Source of the DNA: Erysipelotrichaceae bacterium
GTDB taxonomy: Bacteria > Bacillota_I > Bacilli_A > Erysipelotrichales > Erysipelotrichaceae
NCBI GenBank assembly: GCA_017405785.1
Contig: JAFQZR010000006.1
Location: forward strand, 1 to 64,000
DNA: 64,000 bases
Reading direction: 5' to 3'
Shown: positions 1-64,000 of the stretch, piece by piece
Numbering within the stretch: the stretch's first letter is position 1
Layout of the letters: every line of letters begins with the position of its first letter
Program-made: the position numbers and the translations under genes
The notes under the pieces: generated by a model
What the model was told of the DNA's origin: nothing
Seen by the model: the letters and a program-made list of their open reading frames with translations, nothing else
The model's database searches: none

Positions 1-209
1 ATACATTGATTATTACAACAACAGACGTATACAGAAGAAAACAAAATGGATGCCTCCTGCGTTATTCAGGAGTACATCCATCTGTAATTCTGTGATTTAG
101 TCTGATTATTCAATATGTCCAGGATTCTGGGTACATATCAAATTAAACACTGTCTTTTGAATATATAATATTATTGTAAACAAATGCACATTGTTGGGAG
201 GTTCAGCAA
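1..209. other. Leading intergenic region with an imperfect hairpin
   Basis: No gene is seen here. An imperfect inverted repeat pairs 47-59 with 67-80 around a 7-base loop, with one internal mismatch. No T-run follows it on the + strand; an A-rich stretch precedes it, so it would look like a terminator only for leftward transcription, yet the genes to its right run rightward. It may be the 3' end of a gene left of the window, or a leader structure. A TATAAT hexamer at 164-169 is a possible -10 for the first operon, but I see no convincing -35. Confidence 0.35.
164..169 (+). promoter_or_regulatory. Possible -10 box of first operon
   Basis: TATAAT lies 40 bases before the start codon at 210. 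No good -35 hexamer stands 16-18 bases upstream, so this call rests on the -10 only. The ribosome site GGGAGG at 196-201 then lies 8 bases before the ATG. Confidence 0.3.
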
Positions 210-1019
210 ATGATAACTGCAGACATTCAAACGCAGGATAAGGTGAACGTAAAACATCTGGAAACAGAAACAGAAGAAATTCTTCCTGAAGGGATTGAAG
301 AGACTGGAGAAAAGGATCATATCACTAAAATCATAGGCATCGGTAAGGACGGAAAATCCATATTAGATATCCTTAAGGTAAAACATCTGAAAAAGACTCA
401 CAAAAAACACAGATACATTACGGTACAGCTGGACACTGATTTCAGTGATAGCGAATCTGATTATTCACAGTATGACCCAACCGCTTTTCAGAATTCTTAC
501 GACAGGTTTTTAAGCAGCCTGAGAGTTGAACAGCTGACTTCACAATGTGATGATCTGATCATTGTCAGCCTGCTGGCAGAACGGTCATTACCGGTAATTG
601 CTGCCATAGCTACATACTGCAGAGAGAATACGCTCCATCTGGCAGTATATGGTATAGTTGCTTCCACATTATCTGCTACAGATGCATACTGGATCAAAAT
701 GACAGAAGACTGCTTGGCTGACCGCAGAGATTTCTTCATTGGCAGCACTGAATCCGGTAAAAGCATTGCTCAGCTTCATGAAGAAATAGCTGATAAAATA
801 TACACTGATATCATCAACCAAGATCTGTTATACATGCTTGAAGCTATTTCAGATGACAATTATGAATCCGATTATCTTAACAGTGAAACATTGTCATCCT
901 TACAGGAGCTTCTTACCGATGAAGAAGAACTGCAGGAGAATGCAGAAAACGCTGTGACAGATGAAGTGAGTGAAGAAGACGAAGAAGACAACGACAACAG
1001 TATGCAGATAACATGGTAA
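210..1019 (+). CDS. Degenerate FtsZ-like protein (tentative)
   Basis: 269 residues. Residues about 37-75 read like the first Rossmann strand and loop of FtsZ (IIGIGKDGKSILD against the usual V-G-V-G-G-G-G-N), followed by a strand ending QLDTD where FtsZ has VNTD. Residues about 112-155 match the FtsZ segment around the tubulin signature (DDLIIVS, then PVIAAIATYCREN and a strand-like LHLAVYGIV), but GGGTGTG itself is absent and reads LLAERSLP. The C-terminal third is very acidic. If the likeness is real, the protein cannot bind GTP in the FtsZ manner. It opens an operon with a sigma-like and a SepF-like gene, and SepF is the classic FtsZ partner, which supports the reading. The alignment is by eye; an unrelated Rossmann protein is the alternative. 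Confidence 0.45.
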   Translation: MITADIQTQDKVNVKHLETETEEILPEGIEETGEKDHITKIIGIGKDGKSILDILKVKHLKKTHKKHRYITVQLDTDFSDSESDYSQYDPTAFQNSYDRFLSSLRVEQLTSQCDDLIIVSLLAERSLPVIAAIATYCRENTLHLAVYGIVASTLSATDAYWIKMTEDCLADRRDFFIGSTESGKSIAQLHEEIADKIYTDIINQDLLYMLEAISDDNYESDYLNSETLSSLQELLTDEEELQENAENAVTDEVSEEDEEDNDNSMQITW

Positions 1020-1059
1020 GTCATAAGTATAAAACATCGGTTGAAGAAAGGGCAGAAAA

Positions 1060-1998
1060 ATGGACAGTCTAAACACACTGAAGGACGAGATACTGAATAC
1101 CAATCCGGAAGACAGAAATCGCATGGATATCATCAGAAAGATATATGAAGAAAGAATTACTCCTAATGACTTTTTCGAATGGGCTTCAATTAATCAGATA
1201 ATCCCAACAGAAAGAAAACCTGTTAACTACGAACAGATCAATCGTATATTATCCTATCGCCTTTCAGACAACGACAAGCTTGTTATGGAACTGTATCTCA
1301 ATGAGATCAGACAGTATGAACCTCTCAACGAGGAAGAAACCGAAAACCTGTTCAAAAGCGATATGAGACAATATTTCACCGAACAGATCTGCAAGGGATA
1401 TCTCGGTGATGTCCTGCAAGAAGCAGTATATTTCAATTCAAATGATTTCATGGGAGAAATAGATAACATTGAAAACGCCAACATCGGTTTAATACAGGCC
1501 ATAAATCATTATGACGGAATCAATAAAGGCTACCGGTTCTATCCGTATATGTTATGGTGGGTTGATTATTCGATCTATACAAACTTGCAGATGACCAAAG
1601 AAGTCGTACTTCCGCCTGAGGGAATAGAACTGATCAAACAGATAAAGAAAAACAGGCATGACCTTTCCGAAGAACTCGGAAGAGAGCCTACTGACGAAGA
1701 ACTCGAAACGGCAGTAGAATCAAGTCTCAACAGAGAAACAGACGAGATAATCAGAGGGTATGGATTTGATGAAAACGTGATTGAACACGCTATTTATGAT
1801 AAGGACAGTCCTCTGTCGCAGAGAGAAAGAAGAGTATTGGAGCTGGTGAATACCATCTCAGATGGTAAAACCATTAATCTTAAGAGCGTAGCCCATGAAA
1901 TGATGGTAACAACCTTCAGAGTAAAGAAGATATTGGAGAAAATATACAAAAAACTGTCTGACACTTACAGAACAGAAACTGATAACAAGGATGTATAA
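1060..1998 (+). CDS. Divergent sigma-70-like protein
   Basis: 312 residues. The order of a primary-type sigma factor is visible: a region 1.2-like LYLNEIRQYEPLNEEE (about 83-98), region 2 with NIGLIQAINHYD and a WW pair (about 140-180), region 3 with LSEELGREPTDEEL (about 202-215), and a region 4 with a degenerate helix-turn-helix (about 250-300). The -10-reading helix, usually WWIRQAI, is WWVDYSI, so the residues expected to contact the promoter are changed. AAAGGG precedes the ATG. The gene starts 40 bases after the FtsZ-like gene and ends 16 bases before the SepF-like gene. It may be an alternative sigma factor, or a sigma-derived protein that no longer recognises a standard promoter. Confidence 0.7.
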   Translation: MDSLNTLKDEILNTNPEDRNRMDIIRKIYEERITPNDFFEWASINQIIPTERKPVNYEQINRILSYRLSDNDKLVMELYLNEIRQYEPLNEEETENLFKSDMRQYFTEQICKGYLGDVLQEAVYFNSNDFMGEIDNIENANIGLIQAINHYDGINKGYRFYPYMLWWVDYSIYTNLQMTKEVVLPPEGIELIKQIKKNRHDLSEELGREPTDEELETAVESSLNRETDEIIRGYGFDENVIEHAIYDKDSPLSQRERRVLELVNTISDGKTINLKSVAHEMMVTTFRVKKILEKIYKKLSDTYRTETDNKDV

Positions 1999-2014
1999 GG
2001 AAGAAGCGCAGTAA

Positions 2015-2344
2015 ATGAACCATTATCGAGGAAAAACCGAAGATCAAACCGGAAGTATCATATCCATATTTGAATTAAAGTCACCTGAAGAGGCTGATGA
2101 CATTGCAGATCTGTTAGTGTGTAACAGAGTAGTTATTGTCAACTACCGTAGAATGTCTGAAACTGATGTTCATGACATTAAGACTTTCCTGAAAGGGGTA
2201 CTGTACGCAAAAGGAAGCATTATTGAGATAAATAATGAGGTTGTCGTATATTCACCCGATGTCAAGGAAGTCATCGAAGACAATAAAGAAGAACCGTTAA
2301 GCTTAAGAACTCAGATGATACTGAAATCCCTTAAAGATTACTGA
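2015..2344 (+). CDS. SepF-like cell division protein, short form
   Basis: 109 residues against about 150 in Bacillus SepF. The SepF (DUF552) core is clear: a strand, EEADDIADLL, VVIVNYRRM, a helix ending FLKGVLYAKG, then a final strand EVVVYSP. In known SepF this fold dimerises and binds the FtsZ C-terminal tail, while an N-terminal amphipathic helix binds membrane. Here the N-terminus is only about 14 polar residues, so the membrane helix is missing. The ribosome site AAGGAAG overlaps the stop codon of the sigma-like gene, implying coupled translation. I expect another, standard SepF elsewhere in the genome and regard this as a paralogue. Confidence 0.75.
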   Translation: MNHYRGKTEDQTGSIISIFELKSPEEADDIADLLVCNRVVIVNYRRMSETDVHDIKTFLKGVLYAKGSIIEINNEVVVYSPDVKEVIEDNKEEPLSLRTQMILKSLKDY

Positions 2345-2354
2345 TCTTTTTAGA

Positions 2355-2390
2355 ACTTATATGTCTGATCATACATATAAGTCTTTTTTC
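2355..2390 (+). terminator. Rho-independent terminator of first operon
   Basis: A perfect 10-base stem (2355-2364 with 2373-2382) closes an 8-base loop and is followed by a run of T from 2384. It lies 10 bases after the SepF-like stop codon. Confidence 0.85.
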
Positions 2391-2404
2391 GTTTTTGTTC
2401 GATA

Positions 2405-2413
2405 TGATATAAT
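2405..2413 (+). promoter_or_regulatory. Extended -10 promoter
   Basis: TGATATAAT fits the extended -10 form TGnTATAAT. No good -35 is present, as expected of extended -10 promoters. Transcription would start near 2420, leaving a leader of about 20 bases with GGAG before the ATG at 2440. It begins a unit separate from the operon upstream. Confidence 0.55.
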
Positions 2414-2439
2414 TTATGTAGTAGTATGGAGTATTTAAA

Positions 2440-3030
2440 ATGGCATATGATGGATCTGGAAGTATGAAAGATTATTATACAAAAAAACTGGCTGAGTACT
2501 GCTATAATTTATGGGAAACAACTGTAAAAGAGCTTGGCACAGAAAATGAAACAACCGCAAAATACTATATGCAGGCTGTACAACATTATCTGGATGCAGG
2601 ATGCTATGAAGAAGTTGTTAAATATGGTCCTAGGGGATTAGAAACCTGTATTAAAATGTACGGCCTCAACAGTGATTGGTCTGTAGCGTATGCTTTTTTC
2701 ATTACCGAAGCACTGTATCATTTGAGAAGATTTGATGAAGCGCTAAAACAAGCCCAGTATGCTTATTCAATCTGCCTCAATCTTTATGGTGAAAAACACT
2801 GGAAAACCGTTACTATTCTGCAGGAAATAGCTCAGATCTATGATTTACTTGATAATCCTCAGGAAGCATTAAAAACACGGGAATACAATTATCCGTTAAT
2901 GATAGCGGTATACGGTGAAAAGCATAAGGATACTAAAAGTGCCCTTAAGTTTATTAATTCTTTGAAGCACAGACTGGGAATAGAAACCCAAAAAACCGGC
3001 ATATTTGGATTATTTAAAAAGAATAAGTAA
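2440..3030 (+). CDS. TPR-repeat protein, kinesin-light-chain type
   Basis: 196 residues with no signal peptide. At least three tetratricopeptide-like helix pairs span about 30-165, with the kinesin-light-chain style spacing seen in TPR_12 proteins (for example FDEALKQAQYAYSICLNLYG, then PQEALKTREYNYPLMIAVYG). Such proteins are protein-binding scaffolds; no catalytic motif is visible. The C-terminus is a short basic, aromatic tail GIFGLFKKNK that resembles the end of the next gene product. The two genes probably share one transcript and may work together. Confidence 0.65.
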   Translation: MAYDGSGSMKDYYTKKLAEYCYNLWETTVKELGTENETTAKYYMQAVQHYLDAGCYEEVVKYGPRGLETCIKMYGLNSDWSVAYAFFITEALYHLRRFDEALKQAQYAYSICLNLYGEKHWKTVTILQEIAQIYDLLDNPQEALKTREYNYPLMIAVYGEKHKDTKSALKFINSLKHRLGIETQKTGIFGLFKKNK

Positions 3031-3052
3031 ATAAAAATAACAAGGAGAGATT

Positions 3053-3649
3053 ATGGAAAAATACGTACAGCTGCTTTATGACAGAATAAAAGATGATAAA
3101 GACAGAGTCATGCGATTGATTATGATTATGGATGGAGCAATCAATGAAATGCATAACAACGGCATCTTCAGTCAATTGCCTCTGGATGTGCAGGAAAGAG
3201 TTCACTCTGAAGATCCTGAGGAACGCATAACAGTTAAATCTTCAATCGCTAAAAGCCTCGCCTATAACAGTTTTATTACTTCATCACAACCATTAAGGCT
3301 TAAAAGCGGAGATATCGCCCATATGATAGGAGTGAAATTCAATCAGACATTCATAAACTCTATCGCTCTATGTATCCAGGGAGGTCTGGAAGGGCTCTAT
3401 CAGAACGGAATCTATAAGCACTGTGAGGATGAGATAATGCAGTACTACATCCAGACGGATGCCCATGGAGAAGACTATAAATCTTTCAGAAGGAAGATGA
3501 TGGAACTGGAAAGCCTGTATGACAATTTCCAGATTAACTTTATTCCAGCCAATTTCTTTGAAAAGAAAGAAACTGCCCCTGTTACCAAAACTACTGAGGA
3601 GAAGAAAGAAAAGAAAGGCCTGTTCGCAAAACTGTTTTCGAAGAAATAA
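3053..3649 (+). CDS. Protein of unknown function with basic C-terminal tail
   Basis: 198 residues, not recognised. It is mostly helical, with no signal peptide or membrane segment. A lysine/glutamate-rich linker (about 165-188) leads to the tail GLFAKLFSKK, an amphipathic basic segment that could touch the membrane or a partner. AAGGAGAG gives a strong ribosome site 23 bases after the TPR gene, so the pair is likely co-transcribed and ends at the shared terminator at 3680. Confidence 0.55.
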   Translation: MEKYVQLLYDRIKDDKDRVMRLIMIMDGAINEMHNNGIFSQLPLDVQERVHSEDPEERITVKSSIAKSLAYNSFITSSQPLRLKSGDIAHMIGVKFNQTFINSIALCIQGGLEGLYQNGIYKHCEDEIMQYYIQTDAHGEDYKSFRRKMMELESLYDNFQINFIPANFFEKKETAPVTKTTEEKKEKKGLFAKLFSKK

Positions 3650-3679
3650 GACAAGAGAGTGTAGAAATAACCACAGAAA

Positions 3680-3714
3680 AACATGGTACAGCATCAGCTG
3701 TACCATGTTTTTGT
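3680..3714. terminator. Bidirectional terminator between convergent genes
   Basis: A perfect 13-base stem (3680-3692 with 3697-3709) has a 4-base loop. T follows on the + strand and A-rich sequence precedes it, giving a T-run on the - strand. It lies between the + strand gene ending at 3649 and the - strand gene ending at 3727. Confidence 0.85.
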
Positions 3715-3726
3715 TCTGTTTATTGA

Positions 3727-6700
3727 TTATTCGAATATCTTGCCCTGACTCCAGTCAGTTACAGTCATCTTATCATCCAGATCATAGATCTTTCTGATGT
3801 CGCTGTTGGCAATCAATCCGGCACCGCCGCAGACAACACCCTTAGTGATCTTAGCGTTCTGGACATACTTTTCTGCTGCTTCTGTTCTGCCTGATGCTGT
3901 CAGGATGACAGGAGCCTTCAGTTCATAAGCCAGAGGACCTGCGCATAATCCGTCAGGGAAGTTCTGAGCATATGCAAATACTGCAGTATCAGGATTCTCG
4001 AAGAACTTTTCAGCAATCAGAGTAGATGTTTCATATCTGCTTGCACCTGCTATACGCTCAGTCTTGACGATTGCGTTGATTTCTTTCTCAACAGCTGCTG
4101 TTACAGCTTTGTCACCACCGAGGATATAGTATTTGTTCTTTCTGTGGCCCTTAATGAATGTCAGCTGGTCTTCAGTCAGCTTATCCTTAACCAGCAGGAT
4201 TGCCTTGCCTGATGCTGATGCACTTAAGCTGTCGGCGAAGTTAGCACCGGTACAGATCAGGATATCGTCTTCCCAGACATCGGCTTCATCAAGAATCAGC
4301 AGGTTAGTAGCGTATCTGTTACTGCCGGCCAGTCTCTTGACAGTATAGCTGCCTAAGCCGTTTTCCATCTTGGAACTTACAGCCCGTGTACCACCGAGGA
4401 TATAAACCGTACCGCCCTTATGGACGTTCTCCTTGATGTAAGCTGTAACGCTGTCAATGTTGGCATCGTTGACGATCAGGATCGGAGAACTTGTCTTAGC
4501 TGCCAGATATGAACCGGCTAAAGCATCAGCGAAGTTGACACCGCTGGCAACGATGACATTGTCAAACTTGGTCTTTTCGAGTTCTGCCTTATAGGCATCT
4601 GATAGCCGTAATGATGTCTTATATCTGTTAGTACCGAAGATACGGAACAGGTTGGAGTTCAGAACTGAAACCTTGAACTTACTTCTGGCAACAACTGTTG
4701 TATCAGTTGCCGGTGCAGTTGCGACGATTTCAGTTGAACCTACTGACATAGGTACCAGTGTGCCGTCTTCCTTGATAATGACGACCTTAGTATCGTTGGA
4801 TACATACTCAACATCTGTAGTTCCGTCGCTGGCATTGCCATAGATGTTCTGGCTTTCACCGTTCAGTAACAGTGAAATGTCTCTGGATGCAGCTATTGGT
4901 GTAGCCTTCTGGACTACATAGATGGCTGATGGGATCCAGTTGCCCTTATCGAAGTTACGGCCCATGAAGATGATCTTGTCATCATAGACTCTTACATAGT
5001 AACCCTGGGAACCTTCCTTATATACACCGGAGAGTACATCGTAGCCGTTCCACAGATAGCTTCCTGCTGCGGTGTTCAGTGCTACAGGGTGATTCTCATT
5101 ACCCGGATACATGTTACTGTTGGAATCCATGTGCCAGTGGCTGTGACCATTGAAGAATATGATCTGGTCATACTTCTGCATGATGTTCAGCAGTCTGCCT
5201 TCATCATCGATACCGTTCCAGTTTTCACCAGGCAGTGAACCTGATACGGTGTTATAGAATGACTGGTGCAGGAATACGAATACCGGCTTATCCGGATCTT
5301 CTTCCGTGCACTTAGCCATTACTGAATCAAACCAGTCAAGCTGTTCCTGTGAAGGGTTGGCGTGTAAGCCCGGACCTTCCTGGCCCAGATATACAAAGTG
5401 ATATCCGGCAACAACTTCATCATAGTAGATGTTTTCCGGCTGCTCGATGGTATCGTTGAATATCTTGACATATCTCTGGAACCGCTTGTTAGGGTTGCCC
5501 TTTAACCAGTCGTGGTTACCTGTTGCCATGTGGATCTTAGGCAGGTTTCCGTTACCGGCATTTACAGCTTCGATGTACAGGTTATACATCATCTTGAATT
5601 CATCTTCACTGCCGGTATTCGCAATGTCGCCGTTGATGAAGATACCCTGGCTGTTAGGGCTGTTGGCCTTGATGTCTTCAAGGATCATCTTGAAGTGAGT
5701 ATTTGACAGAGTAACTTCACCGGTTGCTCCCTCAGGAGTTGTTAAGTGAACGTCACTCATGATCTGGAATTCAATGATTGGTTCTTCGATTGTGTATGTG
5801 CAGTTAGCCGGTAAGTCAACACTGACATAATCATCTGATAAGGCACTGCCGTTTGAACCATAGGCGATAAGCTTCTTAGCGCCTTCCGGAATGATGGTAT
5901 GAGTTACCATCTTATGGTCAGTTACCGTACCGGTAAGCTTGAACATCTGTAATGAATCATAGCCTTCCAGCTTGTCGCCATTGGCATCAGCCCAGTACAT
6001 GACGCAGTCTGAAGCATCAGACTTGCCTCTGTTAACGGAAACGATACCGTTGGCGAAGCCATCAGTTGCATTGTTAAGAGTGTACTTGATGCTCTGAAGA
6101 CCCTGTACGGCACCTTCTTCGATCGTGATGTAAACTGTCTCAACAGCAGTATAACCGCCGTCCTTGAACAAAATTACCTTATAATCACCCGGATGCAGGC
6201 TTTCTCTTTCCCAATGCTGGTTCTGTAATGCATAAGGCTTACCTGAAATATGGGTTCCGTCATTTACGTAATACCAGAAAATGGATGTGATGTTTCCCGG
6301 AGTCTGATCAGCTTCATAAATGCCGACCCAGCTTCCGTTATCCGGACCTGTCGCACTGACAAATACCGGTTCCTTATAGGCATATGTTGTCTTGCTGAGT
6401 TTGATGGAGTAATCTGAGCTGCCATAGTTGTTGGCAGAAGTGATCTTGATCTCCTTGACCTTGTCGTTTTTACCATTCAGTAATACAACTTTATAATCAC
6501 CGGCAGGCAGGTTCTTATCATTTGTACGGCTGGCAGCGATATCACCGTAAGCCAGTATATCGCACTGTGCACCGTTAGCCGGAGTTACACCATTGGTGGA
6601 TAAGCCAATTGTATATGAATAGATAGGTTCGACTTCATTGACGTCATCTGACTTCTTGAACAGACCGACTCTGTTGCCGTTTCTGCCGCTGGCAGTTACC

Positions 6701-8760
6701 AGGATGGCTTCTCCGCCAGCATATGAATCCTTATCAGTCCGGATAGCAGCTGTTAGCTCCTCGCCATCATCCAGAGGTCTGGTCATGATCTTGGCAGGAT
6801 CCCAGTATGCATCCCAGTTGAAGTGTGATTCATTTGTAACAACATCCATGAACTCTCTGTAGCTTGTAGCATTCGCAAACTGTTCTTCGCAGATGTACTT
6901 CAGATATTTATTTGCGTACTCAAAGCTCAGTTCAGTGTCAATGTATTTCCAGATAGTCCAGGATGGCTTCTTGGTTCCGTCATGGGCGATCAGACCTAAG
7001 GCATATGAACCTGGCTGGTCGTTTTCTTCGAAGTAGTCTACCTCATCAATGCACGGCAGCATGGCTGCTCTGTAATAGTACATGGCGATGGTAGCTGCCT
7101 GTTCATTGATTGACTCCTGATATTCTTCATCACTTACCGTACCCTGTACCTTGTTACAGATACTTGTTTCGGTAAGAATGACATTACGCATTTCTGTTCC
7201 CTTATATTTGTTTTCAGCTAAATCGAAGTACTGCTGATATAATTCAAGGTTAGCGGCTGTGATCCAAGGAGATGTCTTGTAGTTACCGTTAATGGACTTC
7301 CAGTTGGCATTCAGTCTGTCAGCATGTAAGTCGGTAACACAAGGGTTGCTGGAAGTAGTGCCAATTGGATATGGGTGAACTGTGATACCCCAGTTGAAAT
7401 CGCCGCGTGGTGCGTCATACTTCTTCATCCATTCAAGGATATCAAGAGGTGCCCAGGCGAAGAATCTCTTGGAAGTATTAGGGTTCTCACCATATGATTC
7501 CAGACAGCTTTCTGCCCAGTTATGAGTTAATGAAATGTAAACTTGGTTGTTTTTGTTATACTTCTGAACTGCTGCATTGGAGAGTCTGAAGTAACGGGCA
7601 AATTCTTCCATGAATATGTTAAAATCATACTTGTGGAACTTGCCATCAGACCCCTTTGCTCTTGACTGAATCAGGAACCAGTCATAAGCATAGTCAATTT
7701 CGTTAGCTATTACCCAGCGGTCTACCAGGCCGGAATCAGCTGATTTTGAATATCTGTCAGCCAGGAATTCCATGCAGGCGATGACATACTTGGCACCTAA
7801 CCGGTTAGAAGTATTAACACCTAAAGTTACTGTATCAGTACCCTTGGTATCATATCTTAAGGCTTCAGGATACTCCTTATTACCTACAGTTGTCTGCTGC
7901 CATACGATACATACGAATGTAACGTTAATTCCAGCCTGTGAGAAAGGAATAGTCAGCTGGTCCTGCAGACCAATTGTCTGAGTATCAAAGTAGAAGATTT
8001 CACCGTTGGATTCAAATGTAACAGTATTTGCTCTCTTACTGTTATCGATTGGATTACCGTTGGCATCTTCGTTTGCCAGAATCAAGGTTCCCAGGTCACA
8101 GTTGATGACTGTTCTGCCGATGCCCATCTCCTTGGCAGTATTTATAGTTGAGAAGTCCTCGCAGATAAGGCCTTTCTTGGTGTTTGTCTCAAAAGGCTTA
8201 ATATCTCTGTATGATTCAATCTCTGATGCATATACAGGACCCGCAATGATATTGCCGTCTTTTACCAGATAGAACTTACGGTACAGGTTATCATAACCGC
8301 TGCCGTGTACATAACGGTTGAATTCATATGTAGCGACTGAACCGCACTTGTATTCACCGATATCAGTTGCACTGTAGCCATTACCTGTACTTAAGCCCTT
8401 CATTGTATCTTTTGGATGATAGTCATTCGGGTCATAGCTGTAAATGTTAGCTGTTCCGCTTCCGCCAAGGTCATTTACTTCAATGGTGACCTTGCTCTTG
8501 GAAACGCTGACCTTCATGCCGACATCCTTATCCCGTGAAGTGTTGAATGTTCTGATGGTGACCTCGTCACCGGCACTGGTCTTGCCATAAGCAGTGTCTA
8601 TAACACCGGACATCTTATGGGTTATGCTTGCTTCAGCCGTTTCTACTGCATACTGTTCAATGTCGTTAGCCTGCGTTCCCTGCAAGCTGCCGAATGAAAG
8701 AACAACGCAACTAAAAACAGCCAGCGCTGCAATGAAGACGTTTCTTAATTGTACTTTCAT
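3727..8760 (-). CDS. Secreted glycosidase-like/metallophosphoesterase protein with CWB2 repeats
   Basis: 1677 residues. Order: signal peptide (1 to about 31); a beta-rich part and a DUF5722-type TIM-barrel-like region (about 190-650) in which ANEIDY (Glu354) and LTETS (Glu531) sit where clan GH-A glycosidases carry the acid/base and nucleophile; two Ig-like modules with WVGIYE or VGLFKK cores (about 670-890); a calcineurin-type phosphoesterase (about 998-1290) with Asp1003 and His1005, GNHD ending at Asp1084, and GHSH from His1206; a Big_2-like module (about 1293-1370); three CWB2 repeats (about 1372-1670) with NRYxTS and NFADALAGS motifs. The metal ligands look intact. AAAGGAG at 8769-8775 sets the start. 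The protein should be exported and held non-covalently to wall polymer. The substrate is unknown. Confidence 0.85.
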   Translation of the reverse strand: MKVQLRNVFIAALAVFSCVVLSFGSLQGTQANDIEQYAVETAEASITHKMSGVIDTAYGKTSAGDEVTIRTFNTSRDKDVGMKVSVSKSKVTIEVNDLGGSGTANIYSYDPNDYHPKDTMKGLSTGNGYSATDIGEYKCGSVATYEFNRYVHGSGYDNLYRKFYLVKDGNIIAGPVYASEIESYRDIKPFETNTKKGLICEDFSTINTAKEMGIGRTVINCDLGTLILANEDANGNPIDNSKRANTVTFESNGEIFYFDTQTIGLQDQLTIPFSQAGINVTFVCIVWQQTTVGNKEYPEALRYDTKGTDTVTLGVNTSNRLGAKYVIACMEFLADRYSKSADSGLVDRWVIANEIDYAYDWFLIQSRAKGSDGKFHKYDFNIFMEEFARYFRLSNAAVQKYNKNNQVYISLTHNWAESCLESYGENPNTSKRFFAWAPLDILEWMKKYDAPRGDFNWGITVHPYPIGTTSSNPCVTDLHADRLNANWKSINGNYKTSPWITAANLELYQQYFDLAENKYKGTEMRNVILTETSICNKVQGTVSDEEYQESINEQAATIAMYYYRAAMLPCIDEVDYFEENDQPGSYALGLIAHDGTKKPSWTIWKYIDTELSFEYANKYLKYICEEQFANATSYREFMDVVTNESHFNWDAYWDPAKIMTRPLDDGEELTAAIRTDKDSYAGGEAILVTASGRNGNRVGLFKKSDDVNEVEPIYSYTIGLSTNGVTPANGAQCDILAYGDIAASRTNDKNLPAGDYKVVLLNGKNDKVKEIKITSANNYGSSDYSIKLSKTTYAYKEPVFVSATGPDNGSWVGIYEADQTPGNITSIFWYYVNDGTHISGKPYALQNQHWERESLHPGDYKVILFKDGGYTAVETVYITIEEGAVQGLQSIKYTLNNATDGFANGIVSVNRGKSDASDCVMYWADANGDKLEGYDSLQMFKLTGTVTDHKMVTHTIIPEGAKKLIAYGSNGSALSDDYVSVDLPANCTYTIEEPIIEFQIMSDVHLTTPEGATGEVTLSNTHFKMILEDIKANSPNSQGIFINGDIANTGSEDEFKMMYNLYIEAVNAGNGNLPKIHMATGNHDWLKGNPNKRFQRYVKIFNDTIEQPENIYYDEVVAGYHFVYLGQEGPGLHANPSQEQLDWFDSVMAKCTEEDPDKPVFVFLHQSFYNTVSGSLPGENWNGIDDEGRLLNIMQKYDQIIFFNGHSHWHMDSNSNMYPGNENHPVALNTAAGSYLWNGYDVLSGVYKEGSQGYYVRVYDDKIIFMGRNFDKGNWIPSAIYVVQKATPIAASRDISLLLNGESQNIYGNASDGTTDVEYVSNDTKVVIIKEDGTLVPMSVGSTEIVATAPATDTTVVARSKFKVSVLNSNLFRIFGTNRYKTSLRLSDAYKAELEKTKFDNVIVASGVNFADALAGSYLAAKTSSPILIVNDANIDSVTAYIKENVHKGGTVYILGGTRAVSSKMENGLGSYTVKRLAGSNRYATNLLILDEADVWEDDILICTGANFADSLSASASGKAILLVKDKLTEDQLTFIKGHRKNKYYILGGDKAVTAAVEKEINAIVKTERIAGASRYETSTLIAEKFFENPDTAVFAYAQNFPDGLCAGPLAYELKAPVILTASGRTEAAEKYVQNAKITKGVVCGGAGLIANSDIRKIYDLDDKMTVTDWSQGKIFE

Positions 8761-8821
8761 ATAGATTTCTCCTTTAAAAACTCATGGATCATCCTGCGAA
8801 TAATCCGCTTCCAGTAAATAT

Positions 8822-8850
8822 ATTATAAAAAAAATATTAAAATAAGACAA
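8822..8850 (-). promoter_or_regulatory. Sigma-A-type promoter of first CWB2 gene
   Basis: Read on the - strand, TTGTCT (8850-8845), a 17-base AT-rich spacer, then a perfect TATAAT (8827-8822). Transcription would start near 8815, leaving a leader of about 55 bases. It begins right after the terminator of the gene upstream. Confidence 0.75.
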
Positions 8851-8853
8851 CCA

Positions 8854-8875
8854 GGGCCCATCTTCCGATGGGCCC
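8854..8875 (-). terminator. Terminator of second CWB2 gene
   Basis: A GC-rich 9-base stem (8854-8862 with 8867-8875) with loop TTCC lies 28 bases past the stop at 8904. On the - strand it is followed by TGGTTGTCTTATTTT, a moderately T-rich tail that also holds the -35 of the next promoter. Confidence 0.75.
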
Positions 8876-8903
8876 CAATTCTTTTATTAATGCTTTGTAA
8901 TGC

Positions 8904-11900
8904 TTACTTCTTTACGTATACTTCGACAGGAGTCTTAGGATCACGTCCGAAGATTTCGTTGATCAGCGTATCTTTCAGAGCGTTTGTACCGCCAAGTACA
9001 ACACCCTTTTCGATGTGCTTCTTTTCAACAAGCTTCTTAGCATAGTCAGCTCTGCCGTCCTTGACCAGGATTACAGGTGCACCGATCTGGTATGCCAGAG
9101 CGCCACCGCATAAGCCGTCAGGGAAGTTATCGCCAACAGCGATTACTAAGGTATCAGCATCCTTTAAGAACTCTTCAGCAATCTTAACTGAAGTTTCATA
9201 TCTGTTAGCACCGTTGAGACGCTTGATTGTGCCATATTCGCCCAGTTCACCTTCAACAGTCTTGTTAACAGCGTTGGTTCCGCCTAAGATGTAGATCTTC
9301 TTGTCGTTGTAATTGCTTAAGAAGTCTTTCTGTTCAGCGGTCAGCTTATCCTTGACTAACAGAACAGGTAAGCCTGATGCTGAAGCACTTAAGCTGTCTG
9401 CGAAGTTAGTTCCTGTTGATACGAGGATAGCATTACCCTGGATTCCTGCTTCTTTCAGGATCTCGAGGTTAGTGCCGTATCTGTTAGAACCGGCAAGTCT
9501 CTTGACTGTGAATCCTGCCTTCTTCAGATCGCTTTCGAACTTAGGAGCAACTGCCTTGTCACCGCCGAGGATGTAGATCAATCCGCCCTTGGCAACATGT
9601 TCTTTCAGGTATTTCTCTACTGTAGCAGCCTTGTTATTATCATCAATTAAGATGATCGGAGCATTCTTAACAGCTGCCAGGTATGAACCTGCTAAGGCAT
9701 CTGCGAAGTTAGACCCGCATGCTAATACTACTGTATCAAGTTCACTCTTATGAGTCTTTTCCATGAAGACATCAGCTGCAGTTAAGGCAGTTAAGTATCT
9801 GTTATCACCGGATGCTCTGAACAGAGGAGCGTCAGAAGCAACCCGTGTATAAGTATACTGGCCACCGCATTCCTTACATGTGTAAGTAGTGACATCACCA
9901 TCAACTACACCTTCATCGAATTCGCAGTTGACGGTTTCTGTATGGCTTGGATCGTTCTTACATGTACGTGTATGAGTCTTGGCTTCTTCGCCGTCATATA
10001 CCCATTCACCCCAGTCATGTCCTAATGCCGGAATTGGAACGTTTTCAGTTGTTCCATCAGTATATGTAATGAGCTTACTGCCTGCTTCAGTACAAGTAGG
10101 TTCAATTGTTACTTCTTCTTTTGCAATCTCCTTAGTTACTTCAACCCAGAAGAATTCTCTCATATCTTCATATCCGCCTGTAGCATATACAACCATTGTG
10201 TACTTGCCAGGCTTGCTGATGTAGTCATTAACTGATACAGCACCATCAACATCTCTGAGATACCAGAACTTATTGGCTGTTAATGAAGAGAAATTATACT
10301 CTTTTTCATATTCACCTTCATAGATACCAAACCATGCTCCATATGGATCTCCATCAACAGTAGCTTTGAACTGAACATCCTTTTTTAATGGAACAGTGTA
10401 TTCGAACTTTTCTTCCTCTGCAGGATCTTTTCCATCAAATTCGAATGCAATATCACCACAGGCAAGTGTTTCTTCGGTCAGTGTAATAGTCAGATGAGCG
10501 ACTCTCTTATCATATCCGCCATCAGCCAGTAAATACAGCTCCAGATTACCAGCCTGATTCAATAACCAGTCGTATCCATTTGTCGTACCTGATCCGCCTT
10601 CTTCTGGACCATAGATCTTTGTCAGCATGTCTAATCCTTCTTCAGGTGTACCCATGTTCTTGACATAGTGCCATCTAACAGAAATATCAGCAGCAGGTGC
10701 TGTACCTGCACCATACATGCCAACCCATGCATTATTTGGATCTAATCCTGCATAATCAGCAATAACACTTAAATCAACGTGACAAATGATAGGTTCAAAC
10801 TGTTTAAACTCAGTCTTATCTACCCAGAAGAACTTGTCTTCGTAACTGCCATTGCAAACTTCACATGTATGCACTATTGAACCACCAACAATACCCATAT
10901 TTTCGAATGTGCATGCTTCGCTTATTCTATCTTTACAACGTGAGCATTCTTTGTAATGCTCATGCTTTTCTTCATCAAAGGTCCATGTCTTACTATAATC
11001 ATGTCCTAAAGCAGCAACTATTGTATCCTGTTCATCAATTTCGTGTTCTCCGTTTGCGTCTGAGAAATAGAAACCACAAACACTACACTGCCAGTATTCA
11101 ATTGTTCCTGCACTTGTACATGTCCGTTCAACCGCTTCATGATGTACAAGCTTGTGATCATGCGGCTCAACATCTCTTTCTTCTACTTCGCCACACCTCT
11201 GACATGTTCTCTTCTGATGTGTCTGTGTTGTATATGACCATGTAGTCCAGTCATGTCCTAAAGCTGCTGTTTCAACATCAACAGTTGTGCTTAATACTTC
11301 AACACCATTTACCGTAGCTATTCCTTCAACACTATTTACCGTAAATGACAAAGGATATGTATCAATACCGGTTTTTGTACATGTAGGAGCAGTTTTTTCA
11401 GTTTTATTACCAACAACTGCATCATATGTCGTTGTCTTGGTATCATCATCGTAACGTGTTAACTTTACGGTTGCTGTTGTGTGGTCATCGTCTAAATTCC
11501 ATACGATGTGTTCAGCATCGTCATAATAAGTCAGTAATAAATTAAACTTACCCTGAATGCCTAAGTTCGTATTAGTGTCGCCTTTTTCCATTGGCTCAAT
11601 CAGATATACTCTATACTTTTTACCTGCCTCGGGTTTTGCAACACCTTCTTTAATTGCTAAATCCAGAATATCAATAGGTCCTGATATTTCTGATAATGGG
11701 ACATCAATATACCATTTCGTTAGCTTCTGGTGATATGGTGCTTTCTCATCGGCATCACATAATCTTATCGATGCATTAGGGTTAGGGCTGACCGCAGTCA
11801 CCATGATAGGTTCATTGTATTTATAGTCAACCCACTGTCCAACTTCTCCTTTGTCCAGTCTCAGTGAAGAAACTATGGCACTTGGATTAATTGTAACTGT

Positions 11901-14306
11901 CTTTCTTGCAACAACATTATAGTAGTTGTCGGTTCCGGTCAGATACATTAATACAATGTCATATTCTCCGCCTTCAGTATAATCTGGAATCCTTCCGCTG
12001 GAATTATCAGTACTTCTGATATCAACCGGCTTAGTCAAATCAATGCTGTTATCATACCAGTACATTGACGGATTTGATCCAGCAGGAGTTGCACCCTTTG
12101 GATACATTGCAACCCATACATATCCTGTGTCGCAATCATATTCGCTGATTGTAACATATAATGGGTCTTCATAACCATAAACTTCTTTATCTGTAGAAAT
12201 AATGTGTGTTTCAACTACATTACCACAAACTGTACATGTCTTAGTAACATCATTACCATTAACTACAACCTGATATGTACAATCACCGGCATCAATAATG
12301 TCGCCGCATACTGAGCACTCTTTGTGATGTGTATCATTTTCACAAATATAATTTCCGTATTTGTGGCCTTGTGCTTTAATAACAACGTCTTCTGCATTGA
12401 TTTCATGTTCGCCTGCAGCATCTGAGAAATAGAAACCGCAAACAGTACACTGATAGTATTCAATATTACCATCTGTTGTACATGTTACATCAACTGCATC
12501 GTGATGCACCATTGCATGATCGTGAGGTTCAACATCTCTTTCTTCTACATTTCCACATACTGTACAAGTTCTCTTCTGATGTGTTGTAGATGTATATTCC
12601 CACTCTGACCATTTGTGGCCTGCTGCTGGTGTTACTACTTCTTCAACCTTGTTAAATGACGTGAAACCATTAACAGTGACCAGCGTGTTTTCTTCTGTAA
12701 ACGCGAATGATAATGGATATTTATCTAATCCGGTTGCTGTACACGTTGGAGCTGTTTCAGTTGTTTTTTCTCCGACAACAGCATCAAAAGTCTTTGTCTT
12801 AGTAGCGTCATCTACACGCTTGAATGTAATTGTGGCTGTTTCTGTTTCTGCATCAAAATTCCAGATAACGTTCGTATTTGTATCGTCGTAAGTTTCAGCT
12901 ACAAAGAAGGACTGAATACATGGTAATTCTGTCTCCGTATTAGTTTCAATATCATAGCCATATTCTGAATCGTTATCCTTGAATAATACGAATTTATAGC
13001 GTCCAGGTGCAAGGAAGTCATTTTCTGTATCGTCATAGTAATTTACAGGACTTGCAAAGTCTTTTAGCGGAATCCTTTCAATTGGATCATCGTCTGGAAT
13101 GACTGCGCTATATGAATACAACCCAATCCAGGCACCATTTACAACAGAAGCTGAACTATAAGTAAGTGTTAATTCCTGACCATATTTAAATGTTCTCTGC
13201 TTACCATTATCTTCCGGATTTGTCAGTGCATTACTGTAATCAAGCCGCAGAGAAATAGGAGTATCTGATTTAACAGTAAAAGTCTTCGGTGTTGTTGCAT
13301 ATGTATAAGCACCGTTAACTCCTTCGTAAATTATTGCTACCTTATAATCTCCTGGAGGAAGGGTTTCAGCAGAAACAACTCCTAATCTTTCGTTACATTT
13401 GCCACCGACTGATGCTGCATTGAAAATGTTAACTTCTGATCCGTCAGGATAATACCAATAAAATGACTGTGCATCGACTCTGTCGCTTTCTTTTAATAAT
13501 GAAACCCATCCGCCAGTATCTGTAGCAGCAGTAACAAGGATAGGTTCACCAACTGTATACTCATCTTTATCAGTACGAATATAGTTAGTCTCTACTGGGG
13601 ATTCAATTGATATTGTCTTTATCTCAACAACATTGTAATAATCATTTCCGCCAGTATGGTACATTAAGAAAATATCAAATTTCCCTGTACCAGGGTCTCT
13701 TCCCTGTGAAATACCATCGAGGATATTATTCTCTGAATATAAATCGTGAGAATCAGTCTCAAGATATCTATATGAAGCCAACTCTGGAGTACCTGGTGTT
13801 TCATACTGTGAAAACATGGCAATCCAAACATAACCATCATATTGGTAGTCTTCGCTTAATGTGACATAAATAGGTTCTCCTGGCGCATATACCTCTTTAT
13901 TAGTGCTTAAATATCCATTAGGATTCCCTTCAATTTCAATTTCAATATGATCTACTTCACCGTCATTATCAAACAATACAACATAGAATTTCCCTCCCCG
14001 GTTAATCTTATGCTGATGCTGTACGTTGGTAGAAAGTATATTAGTTGCTTCATGAGTCCGGTAATACCAACTAGATGATGCACCGCTAATTTCCCCTCTG
14101 TATAATCCAACCCATGCACCTGAAGGTATGTCGTAGTCCGCACTTACAGTTACCAGTACTTCTTCTCCATAAGAATATGAAGACTTGTTGGTAGACAAAT
14201 AGTGTGTTTCAGCCTTAGCCAAACCATCAGGAACAATTACGGTTAACGACATAAAAACAACTAATAAAACCTTCATTAGTTGTTTCAGTTTCTTAGAAAT
14301 ATCCAT
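8904..14306 (-). CDS. Giant secreted Ig-like/CxxC-module protein with CWB2 repeats
   Basis: About 1800 residues. Of two nearby ATG codons I prefer 14306: AAAGGGAG ends one base before the ATG at 14315, too close, but 10 bases before 14306. After a signal peptide (1 to about 31) come repeated Ig-like modules (YGEEVLVTVSAD, then WVGLYRG type) to about 460. Two long duplicated blocks (CxxC parts near 560-680 and 1017-1135) carry CTVCG, CSVCG and HDH motifs like small zinc-binding or disulfide modules. More Ig-like modules and a further CxxC block follow to about 1490, then three CWB2 repeats (about 1494-1790). No enzyme motif is seen. It is probably an adhesin or matrix protein bound to wall polymer. 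Confidence 0.8.
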   Translation of the reverse strand: MDISKKLKQLMKVLLVVFMSLTVIVPDGLAKAETHYLSTNKSSYSYGEEVLVTVSADYDIPSGAWVGLYRGEISGASSSWYYRTHEATNILSTNVQHQHKINRGGKFYVVLFDNDGEVDHIEIEIEGNPNGYLSTNKEVYAPGEPIYVTLSEDYQYDGYVWIAMFSQYETPGTPELASYRYLETDSHDLYSENNILDGISQGRDPGTGKFDIFLMYHTGGNDYYNVVEIKTISIESPVETNYIRTDKDEYTVGEPILVTAATDTGGWVSLLKESDRVDAQSFYWYYPDGSEVNIFNAASVGGKCNERLGVVSAETLPPGDYKVAIIYEGVNGAYTYATTPKTFTVKSDTPISLRLDYSNALTNPEDNGKQRTFKYGQELTLTYSSASVVNGAWIGLYSYSAVIPDDDPIERIPLKDFASPVNYYDDTENDFLAPGRYKFVLFKDNDSEYGYDIETNTETELPCIQSFFVAETYDDTNTNVIWNFDAETETATITFKRVDDATKTKTFDAVVGEKTTETAPTCTATGLDKYPLSFAFTEENTLVTVNGFTSFNKVEEVVTPAAGHKWSEWEYTSTTHQKRTCTVCGNVEERDVEPHDHAMVHHDAVDVTCTTDGNIEYYQCTVCGFYFSDAAGEHEINAEDVVIKAQGHKYGNYICENDTHHKECSVCGDIIDAGDCTYQVVVNGNDVTKTCTVCGNVVETHIISTDKEVYGYEDPLYVTISEYDCDTGYVWVAMYPKGATPAGSNPSMYWYDNSIDLTKPVDIRSTDNSSGRIPDYTEGGEYDIVLMYLTGTDNYYNVVARKTVTINPSAIVSSLRLDKGEVGQWVDYKYNEPIMVTAVSPNPNASIRLCDADEKAPYHQKLTKWYIDVPLSEISGPIDILDLAIKEGVAKPEAGKKYRVYLIEPMEKGDTNTNLGIQGKFNLLLTYYDDAEHIVWNLDDDHTTATVKLTRYDDDTKTTTYDAVVGNKTEKTAPTCTKTGIDTYPLSFTVNSVEGIATVNGVEVLSTTVDVETAALGHDWTTWSYTTQTHQKRTCQRCGEVEERDVEPHDHKLVHHEAVERTCTSAGTIEYWQCSVCGFYFSDANGEHEIDEQDTIVAALGHDYSKTWTFDEEKHEHYKECSRCKDRISEACTFENMGIVGGSIVHTCEVCNGSYEDKFFWVDKTEFKQFEPIICHVDLSVIADYAGLDPNNAWVGMYGAGTAPAADISVRWHYVKNMGTPEEGLDMLTKIYGPEEGGSGTTNGYDWLLNQAGNLELYLLADGGYDKRVAHLTITLTEETLACGDIAFEFDGKDPAEEEKFEYTVPLKKDVQFKATVDGDPYGAWFGIYEGEYEKEYNFSSLTANKFWYLRDVDGAVSVNDYISKPGKYTMVVYATGGYEDMREFFWVEVTKEIAKEEVTIEPTCTEAGSKLITYTDGTTENVPIPALGHDWGEWVYDGEEAKTHTRTCKNDPSHTETVNCEFDEGVVDGDVTTYTCKECGGQYTYTRVASDAPLFRASGDNRYLTALTAADVFMEKTHKSELDTVVLACGSNFADALAGSYLAAVKNAPIILIDDNNKAATVEKYLKEHVAKGGLIYILGGDKAVAPKFESDLKKAGFTVKRLAGSNRYGTNLEILKEAGIQGNAILVSTGTNFADSLSASASGLPVLLVKDKLTAEQKDFLSNYNDKKIYILGGTNAVNKTVEGELGEYGTIKRLNGANRYETSVKIAEEFLKDADTLVIAVGDNFPDGLCGGALAYQIGAPVILVKDGRADYAKKLVEKKHIEKGVVLGGTNALKDTLINEIFGRDPKTPVEVYVKK

Positions 14307-14384
14307 ATTTCCCATGCTCCCTTTCTATTTTCTGTTTCAACTAATAGACATAAATACATAATTTTGTCTATGAATGTCTCTTTT

Positions 14385-14413
14385 ATAATAACCTAGAAAA
14401 CGTTTTTTGACAA
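14385..14413 (-). promoter_or_regulatory. Promoter of giant CWB2 gene
   Basis: On the - strand, TTGTCA (14413-14408), exactly 17 bases, then TATTAT (14390-14385). It lies about 80 bases before the chosen start codon. The -35 differs from consensus at one base. Confidence 0.65.
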
Positions 14414-14447
14414 ACCTTCTGTTTCCTTTCTGAGTTGTAGAGAACAG

Positions 14448-14483
14448 TAAAAACAGGTATACCATACAATACGCCTGTTTTTA
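14448..14483 (-). terminator. Terminator of the TIR gene cluster
   Basis: A 10-base stem (14448-14457 with 14474-14483) encloses a 16-base loop that can fold further. On the - strand the stem ends in a T-run. It starts just after the stop codon at 14488. Confidence 0.6.
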
Positions 14484-14487
14484 TACT

Positions 14488-17208
14488 TTAGAAAACAATT
14501 ATGAACAATATTATCAGTATCACAAATAACAGAACTATATAAATTGGTTTGACACTGTTTTCTTCGTTTTTACCGTTGATCTTTTCTTCAGCTTCATTAA
14601 AGTACTTTTCTGCAGATGAACTTGAAAACTTCTTGTTCTTCGGTTTGTCTGTATACTTAGGGGTTTCTGTTGCTGGAGATTCTTTTTGTTCAGAGTATCC
14701 CTCTTTTGCGATCTGTTCATCTATTATCTGAATCATTTTATCGGTGCGGTTTATTCGTTCTATGTATTTTGGTTGTTTTGTAACACTAAACATATAGCCG
14801 AGTACTGATTTGTACTTTTGCAGATACTCTTTTCTTTCTGTTGTTAACAAACCAGGGAAAACGCCCAAGGCATAATACGAAATAGCCAGATCTTCCTTTG
14901 CGTTCAGTGAATGTGTTTTTTCTTCCAGCTCTTTACGGATAGCAAGGCTCTTAACATAGAAGCCTTTTGCGTTCATGTAAAAACCTTCTTTGGTACATAC
15001 ATCACCCATGGCACAGTATATGCTGGCTGTCAGCATTTTCATGTCATCTTGATTAACAGTACCATTACTCAGTCTATTAACGGTATTCAGTCCTTCCTGA
15101 TACCATTTATGGGCATTCTGATAATCCTTGGCTTCATAATATATATTTCCCAGATTCACACATCTTTTAATATAATTTGTCTTAGACTCATAATCCTCGA
15201 TTTCTTTCATCAGGGTACTATCTATGGAGATACACTTTTCCAGCATCGCTATGGCATATGATGTGTTTCCTTCTTTCAAGTACGTGATTCCCAGGCTGTT
15301 GTAAATACTGTCCAGTATTTTCCTGTTTCCAATCGTACTGACGTCCTGAACCAGTTGTTCCCGGATATCCCTGCTTTTTATAAAACAGTCTTTGGCATCA
15401 GTCAGATTGCCTTCTTCATAATATACTTTTCCTGTATTCAGATATATTGCTGCCAGCAGATTTCGGCACTCAACCTTTCTGTTACTGTTAATCAGATTCA
15501 GTGTTTCGTTAAGTGCCTTTTCGTACTGCTCTCTTGCCTTCTGAGGCTGATGAGCAGCCAAATAGATTCCACCCAGATTTATATCAGCATCGATCAGATT
15601 AAGGATGGAATACAGCTGATTGGTTGATTTGACCACTTTCTCCTCAATCTGTATATACCTTGAATAATAGTCTTCGGCATCGTTCAGATTTCCCTCACTA
15701 TAACAGATTAAACCCAGCTGACCGTAATCTGACCCGACATTATTCAGAGCATCGGTTGATGATGTCGCTCTCAGCACGGCTTCATCTATAGCCAGGCTTT
15801 TCTCCAACCATTCCCTGGCTTCTATATAGTTACCTTCCAGATAACAGATACTGCCTATCCGATGATAACCGGAAGCGATGTAGGTTTTTCCTCTGCCGTA
15901 TGACTGATCAAATATCTGTCCATATGTCGACATTTCATTATATATCTCTTTCGCATGAGAATACTGTCCGCTCTGTCTCACGTAGTCACCAAGTATGTTC
16001 AGATTCTCTATTAGCTCTTTCAGTGTTATCAGAGTCTTCTTTTCCGTGTATGACGCTTTAAGCATCTCTACGTATTCACTCTGCCATTTAATGGCCGTAC
16101 TGATATCCCTTCTGACACCTTCTCCGTTCCGGTAAATTTCCGCAAGCTTCTTAACAGCTTCCGGTACTTTTGCTTCAGCGGCCATGGTAATGAGATTTAA
16201 AGCCTTTTTCTTATTAACTTCCACATAGATTCCGGACAGATATGCCAGACCGATAAGATATTGATGACCCGGAGCGTTATTCTGTTTTACTCCTTTGGAA
16301 AAAAGCTGTTTCTTAAGCCTTCTGTCCAGTTCCGCATAATCTTCAGCCTTAACCGGATCCTCGATTCCGTCAAATCTTTCCCTGAGTGTTTCTCTGTCAG
16401 TTTCAATTGCTTCAATAGGTAATACCGGCTTATTATTCTGTAACGCTGCAGGGTATTCCTTTTCCTTAATGTAGTTTTCTCTGTTTCCGGATTTTTCATT
16501 AAGACTCGGGGTTACCACCAATGCCATGAGGCTGCTTTTAATGATATATTCCAGGATTTCATTATTGAAGTTTTCACCGGGAGTAAGAAACTCATCGTAC
16601 CAGATTGCCACATCTCTCATAAAATCAGCTTTATGAATATTGCTCATGATCTGTTTTGCGTATTCTCTGTCTTTCTTTCGATAGGACAGGAAAACAAATG
16701 TGTCAAATGCTTTCTGGATCTTTTTTATCATTTCATCACTGAGCAGTACGGAATCAAGATATCTTTTCAGCTTTTCCTCATATGAAACCGCTGTTACATC
16801 TGTTTTTGAAGAATTCCTGTCGAGATACTGCAGAGAACCGCATATCTCATTGAATCTCTTTCCGATGTTTTCTTCCTGAAGAAGAGGCAGAACAGGTATG
16901 TGATTGTCAACCGCATACCTGAATTCAACATTCCTGGCACTGTTGTTTTTTTCAATAAAATCAGAAGTAACCGCAACGACAACAAGCTGCATTTCTGACA
17001 GAGTGAAATACAGCTCTTCTTTGTCTGGAATTCCTTCCTTAGGATCATAGTAATATATCACAGCGTTCGGCTGATAAGACAGGATCTCGTTGCTGACAGG
17101 CTCAAATAACCTGTCAAAGTCACCTGGATAACAGCAGAAATATACCTTTGCCTTTCTTCCCGGATTCACTGTCCGGGGTTTAGTCTTTAAAAACAGCTTC
17201 TCTGACAT
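14488..17208 (-). CDS. Double-TIR, Sel1/TPR, tail-anchored protein
   Basis: 906 residues. Two TIR-like domains stand in tandem: residues 20-110 (KVYFCCYPGDFDR, ending IPVLPLL) and 169-267 (FVFLSYRKKDREYAKQI, ending KPVLPIE). Glu95 (in NVEFRYA) and Glu249 or Glu251 (in YIKEKEY) sit near the place of the catalytic Glu of NAD-cleaving TIRs. Next come Sel1-like repeats (about 312-375, with NGEGVRRDISTAIKW), many TPR units (about 440-830), a charged linker, and one C-terminal membrane helix (about 886-904) ending IIVF. That gives a cytoplasmic signalling head anchored by its tail. It starts 20 bases after the Rossmann/RyR gene, the last of three in one transcript. TIR domains may cleave NAD or only recruit partners; which applies is not shown by the sequence. 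Confidence 0.8.
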   Translation of the reverse strand: MSEKLFLKTKPRTVNPGRKAKVYFCCYPGDFDRLFEPVSNEILSYQPNAVIYYYDPKEGIPDKEELYFTLSEMQLVVVAVTSDFIEKNNSARNVEFRYAVDNHIPVLPLLQEENIGKRFNEICGSLQYLDRNSSKTDVTAVSYEEKLKRYLDSVLLSDEMIKKIQKAFDTFVFLSYRKKDREYAKQIMSNIHKADFMRDVAIWYDEFLTPGENFNNEILEYIIKSSLMALVVTPSLNEKSGNRENYIKEKEYPAALQNNKPVLPIEAIETDRETLRERFDGIEDPVKAEDYAELDRRLKKQLFSKGVKQNNAPGHQYLIGLAYLSGIYVEVNKKKALNLITMAAEAKVPEAVKKLAEIYRNGEGVRRDISTAIKWQSEYVEMLKASYTEKKTLITLKELIENLNILGDYVRQSGQYSHAKEIYNEMSTYGQIFDQSYGRGKTYIASGYHRIGSICYLEGNYIEAREWLEKSLAIDEAVLRATSSTDALNNVGSDYGQLGLICYSEGNLNDAEDYYSRYIQIEEKVVKSTNQLYSILNLIDADINLGGIYLAAHQPQKAREQYEKALNETLNLINSNRKVECRNLLAAIYLNTGKVYYEEGNLTDAKDCFIKSRDIREQLVQDVSTIGNRKILDSIYNSLGITYLKEGNTSYAIAMLEKCISIDSTLMKEIEDYESKTNYIKRCVNLGNIYYEAKDYQNAHKWYQEGLNTVNRLSNGTVNQDDMKMLTASIYCAMGDVCTKEGFYMNAKGFYVKSLAIRKELEEKTHSLNAKEDLAISYYALGVFPGLLTTERKEYLQKYKSVLGYMFSVTKQPKYIERINRTDKMIQIIDEQIAKEGYSEQKESPATETPKYTDKPKNKKFSSSSAEKYFNEAEEKINGKNEENSVKPIYIVLLFVILIILFIIVF

Positions 17209-17228
17209 GAAAATACTAATCCTCTTAA

Positions 17229-19880
17229 CTACTTAATGTTATCCCTCACCAGATCAGCGTAATAACGGTTCACATGGTCCAAGTTGGCACATTTGGCCAG
17301 TTCTGTTTTCAGGTTATCTGTTTTTAACAATTTATCCCATTGCTTTTTGAAGTCTTCGGCCTGAGGCAGTTCTTTCTTCAGATACAGATAGGTTTCCTGC
17401 ATGGAAAGATCAGGATAGTTATAGCCATCCGGACAGTCATAATCCTTTATAACACAAGGTCTCGGGTTTGTATGAGCCGGCTGTTTATGCCGGTATACTT
17501 CAGGTCTGTTTTTCTTTTTCTTTGGTTCTTCCTTTTTAACAACAGCTTTTCTGATGTCATCAACATACTTTAATAATTCACTGTGCCCATTTATCTTTAC
17601 CCGTTCTTCCAGTGAATCAACCAGTGGTGAATAATCCGTTTTATTAATGCCAGCTACCAGATTACGCAGGTCATCAATCAGCGATAACATGTCTTTTTTC
17701 TGCTGAGGATTTTCATTTTTGTCACTTTCAACCAGACAGGAATGCAGACGGATCTGCACGTCCTTATGCTCATAAGGAACCAGAGCAGCCGCTTCATTCT
17801 TTCTGATAACGGCTTCACGCAGATCATCTATGCCTTTCTGCAGTGTTTCATTATTGATGCTGTTTACTGCTGATTGCAGTTTATCAATGATTCCTAACCG
17901 TTCATCTAGCTCTAGATGACCTACTCCCTTTTCCTTGAAATTAATGAACGAACTCAATCTTTCCTTAATGCTGTTCCAGTTACCATTAGAAACTTCTACA
18001 GCTTCCAGTACAGTATTCAGGTTTTCAGGCTGTCTGAATCCCTGCATTCTGATGAAGGCGTTCCATCTTCTGTGTTCCAGCCAGGTCAGAGCATCAAAGA
18101 GCTCCTTATTATTCTCTATGGCTTCACAGTATTTAAGCTTGTTCTTAAGGGATGCTTCAACAGATTCATTCTCTTCCCAGCAGCCTGCTGAGAACATCTT
18201 TGACGGCAGATGATATTCACGGGAGATGTTGGACCACTCGTTGTAGATATCATCCTTGGTCGCATCAAAGGCAGGAAGATAATGCTTCCGGTCCTGATCC
18301 TGATAATTATCCAGAAGTACTATAGCTTTATCGGTAAAGACCCCTGTTACACTGAAACGATCCTCGATACTGCCGAAATGAACCATTTCCAGATTCTTGT
18401 TTGCTGAATTCCATTCATTTTCTCTCATCGTCTGAACATCACTGAAACTGCTGTCCTTAATGTAGGTTGCTATAACCTGTTTTCTGTTTTCCCGGTTAAG
18501 GCTTAAATACTTCAGTTCCCTGCGTAACCGATCCGCCAGTTCTATGTTGAATGCGTCGTCATCACCCGCAACAATGAAATAATTGAAATCTTTCAGCTGG
18601 AAACTGTTATTTGAGCCATACTTAAAGACTCTATTTTCGGTCAGGAGATCCTTCGGATTCATACCAGTCAGATCTTCTTCAATAAACGCCAGTCTGGCAT
18701 AAGGTTCAGAGAAAACATCAGAGTTACAGTACTGTCTAAGAACTTCTGATTTTTCACTGCAGCTTTCCAGTATTTCCGAGTTCAGACTGTTCAGGTAAAT
18801 CTCAAATTCTGTTTTCTCTTCTTCTTTTTCAGATGAATATGCTACCGCAATTTCCAGCGGGTGATCAAGAATCTGACACTGGCTGAAAATCGTCTTGAAT
18901 ATTTCCTTAGAGAACAGTGTATTTCCGACAATCAGGAATCTTAACGGTTCCCTGTCTTCATAATTCAAAGTCTTCAAAGGAGAGTGATGGCTTAACAGGT
19001 TATTGGCCGCATGAGCATAGTCACGTATGACATGCAGTTTTATCTTAGAGGCCAGTTCATCTCCGTTCTCTTTATCTCTGGATCTCTTGACTACACGGAT
19101 GTTTTCAACCGTATCAGCATGGTTTGTAAAGATGAATATGCTGCGTTCGGTAATTGAATTATTGTATTCAGCAGATAATACCTGCTGCAGCTCATTGAGG
19201 TTACGAGTATCATCAAAGTCTCCGCCGTCTTCGTCTCTGATTAAAAAGATACTGGAGTCAGCGGCATTTTGAATAGTGGTGTTATTTGTCAGTCCGTCTT
19301 CCAAACAGATCGCCTTTATTAACTTGGCTTCGCTTAACAGCTCCTGAGCTTTTTCATCTTCACTGTTACAGTCAGTAAAGACAATTACCGGTTTAGGGAA
19401 CCATTCAGGATGTTCGGTAATACTTTTGGCCAGCGTAAGTGACTTCTCATTTAACTGTGAAAATACATACTGTTTTCTGTTCTTTACAAACATGAGCTTA
19501 AGTTCCGGAGATATGCCGGCCAGAACATCATATAACAAAGCTCCACCGATGACAGGTGCCAAGGTATAGATTACTATTCTGTAAACTTTGACAAGGCTGT
19601 TAAGCCGGTCTGAAGAAAACAGAGCATCAGGATTCATGGCCCGTGAATAATCAGCATCAAGGCTGAAAACCTGCATTATGTTTATCAACAAGGTCGACAG
19701 TCCTGTTTCACTTGATGTGATCCGGCTGCATACCTCCAGTAAAAGAATGGCAATTATTACCGATACTGTCAGAACCAACAGTTTCTTAGTTGTTCTCTGT
19801 TTCCTGGAAAAGAATTCCTTCAGTCCAAAACAGAAGACAATGAATGATATTACCGTTAACACTATTCCTATCAGTCTCAT
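17229..19880 (-). CDS. Membrane protein with Rossmann (TrkA-N-like) and RyR-like segments
   Basis: 883 residues from the ATG at 19880. An upstream GTG (19892) lies inside the ribosome site AGGTGG, so I reject it. Three membrane helices (about 1-24, 32-54, 95-122) lead into a cytoplasmic part with two Rossmann-like halves: YVFSQLNEKSLTLAKSI then PVIVFTD (about 130-260), and LRFLIVGNTLFSKEIF (about 310 on) with YFIVAGDDDAFNIELADRL. This resembles the TrkA-N nucleotide-binding regions of K+ channel regulators. Near 602, WLEHRRWNAF fits the start of the prokaryotic RyR domain, and LHSCLVE near 713 fits its HPCLV element, split by a helical insert. A basic tail follows. Such modules are thought to sense nucleotides or NAD derivatives. 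It stands between two TIR genes, 18 and 20 bases away. Confidence 0.65.
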   Translation of the reverse strand: MRLIGIVLTVISFIVFCFGLKEFFSRKQRTTKKLLVLTVSVIIAILLLEVCSRITSSETGLSTLLINIMQVFSLDADYSRAMNPDALFSSDRLNSLVKVYRIVIYTLAPVIGGALLYDVLAGISPELKLMFVKNRKQYVFSQLNEKSLTLAKSITEHPEWFPKPVIVFTDCNSEDEKAQELLSEAKLIKAICLEDGLTNNTTIQNAADSSIFLIRDEDGGDFDDTRNLNELQQVLSAEYNNSITERSIFIFTNHADTVENIRVVKRSRDKENGDELASKIKLHVIRDYAHAANNLLSHHSPLKTLNYEDREPLRFLIVGNTLFSKEIFKTIFSQCQILDHPLEIAVAYSSEKEEEKTEFEIYLNSLNSEILESCSEKSEVLRQYCNSDVFSEPYARLAFIEEDLTGMNPKDLLTENRVFKYGSNNSFQLKDFNYFIVAGDDDAFNIELADRLRRELKYLSLNRENRKQVIATYIKDSSFSDVQTMRENEWNSANKNLEMVHFGSIEDRFSVTGVFTDKAIVLLDNYQDQDRKHYLPAFDATKDDIYNEWSNISREYHLPSKMFSAGCWEENESVEASLKNKLKYCEAIENNKELFDALTWLEHRRWNAFIRMQGFRQPENLNTVLEAVEVSNGNWNSIKERLSSFINFKEKGVGHLELDERLGIIDKLQSAVNSINNETLQKGIDDLREAVIRKNEAAALVPYEHKDVQIRLHSCLVESDKNENPQQKKDMLSLIDDLRNLVAGINKTDYSPLVDSLEERVKINGHSELLKYVDDIRKAVVKKEEPKKKKNRPEVYRHKQPAHTNPRPCVIKDYDCPDGYNYPDLSMQETYLYLKKELPQAEDFKKQWDKLLKTDNLKTELAKCANLDHVNRYYADLVRDNIK

Positions 19881-19910
19881 ACGTTCCACCACCTATATTT
19901 ATTTAAAATC

Positions 19911-22900
19911 TTAATCCAACCCATATTCATATTTCTGCTCACTGCTGAGTTCCCACCCGTTCAGGATCTCTTTTCCATATTCAATAAGGGATTCTGTTGT
20001 ATGTCTCGGGAATCCACCGAAATCGTATGAACCCTCCCTGCATAAGAAGAAGTCCTCTTTTTCCATGTATCCGTAACAATAAGACATAACATCAAGAACA
20101 TCATATTCCTTCTTGTCAATCAGGTGCATGCAGTCCCCTACATTCAGGCAGAAAAAGTCCTTATCTGTATCCTGCCACATTATATCCTCATAAATGCTGA
20201 TATTGTCTATTGAGTGCAGAGACTTGCAGCTGAGCAATGACCAATCATCAGTAGAATACCTTCTCAGGTTTGCATCTGTTTCCAAAGTAAACATGTACTG
20301 ATTATCTGAAGAAAACCATACTGAAACTATAGCCGAGGAAGTGGCATCAAGTGTTTTAACTAGATCAACGGCATTTTTATATATCAATAACGTGCTTTCA
20401 TCTTTACGAATGATAATATGGTCTCTATTTGTGTCGAAATATACGTTTTCCTCTAAATAAAAGTTGTCAACACTCTCGTTAAGAGCTTCAGAAATGTCAT
20501 CCGGTAATTCTTTTACAGTAAGAGAATTGATATCCAGCTGATATGTTTTGTCCGTGTCTTCATAATGAATGTACAGTTTTCCGTTACCGTCATAGAACGA
20601 ATGAATATCATAGTAGGAATCGCTAACCTTGTCTTCAAAAGTCATTTCCCTCTTTATATTCATTTCATCATCCAGTTCCAGGAAATGAAGTTCAACGTCA
20701 TCCAGGAAACTCTCCTGTTTTATCGCCAGCAGATACCATCCGTCTCCGTTTTCCTTTCTGAAGATATCTCTTTCTCTAAGCTCTGTATCACAGGTTACTT
20801 CTCTGAATTCACCAGTAAGAATATCCAGATATAGAACACCATGAGAGTCATCAAAGGTCCAGCTGAACAGCCGCTGATTTCCTTCAAGTGCTTTCAGAGA
20901 ATACCTACGATATGTACTATAACCATAGCTATCTTCTACCGATACGGTTGGCAGATATAATGTTCTTAATCCGTCCTTATTACCGCATATGACTTTAAGA
21001 TCATATGAAGAGAACATGACAAAACCATCATCGTTGATAATATAATCCCCTGACGTATATGATTCTTCTCTGTTCTCAATTGGTATGTCTATCCATGATG
21101 GATCAGCAGCAATTACTGAATACCTGGTTAATACATCATTATTATCCAAAACCCAGTAATAATAACTGTTTTTCTTACAGTCGTTTACGCCTTCCTTGAG
21201 CTGTTTCTCATAAAACCATCTCAGCATATTTTCAAACCATATATAACCGATTTTGCCATCCTGGCATATTACCTGTACACCGTTATCCATGGCATTCACA
21301 TTTCTGACTACTGAAAAGAATTCCGCCTGAGAAACAATTCCACCATCATCAGCCTTAATAATATCAACATGGTTTGCATAGGCATATATTACTACTTCTG
21401 TTCCATCGGGTAGAGTCCAGTATGTTATTGAATCTCTGGAAAGGAAACTGTAAGTATGCCTAGAGGTCCATTTTATCGTTCCACTGTTGAAATCCAAACA
21501 GATAAGTAACTTCGTTTCGTTTGTCTGCATACCTAATTCACCGTTATTGAGGTCTGAGATATACATGTCGTCATTATAGATATTCAGAGCGATAAACAAC
21601 AGATTATCATGATGTAGAAACGCGTCTCCAAGAGTACCATAAACAACATCTGTTGTCGTAAAAACCGGTTCAAGGTTTTCAGCGTTCAATACGCAGATAC
21701 CATTTTTAGCTGAATCATCCCAGCTATAGTCTGCATTATAAAAGAAGAATAAGAATACGAATTTCTCATCATCTGATACAAAGGTTTTATTCTTGCTCAG
21801 ATAATAACTTACCGGTTCACCTTCTTCTTCCAGTACCGGTAGCATTGTTTTTGACAGAACACTCCCATCTGATGAATCGAGTACAATCATGCTGAACTCG
21901 TCAAATGCATAAATTCTCTGTTTATTTTCGGATAACTGTATGCATTCGAACATGGAAAAACTGCTGTCCGTTGATACTATGTCTTTATATAATGCCTGCC
22001 ATTTAACGCTGCCGTCTGCTGTATTCAGGCATAACACTTTGTCATATATTTCCAGAATTAATGACTTACTGTCAATAAACTGAACATCAACACCACTGTA
22101 ATCTTTTCCTGTCTCATATTTCCATAATTGTGTACACGTATCACTGTTCCATAAGGAAACGATTCCGTTACGAGTGATGACACACACAAGTCCCGATTCC
22201 TGTTCAACCTCAAACTTCATGTTCTTATCATCAGGAGATATGATCCCCGTTGCTTGTAAGTCTCTGCCATTTACACTACTTGGGGATAAGTAGGCATTTA
22301 CAGCTTCATCCAAAGCTCTCTGAGCACAAGGAACCAAAGGTCTGTCATTTCCTTCACTCGGTAAAGCTTCTATGGCCAGTGCTATGGCTCCAAGACGGTC
22401 TCCTTCTTTTAAGAGAGCTTGTGAGGCATTGGCCAGGTATGTTGACTGGCTACGCAGTGTGTTCTCATAGTTCTTTGTTATCATGGCGTTTCTGTTTAAC
22501 AGTACACCTATAAAGCCTGCCGCAATCAGTAAAACCACTGCTGCTGCCGTGGCTACTTTTCTTATGACATAACGCTGTTCTCTTTTATAAAGTGAATCGT
22601 ATGTACAGCCGATCAGGGCTGCCATGATTCTTAATTTTTCAGTACGGAAAAGGGCATTTCTCTTAGCTGATGAATCTGCGACGATATTCGCTGCCAGCGG
22701 TTCAACGGATCTGATGTATTTTCCTTCTTCGGAATACTCATCCGTCAGTTCTTTCGGGAAGGATTCTTCAGGAGTTCCTTCAACCAGTACAGCCAATACA
22801 TGAGAGCGGTCGTGATGTTCCAGGAAATAACTGATTTCCCTGAGAACCCATTTTGAATTCTTTGTTTCTTTCGAACAGATAACGATCAGGAACTCTGAAT

Positions 22901-23111
22901 TATCTAAAGCTCTTTCAATGTCGCCGGAAAGATCACTGGAAATCGGCAGTTCATCCTGATCTCTGAATACTCTGCCAGGTGTTTTTTCTCCGTTTTTCCT
23001 TAAAGCCTTAGGAATACTAAAGTGCTCAATTGCGTGATGCAACTTGATTGCCACGCCTTTATCAAGCGGCAGATGTCTGTAACTTATAAATGCCTTGTAT
23101 TTTACTTCCAT
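19911..23111 (-). CDS. TIR/transmembrane/beta-propeller protein
   Basis: 1066 residues. An N-terminal TIR domain (1 to about 170) opens KAFISYRH, contains RVFRDQDELP and a WxxxE motif (Trp88 to Glu92); Glu92 matches the catalytic Glu of plant and bacterial TIR NADases. One membrane helix (about 187-205) follows, then a helical stretch with GDRLGAIALAIEALP (about 235-250), then a long beta-propeller of WD40/PQQ type (about 270-1010) with strands such as GIVSLWNSDT and DGSVKW. The TIR should lie inside and the propeller outside the cell. I see no clear Shine-Dalgarno site before the ATG. First gene of the three-gene cluster. Architectures of this kind are known in gut Bacillota but unassigned. 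Confidence 0.8.
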   Translation of the reverse strand: MEVKYKAFISYRHLPLDKGVAIKLHHAIEHFSIPKALRKNGEKTPGRVFRDQDELPISSDLSGDIERALDNSEFLIVICSKETKNSKWVLREISYFLEHHDRSHVLAVLVEGTPEESFPKELTDEYSEEGKYIRSVEPLAANIVADSSAKRNALFRTEKLRIMAALIGCTYDSLYKREQRYVIRKVATAAAVVLLIAAGFIGVLLNRNAMITKNYENTLRSQSTYLANASQALLKEGDRLGAIALAIEALPSEGNDRPLVPCAQRALDEAVNAYLSPSSVNGRDLQATGIISPDDKNMKFEVEQESGLVCVITRNGIVSLWNSDTCTQLWKYETGKDYSGVDVQFIDSKSLILEIYDKVLCLNTADGSVKWQALYKDIVSTDSSFSMFECIQLSENKQRIYAFDEFSMIVLDSSDGSVLSKTMLPVLEEEGEPVSYYLSKNKTFVSDDEKFVFLFFFYNADYSWDDSAKNGICVLNAENLEPVFTTTDVVYGTLGDAFLHHDNLLFIALNIYNDDMYISDLNNGELGMQTNETKLLICLDFNSGTIKWTSRHTYSFLSRDSITYWTLPDGTEVVIYAYANHVDIIKADDGGIVSQAEFFSVVRNVNAMDNGVQVICQDGKIGYIWFENMLRWFYEKQLKEGVNDCKKNSYYYWVLDNNDVLTRYSVIAADPSWIDIPIENREESYTSGDYIINDDGFVMFSSYDLKVICGNKDGLRTLYLPTVSVEDSYGYSTYRRYSLKALEGNQRLFSWTFDDSHGVLYLDILTGEFREVTCDTELRERDIFRKENGDGWYLLAIKQESFLDDVELHFLELDDEMNIKREMTFEDKVSDSYYDIHSFYDGNGKLYIHYEDTDKTYQLDINSLTVKELPDDISEALNESVDNFYLEENVYFDTNRDHIIIRKDESTLLIYKNAVDLVKTLDATSSAIVSVWFSSDNQYMFTLETDANLRRYSTDDWSLLSCKSLHSIDNISIYEDIMWQDTDKDFFCLNVGDCMHLIDKKEYDVLDVMSYCYGYMEKEDFFLCREGSYDFGGFPRHTTESLIEYGKEILNGWELSSEQKYEYGLD

Positions 23112-23256
23112 AATTCAGATTATTAAATCAACTTTCTTATCTTTTATTATATCAATTATAAATATCACTTGAAAGGACAGCGTGTACTGGTATTTGTTTT
23201 GTTAATCAGTTGACTGCCTTATTGATAAATATCATCCGTTGTGAAATAATCAAAGC
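23112..23256. promoter_or_regulatory. Divergent intergenic region of the TIR cluster
   Basis: 145 AT-rich bases separate two divergent genes. On the - strand TATAAT (23151-23146) is a likely -10 for the TIR gene, with a poor -35 (TTTCAA, 17 bases up). On the + strand TTGACT (23210-23215) looks like a -35, but no good -10 stands at the usual distance. Neither start codon has an obvious ribosome site. Shared control of both sides is likely but not shown. Confidence 0.4.
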
Positions 23257-24501
23257 ATGAATTATCAGAATAAATCAATATTTTATATTCCAATACAGTT
23301 TTCAGATTACAACAAGACAGTAACCTGTTTTAATAACGACGAATCCTGGGAAAAAGCCAAGACTCCTTCCCCGTCATATCTGCTTCCTTATGTTACCAAG
23401 ATCGCTAAAAGTCCTGAGTATTACCAGTGTTTTGAAAAAAAGAATATAAACGCCTCTGAATTATATATATACAAAAACTGGCTGGAATCTCAGTTCAACT
23501 TACATATAAACCCAACTCTGGAAAAGATCAGATTCTCCTGTTTTGCGACAAACATTGCCTTTTTGGAATACTGGTTTGCCTTTGAAGACGGTGATGTTGT
23601 ATCTGACATGCTTAATTTTGCCTACTGGTTCAAGAGGGCAAAGCCAAAAAACGAATGGCTTGACCAAGGTACAAAATCATTATTTGATTATTCACTGGAT
23701 ATAATGCCGGCCGGCATCAATATGAAGATGTTCTTTACCAGTGAGAAAGTGTTTAAATATGACTGCAAGTGTTTCCATACCGTAAAGGTTTCCGGAAAAT
23801 ACTCTCAGGAAGAACTTGATGACCTGCTCCACAGACTGTCAAGAAATTACAATTTCTCTTTTGCTTCAGCACTTGATGAAAGCGAACACGACATGATCTA
23901 CAAACCATATTCATACGACATCTGGTGCGGCAGTCCTGATGCAATGGCTAATGTTGTCTTATATGAAGATAAAGACCGGAATCTGAATTTCATTAACGGA
24001 CATAAGTATGACCAGATACTCTCAGATCATCATTTCATGTATCTGTTCTTGTTGAACCAGCGTTTCAGCTTACTGAAATATCTGTCTGCCGTTTCTGAAA
24101 ACGATACCGGCTCAAGGAAAAGCTTAGACAATATTATAAAGGAAAGCGTCAAGTTCAAAACCACTTTCTCGTTCAGAGTTGTTTCTGATGATCTGCTTTA
24201 TCAGAGTATATATTCAAAGATGTACCACATTCTTTCACTGGATCAGTTAATTGAAGATACATTAGAGAACGAGAAACAGGCTGAGTTTGAATTATCAAAG
24301 AATAAATCCAGAACTGAAGATAACCTCAGTGTCCTGCTTTTGGGATTATCCTTCCTTTCCCTTTTCTCTGCCCTGACCGACGCAACGTCTTTCTTTGACA
24401 GAGTGAACATTCAGAATAACATTTCCACACTGATAAGTATTCTGTGTGTGCTGATAATATTCCTTATCTGCTGCTACAAGATATTTATTGATAACAAATA
24501 G
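23257..24501 (+). CDS. Unknown protein with CorA-like C-terminal membrane module
   Basis: 414 residues, family not recognised. A mixed N-terminal domain (1 to about 260) is followed by helical segments with FLLNQRFSLLKYL (about 268-280) and a long helix, then two membrane helices at the very end (about 350-375 and 385-410) joined by a short loop. This layout, a cytoplasmic domain, a long helix and two terminal membrane helices, matches CorA-type channels, although the CorA GMN motif is absent (the loop contains NIQNN). It could be an ion channel or a pore-forming effector. It is divergent from the TIR genes across 145 bases and converges on a separate gene through a palindromic terminator. 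Confidence 0.5.
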   Translation: MNYQNKSIFYIPIQFSDYNKTVTCFNNDESWEKAKTPSPSYLLPYVTKIAKSPEYYQCFEKKNINASELYIYKNWLESQFNLHINPTLEKIRFSCFATNIAFLEYWFAFEDGDVVSDMLNFAYWFKRAKPKNEWLDQGTKSLFDYSLDIMPAGINMKMFFTSEKVFKYDCKCFHTVKVSGKYSQEELDDLLHRLSRNYNFSFASALDESEHDMIYKPYSYDIWCGSPDAMANVVLYEDKDRNLNFINGHKYDQILSDHHFMYLFLLNQRFSLLKYLSAVSENDTGSRKSLDNIIKESVKFKTTFSFRVVSDDLLYQSIYSKMYHILSLDQLIEDTLENEKQAEFELSKNKSRTEDNLSVLLLGLSFLSLFSALTDATSFFDRVNIQNNISTLISILCVLIIFLICCYKIFIDNK

Positions 24502-24517
24502 TATTATATAAGTACTT

Positions 24518-24543
24518 AAAAGGAGCTTGATCAAGCTCCTTTT
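24518..24543. terminator. Bidirectional palindromic terminator
   Basis: A perfect 26-base palindrome (arms 24518-24530 and 24531-24543) has A at one end and T at the other. It sits between the + gene ending at 24501 and the - gene ending at 24551. Confidence 0.85.
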
Positions 24544-24550
24544 TCTGTAT

Positions 24551-25549
24551 TTAATCTTCCTGTAAAGGGAATTCAACCGTATATCTGAAATACGATCTTT
24601 CTGACTGCTCGGCACATGCCGCTATTGATTCAGATATGCCGCATTTCATTGCCTTCAGAGCACCGTCAATCTTAAGGCCTTCCTTAATCTTAATGGAAGA
24701 ACTGCTGGCATACTCAATCTCATATGTATGAGACTCTAACTTGTTTGTCGGATCAAATCTCATTTCGATTAAGTCTTTAATATGATTTTCGTTCTTGAAA
24801 TATACAAGTTCCGGTCTTACTGGGGAGTTATGGCCGCCCCACTTTTCGTTAGCTGCAATACTGACTCCTGACGTGTGTTTTATGGCTTTTTCCGCATCCG
24901 CACCAGCTTTAATCTTACCGGCTTTTATACCTAGCTTCGCTGCTATCCGCTGTGCTGAAGCTTCTTTGACAGATATTTCTACAACTACTTTCTTCGCACC
25001 CAAATCTTTGGCTATTCTGACCAGTTCTCTGACCTTTTCTTTCTCAATGTAAGTAAAATATTTGTCCATGGCTATGTATGACCCTGGTATGCATGGGTTA
25101 ACATAATATGCACCTATACCCATATCAGGAACAACCGAGATATCGAACAGGTCAAACTGGTCTCTGAAGATATTCAGAACCTCAACATCATTCGGAGAAG
25201 ACTGATAGCCAATGGAATTCTCACATACCGGACTCTTCCGTCTCTTCTCATCAATATCGCAGAGGTTGATCATGCTAGGTATTTCAAAAGATTCGCTTTC
25301 CAGCTGTTCAGCGAATACAGGACGGAGAATACGAAAATCTGATTCCAGTTTTGCCTGCTTGATATTATCCATAATCTTCTTTCCTGCTTCACCGGCTTCA
25401 TCTGCGACAATAGCCACCTTTTCCTTGGCTTCTCCGGCCCAAACTACTACATCTTCAGACTTTTCCTTAATGGTCTTCCCAGCACTTTTCAACCATGCCC
25501 CTGCTTTTTTAGTGTCTATGATTTTCTTCTTATCTTTTTTCTCAGTCAT
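24551..25549 (-). CDS. Unknown protein with helical N-terminus
   Basis: 332 residues, not recognised. The first 75 residues are lysine/glutamate/alanine-rich and should form long amphipathic helices (KSAGKTIKEKSEDVVVWAGE). The rest is mixed alpha/beta, with strand/helix units such as GAKKVVVEISVKEAS and a conserved-looking KWGGHNSPVRPELVYF. It has no signal peptide or membrane span. A ribosome site AAAGGGG precedes the ATG. It lies 100 bases downstream of a membrane-anchored gene read in the same direction. Confidence 0.5.
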   Translation of the reverse strand: MTEKKDKKKIIDTKKAGAWLKSAGKTIKEKSEDVVVWAGEAKEKVAIVADEAGEAGKKIMDNIKQAKLESDFRILRPVFAEQLESESFEIPSMINLCDIDEKRRKSPVCENSIGYQSSPNDVEVLNIFRDQFDLFDISVVPDMGIGAYYVNPCIPGSYIAMDKYFTYIEKEKVRELVRIAKDLGAKKVVVEISVKEASAQRIAAKLGIKAGKIKAGADAEKAIKHTSGVSIAANEKWGGHNSPVRPELVYFKNENHIKDLIEMRFDPTNKLESHTYEIEYASSSSIKIKEGLKIDGALKAMKCGISESIAACAEQSERSYFRYTVEFPLQED

Positions 25550-25649
25550 AACAAACCCCTTTATTATAAAATTGATTAGTTTAATCTATTTGTTTCATAA
25601 TATCATCCGAAAAACATCAGGTTAATGCTTTTGTTCTATACAACGCTGA

Positions 25650-26339
25650 CTATTCTCCGCTCAATAAAGTTACTTTTACAGTCACATAGAAAGTCTCAAT
25701 ATTACCGGCATATTGGCCTCTGTCTTCCTGAACGTCCACATAGAAGCCTGTTTCATATCCGTCCTCAAATACTATTTGTACTGATCCGTAGCCTTTATCT
25801 GGACAATTATCATCTTCAACTATTTCGCAACCCAGAGTTGCTGTTCCTCCTATAGAATATGTTACTGTCTGATAACTGGTTATTTGTACGCCGTTTAGAT
25901 AATAATTGTAAGACAGTTCGTTTCCAACATGATTGTCGGTCTGCTTTGTGGCGTAACAATTGATTCTGAATTTGCCTTCTGTATAATTATTTAATCCGCT
26001 TCTGTCTGTAACCGGTACCAGATCATCTATTACCAGTTTTAATTCTTCAGTAGTTATTTCTATGTTATTGCCATCAACAATCGTTGTGTCCATTATTTCC
26101 AGAGCTTTATCCAGCTCTTCTGAATATCTTTCGTATGATTCAGGAGTATATAAAGAGGAATCAATATCTATCTCGACCAATTCAGCTAATTCATCTCTTC
26201 TTGTATCACAGTTGATTATAACCTGCTTAAATATATTGATATTTGAAGAACTTGTAGCATAAATGACGAAAGCCGTCATAGGCAATATGAAAAGCCGTAC
26301 TTTGCCAATTATACCTTTCAGTGATTTTTTATTCCTCAT
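25650..26339 (-). CDS. Membrane-anchored extracytoplasmic protein, FIVAR-like module
   Basis: 229 residues. A basic start and one membrane helix (about 14-30) act as anchor or uncleaved signal. Residues about 55-110 look like a FIVAR-type three-helix module (YTPESYERYSEELDKALEIM, then TTEELKLVIDDL), common in wall-associated proteins. The rest (about 120-229) is beta-rich with two cysteines. Function unknown. It starts 14 bases after a small - strand gene and is probably co-transcribed with it. Confidence 0.55.
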   Translation of the reverse strand: MRNKKSLKGIIGKVRLFILPMTAFVIYATSSSNINIFKQVIINCDTRRDELAELVEIDIDSSLYTPESYERYSEELDKALEIMDTTIVDGNNIEITTEELKLVIDDLVPVTDRSGLNNYTEGKFRINCYATKQTDNHVGNELSYNYYLNGVQITSYQTVTYSIGGTATLGCEIVEDDNCPDKGYGSVQIVFEDGYETGFYVDVQEDRGQYAGNIETFYVTVKVTLLSGE

Positions 26340-26353
26340 ATCCTAACCAACCT

Positions 26354-26599
26354 TTACTGCTCTTTTCTGAGCAATGATATGATTGTTTCAAAAATCTCAC
26401 GGGACATTTTATCCGGATCGATCACATTCAGCTTACCGTGTATATAATTATTCCTTAAATACATTCCGTAATTAAAATGATGTTCATTATAGTCAGGATG
26501 ATTTAAATAGTACTCCTTGTCTTCTGAACTCATGATCGTGACTTCCTGTTTTGCTATGTCCAACACGTGATCATAATAATCATCAATTATCCAATCCAT
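26354..26599 (-). CDS. Small protein of DUF6794-like type
   Basis: 81 residues from ATG 26599. The GTG at 26608 overlaps the ribosome site AGGTGG (26610-26605) and is not used in my reading. The segment HHFNYGMYLRNNYIHG resembles the HFGLGMWIRNN motif of small proteins grouped as DUF6794, whose role is unknown. No membrane segment or catalytic motif is seen. First gene of a short - strand unit. Confidence 0.55.
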   Translation of the reverse strand: MDWIIDDYYDHVLDIAKQEVTIMSSEDKEYYLNHPDYNEHHFNYGMYLRNNYIHGKLNVIDPDKMSREIFETIISLLRKEQ

Positions 26600-26696
26600 T
26601 TTTACCACCTATGTCTTCTATACAATTTTAACATTTTTTATATCAGGGTACACAGTATATGTTTTTATAGAGCTGATATCCTCATACATTACAAAA

Positions 26697-26714
26697 ACAT
26701 GCCCTGTGGCATGT
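26697..26714 (-). terminator. Terminator after udp
   Basis: A 7-base stem (26697-26703 with 26708-26714) with a 4-base loop is followed on the - strand by TTTTTGTAA. It lies about 22 bases beyond the udp stop and closes the long leftward gene run. Confidence 0.75.
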
Positions 26715-26736
26715 CTTTTCTTGTTTATCTCAGTAA

Positions 26737-27549
26737 TTATCGTTTGTTTGGATAGCCTTTCTTCTGATCCATTTCATACAGGATCCTTACTGCTTCACAT
26801 CCGGCGTGAGTCATATTGGCGATCCACTGTTCGGAATGATCAAAGCCTGCCTGAGGGTCAAAGTGACCGGTATCTCCAGTTACTTCCAGCATATTGTCCA
26901 ACACAGTCGCAATACCTCCGGCTCTTAATCCCCAGAGTCTGGCCAGTACGAACATTACGCTCGCTTCCATTTCAGCGGCCACAACATTCATGGCCTTGAG
27001 ATCCTCAAAGTGATGTCTCCATTCTGAGATCCAGTAATTGTTGAAAGATGAACCCGGTCTAGGATGTCTGGCATAGAAAGTGTCGGCTGAACGGGTCACT
27101 CCCAGATGATAAGGAAGTCCAAGTCCTTCACAGGCTTCCAGACAGGCTGTTACGACATCGTGATCTGCTACGGCAGGATACTCAATAGGAGCATAGGCAG
27201 GTGAAGTCCCTTCCAGACGCATGGCAGAGTCAAATACCGCGATATCGCCGTTTTTAACATAATCCTGTAGTGTTCCGCATGTTCCGATACGGATAAAGGT
27301 ATGAACACCCAGACGGGCCAGTTCTTCCATTCCGATGGCGACAGATGGGCAGCCCATTCCCGTGCTCATGCAGGAAATAGGTACACCTTTGTATACGCCG
27401 GTGAATGTACGGTATTCACGGTTGTTCATAACCTCGTGAGCCTCATCCCAGAATGATGCTACGATAGGAACTCTTCCCGGATCTCCCGGTAACAGAACAT
27501 ATGGAGCGATATCTCCTTCCTTAAGCTGTATATGATACTGTAACGCCAT
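26737..27549 (-). CDS. udp: Uridine phosphorylase family protein
   Basis: 270 residues from ATG 27549. The ATG at 27555 follows AAGGAGG by one base, too close, while 27549 is spaced correctly. Nucleoside phosphorylase features: LLPGDPGRVP (phosphate-binding loop) at about 20, then IRIGTCGTLQ, and VVAAEMEASVMF, where the Glu-Met-Glu holds the ribose. The enzyme splits uridine with phosphate to uracil and ribose-1-phosphate for salvage. The base-recognition loop includes HFDPQ, so uridine preference is likely but not certain. It is last in the leftward run, with no evident link to polysaccharide synthesis. Confidence 0.88.
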   Translation of the reverse strand: MALQYHIQLKEGDIAPYVLLPGDPGRVPIVASFWDEAHEVMNNREYRTFTGVYKGVPISCMSTGMGCPSVAIGMEELARLGVHTFIRIGTCGTLQDYVKNGDIAVFDSAMRLEGTSPAYAPIEYPAVADHDVVTACLEACEGLGLPYHLGVTRSADTFYARHPRPGSSFNNYWISEWRHHFEDLKAMNVVAAEMEASVMFVLARLWGLRAGGIATVLDNMLEVTGDTGHFDPQAGFDHSEQWIANMTHAGCEAVRILYEMDQKKGYPNKR

Positions 27550-27561
27550 AATCATTCCTCC

Positions 27562-28047
27562 TTAATCATGACTCTTCTTACTGAAGACTGATTTTAACAG
27601 TCCTTTGTTTTTATTGCTCTTTCTATCGTTCTTTTTCAGTGTCTCGCAGAATTCTTCAAATTCCAGTCTCAGGCCATAGGATGCAAAACTGAATTCCTGA
27701 TATTTGTCCTTATCGTTCTTCCAATAGAGATACGTCCAGGGACCGGAATCACCGTCTACGACTTCCTCGTCTCTGGCTTTGACAGTTCCTTCCTTCAGAT
27801 ATTCAAATAAGGCAGCCCATTCATCATCATTGAGCTCCATAGTACCGTATTCCGTTTTATCGCTTTCTCTTAACGGCCAGTGATCTCCTTCTCTTTTCTC
27901 GTGATAAAAAAGATGTTTACCTTCATATACGTAGAAACGGAACCTCTGGAAATACGGCGGATATGATGACCCGTCCTTTGTATAATAGAAATCCTTTATG
28001 TCTTCCGGCCTGATGTCTTTGCCTACGGCAAACTTTCTGTCAAACAT
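27562..28047 (-). CDS. Unknown protein with basic C-terminal tail
   Basis: 161 residues, not recognised. It looks like a single soluble alpha/beta domain (FQRFRFYVYEGKHLFYHEKREG, then YGTMELNDDEWAALFEYLKEG) and ends GLLKSVFSKK, reminiscent of the tails of two proteins near the window start. AAGGAG precedes the ATG at the right distance. It lies between udp and the flippase, 5 and 12 bases from them, so it is read on the same transcript. Confidence 0.5.
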   Translation of the reverse strand: MFDRKFAVGKDIRPEDIKDFYYTKDGSSYPPYFQRFRFYVYEGKHLFYHEKREGDHWPLRESDKTEYGTMELNDDEWAALFEYLKEGTVKARDEEVVDGDSGPWTYLYWKNDKDKYQEFSFASYGLRLEFEEFCETLKKNDRKSNKNKGLLKSVFSKKSHD

Positions 28048-28052
28048 GTTAA

Positions 28053-29609
28053 TTACTCCTTATCGAATAAATGTATTTTGGCTACCTTATAGATCAGTCT
28101 GTCAGCTGTTGCCAGACAGTAACGGAAATTATCTGTCTTATGGTACAGAATGATGATTATTACATTAGGAACGATCAGACAAACCAGAAGTTTGCCTAAC
28201 AGATTAAGATATGCATTGTCAATTTTTACAACGCTGGCAGCCAGTGAAGTTATTACCAATAAGCCAAAGAATACCAGGATATAGCTTATCGTTTCCTTAC
28301 AGTAATCCTTTATGCTTCTGCCGAATAAGCCGTTATACACAAACTTAGGATAGCTGTAGCACCATAACACCAGACCGCTTAACGTAGTACCAATGAAGAC
28401 CCCGACCAGACCGATGGTTTTGGCCAGGATGACGCTGATGGTGATGTTTATCAGAGCTTCCAGGACAGGAACAATTCTGTCTTCATGGAAAATACCGGCT
28501 GCTGTCTTAAATGACAGATAGACATTGCGCATGGTTTTCTGGAAGAAGTTGAACGCCAGCACCAACATGACGAAATCCGGCAGTAATCTTGACTCTCCTA
28601 TCCAGATGACGACCCACGGTGCCATTAACACATACAGACAGATACCGCAGAAGGCAGCCATCCAGAAGTTGATGAAGCGAAGCTTGTTAAAGACGTCATA
28701 CTGCTTATCCTTATCCGCAGTAACCAGAAGGTTGCCGACGCTAGGCGTTACGGCTTCAATGACCTGCTTGGAAAGGTTCCTGATCGCCTCAATGATCAGG
28801 GCATAGTTGGAATACAGCCCAGCCGTGACAAGACCCAGGATCCTGGTTATTACCAGGTTATCTGTTCCGTTAACCACAAAGGCTCCGATCTGATGGAAGA
28901 ACAGACCTCTGATCTTCAGGAAAATATCCCGCTTTATGTCTTCACTGATTGGGTTTGCTCCCTTATCGGAAAGATCAGGATACTTACGGATTACCTCATA
29001 GGTTATGACAACGTTCTCTATCACACGCAGTAAGACCATTATTGCCAGATACAGATAGTAGTTTCTGGTGATGTAGAGTATGATGGTCTGAACGATCTTC
29101 ATGATCGTCAGGCATATTATGTGGATGATCTGAACTATGTAGTTTTCCTGCTTGGCATAGAAAATACTGCGCTTGTATGACAGGAAATAGGAGAATACCG
29201 CATCAGCCAGGAAGAAAAGATATACGACCGTGGCATTAATGTCGACTGTGACTTCCTTGACAAAGAACGGTAATATCGGTATGATCCGCAAGCCGATAGC
29301 CGCAACGATGAAACCGATGATATGGTATCCCCTACGATAGAATGCCATTAAGGATCTGATGGTTTCCTTGTCGTCCTGTTCGATCGGTTTGTAAAGGTTA
29401 TAAATGATGGCACTGCCCATGCCCAGTTCAACGACCGATAACATGCTGATGACATTGGTGTATAAGCCATTTAAGCCCTGCATCTCATCCCCCAGAATCA
29501 GCACAAAATAGCGTCTGGCTATTATTCCCAGCAGTACTGAGGCAATATTAGCCATCGCTGACGCTAACATGTTGATAAAGGAGTTACGGGTTCTTGATGA
29601 GTCAGCCAT
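28053..29609 (-). CDS. Polysaccharide flippase (Wzx/MATE type)
   Basis: 518 residues, about 12-14 membrane helices. The N-terminus (FINMLASAMANIASVLLGIIARRYF, here abbreviated to its pattern) is that of MOP-superfamily oligosaccharide flippases, with YNLYKPIEQDDKETI in the first cytoplasmic loop. It should move undecaprenyl-linked repeat units across the membrane. It is the distal flippase of the locus; a second, unrelated-looking one lies at 31853. AAAGGA precedes the ATG. Confidence 0.82.
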   Translation of the reverse strand: MADSSRTRNSFINMLASAMANIASVLLGIIARRYFVLILGDEMQGLNGLYTNVISMLSVVELGMGSAIIYNLYKPIEQDDKETIRSLMAFYRRGYHIIGFIVAAIGLRIIPILPFFVKEVTVDINATVVYLFFLADAVFSYFLSYKRSIFYAKQENYIVQIIHIICLTIMKIVQTIILYITRNYYLYLAIMVLLRVIENVVITYEVIRKYPDLSDKGANPISEDIKRDIFLKIRGLFFHQIGAFVVNGTDNLVITRILGLVTAGLYSNYALIIEAIRNLSKQVIEAVTPSVGNLLVTADKDKQYDVFNKLRFINFWMAAFCGICLYVLMAPWVVIWIGESRLLPDFVMLVLAFNFFQKTMRNVYLSFKTAAGIFHEDRIVPVLEALINITISVILAKTIGLVGVFIGTTLSGLVLWCYSYPKFVYNGLFGRSIKDYCKETISYILVFFGLLVITSLAASVVKIDNAYLNLLGKLLVCLIVPNVIIIILYHKTDNFRYCLATADRLIYKVAKIHLFDKE

Positions 29610-29628
29610 TTCTGTCCTTTCAGATAAT

Positions 29629-30804
29629 CTATTTCAGTATTTCCGCCCATTTGCGGCATATTACATCACAGTCAAAGTTCTTAACCTGTCTGACTGCGTT
29701 ATTTCCCATTTTTACCAGAGCATCGTGATCCACTGTCATCTTAATCATGGCCTGAGCCAGCCGCTCAACATCACCGTGAGGTACAATGATACCACAATCC
29801 GCATCACCGAAAATCTCACGGACACTCGGCATGTCAAAGGCGATTACCGGTAAGCCATACTGCATGGCTTCGGTAATGGTCAGTCCCCAGCCTTCCCACT
29901 GAGAAGTCATGATGCATACTGAAGAGTTAAGATAATGACTCTCCATGTCATTGGATCTGCCCGGCATGATGATTCTGTTTTCAAGGCCATATTTCTTAAC
30001 CAGCTCATCATATTTACCTTTTTCCGGACCTTCACCGACAAGCACCAGCTTCCATTCCGCCTTTTTTCCGGCGAATATCGCAAACGCTTCTATCAGTTTG
30101 TCATAGTTTTTCAGCTCTACAAACCTGCCGGCCGCAATGAAATTCTTCTCTGACAGATCACTTCTCTTGTCGGTACTGAAGGTGTTAGGATCATAGAACA
30201 CTTCACTGTCATAACCGTAGTATTTTTTGATCTTCTCATCGTCATCATGCGTACATACCACATAATGATCAAGATTTTCAAACATCAGGGATACGACTTT
30301 ATCCATGTTGTACATTCTGATGCCCTTGGTTTTGAAGTAAACCTCCGTTGTGGAATGCTGCCAGCCTATCAGTCTCGCTCTTTTTATGTATTTCTTTGCG
30401 ATGGCCAGTCTGGCTGAGTTATCGCAGGCCATCCCGATCACATAGTCAAAGTCATTTGCGTTGATGTATTTCGCAATGATTCTGGCATCAGTGTCGCTGG
30501 CGAACATGGCTTTCTGCCGTGTTGAACTGTTTCCTATCGCTGCTGTGGTGTTTCTGATCTTTTTCAGCTCATAGAAGGTTCTTCTGATGATGCGGTTAGG
30601 TAACGTAAAAAGCTCATTCATCCAGATGAGATGAACGGTTTCGTCCAGCTTATACAGATCATAGTCAGCTGTAACGTTTCTTCTGTAGATCAGGATCGAT
30701 ACATCGTATCCTTCCTTTACCAGTTCATTGGCGAAGACATTCGTTACACGCCGTACTCCTCCCAGATCAAAGGGAGAGTCTACCAGTATGCCTACTTTTA
30801 TCAT
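29629..30804 (-). CDS. GT4 family glycosyltransferase
   Basis: 391 residues, GT-B fold. The N-terminal half opens with GILVDSPFDLGGVRRV, an acceptor-side glycine motif. The C-terminal half has the donor features AAGRFVELKNYDKLIEAF, LVLVGEGPEKGKY and SQWEGWGLTITEAM, including the E-x7-E type pair. It is a retaining transferase adding a sugar to the lipid-linked repeat unit. The donor sugar cannot be read. Two bases separate it from the Stealth gene upstream. Confidence 0.85.
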   Translation of the reverse strand: MIKVGILVDSPFDLGGVRRVTNVFANELVKEGYDVSILIYRRNVTADYDLYKLDETVHLIWMNELFTLPNRIIRRTFYELKKIRNTTAAIGNSSTRQKAMFASDTDARIIAKYINANDFDYVIGMACDNSARLAIAKKYIKRARLIGWQHSTTEVYFKTKGIRMYNMDKVVSLMFENLDHYVVCTHDDDEKIKKYYGYDSEVFYDPNTFSTDKRSDLSEKNFIAAGRFVELKNYDKLIEAFAIFAGKKAEWKLVLVGEGPEKGKYDELVKKYGLENRIIMPGRSNDMESHYLNSSVCIMTSQWEGWGLTITEAMQYGLPVIAFDMPSVREIFGDADCGIIVPHGDVERLAQAMIKMTVDHDALVKMGNNAVRQVKNFDCDVICRKWAEILK

Positions 30805-30806
30805 TT

Positions 30807-31811
30807 CTATTTCTCAAACTGACATTTGTCAGGTAATTTCTTATCCAGTGCCGCCAGTACTCTCTTACGGCATTCTTCATAATTATCAATGTCATACTCG
30901 TCTTCAATGCATAAAGCCTTGAACTTTCTGCCCAGGATGTACTGTTCGGCTTTCTTGTCGCTGATGTAGATCATTCTGCCGAAGTTTACGCTTCTCTGTT
31001 CAAACTGACCGCTGGCATACTGCCAGTACTGACACAGATAATGGTTGACACTGTCACGGTTATTGCGGAAGCGGAAGCTCTGAGTTCTCTTCAGGATCTC
31101 CGGTTCAGCTTCCCAGACCTTTTCAAAGGTGCTCTTAAGATATGAATACGGTAAGTGAGCACAGTGGAAGCCGGTAAAGTAGCCGTATGGCAGCATCGGT
31201 ACTGTCATGAACCAGTACTTGCCCTGCTTAAAGGACAGTACCTTTCTCCAGTTATTCTTCAGGAATTCCTTGAAGTTGAAATGCTTGTTTATGACAAAAA
31301 TGTCATTAGCCAGTTTCTTGAAGAATCCTTCTTCACTTTTGCCGGTAATGGCCAGAGCCCTTAAGGCAAAGGTGTCGCAAGGCAGACCATTCTTGAAGAA
31401 ATCTTCCGGCGTGGTCGGGTTGACTAGGAAGATATCATCGTTAAAGTACACAAACTTCTCAGATAAACCCTTTATTTCATGAAGATTGGCTTCAATGGCG
31501 TTGGAATTAAAGGTCGGCAGACATTCAGCCGGGATGTAGTCACTGTGGTTTACCAGAACCAGCTTTTCACAGTTCTCATTCAGCCAATCCGGTTTCTGCC
31601 CGCAGGTAACAAAGTAGACCTTGTTTACCCAAGGGGCAAACTTATCAATGCCACGGAAAAAATAAGGCAGTGTGCCCATGTCACGGTAACGTTCCTTACG
31701 GTTATCCACTGATGAAGACAAAGCTGACTTAGGACTGTACTTGGCCTTTTCCGCCTGCCAGGCGGGATCACTGTCATCAACCCAGGTAACCACAAAATCT
31801 ATTTTTTCCAT
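30807..31811 (-). CDS. Stealth-family sugar-phosphate transferase
   Basis: 334 residues. The conserved regions of Stealth proteins are clear: CR1 DFVVTWVDDSDPAW at the N-terminus, CR2 RYRDMGTLPYFFRGIDKFAP with VNKVYFVTCGQKPDWL, and CR3 NAIEANLHEIKGLSEKFVYF followed by NDD. Members transfer a hexose- or HexNAc-1-phosphate to a sugar hydroxyl, making phosphodiester bonds in capsules and teichoic-like polymers. Its presence suggests the polymer made here has phosphodiester links. It stands between a flippase and a GT4 gene. Confidence 0.88.
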   Translation of the reverse strand: MEKIDFVVTWVDDSDPAWQAEKAKYSPKSALSSSVDNRKERYRDMGTLPYFFRGIDKFAPWVNKVYFVTCGQKPDWLNENCEKLVLVNHSDYIPAECLPTFNSNAIEANLHEIKGLSEKFVYFNDDIFLVNPTTPEDFFKNGLPCDTFALRALAITGKSEEGFFKKLANDIFVINKHFNFKEFLKNNWRKVLSFKQGKYWFMTVPMLPYGYFTGFHCAHLPYSYLKSTFEKVWEAEPEILKRTQSFRFRNNRDSVNHYLCQYWQYASGQFEQRSVNFGRMIYISDKKAEQYILGRKFKALCIEDEYDIDNYEECRKRVLAALDKKLPDKCQFEK

Positions 31812-31852
31812 AATAATCCAACCTTTACCCGATTCTTTCTAATTCTATCATA

Positions 31853-33286
31853 TCACTGATTTCTGTTGACCATGGCTTTAATGAACTTCACCAGATCAAT
31901 GGCTTTATGAACATAAACGACGGTTATCACGAATAAAGCTAACGCGATCAGCCATCTTACTACTGTCATTTTTATCATGAACAGGCACACAAACATCACC
32001 GCAATCATCAGTATGCCGCAGACAAAGAAGACCTTGTTATCAAACAGAGGCTCTTTCTGAATTCCCGCCGCAATGAAGTAATGCAGCAGGAAATAGAGTA
32101 TGTAGGTAACCAGTGTCGTATAAGCGGCAGCTACATAACCGTATCTAGGTATCAGTAAATAGTTAAGCACTACATTGGTTACTGCGGCTATGACCGTACA
32201 TACCGCAATCTGTCTGGTCTTTTCGTGGTAGTATTCTATTCCTGAAGGGAACGTAAACAGGAAGACAAAGAATCCGCTTGCGATTACCGGAATGGCACAG
32301 TAACTGGAATCACTGTACTTTTCCGGTCCGAAGATCCTGATGACTTCCGGAGAAACAAACATGTAACAGACACAGAACGCAAACATGACCAGAGTAAACA
32401 TTCTGGTAACGTCCCTTATCTTGTCTCTGTTATCCTGACTCATCTGCTCATAAAACCATGGTTCCCATACCCCGGTCAGCGAGGTTACAACCACACTTAC
32501 CACTAGGTAGATCGTATAAGCAAAACCGAAGATGGCTGCCTGTTCAGAACCGATCATATCACGGATCATGATCTGTCCGAACTGACCCAGTACGACCTGT
32601 GACAGTCCATGCGGGATAATTGGTAAGCTGAAAATAAGACCCCACTTCCAGAAATCCAGGGTTGCCGGGAATCGGAAGTCTCTGTCTTTGCAAAGGTACC
32701 TGATAATATATAATCCTATTAATGCGGAAGGAATGGTTGTTCCCAGTACTCTTCCCAACAGGGTATTACCCTTAAATACCGTTAATATCAGTAATACGGA
32801 TAACACCGTATTTCCTATGGCGTTGGCCGCCGCAACTTTCAGGTAGCTCTGATATTCATATTCCAGAGCTACATAGGAGTTATAGCACATGATCAGAGCG
32901 GTTGAAGCGCTGTATAAGAGCAGGGCATTGGTATTGATCAGATCAAAACCTAAAGTTAATACCTTTGTCAGATACAGCACATTCATCAGTAACAGGAAAC
33001 TCAGTGTGGATATTATCAGCAGATAAACCGTTGACGTCACATACTTGTTATAGTCCTTGCCGTATTTATACTTGGCGTTCTTATAACTGGTATGGATCGC
33101 CATTCCTATTAACATGGAGAAAATGGCTTCAAACGAAGTAAAGGTACTGTATTCGCCGAAATCATGCTGGGTCATGATCCTGGTGTATACGGACACAGTC
33201 AAAAAGGTTAATCCCCTGATCAGGAAATTACCAATTGTATACCCCGCTCCGGCCTTAATGACCTTGTTTTCTCTGTTTTCTGACAA
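31853..33286 (-). CDS. Second polysaccharide flippase (Wzx type)
   Basis: 477 residues, about 12-14 membrane helices, opening AGAGYTIGNFLIRGLTFLTV as in O-antigen flippases. The start appears to be TTG at 33286, with GAGGA about 9 bases upstream; it overlaps the preceding gene by 32 bases. It is distinct from the flippase at 28053. It may export the main repeat unit, with the other serving a second glycan, or vice versa. Confidence 0.82.
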   Translation of the reverse strand: MSENRENKVIKAGAGYTIGNFLIRGLTFLTVSVYTRIMTQHDFGEYSTFTSFEAIFSMLIGMAIHTSYKNAKYKYGKDYNKYVTSTVYLLIISTLSFLLLMNVLYLTKVLTLGFDLINTNALLLYSASTALIMCYNSYVALEYEYQSYLKVAAANAIGNTVLSVLLILTVFKGNTLLGRVLGTTIPSALIGLYIIRYLCKDRDFRFPATLDFWKWGLIFSLPIIPHGLSQVVLGQFGQIMIRDMIGSEQAAIFGFAYTIYLVVSVVVTSLTGVWEPWFYEQMSQDNRDKIRDVTRMFTLVMFAFCVCYMFVSPEVIRIFGPEKYSDSSYCAIPVIASGFFVFLFTFPSGIEYYHEKTRQIAVCTVIAAVTNVVLNYLLIPRYGYVAAAYTTLVTYILYFLLHYFIAAGIQKEPLFDNKVFFVCGILMIAVMFVCLFMIKMTVVRWLIALALFVITVVYVHKAIDLVKFIKAMVNRNQ

Positions 33287-33884
33287 CTTTCTCTGTCCTC
33301 TTTGTATATTCCTTTTCTGCCATAGTTACAAACTTACGGCAGATGTCCTGTTCCTTACTGTCTATGTGTCTTTCATCCGTGCCGTAGTTATCAACGTATG
33401 ACGGATATTCATTTTCAATGTCTTTTTCATATATGACGGCGTTTGCCCTGAGGCATGCCATTCTGAACTGATTCTTAAAAGCTCTGCCTGTTATGTTGTC
33501 TCTGTATTTCCTGTCCGGATCTTCCTTAACAACCAGTACATAAGGCATCTTATTCTTATAGGCAACGTTCTCGGCTATCGTGGTAAACACGGATGGAGCT
33601 TCTATGACAGCGTATTCATGTTCCTCAATGACTTTGTATAATGCAGATATGACTTCCGCAAATCTCAGCAAGTATTTGCCGGTTACCGGAAACTGAATCA
33701 CCGACACTCTGTCACTGTCACAGCGTATGTATCCTGTGATCTGTTCTTCACTGACCTTTTTCGTTCTGGCCAGTACATCAATTTCATCAAACCGCTCCAG
33801 ATATCTGTCATATCCGTTTTTGCTGTATACATTGCCATCCGGAGTAACATATAATACCGCATCCGTAATTATCAGTGTCTTCAT
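33255..33884 (-). CDS. Half-length GT-B glycosyltransferase-like protein
   Basis: 209 residues. The sequence fits only the N-terminal, acceptor-binding half of a GT4-type enzyme: KTLIITDAVLY, then YAVIEAPSVFTTIAENVAYK, then PYVLVVKEDP. The donor-binding half with the usual GEGP and E-x7-E motifs is missing; a basic tail (RTEKVVRKQRKQ) and the flippase start follow instead. It may be a decayed gene or a helper subunit that pairs with a separate donor half. GAGGT precedes the ATG, so it is probably translated. Confidence 0.6.
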   Translation of the reverse strand: MKTLIITDAVLYVTPDGNVYSKNGYDRYLERFDEIDVLARTKKVSEEQITGYIRCDSDRVSVIQFPVTGKYLLRFAEVISALYKVIEEHEYAVIEAPSVFTTIAENVAYKNKMPYVLVVKEDPDRKYRDNITGRAFKNQFRMACLRANAVIYEKDIENEYPSYVDNYGTDERHIDSKEQDICRKFVTMAEKEYTKRTEKVVRKQRKQGH

Positions 33885-33885
33885 G

Positions 33886-34674
33886 CTACCTCATCAGCCA
33901 TATTCTTAACTGTCTTTTTCCCAATATGGCCCGTTTATACAGGATTCCCTTGTTCTGTATGCGGCAGTAGTTCCGGAAATCCTTTTTGAAGATGTTGAAT
34001 CTTCTGATCACTGCGGCCTTATCTGTCTTTTCCGCAAAGGAGAAAGACTGATTTATATCTCCATCCAGCACTTCCACCGTATCGTAACCGTTTTTCATGA
34101 GATCTTCCATGAAGCAGTAGTCGATCATGTCCACAAACAGTTCCTCATTGAATCTGATTTCTTCTGAAAACACCTTACCGTGAATCACCAGTCCGCTGTT
34201 TATCGGATAGACACATTTATATGTACCCGGTTTATCAACAGTATCACTTCTTTTCTTGAAGATTCCGTTTGCGGTTACCGGTGACTTCGGTGTGCCGTTA
34301 CTTCTGACAATGCCGGTTACTACATCACATGAATTCTCCTTATTCACGTATTCAATGACATTCTTTATGTACTCTTTAGAGAACTGTGTATCATCGTCAC
34401 AGATCATAACCCAGTAATCTTCATCATCAATCAGGGAGATGGCCTTGTTATAGCTTCTGCTCAGGCCGATATTGCCATGGTTATTAACATATGTGATATG
34501 GCTGTTATTCTCGGCGTACCGTTCATTCTTCTCAGTGTACTCTTCAGAAGAGTTGTCCATTACGATAAGTCTGCAGTCACTGTTCTCACAAAATTTCAAA
34601 AAGGTATCGAGAGATACCATTTTTTCAATATATCCGTTATATAGCACCACCACAAAGTACAGCCTGCTGTTCAT
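33886..34674 (-). CDS. GT2 family glycosyltransferase
   Basis: 262 residues, GT-A fold, rhamnosyltransferase-like style: VVVLYNGY near the start, LIVMDNSSEE, then NHGNIGLSRSYNKAI and ICDDDTQF, whose Asp run binds metal and nucleotide sugar. There are no membrane helices. It adds one sugar to the repeat unit; rhamnose is plausible given rfbACBD in the same cluster but is not shown. It ends one base before the next ATG. Confidence 0.82.
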   Translation of the reverse strand: MNSRLYFVVVLYNGYIEKMVSLDTFLKFCENSDCRLIVMDNSSEEYTEKNERYAENNSHITYVNNHGNIGLSRSYNKAISLIDDEDYWVMICDDDTQFSKEYIKNVIEYVNKENSCDVVTGIVRSNGTPKSPVTANGIFKKRSDTVDKPGTYKCVYPINSGLVIHGKVFSEEIRFNEELFVDMIDYCFMEDLMKNGYDTVEVLDGDINQSFSFAEKTDKAAVIRRFNIFKKDFRNYCRIQNKGILYKRAILGKRQLRIWLMR

Positions 34675-34679
34675 AATGA

Positions 34680-36746
34680 TCAGTTCCTGTCAAACTTTCT
34701 GATGTTGAATACCGCATCATCAATTATCAGCAGATAGCTGATGCCCAGTGGGCTGACGATGAATGGGTTGGAGTAGCTGGTTGCCACAACACCAACGTAT
34801 CCGGCGACCAGTAAGGTTATAAGCGAATAGAAACTGTTGGTCACATTCGTCTTCGGACTGTAGACCCTGTTCTTAAGGAATCTAGGTACAAACACAAAGT
34901 AGGCGATCACAAAGAAGATCATGCCCACAAAGCCGAACTTCATGTAAGCGTCCATGTAAGAATATTCCGTAATGGCGCTGTCTCTGACTCCTACCAGCTG
35001 CGTTCCCAGGCCTTTGCCGATGATCGGGCTCTCCTTGATGTATTCTATATGTGCCCGTTTGGTCTTAACACGTAATTCTTCGGCTCTGATATCCTTGTCC
35101 ATGACTTCATCAGTACTCAGCATGTCTTCAATGCTCATGTTGGTAATGTTGACTCTGGTGTAGACTTCCTTGATGACTCTCGGTGATCCGTCTTTAATGG
35201 CTGATACCCCGACGATCAAGCCGGCTACCAGCAGAGAAATGACTGCTACTTTCAGGCATTCACCGAAGATCCTTGGCTGCCATAACAGGACAAATACCAC
35301 GGAGATGGCCAGACCGAACCAGAAGCCTCTGGTGTAGGAAACCAGCCAGGCAAATACCAGTAAGCCCAAACAGATATAAACCAGAATTCTTTCTTTTCTG
35401 TCCTTAGCGCGCCACACCTTCCAGACACCCAACAGAATGGCTATCTGGGTATAGATCTCTGAACGGAAGTATACTCTGTATGTGCCACTTGGCAGCACGG
35501 AGATTCCTCCCAGCTGGCTGTCCAGGATATATGACTTTAACCAGCTCATCGTTTCATCTGACAACGGCAGAATGAAATGGAATATCGTAGCCACTATGGC
35601 CAGAGCCACGGAAGAATAGAAGACGACATTTATCAGCTTGTCGAACTTCTCCCTGGTCTTGAATACTGCCAGGAAACCAGGCATTAACGCAAATGACAGG
35701 TACCTTGTAATATCGGCCCTTATGAAACCAAGAAGGTTGCCGTTATAGAAACCGATTATCGACCAGATAATTACCGCCACTCCGAACATCATTGTCAGAT
35801 ATATCCACGGATTACGGGTAATACGTCTGTAGTCCTTGATCGCAAATGGCAGGCTGAAAATGAAAGCCAGTGCGAACACCACTATTCTGAAGCTGAAATA
35901 ACCTAATGCCACCACACGGCCACCGCCGAAGGTACAGCAGTCGGCAATGAACACCAGCATCAATATCTCTGCCAATAACTCAAATTTTGGTGTTGTCAGT
36001 TTATCGATGAAGGCAGGGCACTTCAAAGGTACGGCTTCATAATACTGATCTTCCACTGCTTCGTATTCACTCAGCATCTGGAAACGGAATCCGATCTTGT
36101 CAAAGATGGATCTCTTCGCCGTTGTTACGTTTTTCTTATGGATTCTGTGATAAATGAGCTTGTCTTCCAGGAAAACGGTCTTGCCGTTTCTTTCAGAAGC
36201 CAGACCGATGATCTGGTCATGAGAAAGACATGGCTGCTTGATCGGGTAGAACTTCTTGATGAAGTCTTTCTTGAATGCCATGCAGCAGCCCCAGTAGGAA
36301 CTGAACAGAACGTTTGTGTTAAAACCCTTCTTGTATTTAACGACGATCTCCTCGCCTTTTTCGCTTATGTCCTGGTGGAAGGTATACATCTTATGTAATA
36401 CCGTGGTGCATTCCGGATCCTTATCGAATACTTCGAGGATCTTTTCCACTTTATCTTCTGCCCAGATGTCATCCTGGTCACTCAGAAATACCACGTCGTT
36501 TGATGCGTGGTCAATGGCATTGAAAAAGTTGCTGGCATAGCCAACACATGGGCCGTCTATCAGCTTGATCCTGCCATCCTTACGGATCAGATCTCTGACG
36601 ATCTCCCTTGTATTGTCACTGGAGCCGTCATCGCTGACTATGATTTCATCGGTTTCCTGCAGCTGAGGAAGTATTGACTCGATCTGTTCGGTAATATACT
36701 TCTCACCGTTATAGGACGCGATACAGACACTGACTGTTTTTCTCAT
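34680..36746 (-). CDS. GT2 glycosyltransferase fused to O-antigen polymerase/ligase
   Basis: 688 residues from ATG 36746, which removes an overlap with capG that the ATG at 36779 would need. Residues 1 to about 240 are a GT2 enzyme (SVCIASYNGEKYITEQIESI, IIVSDDGSSDNT, FLSDQDDIW). From about 255 on there are 10-12 membrane helices with the Wzy/WaaL-type segment VSYTRGFWFGLAISVV. The GT2 half would add a sugar in the cytoplasm; the Wzy half would join repeat units outside. The combination in one chain is uncommon. It is the only polymerase candidate in the locus. Confidence 0.8.
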   Translation of the reverse strand: MRKTVSVCIASYNGEKYITEQIESILPQLQETDEIIVSDDGSSDNTREIVRDLIRKDGRIKLIDGPCVGYASNFFNAIDHASNDVVFLSDQDDIWAEDKVEKILEVFDKDPECTTVLHKMYTFHQDISEKGEEIVVKYKKGFNTNVLFSSYWGCCMAFKKDFIKKFYPIKQPCLSHDQIIGLASERNGKTVFLEDKLIYHRIHKKNVTTAKRSIFDKIGFRFQMLSEYEAVEDQYYEAVPLKCPAFIDKLTTPKFELLAEILMLVFIADCCTFGGGRVVALGYFSFRIVVFALAFIFSLPFAIKDYRRITRNPWIYLTMMFGVAVIIWSIIGFYNGNLLGFIRADITRYLSFALMPGFLAVFKTREKFDKLINVVFYSSVALAIVATIFHFILPLSDETMSWLKSYILDSQLGGISVLPSGTYRVYFRSEIYTQIAILLGVWKVWRAKDRKERILVYICLGLLVFAWLVSYTRGFWFGLAISVVFVLLWQPRIFGECLKVAVISLLVAGLIVGVSAIKDGSPRVIKEVYTRVNITNMSIEDMLSTDEVMDKDIRAEELRVKTKRAHIEYIKESPIIGKGLGTQLVGVRDSAITEYSYMDAYMKFGFVGMIFFVIAYFVFVPRFLKNRVYSPKTNVTNSFYSLITLLVAGYVGVVATSYSNPFIVSPLGISYLLIIDDAVFNIRKFDRN

Positions 36747-36747
36747 T

Positions 36748-37914
36748 CTATTTCTTTCTCCACACCATCTTGTTAACAATTTCCGTATAGGACTGAATGA
36801 TCTTGACGACCTTTACGGAAACGTTTTCGTCAAGATAGTCAGGAACCGGAATTCCGTAATCGCCGTTTCTGTTCATTTCCACGGCAGTATCAACAGCCTG
36901 TAACAGGCTTTCAGTCCTGATACCCGCTATAACGAAGCAGGCCTTATCGAGAGCCTCCGGTCTTTCAGTTGAAGTTCTGATACATACAGCCGGGAAAGGA
37001 TTTCCCACTGAGGTAAAGAAACTTGCTTCTTCCGGTAAGGTTCCGGAGTCACTGACAACCGCAAAGGCGTTCATCTGTAAACAATTATAATCGATAAATC
37101 CCAGAGGTTCATGCTGAATTACACGCTCATCCAGCTTAAAGCCGCTTGTTTCCAGTTTCTTACGGCTTCTCGGATGGCAGGAATACAGTACAGGCATGTC
37201 ATATTTCCTGGCCATTTCATTAATAGCTGTGAACAATGAATTGAAGTTTTCCTCGGTATCGATGTTTTCCTCTCTGTGCGCTGACAGAAGGATGTATTTT
37301 CCCTTTTTCAGGTTAAGTCTTTCATGAATATCAGAGCTTCTGATCTGATTCAGGGCACCATGAAGAACCTCAGCCATCGGAGATCCGGTAACATAGATTC
37401 TTTCCTTAGGGAATCCGTTTTCAATAAGGTACCTTCTGGCGTGTTCGGAATATGGCATGTTGACATCGGAAATAATGTCAACGATTCTTCTGTTGGTTTC
37501 CTCCGGCAGGCATTCATCCTTGCATCTGTTGCCGGCTTCCATGTGGAAAACAGGAATATGAAGTCTCTTGGCTCCGATTACTGCCAGACAGCTGTTAGTA
37601 TCACCTAAAACCAGAACGGCTTCCGGTTCGGTTTCAACCATTAATTCATATGATCTGGCAATAATGTTACCGACAGTAGCTCCCAGATCCTTGCCGACAC
37701 AGTCCAGATAGAAATCCGGATCATCCAGCTGCAGATCCTTAAAGAAGACACCGTTAAGGTTATAGTCATAGTTCTGACCGGTATGAACCAGTAATGTGTC
37801 AAAATACTGACGGCACTTTCTGATTACCGCTGACAGTCTGATGATTTCCGGTCTGGTACCGACAATGATCATCAGTTTCAGTTTTCCGTTGTTGTCGAAT
37901 TTCGTTTTCTTCAC
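36748..37914 (-). CDS. capG: UDP-GlcNAc 2-epimerase family enzyme (CapG/WecB type)
   Basis: 388 residues. GTG start at 37914 with AGGAGG 8 bases upstream. Signature segments: IIVGTRPEIIRLS, LVHTGQNYD, VLGDTNSCLA, HMEAGNRCKDECLPEETNRR, and SDSGTLPEEA. WecB-type enzymes invert C2 of UDP-HexNAc. Directly after CapE and CapF it should perform the last step to UDP-N-acetyl-L-fucosamine, which is why I prefer the CapG name over WecB. It precedes the GT2-Wzy gene by one base. Confidence 0.85.
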   Translation of the reverse strand: MKKTKFDNNGKLKLMIIVGTRPEIIRLSAVIRKCRQYFDTLLVHTGQNYDYNLNGVFFKDLQLDDPDFYLDCVGKDLGATVGNIIARSYELMVETEPEAVLVLGDTNSCLAVIGAKRLHIPVFHMEAGNRCKDECLPEETNRRIVDIISDVNMPYSEHARRYLIENGFPKERIYVTGSPMAEVLHGALNQIRSSDIHERLNLKKGKYILLSAHREENIDTEENFNSLFTAINEMARKYDMPVLYSCHPRSRKKLETSGFKLDERVIQHEPLGFIDYNCLQMNAFAVVSDSGTLPEEASFFTSVGNPFPAVCIRTSTERPEALDKACFVIAGIRTESLLQAVDTAVEMNRNGDYGIPVPDYLDENVSVKVVKIIQSYTEIVNKMVWRKK

Positions 37915-37917
37915 CGT

Positions 37918-39126
37918 TCAGTCCTCCTGTTCCACTTTAAGATAAAAGGTATCGGGATGATTTCTGTCAAACAGTTCATTAGCCCACATCAGCGTAACCA
38001 GATTCTCTGTTTCTGACACATTGATGATGTTGTGAGTATATCCCGGTAACATGTATACGGCTTTCAGATGATCTCCGTCAACCGCAAATTCCAGCACTTC
38101 ATCAGTACCGATCTTTCTTTCCTGTATCAGCGCCTTGCCGCTGACGACCATGAACATTTCCCACTTGGTGTTATGCCAGTGTTCACCCTTGGTGATGCCC
38201 GGTTTACTGACATTGACTGAGAACTGTCCGCAATTCAGTGTCTTCACCATTTCGGTGAAGCTGCCTCTGTTATCGGTATTAGAGACAAACTCCAGTACCA
38301 TCTTTTCTTCAGGCAGATAGGAAAGATATGTTGAATACAGTTTCTTGACAAATGATCCTTCCGGAATCTCCGGCATGATCAGAGTCTTTCTCTGCTGTTC
38401 AAATAACTCAAGATAATCGACGATTTCTCCCAGTGTTACCTTATGGGTAACAGGGACATAACAGTATCTGCCTTCACTGTTACTGACCGGATCCAGCCCG
38501 TCATAGTCACAGCGATGAGCCTTTCCTTCCAGTGCATCGAACATTTCTTCGATCAGATCATCGATATACAGCAGTTCCAGCTGTGTATTACGGTCATTGA
38601 CCGTTATCGGCAGATCATTGGCGATGTTATGGCAGAAAGTTGCCACGGCACTGTTATAGTTAGGCCTGCACCATTTACCGAAAAGATTCGGGAAACGGTA
38701 TACCAGAACTTCCGCTCCGGTTTCCTGTCCATATTTGAAAAACAGCTCTTCGCCATGCAGCTTGCTGTTACCGTAATCACTGCCGGCATATCGGCCGATC
38801 AGTGTTGCCTGTATTGAGCTTGATAACATTACCGGGCACTTATTACCGTGTTTTTTCAGAGTTTCCAGCAGTTCTTCCGCAAATCCGAAGTTTCCCTTCA
38901 TGAATTCGGAAGCATCCTTAGGTCTGTTGACTCCGGCCAGATTGAAGACAAAGTCACATTCAGAGCAGTACTGATCCAGCTGCTCTGCAGTTGAGTCAAT
39001 GTCATACTCAAAAATGTCCTCAACAGAAATGTTTCTGGTGCGGTTCTTGCCGTCTCTGATGTTTTTCAGGTTTTCCGTCAGATTTCTGCCGACAAACCCC
39101 TTGGCTCCGGTAACGAGTATTTTCAT
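37918..39126 (-). CDS. capF: CapF-type bifunctional reductase with cupin domain
   Basis: 402 residues. An N-terminal SDR Rossmann domain (ILVTGAKGFVGRNL, then SSSIQATLIG and YGNSKLHGE with the catalytic Tyr/Lys) reaches to about 265. The C-terminal part is a cupin (TKGEHWHNTKWEMFMVVSGKA, then MLPGYTHNI) with its metal-binding histidines. This pairing defines CapF, which epimerises at C3 and then reduces the CapE product on the route to UDP-L-FucNAc. It fits between capE and capG, with 1 and 3 bases of spacing. Confidence 0.92.
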   Translation of the reverse strand: MKILVTGAKGFVGRNLTENLKNIRDGKNRTRNISVEDIFEYDIDSTAEQLDQYCSECDFVFNLAGVNRPKDASEFMKGNFGFAEELLETLKKHGNKCPVMLSSSIQATLIGRYAGSDYGNSKLHGEELFFKYGQETGAEVLVYRFPNLFGKWCRPNYNSAVATFCHNIANDLPITVNDRNTQLELLYIDDLIEEMFDALEGKAHRCDYDGLDPVSNSEGRYCYVPVTHKVTLGEIVDYLELFEQQRKTLIMPEIPEGSFVKKLYSTYLSYLPEEKMVLEFVSNTDNRGSFTEMVKTLNCGQFSVNVSKPGITKGEHWHNTKWEMFMVVSGKALIQERKIGTDEVLEFAVDGDHLKAVYMLPGYTHNIINVSETENLVTLMWANELFDRNHPDTFYLKVEQED

Positions 39127-39127
39127 A

Positions 39128-40174
39128 TTACTTTATTCCCAGTAATTCCATCTGTTCCTTTACATAATCCGTAGTCTTGATCTTGGCGATAGTGCCCTCG
39201 ACATCAAGTCTGTTGGTGTTATGGCTGGTATAAGCTTCATCAGCCATGGTCTGTACCTTTCCGTCAACGAAGAACTTGTCATAGTTGAGGTCTCTGTTAT
39301 CAGCGGCAACACGGAAATACTTGCCCATGTCTTCGCTTCTTAAGCGTTCCTCACGGGTCATCAGTGTTTCATACAGCTTTTCACCGTGTCTGGTTCCGAT
39401 GATCCTGGTTCCGGTATCACCGAATACCGTTTGTACAGCTTTAGCTAAGGTGCCGATCGTTGAAGCATCGGCTTTCTGGATGAACAGGTCACCCGGATTG
39501 GCGTTTTCAAAGGCGAACTTAACCAGATCTACCGCTTCATCAAGGTTCATCAGGAATCTGGTCATCTCCGGATCAGTAATGGTGATAGGCTCACCGGCCT
39601 TGATCTGATCGATGAACAGAGGAATGACTGAACCTCTTGAGCACATGACGTTACCGTATCTGGTACAGCAGATGACGGTATTGCCCTGTTCGGCAGCTAC
39701 TCTGGCATTCGCATATATTACTCTTTCCATCATGGCCTTTGATATGCCCATGGCATTGATAGGATAAGCAGCCTTATCGGTTGACAGACAGACAACGCGC
39801 TTGACACCTTCCGCAATGGCGGCATGCAGCATGTTATCGGTTCCGATGATATTGGTTCTGACCGCTTCCATCGGGAAAAACTCACAGGAAGGTACCTGCT
39901 TTAAGGCAGCAGCATGGAAGACATAGTCAACTCCGTGCATGGCATCTCTGATGGAATCAGGATTTCTGACATCGCCGATATAGAACTTGACCTTGCCGGC
40001 GTGTTCAGGATGCTTGGCCTGCAGTTCATGTCTCATGTCATCCTGTTTCTTTTCGTCACGGGAGAAGATTCGGATCTCCTTTATTTCCGATTCAAGAAAA
40101 TGTTTTAATACTGTATTGCCGAAGGAACCTGTTCCGCCGGTAATCATTAAGGTGCTGTTTTTAAAAGAAGACAT
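39128..40174 (-). CDS. capE: CapE-type UDP-GlcNAc 4,6-dehydratase/5-epimerase
   Basis: 348 residues. LMITGGTGSFGNTVL binds NAD(P); FHAAALKQVPSCEFFPMEAV and CLSTDKAAYPINAMGISKAMME are typical of the CapE/FlaA1 group, with Met/Lys in the usual Tyr-x3-Lys place. It converts UDP-GlcNAc to the 4-keto-6-deoxy intermediate, the first committed step to UDP-L-FucNAc. GGGAGGG precedes the ATG. A likely promoter lies just upstream, so capEFG and the transferase genes beyond may be expressed partly apart from rfbACBD. Confidence 0.92.
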   Translation of the reverse strand: MSSFKNSTLMITGGTGSFGNTVLKHFLESEIKEIRIFSRDEKKQDDMRHELQAKHPEHAGKVKFYIGDVRNPDSIRDAMHGVDYVFHAAALKQVPSCEFFPMEAVRTNIIGTDNMLHAAIAEGVKRVVCLSTDKAAYPINAMGISKAMMERVIYANARVAAEQGNTVICCTRYGNVMCSRGSVIPLFIDQIKAGEPITITDPEMTRFLMNLDEAVDLVKFAFENANPGDLFIQKADASTIGTLAKAVQTVFGDTGTRIIGTRHGEKLYETLMTREERLRSEDMGKYFRVAADNRDLNYDKFFVDGKVQTMADEAYTSHNTNRLDVEGTIAKIKTTDYVKEQMELLGIK

Positions 40175-40206
40175 AATACCCTCCCATTATCTAACTCATT
40201 TATAAT

Positions 40207-40234
40207 ATTATGGACACTTTCAGTAAAAAATCAA
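40207..40234 (-). promoter_or_regulatory. Possible internal promoter before capE
   Basis: On the - strand, TTGATT (40234-40229), 16 bases, then CATAAT (40212-40207), 33 bases before the capE start. It lies in the 71-base gap after rfbD. No terminator hairpin is seen in the gap, so read-through from rfbD is also expected. Confidence 0.45.
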
Positions 40235-40245
40235 GCATCCGGTAT

Positions 40246-41136
40246 TCACATGTCCAGTAATTCAAGATACCTTTTCAGGGCATCCTGCCAAACCGGTAAC
40301 GGTTCAAAGCCGTTTTTTACCAGTTTTGACTTGTCCAGGCGGCTGTTATGCGGCCTTTGGGCCTTGGATAAGCCGTATTCTTCAGTAGTGACCGGAATGA
40401 CTTTGGTCTTATATCCAGCCTGACGGTAGATCTCACAGGTGAAATCATACCAGGAGATGTATCCACCTTCGTTTGTGGCATGATAATATCCGTATTTATC
40501 ACTTTCTATCATGTCTACCAGTAATCTGGACAGATCGTCTGTATAAGTAGGTGTACCGATCTGATCGTTGACCACCCTGACTTCATCGTGAGTCTTACCG
40601 ACTCTTAACATCGTCTTGATGAAGTTGTTACCGTTTTTGCCGAACAGCCAGGCTATTCTGACAATGAAGAACTTTTCAACGTTTCTGAACACTTCCTGTT
40701 CTCCCAGATACTTTGTCAGTCCGTAGTAGTTCTGCGGCCGGTATTCCTTATAATCAGGATCCCAAGGCTGTTCACCCTGACCGTCAAAGACATAATCCGT
40801 GCTGATGTATAACATCCTTATGTTCAGTTTTTTACATGCCTCAGCGATGTTTCTGGTGCCGTCAACATTAATTGCGTACACCTTTGGCCTGTTTTCCTCA
40901 TCTTCAGCAGCGTCAACTGCTGTCCAGGCCGCACAGTGAATGACAGCATCCGGATTGATGCTCTGTATCAGTTCAACTGTCTTAATGTTATCCGTTATGT
41001 CCAGCTGATAGGATTCAATCATCTGATCTTCATCGGTCTGTATATCCGTTCCGATCGGATGATGACCTCTTTTCAGCAGCCATTGGACAACATCGTGGCC
41101 TAACTGGCCCTTATATCCCGTAACCAGTACTCTCAT
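40246..41136 (-). CDS. rfbD: dTDP-4-dehydrorhamnose reductase
   Basis: 296 residues. VLVTGYKGQLGHDVVQWL is the nucleotide-binding loop; CAAWTAVDAAEDE and STDYVFDG precede the catalytic YYGLTKYLGE (Tyr-x3-Lys). It reduces the 4-keto sugar to dTDP-L-rhamnose. Its ATG shares a base with the rfbB stop (TAATG), so translation is coupled. Length is normal for RfbD/RmlD. Confidence 0.95.
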   Translation of the reverse strand: MRVLVTGYKGQLGHDVVQWLLKRGHHPIGTDIQTDEDQMIESYQLDITDNIKTVELIQSINPDAVIHCAAWTAVDAAEDEENRPKVYAINVDGTRNIAEACKKLNIRMLYISTDYVFDGQGEQPWDPDYKEYRPQNYYGLTKYLGEQEVFRNVEKFFIVRIAWLFGKNGNNFIKTMLRVGKTHDEVRVVNDQIGTPTYTDDLSRLLVDMIESDKYGYYHATNEGGYISWYDFTCEIYRQAGYKTKVIPVTTEEYGLSKAQRPHNSRLDKSKLVKNGFEPLPVWQDALKRYLELLDM

Positions 41137-42155
41137 TATCTGTTACCGTACATCTTTTCATAATAATTCTTATACTCACCGTTGATGATGTTTTCCCACC
41201 ATTCTCTGTGATTGAGATACCAGTCAATGGTAACGGCTATGCCGGTATCGAAGTTATACTTCGGCTGCCAGCCCAGTTCAGTTTCGATCTTCGTCGGATC
41301 GATGGCATAGCGTAAATCGTGTCCTTTTCTGTCAGTGACATATCTGATCAGGCTTTCCGGCTTGCTTAAGGCCTTCAGTATGGTCTTGACTACCTCAAGA
41401 TTGGTTCTTTCGTTATGTCCGCCGATGTTATATACTTCACCCACTCTGCCGTTTCTGATAATCAGGTCAATGGCTGAGCAGTGGTCTTCAACGTATAGCC
41501 AGTCTCTGACGTTTTCGCCTGTCCCGTATACCGGAATGGTCTCGTCGTTAAGCGCTCTGGAGATGATCAGAGGGATCAGTTTTTCCGGGAAATGATACGG
41601 ACCGTAGTTATTTGAACATCTGGATATCGTTACCGGCAGATTATAAGTTCTGTAATATGCCAGAACAAACAGGTCAGCGGCAGCCTTGGCACTTGAATAC
41701 GGGCTGGAAGTATGCAGAGGGGTTTCCTCTGTAAACATCAGGTCTTTTCTGTCCAGAGGCAGATCGCCGTATACTTCATCGGTGGAAACCTGATGATATC
41801 TCTTTACACCGTATTCCCTGCTGGCATCGAGAAGTGTTGTTGTTCCCAGAACGTTGGTCTTGACGAAGATCTCCGGGGACTCAATACTTCTGTCAACATG
41901 GCTTTCAGCCGCAAAGTTGACAACGATGTCAAACTTTTCTTTTTCAAACAGCGAGAAGACAAAAGGTCTGTCCGCAATGTCGCCCTTTACAAACCTGAAA
42001 TTCGGGTTTTCCAGTGCTTCCTTTAATGTTTCCAGGTTACCGGCATATGTCAGATTATCCAGACATACGATCTGGTCTTCCGGATGATGTTCAAGCTCAT
42101 AATAAATAAAATTGGCGCCGATAAAACCCGCTCCGCCTGTTATTAATATCTTCAT
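41136..42155 (-). CDS. rfbB: dTDP-glucose 4,6-dehydratase
   Basis: 339 residues. ILITGGAGFIGANFIYYELE, NFAAESHVDRSIESP, STDEVYGDLP and the active-site YSSAKAAADLF mark RfbB/RmlB. It oxidises, dehydrates and reduces dTDP-glucose to the 4-keto-6-deoxy form. It overlaps rfbC by four bases. The order here is rfbA, C, B, D, common in Bacillota. Confidence 0.96.
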   Translation of the reverse strand: MKILITGGAGFIGANFIYYELEHHPEDQIVCLDNLTYAGNLETLKEALENPNFRFVKGDIADRPFVFSLFEKEKFDIVVNFAAESHVDRSIESPEIFVKTNVLGTTTLLDASREYGVKRYHQVSTDEVYGDLPLDRKDLMFTEETPLHTSSPYSSAKAAADLFVLAYYRTYNLPVTISRCSNNYGPYHFPEKLIPLIISRALNDETIPVYGTGENVRDWLYVEDHCSAIDLIIRNGRVGEVYNIGGHNERTNLEVVKTILKALSKPESLIRYVTDRKGHDLRYAIDPTKIETELGWQPKYNFDTGIAVTIDWYLNHREWWENIINGEYKNYYEKMYGNR

Positions 42156-42733
42156 ACTGTTTTCCCCTTTTCATATGTAAAGTTGGCATTACATTCCTGT
42201 ATGGTCGGTGCTTCCCTGTCCTTTGGTGAAAGTATCGGTTCAATGCCGTTAAGTAAGCCCTGCCAGTCGACGTTCACTGTCGGATCGTCATATCTGATGG
42301 CACCTTCCGATGCCTTGTTATAAAGGTTATCACACTTGTACTGGAATTCCACATCATCGCTTACCGTCAGAAAACCATGCGCAAAACCTCTCGGAATGAA
42401 GAACATGCGCTTGTTTTCGGCACTTAATTCACAGCTTACCCACTTGCCGTAGGTAGGAGACCCTTTTCTTAAGTCCACGGCCACGTCAATGACCGTGCCC
42501 CTTGTACACCTGACTAACTTTGCCTGTGAATAAGGGTCACGCTGATAATGCAGGCCTCTTAATGTTCCCTTCCGGGCGGAATAGCTCATGTTGTCCTGGA
42601 CAAAGATGTTGTCTATGCCCAGTTTGTGGAAAGCCCGCTGATTGTAGGTCTCCATGAACCAGCCGCGGTGATCTCCGTGGCAGTCGGACTCGATGATCTT
42701 TACTCCGTCTATTTCTGTATCTATAACCTTCAT
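42152..42733 (-). CDS. rfbC: dTDP-4-dehydrorhamnose 3,5-epimerase
   Basis: 193 residues from ATG 42733, which has TAGGAG four to five bases upstream and avoids overlapping rfbA. Cupin fold: GLHYQRDPYSQAKLVRCTRG holds the catalytic His, and FIPRGFAHGF and EFQYKCDNLYN are standard RmlC elements. It inverts C3 and C5 of the 4-keto sugar. It is coupled to rfbB by a four-base overlap. Confidence 0.95.
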   Translation of the reverse strand: MKVIDTEIDGVKIIESDCHGDHRGWFMETYNQRAFHKLGIDNIFVQDNMSYSARKGTLRGLHYQRDPYSQAKLVRCTRGTVIDVAVDLRKGSPTYGKWVSCELSAENKRMFFIPRGFAHGFLTVSDDVEFQYKCDNLYNKASEGAIRYDDPTVNVDWQGLLNGIEPILSPKDREAPTIQECNANFTYEKGKTV

Positions 42734-42740
42734 ATTTCTC

Positions 42741-43619
42741 CTAATCGAGGTATTTACCTTCAATAATTGCCTTCAGATATTCCCCGTACTGATTTTTCTT
42801 GAATTCTTTGTATCTTTTTTTGAGCTGATCGATGTTGATCCAGCCGTTTCTGTAAGCTATTTCCTCAAGACAGGCAATCTTGCGGTTACTGTGTTTTTCA
42901 ACAGTATAGACGAAATTGGTAGCGTCAACCAGTGACTCATGGGTACCGGTATCCAGCCAGGTAAAGCCCTGACCGAGGATCTCGACCTGCAGTTCGCCTT
43001 TTTCCAGATAGATCTTATTGAGATCGGTGATCTCCAATTCGCCTCTCGGACTTGGTTTCAGACTTTTGGCGTATTCCACGACCTTGTTGTCATAGAAATA
43101 CAGTCCCGTTACCGCGTAATTGCTCTTAGGGTTCTTTGGCTTCTCTTCCAGAGAGACAGCCTTGCCGTTTTTATCAAATTCGACAACGCCGAATCTTTCC
43201 GGATCATCAACATAATATCCAAATACCGTTGCCCCAGTAGTCTTGGCCTCGGCCGCTCTTAATCTCTTCCTCAAGCCGTGACCATGGAAGATGTTATCGC
43301 CAAGAACCATGGCACAGCTGTCATCCCTGATGAATTCCTCACCGAGAATGAAGGCCTGAGCCAGTCCATCAGGAGATGGCTGCACCTTATAGCTGAATTC
43401 AACGCCGAACTGGCTGCCGTCACCTAACAGTTCCCTGAATCTCGGCAGATCCTGTTCTGTTGAGATGATCAGTATTTCTCTTATTCCGGCATTCATCAGA
43501 ACACTGCACGGATAGTAAATCATCGGTTTGTCATAAATCGGCAACAGCTGTTTGCTGGTCACCATGGTCAGCGGGTATAGCCTGGTGCCGCTTCCTCCGG
43601 CTAAAATGATACCTTTCAT
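42741..43619 (-). CDS. rfbA: Glucose-1-phosphate thymidylyltransferase
   Basis: 292 residues. [16 protein letters not shown] is the nucleotide-binding loop; [24 protein letters not shown] and [10 protein letters not shown] are typical of RfbA/RmlA. It makes dTDP-glucose and is usually inhibited by dTDP-rhamnose. GGAGG precedes the ATG. First of the four rhamnose genes, 12 bases after the UDP-sugar dehydrogenase gene. Confidence 0.96.
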
Positions 43620-43631
43620 AAGTTTCCTCCA

Positions 43632-44801
43632 CTAATCTCTCTCAAACACGTCTCTTGTATATACCTTGTCTGCTACATCCTCAAGCAGAGCATCCTTGCG
43701 GTTAGCCAGAATGACATCACAGGTCTGCTTGAATTGGTTAAGGTCTTTGATAATCGGGTAATCATAGAAGAAATCCCGTTTTACTGATGGTTCGTATATC
43801 ACGGTTTTGATTCCGGCGTTCTTTATCTTTTCCATTACGCCCTGAATGGCACTGTCTCTGAAATTGTCAGATCCGCTCTTCATGGCCAGACGGAAAATTC
43901 CGACCGTTTCAGGGTTCTTTCCGATTATTTCGTTGGCAATGTATTCCTTTCTGGTAGCGTTGCTTTCAACGATAGCGCTGATAATGTTTTCAGGAACATC
44001 CTTATAGTTAGCCTTCAGCTGCTTTGAATCCTTTGGAAGACAGTATCCGCCAAACCCGAAAGACGGGTTATTGTAATGATTGCCGATACGCGGATCCAGA
44101 CAGACACCATCGATGATATCTCTGGTATTCAGCCCCTTGGTTTCAGCATAGGTATCCAGCTCGTTAAAGTAGGCAATGCGCAAGGCCAGATAGGTATTGG
44201 CGAACAGCTTAACAGCTTCCGCTTCCGTGGAATCCATCAGCTTTACCGTTACATCTTCCTTAAGAGCTGCTTCCACCAGCAGATCGGCAAATTCCCGGGC
44301 TCTTTCGCTCTTTTCACCCACAATAATGCGGGAAGGATACAGGTTGTCATATAAAGCCTTGCCTTCTCTTAAGAATTCCGGGCTGAAGATGATGTTGTCG
44401 GTTCCGTATTTCTTTCTGACACTCTCAGTAAAACCTACCGGAACAGTGCTCTTTATGATCATGACGATGCTCTCATCATTCACAGACAGCACTTTCTGAA
44501 TGATGTCCTCAACCGACGAGGTATCAAAGCTGTTTCTTTCTGAGTCATAATTGGTCGGGGTACTGATTATGACAAAGCGCGCCCCGTTAAAGGCGTCCTT
44601 GTAATCAAGAGTAGCGCGCAGGTTGAGTTCCTTTTCCCGGAAATACCTTTCAATATACTCATCCCTGATCGGAGAAATACGTTTATTTACCTTATCAACT
44701 TTTTCAGGCAGGACATCCAGAGCCACTACTTCGTTATTCTGACTTAAAAGAGTAGCTAATGACAGCCCGACATATCCTGTTCCTGCAATTGCGATCTTCA
44801 T
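43632..44801 (-). CDS. ugd: UDP-glucose 6-dehydrogenase
   Basis: 389 residues from ATG 44801; the GTG at 44807 is only three bases from [24 protein letters not shown] binds [30 protein letters not shown] and the active-site [13 protein letters not shown] (catalytic Cys) identify the family. It oxidises UDP-glucose to UDP-glucuronate. UDP-HexNAc dehydrogenases are related, but the SPEFLREG form fits UDP-glucose better. It supplies an acidic sugar for the polymer. The AT-rich gap at 44808-44875 may hold a promoter. Confidence 0.92.
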
Positions 44802-44875
44802 AATCACTGTCTCCTTTCAGTGCCCCTATTAATTCTAACAAATAATATAATAATAAATATGTGAAAAAGTGTTAT

Positions 44876-47218
44876 TTACCTGTAATAGTACCGGATGGCA
44901 TAATTATCGCTTACACCCATGATGTTCTTTACGACAGAATCATCCAGTCTGGCCATGCCACCCATGACAACAGCGCTGTGGATGCTGTTTTTCTTTATGT
45001 AGCTCTTGGCTGTGGAAGCATTCCGCGGTCTGGTCAGGATTACCGGACCATTAAGCCGGTAAGCCAGAGGTCCCCCGCATAAGCCGTCCGGGAAGTCATG
45101 GCTGTAGGCAATGACTGCCGTATCAGCTTGTGGGAAGAATCTTTCCGCGATCATCTGCGAAGTTTCAAAACGGGTAGCTCCGGCAATTCTGTCCACTTCA
45201 CCGTATTTCTTCAGCCGGTTTTCAATCGAGGAATTGACTGCGTTGGTTCCACCCAGAACAATGATCTGTTTTCCCTGATTCCGGCTCAGAAATTCCCTCT
45301 GCCGCGCATTCAGTTCATCTTTTACCAGCAGAACCGGTAAACCGGTCGCTGATGCCGATAGGCTGTCGGCGAAATTCAGTCCCGTTCCTACCAGTATGTA
45401 CTCCGTATCCATGCCTGCTTCTTCCAGAATTGCCAGGTTGGTAAGGTACCTGTTACTTCCTTCAAGGCGCTTGACGGAAGCTATGTTCTTTAATTCCTTC
45501 TCTACGGCACTTGATACTGCTGCCGTACCGCCCAGAATATATATCGTTCCTTCAGGATTCATTCTATCCCGGATGTACGCAGTTATCATGTCCACCTTGG
45601 CGTCGTTAATCAGGATGATCGGCGCTTCTTTAACAGCTGCCAGATATGAACCGGCTAAGGCATCCGCAAATGACTGTCCGCTGGCGATGATCACACAGTC
45701 GAGCTTCTCGATTCCCATGGTTTCCATGAAAACGTCAGTTACAGCCATGCCGGTCTTATATCTGTTATCACCGAAGGCTCTCTTGATGTAATCGTTCTTT
45801 GCTGTCTTGACCCATGTTCCGGTCCAGTCTGCCGCATTGGCACCGTATTCTTCATACAGTTCGGTCTCACTCTTCAGAAGACGTCCGTTCTTCCAGTATC
45901 CGGAAGGAAGGTATGCTTCATCAGACCACTTGGTAAACGCCGTACCTAAGGTGATCTGCTGCAGGCTGTCACACTTATCGAACCGCCCGGTCATATCGGT
46001 AACCTTAGCGGTATCTAATCCGGTTATATGTAATTCGTCCATTTTTGAACAATCATAGAACATGTATGCCATGTTTTCCAGCTTGCCTGTAACAAAATGA
46101 TCAATGTTCAGTGAACTTAACCCGGAACACTCAGCGAACATGCCGTCCATTTCGGTAACAGCTGCGGTGTTGAAGCTGCTGATGTTCAGGTCGTTAAGAG
46201 AACTGCAGCCGTAGAACATGCCTGACATGTCAGTAACCTTGGCGGTGTCAAAACTGCCGAGGTTAAGAGAACTCAGAGAACTGCAGCTCTCAAACATTGA
46301 AGCCATGTTTGTAACCTTTGAAGTCTTAATGCCGTTTATGGACAGAGAGGTCAGGGATGTACATCCCGCAAACATCTGCTGCATATCAGTGACCTTGGCG
46401 GTATGTAATTTACTGACGTCCAGCGAAGTCAGAGATGAACAGTTTCTGAACATGAATGACATGTCTGTGTTCTTGGCGGTTGTGATCTTGCTGAGATCCA
46501 ATGAAGTCAATGCTTTGCAGCCTTCAAACATGCCTTTCATGCCAATTACGGATGTTGTAACGAAGTTGTTCAGTGATAAGGAAGTGAGTTTTTCACATCC
46601 CTTGAACATTTCGGTCATGTCATATACCGAAGATGTATTAAATGAACTGATGTTCAGTTCTCTTAATGAACTGCAGCCTTCAAACATGCTGCACATTACC
46701 TGGACGCGCGCTGTACTCAGCAGGCTCAGATCCAGAGTTTCCAGTTTCCGGCAGTTGTGAAAAAGGTGAGCCATGGAAGAGGCATTCTCCGTATCGAACC
46801 CTGTCGCATTGAACGAGACCAGATTACGGCATTCACCGAACCACCATCTGATTATCTGCGGCTTGATTTCTGTTTCCGGCGCTACATATACTCTGATGAT
46901 ACTGTTACGCTTATCAGCCCAGGGAATGTTTTCCGTGTTTTCGATGTCAGCGTAAATGATACCGGTATATTCATTGCCGTAAATATCGGCTAAAGTACCG
47001 TTTACACCGTTTTCGTAGGTTTCGGGACTTCTGACAAAGATCAGGTCGCCGTTATCGGCGAAGACGGCATAGGCCGTTCCGCTGGTCGGTACGACATCGA
47101 TTCTTTCCGAATCACCGACTTCATCTTCCGCAGACACAGTAAAGACCGCGTGATCAGCGATCACAACGGACAGGCATATCATTATTGCCAGTATGATCTT
47201 TACCAGTTTATCTGCCAT
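44876..47218 (-). CDS. BspA-like repeat surface protein with CWB2 repeats
   Basis: 780 residues from ATG 47218, with GGGAGG four bases upstream. Signal peptide to about residue 30 (ends TVSA). About twelve 26-residue BspA/DUF285 repeats follow (consensus C-S-S-L-x-x-L-[DN]-[IL]-S, then TAKVTDMxxMF), then three CWB2 repeats (about 478-775). BspA-like proteins are often adhesins. It sits inside the polysaccharide locus, between a glycosyltransferase gene and ugd, and its wall anchor may be that very polymer. Confidence 0.85.
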   Translation of the reverse strand: MADKLVKIILAIMICLSVVIADHAVFTVSAEDEVGDSERIDVVPTSGTAYAVFADNGDLIFVRSPETYENGVNGTLADIYGNEYTGIIYADIENTENIPWADKRNSIIRVYVAPETEIKPQIIRWWFGECRNLVSFNATGFDTENASSMAHLFHNCRKLETLDLSLLSTARVQVMCSMFEGCSSLRELNISSFNTSSVYDMTEMFKGCEKLTSLSLNNFVTTSVIGMKGMFEGCKALTSLDLSKITTAKNTDMSFMFRNCSSLTSLDVSKLHTAKVTDMQQMFAGCTSLTSLSINGIKTSKVTNMASMFESCSSLSSLNLGSFDTAKVTDMSGMFYGCSSLNDLNISSFNTAAVTEMDGMFAECSGLSSLNIDHFVTGKLENMAYMFYDCSKMDELHITGLDTAKVTDMTGRFDKCDSLQQITLGTAFTKWSDEAYLPSGYWKNGRLLKSETELYEEYGANAADWTGTWVKTAKNDYIKRAFGDNRYKTGMAVTDVFMETMGIEKLDCVIIASGQSFADALAGSYLAAVKEAPIILINDAKVDMITAYIRDRMNPEGTIYILGGTAAVSSAVEKELKNIASVKRLEGSNRYLTNLAILEEAGMDTEYILVGTGLNFADSLSASATGLPVLLVKDELNARQREFLSRNQGKQIIVLGGTNAVNSSIENRLKKYGEVDRIAGATRFETSQMIAERFFPQADTAVIAYSHDFPDGLCGGPLAYRLNGPVILTRPRNASTAKSYIKKNSIHSAVVMGGMARLDDSVVKNIMGVSDNYAIRYYYR
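45955..46840 (-). repeat. Tandem 78-base repeats coding BspA units
   Basis: About twelve in-frame units of 78 bases, each coding a 26-residue BspA repeat with a Cys at its start. They are diverged at base level but keep phase without a gap. Unit number could change by recombination. Confidence 0.75.
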
Positions 47219-47243
47219 CTTTCCTCCCGTATATATCAACAGA

Positions 47244-48440
47244 CTATCTGGCCAGCTTTTTCAGTTCAGTTTCCAGTCTGTCAACAACTGTTTTCTTGTT
47301 AAAGTTCTGTTCATAGTATTTTCTGCCGTTAGATCCCATTTTTTCCAACAGAGCCTTGTCTCTGTGCTTCATGATCTCTTCCGCAAAGCTTCGGTAATCT
47401 TCGGAATCGACACAGAAACCGCAGTCTGCTTCTTTAATTACAACCGGAATCTCGCCTTTGGCAGCCGCAAATACCGGTTTACCGGCCGCCATGTATGACT
47501 GTACCTTGGCAGGTAAGGTCAGAGATATGAATTCATCATTTACCAGCATTACCATCATGGCATCAGCCTGCGCATAGTATGCCGGCATCTCTTCCTTTGG
47601 CTTACGGCCCAGGAAGTTGACGTTGTTTATGCCCATTTCCCGTTTCATTTGCTTAAGGTTCTCCAGTTCGCTGCCGTCACCAACAATGTCAAATACCACG
47701 CTGTCGTCCTTATATTCCTTTTCAATGATCTCAGCGGCCTTCAGTACGGTATCAACGCTCTGAGCCGTCCCGATATTGCCCGCAAACATCAGTCTGAACT
47801 TACCGTCAGTACTTTCATTAACCTCTGAATTCTCAAAGGAATCATCCGCAAACTGCGGAAGATAACCGATTTCCTCAGCAGGAATGCCGATTACGTCATT
47901 GAAGTACTTCTTGAACATCTGGGATGTAACCAGAATACGGTCCGCCTGTTTGTAGTAATTCTGGGAAACCTTCAAATAGTGATTGTATACTGCTCCGGAA
48001 CTGATTCCGCCCGCTGACAGGCTGGCCGGCCACAGATCCATGCAGTAAAGCAGCACTTTTGTACCGTGAAGTTTTTTGTATTTCATGGCAGCTCGCACCA
48101 TCATGACCGGAGATGACTGGTTGGTAAATACAACATCATAGTCATCGTCCAGGTTTTTCAGATAACCGGCAGATGAAAGCGAATAACTGTAGTAGTTAAT
48201 TACCCTGAATAAAGGTCCTTTCTTTCTGGGAACGGTAAAACTGCGGAAGATCTTTACTCCGTTTCTTTCTTCGATTCGGTTCTTTCCGTTTTCATATCCC
48301 GGATATACCTCACCTAACGGATAGTTGGGCACGTCCGTAAGAACATGTACTGCATGTCCTCTGGCTGCCAGTTCTTCACAGGTATTGGTCAAAGGGAACG
48401 GTTCAGGCCAGTAATGCTGGCATACTACTAATATTTTCAT
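47244..48440 (-). CDS. GT4 glycosyltransferase, WbuB/WcaI type
   Basis: 398 residues from ATG 48440 (AAAGG at the right distance; the ATG at 48452 would overlap the LCP gene). It begins KILVVCQHYWPEPFPLTN, then GHAVHVLTDVPNYPLGEVYPGY, and has LLYCMDLWPASLSAGG and MFAGNIGTAQSVDTVL; these mark the WbuB/WcaI group. WbuB is described as an L-FucNAc transferase, which agrees with capEFG in the same locus, so I infer UDP-L-FucNAc as donor. No membrane helix is seen. Confidence 0.85.
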   Translation of the reverse strand: MKILVVCQHYWPEPFPLTNTCEELAARGHAVHVLTDVPNYPLGEVYPGYENGKNRIEERNGVKIFRSFTVPRKKGPLFRVINYYSYSLSSAGYLKNLDDDYDVVFTNQSSPVMMVRAAMKYKKLHGTKVLLYCMDLWPASLSAGGISSGAVYNHYLKVSQNYYKQADRILVTSQMFKKYFNDVIGIPAEEIGYLPQFADDSFENSEVNESTDGKFRLMFAGNIGTAQSVDTVLKAAEIIEKEYKDDSVVFDIVGDGSELENLKQMKREMGINNVNFLGRKPKEEMPAYYAQADAMMVMLVNDEFISLTLPAKVQSYMAAGKPVFAAAKGEIPVVIKEADCGFCVDSEDYRSFAEEIMKHRDKALLEKMGSNGRKYYEQNFNKKTVVDRLETELKKLAR

Positions 48441-48441
48441 C

Positions 48442-50106
48442 TTACCTTTCATTGATGATCTCTTTGATCATCTTTATTGCGTTGGAAACCGCGCTGTCAT
48501 CAGGAATGAAGACACTGTATGTCTGGGCTTCGTGGGTTACGGTCTGTAACTCCGTAACGATCTCTACCAGCTGGTTTCCTTCTTCGTCATAGACCGGATT
48601 GCCTTCTTCATCAACAACCGGTACTTCAACTTCTACTTCTTCTTCGGCTTCATAGTCGCCGTTGCCCATGGCATAACTGGTTCTCATATCTGTGTAACCC
48701 GTTATCGTTGCGGTTGACAGGTTCCAGCTGGCCATGTCATCAAGCTGCATCTGTACCAGAGCATAGATCTGATTAATGTCCAGATCTGTTATAAAGGTAC
48801 CTTCTACTGCTTTCAGCAAGTCAGAAACCTTTGTTATGACGGATACCTGAGTAACCTTATCAATAATACCCTGCAGGACTATGGCCTGATGTCTTACTCT
48901 GTCGACATCTCCGTTTCTCAGGCTCTTTCTTTCTCTGACATAACCTAAGGCCTGGTCGCCGTTGAGATGGATCCTTCCTTCTTTGAAGGTTGATACTGTT
49001 CCGCTCATTCTGCCGGTATCGTGGTCAAACTGCGTGTAGGAGAACGTCATTTCATAAGGGTTATCAATGTCAATTCCGCCCAGAGCGTCAATCACATTTA
49101 CCAGCGACTGGAAGTTTATCCTGACAAAATAGTTGATTTTAACTCCGAACAAGTTATTCAGAGTCTGTTCCCAGGTATCCATTCCGTACACTGTGGCATG
49201 TGTCAGTTTGTCCATGGCACTGTAATCACCCCATAAAGCTACATAGGTATCTCTTGGTATTGATACTATCAGAGCCTTCTTGGTCAGCGGATTTACCACT
49301 ATCAACATGTTTACATCTGATCTGGTGAGATTACTTGGATTCATTTCACTGTAATCCCAGGTGTCGTTGCCGCTTACCGCAATGATAAACGGTTCAGTGG
49401 TAATACTTCCTACCGCATTGGTCCGGTAATTCAGCTGGATCTTATGCTCGATCGTATATACCTTTCTGGTCTGTTCACCAAACTGAGAGAAATCAGAGTT
49501 CTCCGATATGAAACCGGCATAGGTTTCATTGATAAGAGCGGCATCGACTTTTCCGGCCAGCAGATCTTCAGCCAATACATAGACATCTTCATAAGGAACT
49601 GTTTCGATCCGTTTTCCGTTTAATTCGCGGGAGATGACTTTGCAGGAATAATCGGCATACTCAGTATCCTTGCCTGTCAGTACGGCTACTCTGGCATTCT
49701 CCAGATCCAGTACGTTTTCAATGGCTGAATCCGTTCTGGTATAAACGCTCATCAGCAGTGTTCCTTCCTCCGGAACCTTGTTGAACATTCTTTCCAGCTG
49801 TCCCATGTAATCAGGTATCTTTGTGTTGACCAGAAACAGACCGGCTGCCAGTGCTCCGCAGATCAGTATCTGCAGAAACTTGTTAAAGGTGTTTACGCCC
49901 GGGATGAACGCTATCAGGCCGAAGAATACGTTAACACCAATCAGCGCATACATCATGATGTCAGTGTATTTCTGCGGAATGATCTGTAATCCCGTAACGG
50001 TTTTATATGTCACATACGACATCGCTATCAGCCCGATGGCTACTGCCATTGAGAAGATGTACGCTATCGTATGCAGCACGCTTTTCTTTTTGTTTGTTTT
50101 TTTCAT
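48442..50106 (-). CDS. LytR-CpsA-Psr (LCP) family glycopolymer ligase
   Basis: 554 residues from ATG 50106, preceded by GGAGGA. Three membrane helices at the N-terminus (about 10-105), then an extracytoplasmic part with an accessory domain and the LCP core (about 250-450): NMLIVVNPLTKKALIVSIPRD with the catalytic Arg, THATVYGMDTWEQTL, ALGGIDIDNPYEM, and YVRERKSLRNGDVDRVRHQ. LCP enzymes transfer undecaprenyl-linked polymers to peptidoglycan. It should attach the product of this locus to the wall. An acidic segment near the end contains several EEE/VVDEEG repeats. Confidence 0.92.
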   Translation of the reverse strand: MKKTNKKKSVLHTIAYIFSMAVAIGLIAMSYVTYKTVTGLQIIPQKYTDIMMYALIGVNVFFGLIAFIPGVNTFNKFLQILICGALAAGLFLVNTKIPDYMGQLERMFNKVPEEGTLLMSVYTRTDSAIENVLDLENARVAVLTGKDTEYADYSCKVISRELNGKRIETVPYEDVYVLAEDLLAGKVDAALINETYAGFISENSDFSQFGEQTRKVYTIEHKIQLNYRTNAVGSITTEPFIIAVSGNDTWDYSEMNPSNLTRSDVNMLIVVNPLTKKALIVSIPRDTYVALWGDYSAMDKLTHATVYGMDTWEQTLNNLFGVKINYFVRINFQSLVNVIDALGGIDIDNPYEMTFSYTQFDHDTGRMSGTVSTFKEGRIHLNGDQALGYVRERKSLRNGDVDRVRHQAIVLQGIIDKVTQVSVITKVSDLLKAVEGTFITDLDINQIYALVQMQLDDMASWNLSTATITGYTDMRTSYAMGNGDYEAEEEVEVEVPVVDEEGNPVYDEEGNQLVEIVTELQTVTHEAQTYSVFIPDDSAVSNAIKMIKEIINER

Positions 50107-50155
50107 TTCTTCCTCCGAAAACAAACCCCATATATATTACACAGGATGTATCCTG

Positions 50156-51346
50156 TTATCTGTTCAGAAGTGATTCATATAATTCCAGATAGTTTCGGCT
50201 CATGTTTGAATCAGAGTATCTTGACATTTCCTCTTCAGGAATACTGTCAATATTGAGCTCTCTTATGGCCTTAAGTAGGCTTTCAGGAGTATTCTGTTGT
50301 GTTACAAGACCCGTATGCTCGTTGATCACCTCAACGCTGCCTCCGGTATTGTAGGTAATGACAGGTGTACCGCAGCATATGGACTCCAGGTTGACGGTCG
50401 GATAATTGTCCTCAAATGTCGGGTTGACCAGTACATAAGCCTGTGTATACAGCCGTGCCAGCTGTTTTACGTTCTCTGTTCTCTTGATTCCCGTTATTTT
50501 CGGGTTCAGCTTCTTTAACTGGGCATCATTAAGGCCTACCGTTACCAGCTGATATTCATCATCCAGCATATCTGCCAGAGCCATCAGATCATCAAGGCCT
50601 TTTCTTCTTTCCCAGACCGAAGCGATGCTTAAGATGATCTTCTTATTTCCTGGTATGTTGAACAGTTCATACACGTCAATGTCTTCCGTAGGCTTGAAAT
50701 TACTGACATTTACGCCGTTGTTGATGCAGACGACCTCGTAATTCTTAAGAATTGACTGTCCGATCAGTCCTTTCAGCCACAACGAAGGAGTAACAAGGGT
50801 CATGTTTTTAACCCCGTTGAAGATCTCTTTCTTTTTCCGGTATTCTTTCCGGGATGTATCAAAGATAAGTGATCTTGGATAGTCATTTTTACGAGGACAG
50901 TGACCGCATCCGGTTTTCCACTTGTCACACTCCGGATAATCGAAATAGGCACAGTGGCCAGTAAAGGCCCAGCAGTCATGCAAGGTCCACACAACCGGAC
51001 AGTCCTGTTTCTTCAGATACTCAAACAGCATGGTTTTATTGACATAGTAACCATGCACGTTATGGATCTGAATGATATCAGGCTTGATTCTTTCAATCTC
51101 GCTGATCAGTCTGTTGGTAGCGGCCATGCTCAGCTCGGCATGCATGCCGAAAACTCTGGTGTTTATACCGCTGATATAAGTCTCCAGAGTGTTGCTGATC
51201 TTGGTACAGGTTTCATCAAACGGCTTGCCTCTGCCATAGAAGTTATGTACTTCATAACCTTCTTTTCTGGCAGCGTCGCTGATTGATTTGGCGATTCTTC
51301 CCGTACTTCCGTAACATACAGAGTTGATCTGAACCAGTTTCTTCAA
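50156..51346 (-). CDS. GT4 family glycosyltransferase, TTG start
   Basis: 396 residues from a TTG at 51346 preceded by GGGGAGAAGGA. The protein then starts in the family's usual way (KKLVQINSVCYGSTGRI). The ATG at 51430 would overlap the upstream gene and add 28 odd residues. Other features: HDCWAFTGHCAYFDYPECD with a Cys cluster that may bind metal, ILSIASVWERRKGLDDL, and NPTFEDNYPTVNLES (donor site). It adds one sugar to the repeat unit. Confidence 0.82.
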   Translation of the reverse strand: MKKLVQINSVCYGSTGRIAKSISDAARKEGYEVHNFYGRGKPFDETCTKISNTLETYISGINTRVFGMHAELSMAATNRLISEIERIKPDIIQIHNVHGYYVNKTMLFEYLKKQDCPVVWTLHDCWAFTGHCAYFDYPECDKWKTGCGHCPRKNDYPRSLIFDTSRKEYRKKKEIFNGVKNMTLVTPSLWLKGLIGQSILKNYEVVCINNGVNVSNFKPTEDIDVYELFNIPGNKKIILSIASVWERRKGLDDLMALADMLDDEYQLVTVGLNDAQLKKLNPKITGIKRTENVKQLARLYTQAYVLVNPTFEDNYPTVNLESICCGTPVITYNTGGSVEVINEHTGLVTQQNTPESLLKAIRELNIDSIPEEEMSRYSDSNMSRNYLELYESLLNR

Positions 51347-51404
51347 ATGTCCTTCTCCCCGTTGTCTTCTGACTTCATAATAATATAGATCTGTGTAATA
51401 TCTT

Positions 51405-52124
51405 TTAAATGAATCCGTGTCCCAGTTCAACCGGTGAATCCGGTTTTCTGTATTTTTCCAGTCTTTCCTGATAGGTTTCCATCAGTTCATCCCTGAAAGC
51501 CACGTTTCCCTTCTGCCCGCAAAGTGTAAGCAGGTGTTCGGTAAATAACGGGTTGTATACCAGCAGAGGTCCCAGACAGTAGGTTCCGTAGAAATTCATG
51601 TAATGAATTCCTTCGTATTCATCATTAAAGCTGTCTCCGAGTCCCTTTTCCATTTTCAGGAAATGATTTTCATTAATACCCTTTATTACCGAGAACTGCG
51701 ATTTAACTGCCACAATCGGAATCTCTTCAAACTGTGCCAGTACAATATAGTTCAGTCTCTTATCAAAACTGCGTTCTGCCTGATAATCAAAGATGCCCAG
51801 CATCTCTGTTTTTTTGTTTCCGTCCAGTATATACTGGCCAAACAGCTCCACAGCATTACCGGTTACCAGAAATACCGTTCCCTTTTCGATCAGTTCTCTG
51901 ATTCTGCCTTTGTACTGTGACAGTTTATCTCTGACCAGAAGCTGTTTTGGTTCGCTCATGGACCCGATGTAGATGAAATCCACGTCTTCACTGACAAACC
52001 AAGGCTCTTCTTCAAGCCCGGTTTCCCTGAAAACAGCGTCATTACATGACTGTCTGAATAACATCATGTTGCCGGCATCACCGTAGATAGAGGCAAGTTC
52101 AGGATACAGGATCTCCCGTTTCAT
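51405..52124 (-). CDS. GatD-like amidotransferase lacking catalytic Cys and His
   Basis: 239 residues from ATG 52124, with GGGAGG inside the end of the MurT-like gene. The fold matches GatD (LYPELASIYGDAGNMMLF; IRELIEKGTVFLVTGNAVELFG; EGIHYMNFYGTYCLGPLL). In GatD the loop reads ICGG with the nucleophilic Cys; here it is VTGN, Thr88 in place of Cys. The usual GTYLHGP reads GTYCLGP, Leu184 in place of the His. Glutamine hydrolysis by the standard route looks impossible. It is coupled to the MurT-like gene, so a complex is likely, perhaps structural or using another nitrogen source. Confidence 0.75.
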   Translation of the reverse strand: MKREILYPELASIYGDAGNMMLFRQSCNDAVFRETGLEEEPWFVSEDVDFIYIGSMSEPKQLLVRDKLSQYKGRIRELIEKGTVFLVTGNAVELFGQYILDGNKKTEMLGIFDYQAERSFDKRLNYIVLAQFEEIPIVAVKSQFSVIKGINENHFLKMEKGLGDSFNDEYEGIHYMNFYGTYCLGPLLVYNPLFTEHLLTLCGQKGNVAFRDELMETYQERLEKYRKPDSPVELGHGFI

Positions 52125-52125
52125 A

Positions 52126-53496
52126 CTACATACCTCCCTTGTCAATGTTCTGCTTTATAACATCGATGATGTGATCTCTCATGGCGATGGAATACATTAC
52201 ATCATGCAGAATGATGTATTTGTCCACGTCACCGAAACTGATCAGAGGATCTATTTCCTCTGTTTTTTCCGCTGTCTGAATGATTTCCGGCTTAACACCT
52301 GCCAACAGAAGTCTGTTTCTGTGTTCCTTATGTCTCTGACCGATCACAATGATATGCTTTATAGAATCATCAGCCAGAAACTGATAGTCGGTACTGTAGA
52401 TATAAGGAGTAGCCTCGATACGGCTTTCCTCCTTGAGGATTTCATCATATAACATGATCACGGCTTTATTACCTGATTCTTTTCCTGCATATTCCATGGT
52501 CGTGCTCATGGCGGTAGGATTCTGCCGCTTGCTGCAGAGGTCTCTTATTTCAATACCCTTATATACTTCTGTTCTGTCCCTGTTTTCCGGCAGTTTAGCC
52601 TTTTTCAGCAATTCAGCTGTCTTTTCCGGTGTGTATCCCATGGTTCTGAACAGGGAAACAACAGAAGCCAGATTATATATGTTGAACAGCGCTGACGAAA
52701 ATACCGGATATTCGTTCTTTCCGTCCTTTTCTGAAATGATCACGCTGTCATCTCTGATTTCTTCAACAAAATAATCTCTTTCAGGAGACTTATAACCGCA
52801 CTTCGGGCAATAGAATTCTCCGAAATGGCGGTAATTCTTATACTTGTACACCGGTGTGCTTCCGCATTTCGGGCATACTGGGAAATCGTTAGTAAGGTAC
52901 GTTTCCTTTAACCGTCCCTGATCGGTAACACCAAAGAATACTCTTGGGCTGTTTTCACCGATTCCGCAGCAGATCGGATCATCACCGTTGATGATTAGTA
53001 CGGTTTCAGTATAGTGACTGCATCCGGTGATGATGCGTTCAGATACATAGTCAGGATTGGCGTTACGGTGTAGTGAATCAGTAGCCAGGTTATTGATGAT
53101 CAGATACTGTGGTTTTATCATCTCCAGCATGTAGGAAACCGTAATTTCATCCATTTCGACCACTGCTACATCCTTGGTGCTCTTATTGAAAATGTTTACG
53201 GCACCAAGAAAAAGCCTGGCATAGCCGGCATTGTCATTCGCACCCCAGCTGTTATAGGCTACACTGTAGCCCTGAGCTTCAAACATATCGGCGATGATCT
53301 TGGTTATGGATGTCTTTCCATTTGTTCCGGTAACCGCTACAACGATCTTTGGTTTGGCAACATACTTTACAAACTCAAAGAAAAGCCTCATGGACCGCAT
53401 ACCCGGACGGTCATCATTGACTCTTCCTTTTTTCATGTAATACCAGAGAACCAGCTTACCGGCCCACAGGCTGATGAAAAACCTGATTTTCTTCAT
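52126..53496 (-). CDS. MurT-like Mur ligase, divergent
   Basis: 456 residues. An N-terminal hydrophobic stretch, the ATP loop VTGTNGKTS (residues 57-63 are GTNGKTS), VVEMDEI in place of the usual EADE, and a zinc ribbon with Cys208, 211, 230 and 233 all match MurT. The C-terminal DUF1727 part is altered: the usual ADGxDxSWxWD region is replaced by EESRIEATPYIYSTD, and NPxG reads NPTA. MurT with GatD amidates lipid II D-Glu. With the altered C-terminus and its inactive-looking GatD partner, this pair may act on something else. Overlap of start and stop couples the two genes. Confidence 0.75.
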   Translation of the reverse strand: MKKIRFFISLWAGKLVLWYYMKKGRVNDDRPGMRSMRLFFEFVKYVAKPKIVVAVTGTNGKTSITKIIADMFEAQGYSVAYNSWGANDNAGYARLFLGAVNIFNKSTKDVAVVEMDEITVSYMLEMIKPQYLIINNLATDSLHRNANPDYVSERIITGCSHYTETVLIINGDDPICCGIGENSPRVFFGVTDQGRLKETYLTNDFPVCPKCGSTPVYKYKNYRHFGEFYCPKCGYKSPERDYFVEEIRDDSVIISEKDGKNEYPVFSSALFNIYNLASVVSLFRTMGYTPEKTAELLKKAKLPENRDRTEVYKGIEIRDLCSKRQNPTAMSTTMEYAGKESGNKAVIMLYDEILKEESRIEATPYIYSTDYQFLADDSIKHIIVIGQRHKEHRNRLLLAGVKPEIIQTAEKTEEIDPLISFGDVDKYIILHDVMYSIAMRDHIIDVIKQNIDKGGM

Positions 53497-53506
53497 TTCT
53501 GTTTCC

Positions 53507-53845
53507 TTACTTGACGTAGTCTACGTCAATAGGTTTGTCCATTTCCTTTTCTCTTCTGGCAGCAGCTTCTTCTTCGTGCTTTTTCTCCAGTTCACCGATC
53601 TTCTTCTGCAGATCAGCGATCTTCTTTTCGTTTTCTTCCTTGGCTTTCTTAGCCTTGTCTCTGTTTTTCTTGGCTTCGTGGAATTCAAATGTTACCAAAA
53701 GAACAAAGATGATGATCATGATAATAAGAATGGCGGTAATCTTCATCGGCACTCTGACTGTGGCATTTAACTGGATCACAAAGATCAGTTCAACAACAGT
53801 AAGGGCAAACAAAGCTATTTCCATCAGAATCTGCAAAAACTTCAT
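53507..53845 (-). CDS. Small membrane protein with coiled coil
   Basis: 112 residues: two membrane helices (about 5-25 and 33-53), then a charged helix (about 55-100) rich in Lys and Glu with heptad-like spacing. The layout is like LapA-domain proteins, but I do not assign it. AGGAGG precedes the ATG. It is read with mutS and the MurT-like gene. It could organise a membrane complex for polymer assembly. Confidence 0.55.
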   Translation of the reverse strand: MKFLQILMEIALFALTVVELIFVIQLNATVRVPMKITAILIIMIIIFVLLVTFEFHEAKKNRDKAKKAKEENEKKIADLQKKIGELEKKHEEEAAARREKEMDKPIDVDYVK

Positions 53846-53857
53846 GTTTCCGTCCTC

Positions 53858-56374
53858 CTATTTCTTCTCGTTTTTCTTCTTCAGCATATCAACAAACTGC
53901 AGTGCTTCAATCGGAGTCATGTTATCCGGCTGAACCTGTTTCAGCAGTTCTTCTATTTCCTTCAGATGCTTAGGCACCGTTTCAACCATGACCATCTGTG
54001 TCTGGTCATTGCGGTGCCGGCGGCTGTCTTCAAATACTCTTAACAGTTCCCTGGCTCTTTCGATTACCGGATCCGGCAGTTTTGCCAGAGAGGCAACGTG
54101 TATTCCGTATGACTTGTTGGCTTTTCCGTTTTTAACCTTATACAGGAATGTTATCTTATCGTCTTCTTCATACACATCAACGTGCTTGTTCTTAACGCCG
54201 TTCATGCTGTTTTCCAGACTTGTCAGTTCATGATAATGAGTTGAGAACATCGTCTTGGCACCGATTGTGGCTTCAATGAATTCCAGCATCGCCTGAGCCA
54301 GTGCCATTCCGTCATAGGTAGATGTTCCTCTGCCGATTTCATCGAATATGATCAGGGAGTCTCTGGTCGCGTTCTTTAACGCATTATTGGCTTCCGTCAT
54401 TTCCACCATGAAGGTTGACTGACCGGCCAGAATGTCATCGGTTGACCCTATTCTGGTATATATAGCATCAAATATCGGTAAAGACGCCTTCTTCGCCGGT
54501 ACATAACAGCCCATCTGAGCCATAATGACCAGTAAGGCACACTGCCTCATGTAGGTGCTCTTACCGCCCATGTTAGGTCCGGTAATGATCTGGATCGGAT
54601 ATCTGTCATCCATGTTGATGTCATTAGGCACATACTGTGTCGTTCCGACCTTTTCCAGTATCGGATGTCTGCCGTCCTTGATGTCCAGTATTCTGTCATC
54701 GTTGAATGACGGTCTGACATAGCCGTTATTACTGCTGATCTCGCTTAAGGCGTAATTGGCATCAATTACCGCCAAGGCCAAAGCCAGCTTCTGTAAAGCA
54801 GCCAGGTACTTTCTGATGTCATCGATCAGTTCATCAAACAGCTCGCTTTCCAGTCTTATGGCTCTTTCTTCGGCGTGAAGAATGATATCTTCCTTTTCCT
54901 TGAGCTGTTCAGTAATATATCTTTCACCGGTAGTCAGAGTCTGCTTGCGCTGATAACCCCATTCTTCCTTTACCTGAGATACCATTCCCTTGGATACCTC
55001 AATGTAATAGCCGAAGACCTTGTTATAGCCAACCTTGAGAGTCTTGATTCCGGTTCTTTCTCTTTCACTCTGTTCCAGATTCACGATCCAGCGCTGTCCG
55101 TCTTTCCGGGCATTACGCAGTTCGTCAAGCTGAGCGTTATATCCGTCGCGGAAAATGCCTCCCATGTGAGTAGAAACCGGAGGTTCTTCGACAATGCAGT
55201 TCTGCAGTTTTTCTCTTAAACCGTCACAGATGTCTATTGAATCATATTCCGGATATACTTTTGTCTTTCTGACAAACTCCATGATCTGCGGAACAGCATC
55301 AAGAGTCTTCTGCAGTCTTAAAATGTCTCTTCCGTTGGCGTTGCCGTAGGATATGCGGGCAATCAGCCTTTCCAGGTCATATAATTCGCTGAGTTTTTCC
55401 TTCAGATCTTCTCTTTCAAGGTAGTGTTTCTTCAGATAAGTGATCATGTCCAGTCTCTGATTGATTCTGTTCACGTCTCTTAACGGTTTCTGTACCCATT
55501 TCTTCAGCATTCTGGAGCCGGCAGCACTGCGACACTTATCCAGAAAGCTCCATAAAGTTATGGCCTTACTGTTAGTGCGGCTGGCATCAGTCAGTTCCAG
55601 ATTCTGCATGGTGGAGTAATCCATCCGCAGATAACTCAGATTATCTTCCAGTTCAAATCTATCGATGTACTGCATGCTTCTCTTCTGGGTTGCTTCCAGA
55701 TAATTAAGCAGTCTTCCGATGGCCTTTAATAAATGAACATCCTCGATGTGTTCATATAAAGGCTTATAATCAGGCAGTAACCGGCTGTCATCACATACCG
55801 ATACCGTTACAATGTTCTTCAGGCTTAAAGCCTTAAATTCACTTCCGACTACCACTTCTCTGATGTCGTTGGCCAGAATGGTCTGTTTCAGAAGGTTAAT
55901 GTCATGGCTGATATTGATAAGTCTGGTTTCACCCGTGGTTATCTCCGCAACTGCCATAGCATAGCCGTAATCGTAATCACAGATGCTTGCCAGATAGTTA
56001 TTGGCTTTTTCATCCATTATTTCATCAATGGCCGTTCCCGGCGTTACCACTCTTATGACATCTCTTTTGACAATGATGCCTTCCTTGTTAGCCGGATCTT
56101 CCAGCTGTTCAACTATTGCCACCTTATAACCCTTGGCAATCAGCCTCTGAATATAGCTCTTAACAGCATGATGAGGAACCCCGCACATCGGAACACGTTC
56201 CTCCTGCCCGGCGTTGCGTCCGGTCAGAACCAGATCAAGTTCATGTGATGCTGTTTTGGCATCATCGAAAAACATCTCATAAAAGTCCCCCAGACGATAA
56301 AAGACAAGCGTATCAGGATACGCTTTCTTTATTTCCAAATAATGTGTCATCATAGGGGTATATTGAGCTGCCAT
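53858..56374 (-). CDS. mutS: DNA mismatch repair protein MutS
   Basis: 838 residues. FYEMF (31-35) is the mismatch-reading Phe-x-Glu; ATPase motifs are GPNMGGKST (near 601), IIFDEIGRGTST (near 678) and STHYHELT. MutS dimers find mispairs and recruit MutL. Slightly shorter than the usual 850-880 but complete in motifs. mutL is not next to it here. The gene lies one base from the PTS-like gene and in the same run as the polysaccharide genes, probably without functional link. Confidence 0.96.
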   Translation of the reverse strand: MAAQYTPMMTHYLEIKKAYPDTLVFYRLGDFYEMFFDDAKTASHELDLVLTGRNAGQEERVPMCGVPHHAVKSYIQRLIAKGYKVAIVEQLEDPANKEGIIVKRDVIRVVTPGTAIDEIMDEKANNYLASICDYDYGYAMAVAEITTGETRLINISHDINLLKQTILANDIREVVVGSEFKALSLKNIVTVSVCDDSRLLPDYKPLYEHIEDVHLLKAIGRLLNYLEATQKRSMQYIDRFELEDNLSYLRMDYSTMQNLELTDASRTNSKAITLWSFLDKCRSAAGSRMLKKWVQKPLRDVNRINQRLDMITYLKKHYLEREDLKEKLSELYDLERLIARISYGNANGRDILRLQKTLDAVPQIMEFVRKTKVYPEYDSIDICDGLREKLQNCIVEEPPVSTHMGGIFRDGYNAQLDELRNARKDGQRWIVNLEQSERERTGIKTLKVGYNKVFGYYIEVSKGMVSQVKEEWGYQRKQTLTTGERYITEQLKEKEDIILHAEERAIRLESELFDELIDDIRKYLAALQKLALALAVIDANYALSEISSNNGYVRPSFNDDRILDIKDGRHPILEKVGTTQYVPNDINMDDRYPIQIITGPNMGGKSTYMRQCALLVIMAQMGCYVPAKKASLPIFDAIYTRIGSTDDILAGQSTFMVEMTEANNALKNATRDSLIIFDEIGRGTSTYDGMALAQAMLEFIEATIGAKTMFSTHYHELTSLENSMNGVKNKHVDVYEEDDKITFLYKVKNGKANKSYGIHVASLAKLPDPVIERARELLRVFEDSRRHRNDQTQMVMVETVPKHLKEIEELLKQVQPDNMTPIEALQFVDMLKKKNEKK

Positions 56375-56375
56375 T

Positions 56376-57899
56376 TTATTTAGTCTCTATGTATTTACGG
56401 ATACCGTTAAATTCCTTGATTTCCTTTCGCAGTTTTCTGGCCAGTTTCACACTGCCCGGACCAAAGTAAATGCGATGGTAGAAGAATGATTCAGTTACTT
56501 TATAAGCACCCAGATCAAGCAGCGGCTTCGCCTTGATCCTGGTGGTATCGTTGACCGCTACAGACATGCTGACAGGTGAACCGTCGGCTATTCTAAGGTT
56601 AGTTATGCCTCCCAGGGCTCTGATCAGTTCCTTGACATTCAAATTTCCGTTGACTTTATCCAGGAAATCCTGAGCCAGGACACCGTAATACAGCCAGACG
56701 AAGATGAAGTATACTACAAAATAGCCACCGCCTATCATCAGAACACGCTTAAGGCTCTGATCGCCGAGCAGGCCTGCCATCTTGACAAACTCAACGATGG
56801 TTCCCGGTATCGCAAAGGCCAGGGCATCGCTGTAGAAATAGCCCAGATAGATTTCCAGTATCGAGAACAGCATGTACAGTGAACTCGATAACAGAATATG
56901 AATGAATAGCAACAGCGGTGATATGAACAATAGCAGTATCTGCAAAGGTACCAGGCTGCTGGAAGTCATGGATATCGCAATCGCGATGATGGATAAACCC
57001 AGCAGTCTTCTTCTTTCAATCTTGCTGGAATACTGACAGTATATACCGATGATCAGCGCCGGACAGATAAACATGTTGATGATGTAATAAGGGGTAATGT
57101 ATTTTCCCACACCAACTTCGACCATGCCCTTGGTCATCTGAGCAGTCCAGACTGCTACGTCTCCGACATACAGTGTGCCCGTATTATCAAGCCAGTTACC
57201 GCCGTATCCGCCGATCCAGAATCCGTTATGCAGAATGTCTTCCAGGCCAAACAGTTCCAGTATTCTTTCTGTCAGTCCATAGACATACAGCGCTGCCGGG
57301 TTAGCTGAGTTCCGGGAGATGAAATTCATTATGGTTTTCAGCAGGTTGACCGCATATGGGAAAACCAGGGAAATAACTACTCCAACCGCAATGGTAACCA
57401 GGCTGCAGATAATCAGAAACCAGCTGTCGTTGTCAATAAAGGTCAGAATTCCGTAGTTGAATCTCTGACGGGAAAGCTTATATGTCAGAATGACGATGAA
57501 TATGATCACCAGACTGGCGAAAAGACCCATGTTAATTGGCCGTCTGTTATTGCCCTGTATGCCGTTTAAAAGACCCGTTCCCAGTGATGTGTAGTAACAG
57601 CTGTCAAAATCCTGTCTGGCCAGAAACATCGTGACCAGATGTAACAGAACATAGCTTGTAACTGCACCGAGTACCGGGACAGAGTCTTCGTGCCTTTTAC
57701 CGATGATGTTTATGATGACAAAAATAGGGAAAAGAGTCTTGATCAGGCCGCCTGCATACTTAAAAGCCACTAATATCGTCGCAACGATTTCATTAGTGGA
57801 CGAGAAGATATTAGGTATTGCCAGCAGAATCATGGCAATCAGATACATTACTAACGGCCCTTTAATGCTTTCGTAATTTGAATACCATATTTTCTTCAT
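56376..57899 (-). CDS. PTS EIIC-like permease with degenerate EIIB domain
   Basis: 507 residues. About ten membrane helices form an EIIC of the glucose family (FIDNDSW, then GLTERILELFGLEDILHNGFW, typical of the EIIC loop). From about 425 an EIIB-like domain follows: VKELIRALGG, then ADGSPVSMSV where EIIB has DACITRLRV, then GAYKVTES and IYFGPGS. Ser441 stands in place of the phospho-cysteine and the TRLR motif is gone, so the domain cannot carry phosphate in the usual way. It may be a non-PTS transporter or a sensor. AAAGGAA precedes the ATG. Confidence 0.75.
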   Translation of the reverse strand: MKKIWYSNYESIKGPLVMYLIAMILLAIPNIFSSTNEIVATILVAFKYAGGLIKTLFPIFVIINIIGKRHEDSVPVLGAVTSYVLLHLVTMFLARQDFDSCYYTSLGTGLLNGIQGNNRRPINMGLFASLVIIFIVILTYKLSRQRFNYGILTFIDNDSWFLIICSLVTIAVGVVISLVFPYAVNLLKTIMNFISRNSANPAALYVYGLTERILELFGLEDILHNGFWIGGYGGNWLDNTGTLYVGDVAVWTAQMTKGMVEVGVGKYITPYYIINMFICPALIIGIYCQYSSKIERRRLLGLSIIAIAISMTSSSLVPLQILLLFISPLLLFIHILLSSSLYMLFSILEIYLGYFYSDALAFAIPGTIVEFVKMAGLLGDQSLKRVLMIGGGYFVVYFIFVWLYYGVLAQDFLDKVNGNLNVKELIRALGGITNLRIADGSPVSMSVAVNDTTRIKAKPLLDLGAYKVTESFFYHRIYFGPGSVKLARKLRKEIKEFNGIRKYIETK

Positions 57900-57911
57900 G
57901 CAGTTTCCTTT

Positions 57912-58694
57912 CTAAAACAGATGAGAGAGACTCTTGATAAATTCGACAGGTTTATAATGGGCAACGCCGAAAGTTACATCAGATAAAGATATTACTACCG
58001 ACTCTGCTCCTTTAAGATTAATCGCATAACGGTCAAAACACAAGAGCGATGTTTCAACATACTCGCTGTTAAGTACTATCCTGTTGTCTTCGCTCAGAAT
58101 AAGCGGTGCTCCCAGTGAACGGTAATGAGCATGGTGAATGCCTGATACTTCCACCAGCTGTAACAGTTCCAGCCCCTTGTCTATAACGGCGCCTTTCAGT
58201 GCTCTGTTATAGGCTGTTGAGCCCGCCTGAGAACAGACACAAAGACCGGAACCTCTGAAGGTTTCCAGTTTAACGTCATTGATGAAGACATCAATGGTCT
58301 GGGTCTTGAGCATATTTTCGACTCTGATCTCGTTGATGCCCAGATAACGCTTGCGACCCTGTTCACTGATCACATCGGCCTGCAGGAGTTTTCTTCTTTC
58401 AATTACAGGCTCTTTATTTAATATGTCATCTATGTAATCAGGTAGCTGATCGATGGTATAGTCAATGAAAAATCCCAGTGTTCCGGTATTAATGCCGGCA
58501 AAAACAACTGTATCCAGCTTATTGATGTATTTGTGAACAGCTGTCAGGAACGCTCCGTCACCACCAACAACACAGACAATGTCCGGATCTTTTTCCGAAT
58601 AACTCATTGCCCCGTTGAACAATTTTCTCTGTATATCCTTGGCTATCAGTAAGGACTCTTTATCGTCCTTTGCCACAATCGAAAACTTTTTCAT
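57912..58694 (-). CDS. nadK: NAD kinase
   Basis: 260 residues from ATG 58694; the GTG at 58703 abuts AGGAT. VVGGDGAFLTAVH (the GGDG loop), GINTGTLGFFIDY, the LGINEIRVE strand and SGSTAYNRA-type loop (here AGSTAYNRALKG) identify NadK. It phosphorylates NAD to NADP. Likely an essential housekeeping gene that starts the leftward transcript. It is divergent from the CYTH gene across about 50 bases. Confidence 0.93.
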   Translation of the reverse strand: MKKFSIVAKDDKESLLIAKDIQRKLFNGAMSYSEKDPDIVCVVGGDGAFLTAVHKYINKLDTVVFAGINTGTLGFFIDYTIDQLPDYIDDILNKEPVIERRKLLQADVISEQGRKRYLGINEIRVENMLKTQTIDVFINDVKLETFRGSGLCVCSQAGSTAYNRALKGAVIDKGLELLQLVEVSGIHHAHYRSLGAPLILSEDNRIVLNSEYVETSLLCFDRYAINLKGAESVVISLSDVTFGVAHYKPVEFIKSLSHLF

Positions 58695-58717
58695 TCTGTT
58701 CACATCCTGTATTAATT

Positions 58718-58747
58718 ATTGTACCATAACTGTGTGAGGTTTAACAC
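58718..58747. promoter_or_regulatory. Divergent promoter region nadK/CYTH
   Basis: A short gap holds TACAAT on the - strand (58723-58718), a possible -10 for nadK, with a poor -35. GAGG at 58736-58739 serves as ribosome site for the + gene. The two promoters must overlap. Confidence 0.3.
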
Positions 58748-59287
58748 ATGAAACACGAGGTAGAAACAGAACTGAAAATGCTGCTTAAAGCTGATGAAGT
58801 ACAGAAACTGCTGGCCGGCAGTTTTAAGGAAATTCCCTTTATCCATCAGATGAATACCTATTACCGCAGCAAAAATGCTACTCATTACGCTTTCAGAATA
58901 AGACAGAGAAACGGCGAATCTTTATTTACATTAAAGGAACACCGTGAAGACGAACTGGTTGAGCACGAAAAAATCATTACCTGTCCTCTTGAACGGGATA
59001 AGGAGCTGCTGCAGTTATTGTCTTCTTTTAATGAGTATCCGCCTTTTGAAGTTTTAGGACAGTTAAACACATTGAGAGCGGATCTGGATACCGGATATGC
59101 CGTCATAAGCCTTGACCTTAACTTCTATAACGGTAAAAAGGATTATGAAATCGAGTATGAGGTCAGAAAACCTCATGATCACGAAGCAGTATTCAAACAG
59201 TTCCTGAAGGAACACGGTATTGAATTCAGACCTAATCACAAATCAAAGTACAGAAGATTCCTTAAATCCCTAAAGGAGGAACGTTAA
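58748..59287 (+). CDS. CYTH domain protein (triphosphate tunnel enzyme, YjbK-like)
   Basis: 179 residues. The E-x-E-x-K signature is ETELK at residues 6-10; FRIRQRNGESLFTLKEH and YEIEYEVR supply the paired charged strands of the tunnel, and RPNHKSKYRRFL ends it. CYTH enzymes hydrolyse triphosphates such as inorganic triphosphate or ThTP with a metal. First of a three-gene + strand operon with an MBL-fold and a Nudix enzyme. Confidence 0.88.
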   Translation: MKHEVETELKMLLKADEVQKLLAGSFKEIPFIHQMNTYYRSKNATHYAFRIRQRNGESLFTLKEHREDELVEHEKIITCPLERDKELLQLLSSFNEYPPFEVLGQLNTLRADLDTGYAVISLDLNFYNGKKDYEIEYEVRKPHDHEAVFKQFLKEHGIEFRPNHKSKYRRFLKSLKEER

Positions 59288-60004
59288 ATGGTACATAAGT
59301 ATTCGGACAGAATATATTACAGCGACTTTGATGAAGTATCTGACAGACCGGTTCTGGGTTATGTTGCCGGAAACAGATACGGTATTCTTATTGATGCAGG
59401 CAGTTCACCTCGTCATATCAATGCCTTCTTACAGGAAATATACGGTTTTGGTCTGAGAAAGCCTGATTTTGTAATACTCACTCACAGCCATTGGGATCAT
59501 ACTTACGGATTATGTGCTCTTGACATCCCTGCCATATGTAATTCGCTGACATATGAACTTTTGAAAAAGGACAGTGAGAAAATCTGGGATCGTGAACACT
59601 TCGAAAAATACAAGAAAAGCGGCTCAATTGAACCTTTCATATATGAACACATGGAAATAGAGTATCCTGACATCAGTGAAGTAAGTATCAGACTCCCTGA
59701 CATGATCTATACCGGTTCTTTCACCGTTGATCTGGGAGATCTGACGGTTGAAGCATATCAGGTCGCTAACGCCCATTCAAAAGATGGCAGTGTCATTCTT
59801 GTTAAAGAAGAAAAAGTTCTCTTTGTGGGAGACTCTTTCTATACCGAACTTGTCGGTGATGACTGGGTAGATCATCCTGATCTTGTCAGAGAATATCATA
59901 AAGCACTGGAAAAGCTTGATTTTGACCGTGTATTCCCTGCTCATAGTGAAAACATCAGCAAAGAAGAGATGTTCGCTGAACTGACGGAAAGAGGAAACGC
60001 ATGA
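59288..60004 (+). CDS. MBL-fold metallo-hydrolase
   Basis: 238 residues. The metal-binding THSHWDHTYGL (H-x-H-x-D-H) near 69 is complete; later ligands are NAHSKDG near 163, FVGDSFY near 179, and PAHSE near 220. Substrate unknown. AAGGAGG lies within the end of the CYTH gene. It overlaps the Nudix gene by four bases, so all three are coupled. Confidence 0.88.
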   Translation: MVHKYSDRIYYSDFDEVSDRPVLGYVAGNRYGILIDAGSSPRHINAFLQEIYGFGLRKPDFVILTHSHWDHTYGLCALDIPAICNSLTYELLKKDSEKIWDREHFEKYKKSGSIEPFIYEHMEIEYPDISEVSIRLPDMIYTGSFTVDLGDLTVEAYQVANAHSKDGSVILVKEEKVLFVGDSFYTELVGDDWVDHPDLVREYHKALEKLDFDRVFPAHSENISKEEMFAELTERGNA

Positions 60005-60531
60005 CGGAGTATCTTGATGCCGTTGATGAAAACGATGTTCCAACCGGTCTGAGCAAGGAAAAACGGCGGATACACCGTGATGGAGACTATCACCGCACAG
60101 CCCATGTATGGCTGATCAACGATAAAAACGAGCTTCTGTTACAGCTTCGCAGTCCTCAGAAGAGTTCTTACCCGAATTACTGGGACATTTCTGCAGCCGG
60201 TCATATCAGAACCGGGGAAACCGTCATTGAAGGAGCTTTGCGTGAACTCAAAGAAGAATTGAGTGTTGACGCTACGGCAGAACAGCTTCATTTTATCTGT
60301 AAACTCAGGTTTGACAGTCCGTACAATAACGAATTCGGTTATGTTTACCTGCTGAAAAGCACTCTTAAGGAAGACGAATTCATTTTCCGGGATCACGAAG
60401 TGACTGAAGTGCGTTATGTTCATTATGAAAAACTTGAGGAAATGGTCAGAAACAAGGCTGACAGACTCATCATTCATAATGACGAAGAAGAAATACTGTT
60501 TGATTATATAAGACAGTACATTGATTATTAG
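60001..60531 (+). CDS. Nudix hydrolase, isopentenyl-diphosphate-isomerase-like subgroup
   Basis: 176 residues. The Nudix box begins at GHIRTGE and runs to RELKEEL, fitting G-x5-E-x7-R-E-x2-E-E, except that the Gly after the last Glu pair is Ser. EYLDAVDENDVPTG at the start and HRTAHVWLIN are typical of the YfcD/IDI-like subgroup, which hydrolyses nucleoside diphosphate-X compounds. Ends before a strong terminator. Confidence 0.88.
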   Translation: MTEYLDAVDENDVPTGLSKEKRRIHRDGDYHRTAHVWLINDKNELLLQLRSPQKSSYPNYWDISAAGHIRTGETVIEGALRELKEELSVDATAEQLHFICKLRFDSPYNNEFGYVYLLKSTLKEDEFIFRDHEVTEVRYVHYEKLEEMVRNKADRLIIHNDEEEILFDYIRQYIDY

Positions 60532-60561
60532 TAAGGCAGCTTATTAACCCTTTTAAAGCAT

Positions 60562-60597
60562 AAAAACGGCTAATCCATTAAAGATCAGCCGTTTTTT
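60562..60597. terminator. Bidirectional terminator
   Basis: A 10-base stem (60562-60571 with 60587-60596), A-rich at its left and T-rich at its right end, serves both the + strand Nudix gene (ends 60531) and the - strand dipeptidase gene (ends 60599). Confidence 0.85.
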
Positions 60598-60598
60598 C

Positions 60599-61555
60599 TT
60601 ATTCCTGATTAGCTTTCAGCACTCTTAGGAAGTTTTTATAGAAGATCTTGTCGATATCTTCTTCACTGAATCCTTCCGCAACCAAAGCCTCATATAAATC
60701 GTTGGTCTTGGTACAGTCTGACATGCCGTTTGGTGTCGTAATACCATCGAAGTCACTGCCTAAAGCTACTGTATCAATTCCACCAACCTTAACAATGTGC
60801 TTAATGTGACGGATTATGTCTGGTATCTGGTTCTGTTCGGTATCCTCAGAAATGAAGTCTGGACAGTAATTGATTCCCATGACACCACCGTTTTCCCGAA
60901 GTTTGACGATCATGTCATCACTCAGATTTCTCGGTACGTTATGAACTGCTCTGGCATTGCTGTGAGAAGCGACAATTGGCTTTGTTGCATATTTGAATAC
61001 ATCATAAATGCCGGCATCGTTCAGGTGAGCGACGTCTACGATCATACCCAGTTCCCACATCTTCTTAATGACTTCTATTCCCTTGTCGGTCAGACCTCTT
61101 TCTGTATCAATCTTTCCTTCATATACGTAGTTAGGATATGCTAACTGGTTTGCAAAGTTCCATGTTAATGTCATCATACGGACTCCGCGATTATAGAAAT
61201 GTTCAAGCTTTTCAATTGAGCCTTCTATTGCTTCGCCTTCTTCGATAGTCAGAAGGGCGCTCATGATGCCTTTTTCTCTGTTTTCAAGAATTTCTTCTAC
61301 GGTTGTAACCTGTCTGATCACATCACCGTTTTCTTTCATCGACTTATCAAAGAAATCAATGTATTCATTACACTTTTCGAAAGGGTTTGGAGTTCCTTCA
61401 AGGTAGATGAACATCGCAAAACACTGCATCAGATAGTTACCTTCTTTCATTTTCTGCAGGTTTATGTGTCCGTCATAGTCTCTTAAGTTCCGGCCAAAGC
61501 GGCAGACACGTGTTAATGTGTCACAATGCATGTCAATTACGCTAAATTTCTTCAT
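60599..61555 (-). CDS. Membrane dipeptidase family (peptidase M19)
   Basis: 318 residues. Zinc ligands: IDMHCDTLT (His, Asp) at the start, TIEEGEAI (bridging Glu), VDVAHLND and VASHSNARAV (His), and LGSDFDG (Asp). M19 enzymes split dipeptides, often with a D-residue, and can process cell-wall peptides. No signal peptide is seen, so it acts in the cytoplasm. GAGG lies before the ATG; TATAAT about 25 bases upstream may be its -10. Confidence 0.92.
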   Translation of the reverse strand: MKKFSVIDMHCDTLTRVCRFGRNLRDYDGHINLQKMKEGNYLMQCFAMFIYLEGTPNPFEKCNEYIDFFDKSMKENGDVIRQVTTVEEILENREKGIMSALLTIEEGEAIEGSIEKLEHFYNRGVRMMTLTWNFANQLAYPNYVYEGKIDTERGLTDKGIEVIKKMWELGMIVDVAHLNDAGIYDVFKYATKPIVASHSNARAVHNVPRNLSDDMIVKLRENGGVMGINYCPDFISEDTEQNQIPDIIRHIKHIVKVGGIDTVALGSDFDGITTPNGMSDCTKTNDLYEALVAEGFSEEDIDKIFYKNFLRVLKANQE

Positions 61556-61621
61556 AATAATAACCTCATTTTTAACATTATACCTTTATAACTGTATAGG
61601 TATTAATCATATGCCCATCAA

Positions 61622-62314
61622 TTAATACAGCCGTACAAACAGATTTGCCAGTATCACCGTCAGGATACCCGATACGACGATGGACAGTGAGCTCATTGCA
61701 CCTTCGATTTCGCCGATTTCCATGGCCTTTGAGGTTCCGATGGCGTGTGACGCTGTTCCGATTGCTATACCTTTGGCTATCTTGTTGTGGATCTTGAACA
61801 GCTTCAGTACTGATTGACAAATTATATTGCCAAATACACCGGTGAGAATGATGACCGTCACAGTTATGGCTACATTTCCTCCCATTTCCCGGGAAATACT
61901 CATTCCTATGGCTGTTGTAATGGATTTTGGCATGAACGTAATGTACTCTTCACGTGAAAAGCCAAAGATCTTTGCCATGATAAGTATTGAGCCAAGAGAA
62001 GCAATAACTCCTGACAGGATTCCTGCCATTATTGCCCGGAAGTTTTTCTTCAGTTTATCAAGCTGAGTATATAAAGGCACGGCTAAACACACTGTTGCCG
62101 GAGTCAGGAAACCGCTTATATATTTTGCTCCCTGATTATATGTTTCATAATCAATGTTTAACAGCAACAATACAGCTATACATAATACTATCGCTATCAG
62201 AAGAGGGTTTACCAGACTGCTGTTGAATCTTTTCTTGATCCGCAGAGCCAGCATATAAGCAGCCAGCGTCAGAAACAATCCGAAAAACATGGAGGAACTT
62301 AATGTTTCATTCAT
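61622..62314 (-). CDS. lrgB: LrgB family antiholin-like protein
   Basis: 230 residues, six to seven membrane helices. FLTPATVCLAVPLYTQLDKLKKN, FMPKSITTAIGMSIS and GTASHAIGTSKAMEIGE are LrgB/CidB hallmarks. With LrgA it affects autolysis and, in some species, pyruvate uptake. The start overlaps the lrgA end by eight bases. No regulator gene (lytSR) is next to it within the window. Confidence 0.93.
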   Translation of the reverse strand: MNETLSSSMFFGLFLTLAAYMLALRIKKRFNSSLVNPLLIAIVLCIAVLLLLNIDYETYNQGAKYISGFLTPATVCLAVPLYTQLDKLKKNFRAIMAGILSGVIASLGSILIMAKIFGFSREEYITFMPKSITTAIGMSISREMGGNVAITVTVIILTGVFGNIICQSVLKLFKIHNKIAKGIAIGTASHAIGTSKAMEIGEIEGAMSSLSIVVSGILTVILANLFVRLY

Positions 62315-62666
62315 TTGTCTTTCCTCCTTTTTCTATTACCAGCTGAGTAATCAGTCCGCTTACGGCCATTACAATTACTGTTGATACCAGAGTAACTGTC
62401 AGATAGCTTAACCAGCTGTTTTTCAGCATATCCCAGGAACTGATCAGTCCCACAGCTGCCGGAATGAACATTACCGGCATTATTTCAATCAGAAAAGATG
62501 ATGTTTCTTTTATCTGGTCGACCTTGACTAATCCCGTATATAAAAGAATAAACATACCGACTATTCCGTAGATACTGGCCGGAACAGGTAAAGGAAGTAT
62601 TTCGTGCAGTATTTCTCCCATCAGCGAAACGGCCAGTATTATCATCATCTGTTTCAAATATTTCAC
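62307..62666 (-). CDS. lrgA: LrgA/CidA family holin-like protein
   Basis: 119 residues, four membrane helices. LMGEILHEILPLPVPASIYG and FLIEIMPVMFIPAAVGLI are the family core. GTG start at 62666 with GGAGGG about eight bases upstream. Translationally coupled with lrgB. Confidence 0.92.
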   Translation of the reverse strand: MKYLKQMMIILAVSLMGEILHEILPLPVPASIYGIVGMFILLYTGLVKVDQIKETSSFLIEIMPVMFIPAAVGLISSWDMLKNSWLSYLTVTLVSTVIVMAVSGLITQLVIEKGGKTNE

Positions 62667-62700
62667 GTCTATCCCTCCTGTTCTTTTGTTATATTAACTC

Positions 62701-62739
62701 TTATAAGAAAAGCGTACACTTACGCTCTTCTTATTATAA
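62701..62739 (-). terminator. Weak terminator-like hairpin after transporter
   Basis: Arms 62701-62716 and 62721-62739 pair imperfectly, with one bulge and one mismatch, and overlap the transporter stop codon. The sequence after it on the - strand is not T-rich, so it may only stabilise the 3' end or allow read-through into lrgAB. Confidence 0.4.
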
Positions 62740-64000
62740 GCGGTTGCCCAGCTGCTTTTCAGCCTCTTCCCTGGTGATTTCTCCGTTGTTGTATCGAGCC
62801 ATGGCTTCAACTTCTTTATCACGCATTTTGTAGAATAAGATCAACAGTAAAGCTGACACAATATAACCTGCCGCAGGCATGAGATTATATACTTTCCATA
62901 TACCGTCAATGACAGGCTGAGCCTGAATAGCTGTTTCAGCTATCGTTGAGTCATATCCAAACATACCAAGAGCCAATAAGGCAACAGATCCTACTATGGC
63001 ATTTTTCAGTTTTGAGGTAAAAGTCTGTAAGGCAAACGAGATACCAGGCATACGGACACCGCTCTTATAGGTTCCGTATTCTACGCTGTCAGCTATCATC
63101 ATATAACTGATAACCATGAAGAAGCCTGCTCCAAAAGACTTTATAGCCGAGAAGGCAATATACAGACCATAATTATGATATCCAACAAAATAGCAGGCCA
63201 ATGCGCCGACAAAACCTGTCACTAAAGCGATTGTCAGCAGAACTACTTTGTCTATTTTCTTGCTGAGAACAGGTACCAGAAGGCTTATAAACAATATCGG
63301 CAGTCCTCCAAAAAGTGTCAAGAGCGATGCTTTTGCTTCATCTCCGAAACAGTTACGGGCCATGACAAGTGAAAGTGTTGTTTCAATTGAACATACACCG
63401 ATTATGAAATACAACAACAGTGTGATAATCAGATATTTATTTGTTTTGACATAACTGAACATCTCGCCAATTGTGTATTCCTTCTCGTTTTCAATCTTTT
63501 CGGCGTTTCTTTCCTTGCCTGTAAACAGTAACGGCAGCATGAACGCTGTTCCAAAAGCACAGAAGATTATAGCTCCAAGTAACCATCCGGTCTTAGGTCT
63601 GATAATAGGAATCAATATTGTACCAATGGCTCCACCCAGAATTCCTCCGAAACGGTTTGATGAAATGAGATCTGTTCTTTCCTGAATGTTGGTTGTCATT
63701 GCGGTTGGTAAGGCATAGACAGGAGCATCCAGCATGGTATAAGCAGCGTCAAACAGGATATAAGCAACCAAAAACCAGGCAATTTTCATTGATGGGTTGC
63801 TTAAACTCTTAGGTATGGCAAACATCAGTATCGTAACAACGCCTATTAAAGCTGTTCCAATCTTGATCCAAGGTATGAATTTCTGTTTATTCTTGAAGCG
63901 GGTTTTGTCAACGATTAATCCGAACAGCGTATCATTAACAGCGTCCCAGATCTTTGGCCCAAGTAAAATAGCTGATGCAACCTTTGCATCCAACCCAATG
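62734..64000 (-). CDS. GPH-family sugar:cation symporter, 5' end outside window
   Basis: The frame stays open to base 64000, so the start lies beyond the edge. The apparent start at 63993 is only an in-frame TTG preceded by Ile-Gly codons. About 420 residues are visible, with some ten membrane helices. GPKIWDAVNDTLFGLIVDKTR is the family's N-terminal signature, and RTDLISSNRFGG follows. GPH (MFS) carriers import glycosides, pentosides or hexuronides with Na+ or H+. The hydrophilic tail ITREEAEKQL is typical. Substrate not readable. Confidence 0.88.
   Translation of the reverse strand, partial: IGLDAKVASAILLGPKIWDAVNDTLFGLIVDKTRFKNKQKFIPWIKIGTALIGVVTILMFAIPKSLSNPSMKIAWFLVAYILFDAAYTMLDAPVYALPTAMTTNIQERTDLISSNRFGGILGGAIGTILIPIIRPKTGWLLGAIIFCAFGTAFMLPLLFTGKERNAEKIENEKEYTIGEMFSYVKTNKYLIITLLLYFIIGVCSIETTLSLVMARNCFGDEAKASLLTLFGGLPILFISLLVPVLSKKIDKVVLLTIALVTGFVGALACYFVGYHNYGLYIAFSAIKSFGAGFFMVISYMMIADSVEYGTYKSGVRMPGISFALQTFTSKLKNAIVGSVALLALGMFGYDSTIAETAIQAQPVIDGIWKVYNLMPAAGYIVSALLLILFYKMRDKEVEAMARYNNGEITREEAEKQLGNRL

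Follow-up and report, generated by a model that had tools for sequence, protein, structure and literature searches.

An intact three-gene operon encoding a diverged sigma-70-family protein, a SepF core domain, and a candidate FtsZ relative in an Erysipelotrichaceae bacterium

Three adjacent genes of a gut-type bacterium, referred to here as p1, p2, and p3, form an intact operon at positions 210 to 2344 on the forward strand of contig JAFQZR010000006.1. Sequence comparison identifies p2 with certainty as an RpoD-type relative of the sigma-70 family and p3, with the same certainty, as a SepF core domain, and p1 is a candidate relative of FtsZ. As a tentative reading of the whole, to which we give somewhat less than even confidence, the operon would encode paralogues of three core proteins, all strongly diverged and with a soluble regulatory role. 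The contig begins with the window, that is, the whole stretch of 64,000 nucleotides analyzed here, so the operon sits at a contig end; the assembly is 1.96 Mb and 97% complete. The features of the operon are as follows.

191 to 209, forward strand: strong ribosome-binding site TTGTTGGGAGGTTCAGCAA, preceding p1
210 to 1019, forward strand: p1, an acidic alpha/beta protein of 269 amino acids
1060 to 1998, forward strand: p2, an RpoD-type sigma-70-family protein of 312 amino acids in which region 3 is shortened and the promoter-reading residues are changed
2015 to 2344, forward strand: p3, a SepF core domain of 109 amino acids without the N-terminal membrane helix and linker
2354 to 2388, forward strand: intrinsic-terminator-like hairpin followed by a T-run, closing the operon (-9.5 kcal/mol, z -2.4)

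The three open reading frames have exact coordinates, lie on the same strand, and contain no internal stops. Each is preceded by a plausible purine-rich ribosome-binding site (GGGAGG for p1, AAAGGG for p2, and AAGGAAG for p3), and the intergenic gaps are 40 nt between p1 and p2 and 16 nt between p2 and p3. Because the gaps are short, ribosome-binding sites are in place, and a hairpin with a T-run closes the set, the genes are assigned to one operon, and the original prediction was right on this point. A consensus scan missed the hairpin because its stem is AT-rich. Upstream, a TATAAT lies within an AT-rich stretch about 30 nt 5' of the p1 ribosome-binding site, and a promoter scan gave no scored promoter there. 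The codon-position GC pattern of p1 to p3 resembles that of working genes, and the intact reading frames, ribosome-binding sites, and terminator argue against decay of the operon. The operon genes have a GC content of 0.37 to 0.40, versus about 0.45 for the capsule-type and MutS genes further in. The operon is part of an AT-rich accessory stretch; genes for large surface proteins and for proteins with TIR domains follow downstream of it, as does a polysaccharide locus. Such surroundings fit a variable island and do not in themselves prove a function.

Several neighboring genes were also noted. Behind the hairpin, and starting about 95 nt past p3, are two further forward-strand genes, p4 (2440 to 3030), which carries TPR repeats according to Pfam, and p5 (3053 to 3649), which belongs to no family. 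The latter is nearly unique to the source genome, its homologue search giving one weak match only. Both proteins end in short tails rich in lysine and phenylalanine, GIFGLFKKNK and GLFAKLFSKK, respectively, which are possibly amphipathic and recall membrane-targeting helices. Two giant neighboring secreted proteins of 1677 and 1803 amino acids are encoded on the reverse strand at 3727 to 8760 and 8904 to 14315; they share similar C-terminal repeats with the appearance of cell-wall-binding type 2 repeats, and the one at 3727 to 8760 seemingly has a metallophosphoesterase-like part. Also on the reverse strand, 12 to 21 kb downstream of the operon, are two large TIR-domain proteins (14488 to 17208 and 19911 to 23111) that may be defense genes. 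One combines a TIR domain with many TPR/Sel1 repeats, the other is a ThsB-like TIR protein, and a family-less protein of 887 amino acids lies between them.

The identity of p2 is clear from several comparisons. It matches the NCBIfam model RpoD_Cterm at 9.6e-20 with 71 bits, a score that does not reach the curated cutoff of 354, and SigA1 in the PDB at 8.6e-19. Regions 2, the start of 3, and 4 are recognizable, and most of region 3 is deleted. When p2 was compared with 47 sigma factors of relatives, it kept 43 of 108 near-invariant positions (40%), the other 65 being changed or missing. The Trp dyad, several melting aromatics, and D403 are retained. The residues aligned to core contacts Q406 and E407 are replaced, and so are all of those aligned to E. 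coli Q437, T440, R584, E585, R588, and Q589; we take Q437 and T440 to read the -10 element and the latter four to read the -35 element. On this evidence, p2 should not read housekeeping promoters in the manner of RpoD. The genome encodes its own normal RpoD on another contig (C29). Second RpoD-like sigma genes also occur in relatives. In the same genus, such a gene lies beside rpoD and the methyltransferase gene that follows downstream, whereas relatives of genus g31 have it between rpmE and prfA (loci L067, L068, L079, L080, and L118 to L125 for the two arrangements together). The source genome has no second sigma gene next to its rpoD.

The match of p3 to the Pfam SepF family (PF04472) exceeds the cutoff (6.1e-11, 42.8 bits against 27), and SepF core structures in the PDB are matched at 1.2e-5. 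SepF normally has an N-terminal amphipathic membrane helix and a linker (PMC7118173). In p3 the core starts at residue 16 with no helix upstream, so that both parts are missing, and there is a C-terminal extension. With the B. subtilis numbering anchored on the G109K structure 3zii, p3 retains Gly109 and has a valine at Phe126, the FtsZ contact. A change of Phe126 to serine impairs FtsZ binding in B. subtilis (PMC5717166). Two ordinary SepF proteins of the family carry an isoleucine at this position, so binding of p3 to FtsZ, although doubtful, would still be possible. The genome's own normal, full-length SepF is on another contig (C6), where a HicA-like and HicB-like pair lies directly 5' of sepF (locus L003, 668 to 1262). 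SepF-like genes encoding 88 to 105 amino acids without the membrane helix were seen in three other genomes (L064 and L077, of genus g64, and L078). The short genes of g64 are near a GGDEF gene, and none is linked to p1-like genes. A phage record of 1710 bp labeled Staphylococcus phage (OR850334.1) contains a sepF-like stretch at 1241 to 1501 that is probably bacterial DNA.

The first protein is the hardest to place. p1 is strongly acidic (pI 4.3) and gave no family match in Pfam or NCBIfam, no sequence match in the PDB, and nothing significant in PHROGs. Against a local HMM of 31 FtsZ proteins it scored 0.6 bits, below 89 shuffled copies, and in pairwise and hhalign comparisons with FtsZ its scores ranked among those of real decoys. 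A different picture came from an ordered-motif test, in which each structural element of FtsZ is an ungapped block, the blocks keep their order but may lie any distance apart, and 1435 windows of real proteins from the same loci serve as decoys. With blocks for all elements, which were picked after the alignment had been seen and were preceded by seven-block versions, p1 scored 98.5 (z 6.3), and 0 of the 1435 decoy windows did as well. The same procedure gave 95.1 for PhuZ of phiKZ and 94.1 for PhuZ of 201phi2-1, both of them known but very distant tubulins. When block borders were random, 34 of the 1435 decoys reached the raw score of p1 and 4 reached its z, with PhuZ still above all decoys; an earlier version with contiguous blocks had 20 of 900 decoys at or above the z of p1. 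The FtsZ-like motifs of p1, all encoded on the forward strand, are as follows.

TKIIGIGKDGKSILDIL, forward strand: aligns with S1-T1-H1
CDDLIIVSLL, forward strand: aligns with S4
LPVIAAIATYCR, forward strand: aligns with H4
LAVYGIVASTL, forward strand: aligns with S5

The original prediction had called for an FtsZ/tubulin fold in p1, and on this the answers are divided, hhalign being negative and the two structure models (pLDDT ~42) pointing in different directions. The full-length single-sequence model (pLDDT 43) alternates strictly between beta strands and alpha helices and closes with a helix of 29 residues. Its best 36 VIA rows are all tubulin or FtsZ, with Z up to 10.0 versus 5.9 for the best other row, and at this pLDDT its best three Foldseek matches are PhuZ-type tubulins. 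Trimming of p1 was meant to raise confidence; the trimmed model was worse (pLDDT 41) and did not reproduce the tubulin ranking, with STAS/RsbS first at Z 8.7 and FtsZ and PhuZ at 5.9. Together, the motif test and the low-confidence model suggest, but do not prove, a relationship to FtsZ, and we consider it probable that p1 is related to the tubulin/FtsZ type. Its functional sites are far from the usual ones. The T4-loop site reads LLAERSLP, not GGGTGTG, whose absence had been claimed and is borne out, and the T1-loop site is GKDGKS without the glycine-rich GGGxN. Past residue 214 the protein is short and acidic, with neither a T7 NxDxxD nor a C-terminal polymerization domain. It ends in DNDNSMQITW, compared with SFDTPSFFKDR in the genome's own FtsZ, and the SepF-binding peptide is missing. 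With the GTP loops and the T7 loop missing, as well as the C-terminal half and the SepF-binding peptide, p1 is not classed as an FtsZ. The three proteins had been described as altered copies of FtsZ, a primary sigma factor, and SepF; the latter two assignments stand on their profile matches, and the first is likely but unproven, no profile matching p1.

Protein searches found no credible homologue of p1 in 118 close, 273 family, and 395 class genomes, same-genus species included, and there was no match in GTDB contigs, IMG/VR viral contigs, plasmids, or phages. Two hits were rejected as spurious: at class level, a match at 8.6e-4 to a sugar kinase of the PfkB type (1-phosphofructokinase-like), and at family level, a match to a 43-amino-acid frame with stops. 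Searches with p2 and p3 elsewhere recovered only ordinary RpoD/sigma and SepF genes; in plasmids and phages, p3 gave single SepF matches only and p2 only ordinary sigma factors. The neighborhoods of the relatives' secondary sigma genes and short SepF genes (three genomes) contained no p1-like gene. Conservation of the gene order in relatives had been set beforehand as a point on which the prediction could fail, and no second copy of p1-p2-p3 was found in the 273 family genomes. Because p1 is an orphan, the missing gene order reflects a lack of relatives and not a lost order.

A normal FtsZ is present in the genome besides p1. The original prediction considered relatives of FtsZ and SepF in one operon to be unlikely by chance, and this argument is weakened by the frequent occurrence of ftsZ and sepF as close neighbors in bacteria (PMC8178401). 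Indeed, in one relative (locus L037) the two are directly adjacent, ftsZ ending at 1329 and sepF starting at 1333. Because this neighborhood is common, an FtsZ/SepF-like pair can come simply from an old duplicated division cluster, which could be the source of the p1/p3 neighborhood.

It is possible, though doubtful, that p1 is an unrelated alpha/beta orphan, Rossmann-like or STAS-like. The operon would then combine a SepF-fold protein with a sigma factor and its acidic partner (e.g., a protein like an anti-sigma factor or an anti-sigma antagonist), and the set would be unconnected to FtsZ. Standard sequence methods give no FtsZ match for p1, the trimmed model resembles the STAS proteins RsbS and SpoIIAA, and the strongly acidic p1 adjoins the sigma gene. 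However, no decoy equaled p1 in the ordered-motif test, the full-length model ranks tubulins far above the rest, and beta-alpha alternation with a 29-residue helix is a closer fit to the N-domain of tubulins than to a STAS domain. It is very unlikely that the genes are what is left of a duplicated division cluster being lost under relaxed constraint, their reading frames open by chance. The extreme divergence (the p2 tip branch is 2.55 versus a median of 0.05 in the tree) would suit such an origin, as would the restriction to one genome and the location in AT-rich accessory DNA at the end of a contig. The three intact reading frames with their ribosome-binding sites and terminator, and the codon-position GC pattern, speak against it.

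The altered copies might also act as decoys in a dominant-negative module for growth control that interferes with the host's FtsZ, SepF, and RNA polymerase, for instance when the cell is stressed or attacked by phages. All three would be copies of hub proteins without anchoring or catalytic parts, and TIR-domain genes are encoded downstream. In C. glutamicum, the SepF core suffices to bundle FtsZ (PMC7118173), and overproduced SepF blocks division in B. subtilis (PMC5717166). However, overproduction of B. subtilis SepF L7D, which does not bind the membrane, has no effect (PMC5717166). As p3 has neither the membrane helix nor the FtsZ-contact residue Phe126, the harmlessness of a membrane-deficient SepF there weakens the case for a decoy role. 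Nor does any anti-phage family fit, the best PADLOC results being the sigma part of MzaA for p2 (2.9e-6, its sole match) and JetA for p1 (0.003). Across the operon, PHROGs and PADLOC yielded nothing beyond weak hits and sigma matches of a generic kind. On balance we regard a decoy role as unlikely. The original prediction had raised the idea of a division-like or positioning system that resembles FtsZ and SepF, works without GTP, and has a sigma factor of its own. FtsZ-like and SepF-like proteins do share this operon, and FtsZ and SepF are known to bind each other (PMC7118173). However, p1 has no SepF-bound C-terminal peptide, polymerization half, or T7 motif; p3 has neither the membrane helix nor Phe126; and the gene order was absent from the other genomes searched. 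Such a system is not supported, and we consider it highly improbable.

In the soluble regulatory reading that we tentatively prefer, p2 would be a specialized sigma-70-family protein of RpoD-type descent, p3 a soluble SepF-core dimer, and p1 most likely a divergent relative of the FtsZ/tubulin-type GTPase domain that has lost GTP binding. We infer that p1 and p3 may bind p2 as soluble partners, or alternatively the FtsZ or SepF of the host, and that the operon would regulate transcription, possibly tied to division state, while forming no ring itself. Because p3 has no anchor and p1 has neither GTP-binding nor the usual polymerization parts, a soluble complex that modulates p2, or senses host FtsZ or SepF, appears likelier than a ring. 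A more specific version, in which an FtsZ-type pseudo-GTPase and an anchor-less SepF control a re-specialized sigma factor as a three-protein module, linking a cytoskeletal-type complex directly to transcription, seems to us quite unlikely. Should p1 prove to be an FtsZ relative that works without GTP, together with a SepF core and a sigma factor, division proteins would have been reused outside division, and a tubulin-like protein might be directly connected to promoter choice. On a modest reading, the operon represents extreme yet intact divergence of three core proteins within one transcription unit.

Among known systems, p1 resembles FtsZ in the strand and helix motif order of the GTPase domain and, as predicted by the model, in a topology that includes a long core helix; unlike FtsZ, it has no GGGxN T1, GGGTGTG T4, or T7 NxDxxD, no C-terminal domain, and no SepF-binding peptide, and FtsZ profiles miss it. 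PhuZ provides the best Foldseek matches of the full-length p1 model and a comparable all-elements block score. However, p1 has no sequence match to phage families and an accessory chromosomal location, and the structural matches depend on a model of pLDDT 43. Compared with RpoD/SigA, p2 has lost most of region 3, has the promoter-reading residues of regions 2.4 and 4.2 replaced, and keeps 40% of the near-invariant positions, whereas regions 2, the start of 3, and 4 are recognizable and the Trp dyad is present. Finally, p3 differs from SepF in having no membrane helix or linker, a valine for Phe126, and a C-terminal extension, but it shares the core domain, matching PF04472 and the B. subtilis SepF structures 3zih and 8hzt, with Gly109 kept.

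Follow-up and report, generated by a model that had tools for sequence, protein, structure and literature searches.

The window, a stretch of 64,000 nucleotides from an Erysipelotrichaceae genome (G000), encodes on its reverse strand a MurT-like Mur ligase of 456 aa (52126-53496) and a GatD-like subunit of 239 aa counted from an ATG (51405-52124); all other window coordinates given here refer to the same strand. An upstream TTG at 52145 is an alternative start, which would extend the GatD-like subunit to 246 aa. Both reading frames, placed at these positions by the original prediction, were confirmed, and a single base separates them. The gene for a 112-aa membrane protein (53507-53845), followed by mutS, flanks the pair on one side and a GT4 gene flanks it on the other.

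Pfam searches matched MurT_C (PF08353) to the MurT-like protein at 51.5 bits (cut-off 25) and GATase_3 (PF07685) to the GatD-like subunit at 26.0 bits, slightly below its cut-off of 27. The NCBIfam models of lipid II isoglutaminyl synthase (NF045635 and NF045636) gave 133 and 58 bits, far below the curated equivalog cut-offs of 800 and 400. AlphaFold2 models are confident for both subunits, and the predicted folds are retained. The GatD-like model (mean pLDDT 92.7) has S. aureus GatD as its best PDB match (6h5e_A, Z 27.1, rmsd 2.4 over 226 residues), and the top match of the MurT-like model (mean pLDDT 86.9) is S. pyogenes MurT (9sqj, Z 31.9). Reading frames, Pfam matches and fold matches thus bear out the proposed MurT/GatD-like pair.

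Two further genes were noted in the window. A BspA-type leucine-rich repeat surface protein with three CWB2 cell-wall-binding domains (44876-47239) is encoded beside the polymer locus. A 507-aa membrane protein (56376-57899), whose gene lies between mutS and the gene for a putative NAD kinase, partly resembles PTS glucose IIBC models (108 bits; cut-off 592) and has no Pfam match.

Glutaminase and ligase residues

The window pair shares adjacent genes and folds with the MurT/GatD lipid II isoglutaminyl synthases of S. aureus (6gs2/6h5e), S. pneumoniae (6fqb) and S. pyogenes (9sq9), together with the ATP, Mg and acceptor residues of Mur ligases, the Cys4 zinc ribbon and conserved residues of the GatD-MurT interface. 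Unlike these enzymes, it lacks the residues for glutamine hydrolysis. The catalytic triad of S. aureus consists of GatD Cys94, GatD His189 and MurT Asp349 (PMC6113224), and a residue map against the S. aureus proteins places Gly89, Leu184 (51573-51575) and Ala362 at these sites. The oxyanion hole Gly59-Gly60-Gly61 is replaced by Gly54-Ser55-Met56, and alignments to S. aureus GatD revealed no intact Cys or His elsewhere in register, the presence of which would have spoken against the original prediction. Leu184 had been named correctly as the residue in place of the catalytic His. Thr88 had been named as the substitute for the nucleophile; the loss of the Cys stands, and the choice of Thr88 does not, since Gly89 aligns with Cys94.

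Gly89, and not Thr88, is most likely the replacement of Cys94 as judged from the alignments. Two profile alignments (hmmsearch against PDB 5n9m/6gs2 and hhalign of the Cys-less against the canonical profile), with which the residue map agrees, put Gly89 at Cys94 and Thr88 at Ile93 and are flush on either side of the elbow. The rebuilt elbow reads T88-G89-N90-A91-V92-E93 (51846-51863), the S. aureus equivalent being I93-C94-G95-G96-Y97-Q98. In the Gly89 register the conserved Cys-x-Gly-x-Gln spacing becomes Gly-x-Ala/Ser-x-Glu/Asp, and placing Thr88 on the elbow would require two compensating one-residue indels. The secondary structure of the GatD-like model, with a strand at 84-87 and a helix from 89, is compatible also with Thr88 on the elbow.

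In the MurT-like subunit every ATP, Mg, acceptor and zinc residue tested is present. It keeps K61, N87, E114, D116, E117, N136, D140, R144 and R306 in the residue map, where K61, E114, D116, E117 and N87 correspond to the S. aureus P-loop Lys, Glu108, Asp110-Glu111 and acceptor Asn85 and are invariant in the clade. As originally proposed, the ATP loop G57-T-N-G-K61-T62 (53311-53328) and the zinc ribbon are intact, the latter formed by C208-x2-C211 and C230-x2-C233 (52798-52875; Pfam search and residue map). Because the ligase residues and zinc cysteines are kept, the MurT-like subunit is predicted to be an ATP-dependent carboxylate ligase. In addition to Asp349, Asp346, Gly347 and Asp355 are replaced by Arg359, Ile360 and Ser368, the stretch from A362 to S368 (52393-52413) covering the sites of Asp349 and Asp355. 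The DUF1727 (MurT_C) segment, proposed to be rewritten, has a two-residue insertion in a loop of the C-domain, K323-R-Q-N326 in the window copy (52519-52530), which is clade-wide and turns the canonical K-N-P loop into K-x-x-N-P or, more generally, K-x-x-N-[PS].

Two classes of GatD

Residue counts were taken over 161 GatD and 158 MurT sequences. GatD is strictly bimodal, with 77 canonical sequences that have both Cys and His, 84 Cys-less sequences that have neither, and no intermediates. Position 94 (S. aureus numbering) is Cys in 77/77 canonical and Gly in 83/84 Cys-less sequences, His189 is present in 77/77 and 0/84, and position 98 is Gln in 77/77 and Glu or Asp in 76/84. Arg128, which serves in glutamine capture and has R123 (51756-51758) as its window counterpart, occurs in 77/77 canonical and 75/84 Cys-less sequences. 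Position 95 is Asn in 71 of the 84 Cys-less proteins and position 93 is Thr in 77. When the 202 columns of Cys-less GatD are ranked by conservation, Gly94 is 4th, Arg128 16th, Asn95 19th and Thr93 20th, and the rebuilt T-G-N-x-x-E/D signature is among the most conserved stretches. Two Cys-less GatDs, L045 (G231) and L101 (G137), carry a Cys one residue ahead of the nucleophile position (CGS and CGN).

These counts bear on the possibility that the Cys-less GatD is still a glutaminase, with Thr at position 93 beside Gly94 as nucleophile and with altered acid-base chemistry. Thr, Cys or Ser occupies this position in 80/84 sequences, and a one-residue register shift onto the elbow would be compatible with the model secondary structure. 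However, the losses extend to His189, the oxyanion residues Gly60-Gly61 and often MurT D349, and the profile alignments are flush without a shift and preserve the Cys-x-Gly-x-Gln spacing. We regard such a glutaminase as quite improbable.

The partner MurT sequences differ in parallel. Position 349 is D in 31, N in 20, E in 13 and A in 6 of 83 Cys-less sequences, as opposed to D in 74/75 canonical ones. In the gate loop, Asp137 (74/75 canonical) becomes non-Asp and Glu141 (75/75 canonical) mostly His or Asn. The DNAAD-G-R-D segment, a stem-peptide motif, is lost in Cys-less MurT, and the ligase residues are invariant.

The 84 Cys-less GatDs form one clade in a maximum-likelihood tree (SH-aLRT 100), and a single change between the classes suffices. 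Conservation of the changed residues in relatives, which had been suggested as a check, identifies them as an old and clade-wide state. Comparison of the window pair with its G225 ortholog gave dN/dS values of 0.083 and 0.101, indicating purifying selection, with dS of about 1.6 being near saturation. The Cys-less pair is not decaying, given the highly conserved T-G-N-x-x-E/D site, the retained Arg128 and a dN/dS of about 0.1. At the level of sequence, this shows a former glutaminase site that has been rebuilt and is under constraint. The original argument, that joint losses in the two subunits point to a new function and not to decay if fold and gene coupling persist, is supported, and selection persists as well.

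Individual copies may still have been lost. In G230 (L075, contig C136), a MurT of the type found on contig C9 of the window genome is broken in two frames and its GatD is open, which may reflect recent loss or faulty assembly. In G001, a canonical copy is split. Such cases would fit a decaying relic or a pair without a role in the wall. This is a very improbable explanation against the low dN/dS, the invariant ligase residues, the near-universal Gly94 and the survival of the pair in 33 genera from two families; at clade level, decay is refuted by dN/dS and conservation.

PF08353 was searched in 272 Erysipelotrichaceae genomes, with low-scoring members read as sequence; the genomes surveyed are mostly metagenome bins. 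The window's family was recognized as Erysipelotrichaceae from contig L128 of Merdibacter massiliensis, which over 3657 bases is 100% identical to locus L219 of genome G202, a member of this family. MurT_C matches exactly twice in the window genome. The other pair, located on contig C9, includes a GatD reading LFTGNSWQMLG ... SLNGPLL, which is also without Cys and His, so the window genome has no canonical pair. The second canonical pair expected by the original prediction was therefore looked for and not found, and a neofunctionalized duplicate beside a canonical pair was rejected. Among 30 checked Erysipelotrichaceae genera, 17 have only Cys/His-less GatD and 13 only canonical GatD. MurT_C scores assign about 74 of the 196 MurT-bearing Erysipelotrichaceae genomes to the Cys-less kind, and none of the 196 has both kinds, this mutual exclusion being one of score classes that were sequence-checked in part of the genomes. 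Across 395 genomes searched from the taxonomic class to which Erysipelotrichaceae belong, 16 genera of another family, with genomes of 0.6-1.5 Mb, also have the Cys-less kind.

A wider contig scan used alignment A1 and one general P-loop pattern; a scan with a single protein as query gave no matches. Among the matches listed, all cultured named genomes with a GatD read were canonical (staphylococci, streptococci, enterococci, lactobacilli, clostridia and actinobacteria), and absence of the Cys-less kind from other named genera in this listing is only indicative; three Clostridia/Oscillospiraceae MAGs among these matches were Cys-less. No description of a Cys-less GatD was found in the literature searched. 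MurT genes without GatD in the stretch read were seen at L129, L133, L138 and L149 (mostly Gastranaerophilales), at L126 and L134 (Lactobacillus), and at L147 and L148. Genome G138 has a MurT gene, and a genome search gave no GatD match in it.

Neighboring genes

The murT/gatD adjacency is kept in nearly all loci examined. Of the window neighbors, mutS and the 112-aa membrane protein are the only ones still beside the pair in the orthologous loci of G225 and G232, the membrane protein being the sole small neighbor conserved in both. In G225 the GT4 gene is not next to the pair, and the G232 stretch breaks off within it. Wider neighborhoods of 20 more loci mostly show a stand-alone two-gene cassette. 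A role in modifying a glycopolymer carboxyl group, suggested earlier from the GT4 gene and the polymer locus, was rejected on these grounds.

The informative neighbors of Cys-less pairs are peptidoglycan genes. The C9 pair adjoins a SpoVB/YtgP-like flippase and lies near murC, which counts toward a lipid II role. A third paralog in G226, G228, G229 and G230 lies between plsY and a SpoVB/YtgP-like flippase gene (the G230 contig ends inside). A further paralog in the same four genomes adjoins a PF14397 ATP-grasp gene, as does the G150 pair, and three FemAB-family genes lie near the G224 pair. PF14397, annotated as sugar-transfer associated ATP-grasp, was noted next to Cys-less pairs at L060, L063, L064, L065 and L230, in two genera; the assignment was tested in L060 and L230, and the homologs in L063, L064 and L065 were recognized by eye.

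Contig C29 of the window genome encodes two divergent MurE-like ligases (L274:5808-7439 and L274:11625-13109) with the odd P-loops GSKGKTT and GSDGKGT, the second having the specificity loop TVSDCRMESP instead of DNPR or DDPR. Judging by these motifs, the third stem residue in G000 may be atypical. An attempt to identify this residue from the MurE motif was given up, as the evidence was suggestive but mixed.

Nitrogen donor and the role of GatD

To our knowledge, all characterized MurT/GatD enzymes take their nitrogen from glutamine; the Cys-less pair probably takes it from another source. S. aureus MurT alone is inactive, and with GatD(C94G) it loses glutamine use, NH3-dependent lipid II amidation at pH 8.5 being unaffected (PMC3266927). 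Glutamine-driven activity is severely reduced by D349N and abolished by C94S (PMC6113224). The window pair resembles the C94G mutant in its Cys to Gly change, where a GatD unable to use glutamine is required by MurT. It differs from this mutant in that the change is natural and clade-wide, is joined by loss of His189 and Asp349, and comes with a conserved new pocket. Given the natural Gly at position 94 and the missing His and Asp, a glutamine-independent ligase is predicted with GatD as an obligatory non-hydrolytic partner. GatD would be retained because MurT needs a partner for activity and because its active site was rebuilt as a conserved pocket.

A glutaminase domain was likewise kept after loss of its nucleophile in vertebrate carbamoyl phosphate synthetase I, where the Cys was lost and ammonia replaces glutamine (PMC7657897). 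There, the synthetase is unrelated and the loss took place in animals, for ureagenesis. With this precedent we tentatively consider ammonia the simplest donor. The most likely, though by no means secure, explanation of the Cys-less pair is a glutamine-independent lipid II amidase that uses ammonium or ammonia, with GatD as a non-hydrolytic partner with a rebuilt pocket. With ATP, MurT would activate a carboxylate of a lipid-bound precursor of the cell wall; the retained acceptor and Mg residues make the alpha-carboxyl of D-Glu2 the most likely one. Cellular ammonium or ammonia would form the amide directly, in place of ammonia released from glutamine, which GatD would no longer hydrolyze. The former active site, T-G-N-x-x-E/D beside Arg128, would serve as a conserved pocket, perhaps for collecting ammonium or for gating the channel. 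Since the S. aureus C94G enzyme uses NH3 only at pH 8.5, an enzyme working in the cytoplasm would have to possess an ammonium site, which here is a guess.

Against the ammonium reading, G000 has two glutamine-synthetase-like genes and glutamine is probably available. Glutamine synthetase is missing in 16/74 Cys-less versus 8/122 canonical genomes, counts that are not corrected for phylogeny and completeness. A lost glutamine supply as the cause of the change was rejected, given this weak association and the two genes in G000. In addition, genomes of the window genus carry two to three divergent pairs, which is hard to explain if all of them carry out one simple amidation. The missing DNAAD and the altered gate (no D137; H or N instead of E141) suggest, on sequence grounds, that the donor or the acceptor has changed too.

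The main alternative, albeit a doubtful one, is that MurT joins a primary amine or amino acid to the D-Glu2 alpha-carboxyl, as in group B peptidoglycans, that the GatD pocket binds the donor or only scaffolds, and that paralogs differ in donor. A hypothetical group B bridge ligase would attach a diamino acid or glycine at this carboxyl. The several divergent pairs per genome and the altered peptide-binding motif and gate are consistent with it, and the conserved pocket offers a new Glu/Asp98 for an amine and the kept Arg128 for a carboxylate. The unusual MurE-like ligases of G000 hint at an atypical stem, and the FemAB and PF14397 neighbors also fit, as do the group B walls of some Erysipelotrichaceae; literature searches on group B peptidoglycan gave nothing useful for this family. 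A precedent exists in Cyanophora, where N-acetylputrescine, an amine, is added to D-Glu at the lipid stage (PMC3266927). Against an amine or amino acid as donor, an amino acid bound in GatD lies >20 A from the ATP site even in a closed model (PMC6113224), making direct hand-over of a donor impossible. Genus g24, which may be Erysipelothrix, also argues against it, because most of its genomes are without any MurT/GatD; a simple group B wall link via Erysipelothrix was rejected for this reason, the identity of g24 being a guess.

The archaeal pseudomurein peptide ligases pMurC and pMurE are MurT-like and attach amino acids without a glutaminase. Unlike the window pair they have no GatD partner, and they are not the best match, pMurC being a weak sequence and fold match. 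The broader claim that a widespread MurT/GatD-like class modifies the D-Glu alpha-carboxyl of lipid II with an amine or amino acid instead of ammonia, with the former glutaminase as donor-binding or gating subunit, seems rather unlikely to us.

GatD could also be a regulatory subunit that senses a ligand, for example glutamine via Arg128, and switches an ammonia-using MurT on or off. Conservation of Arg128 and of the pocket despite lost hydrolysis would be expected of such a sensor, but complex formation accounts equally well for the invariant G190, P191 and N196 close to the MurT interface, and we find this role improbable.

Several Gram-positive pathogens cannot live without lipid II amidation, which has been explored as a drug target. 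With one strongly conserved new site in place of the glutaminase site across the 33 checked genera, the nitrogen donor, or the modification itself, has probably changed in natural walls. The name isoglutaminyl synthase (glutamine-hydrolyzing) would be wrong for the Cys-less proteins of these gut bacteria. We know of no ligase assigned to D-Glu-substituted (group B-like) peptidoglycans, and if the donor were an amine or amino acid, the Cys-less pairs would be candidate enzymes for such walls.
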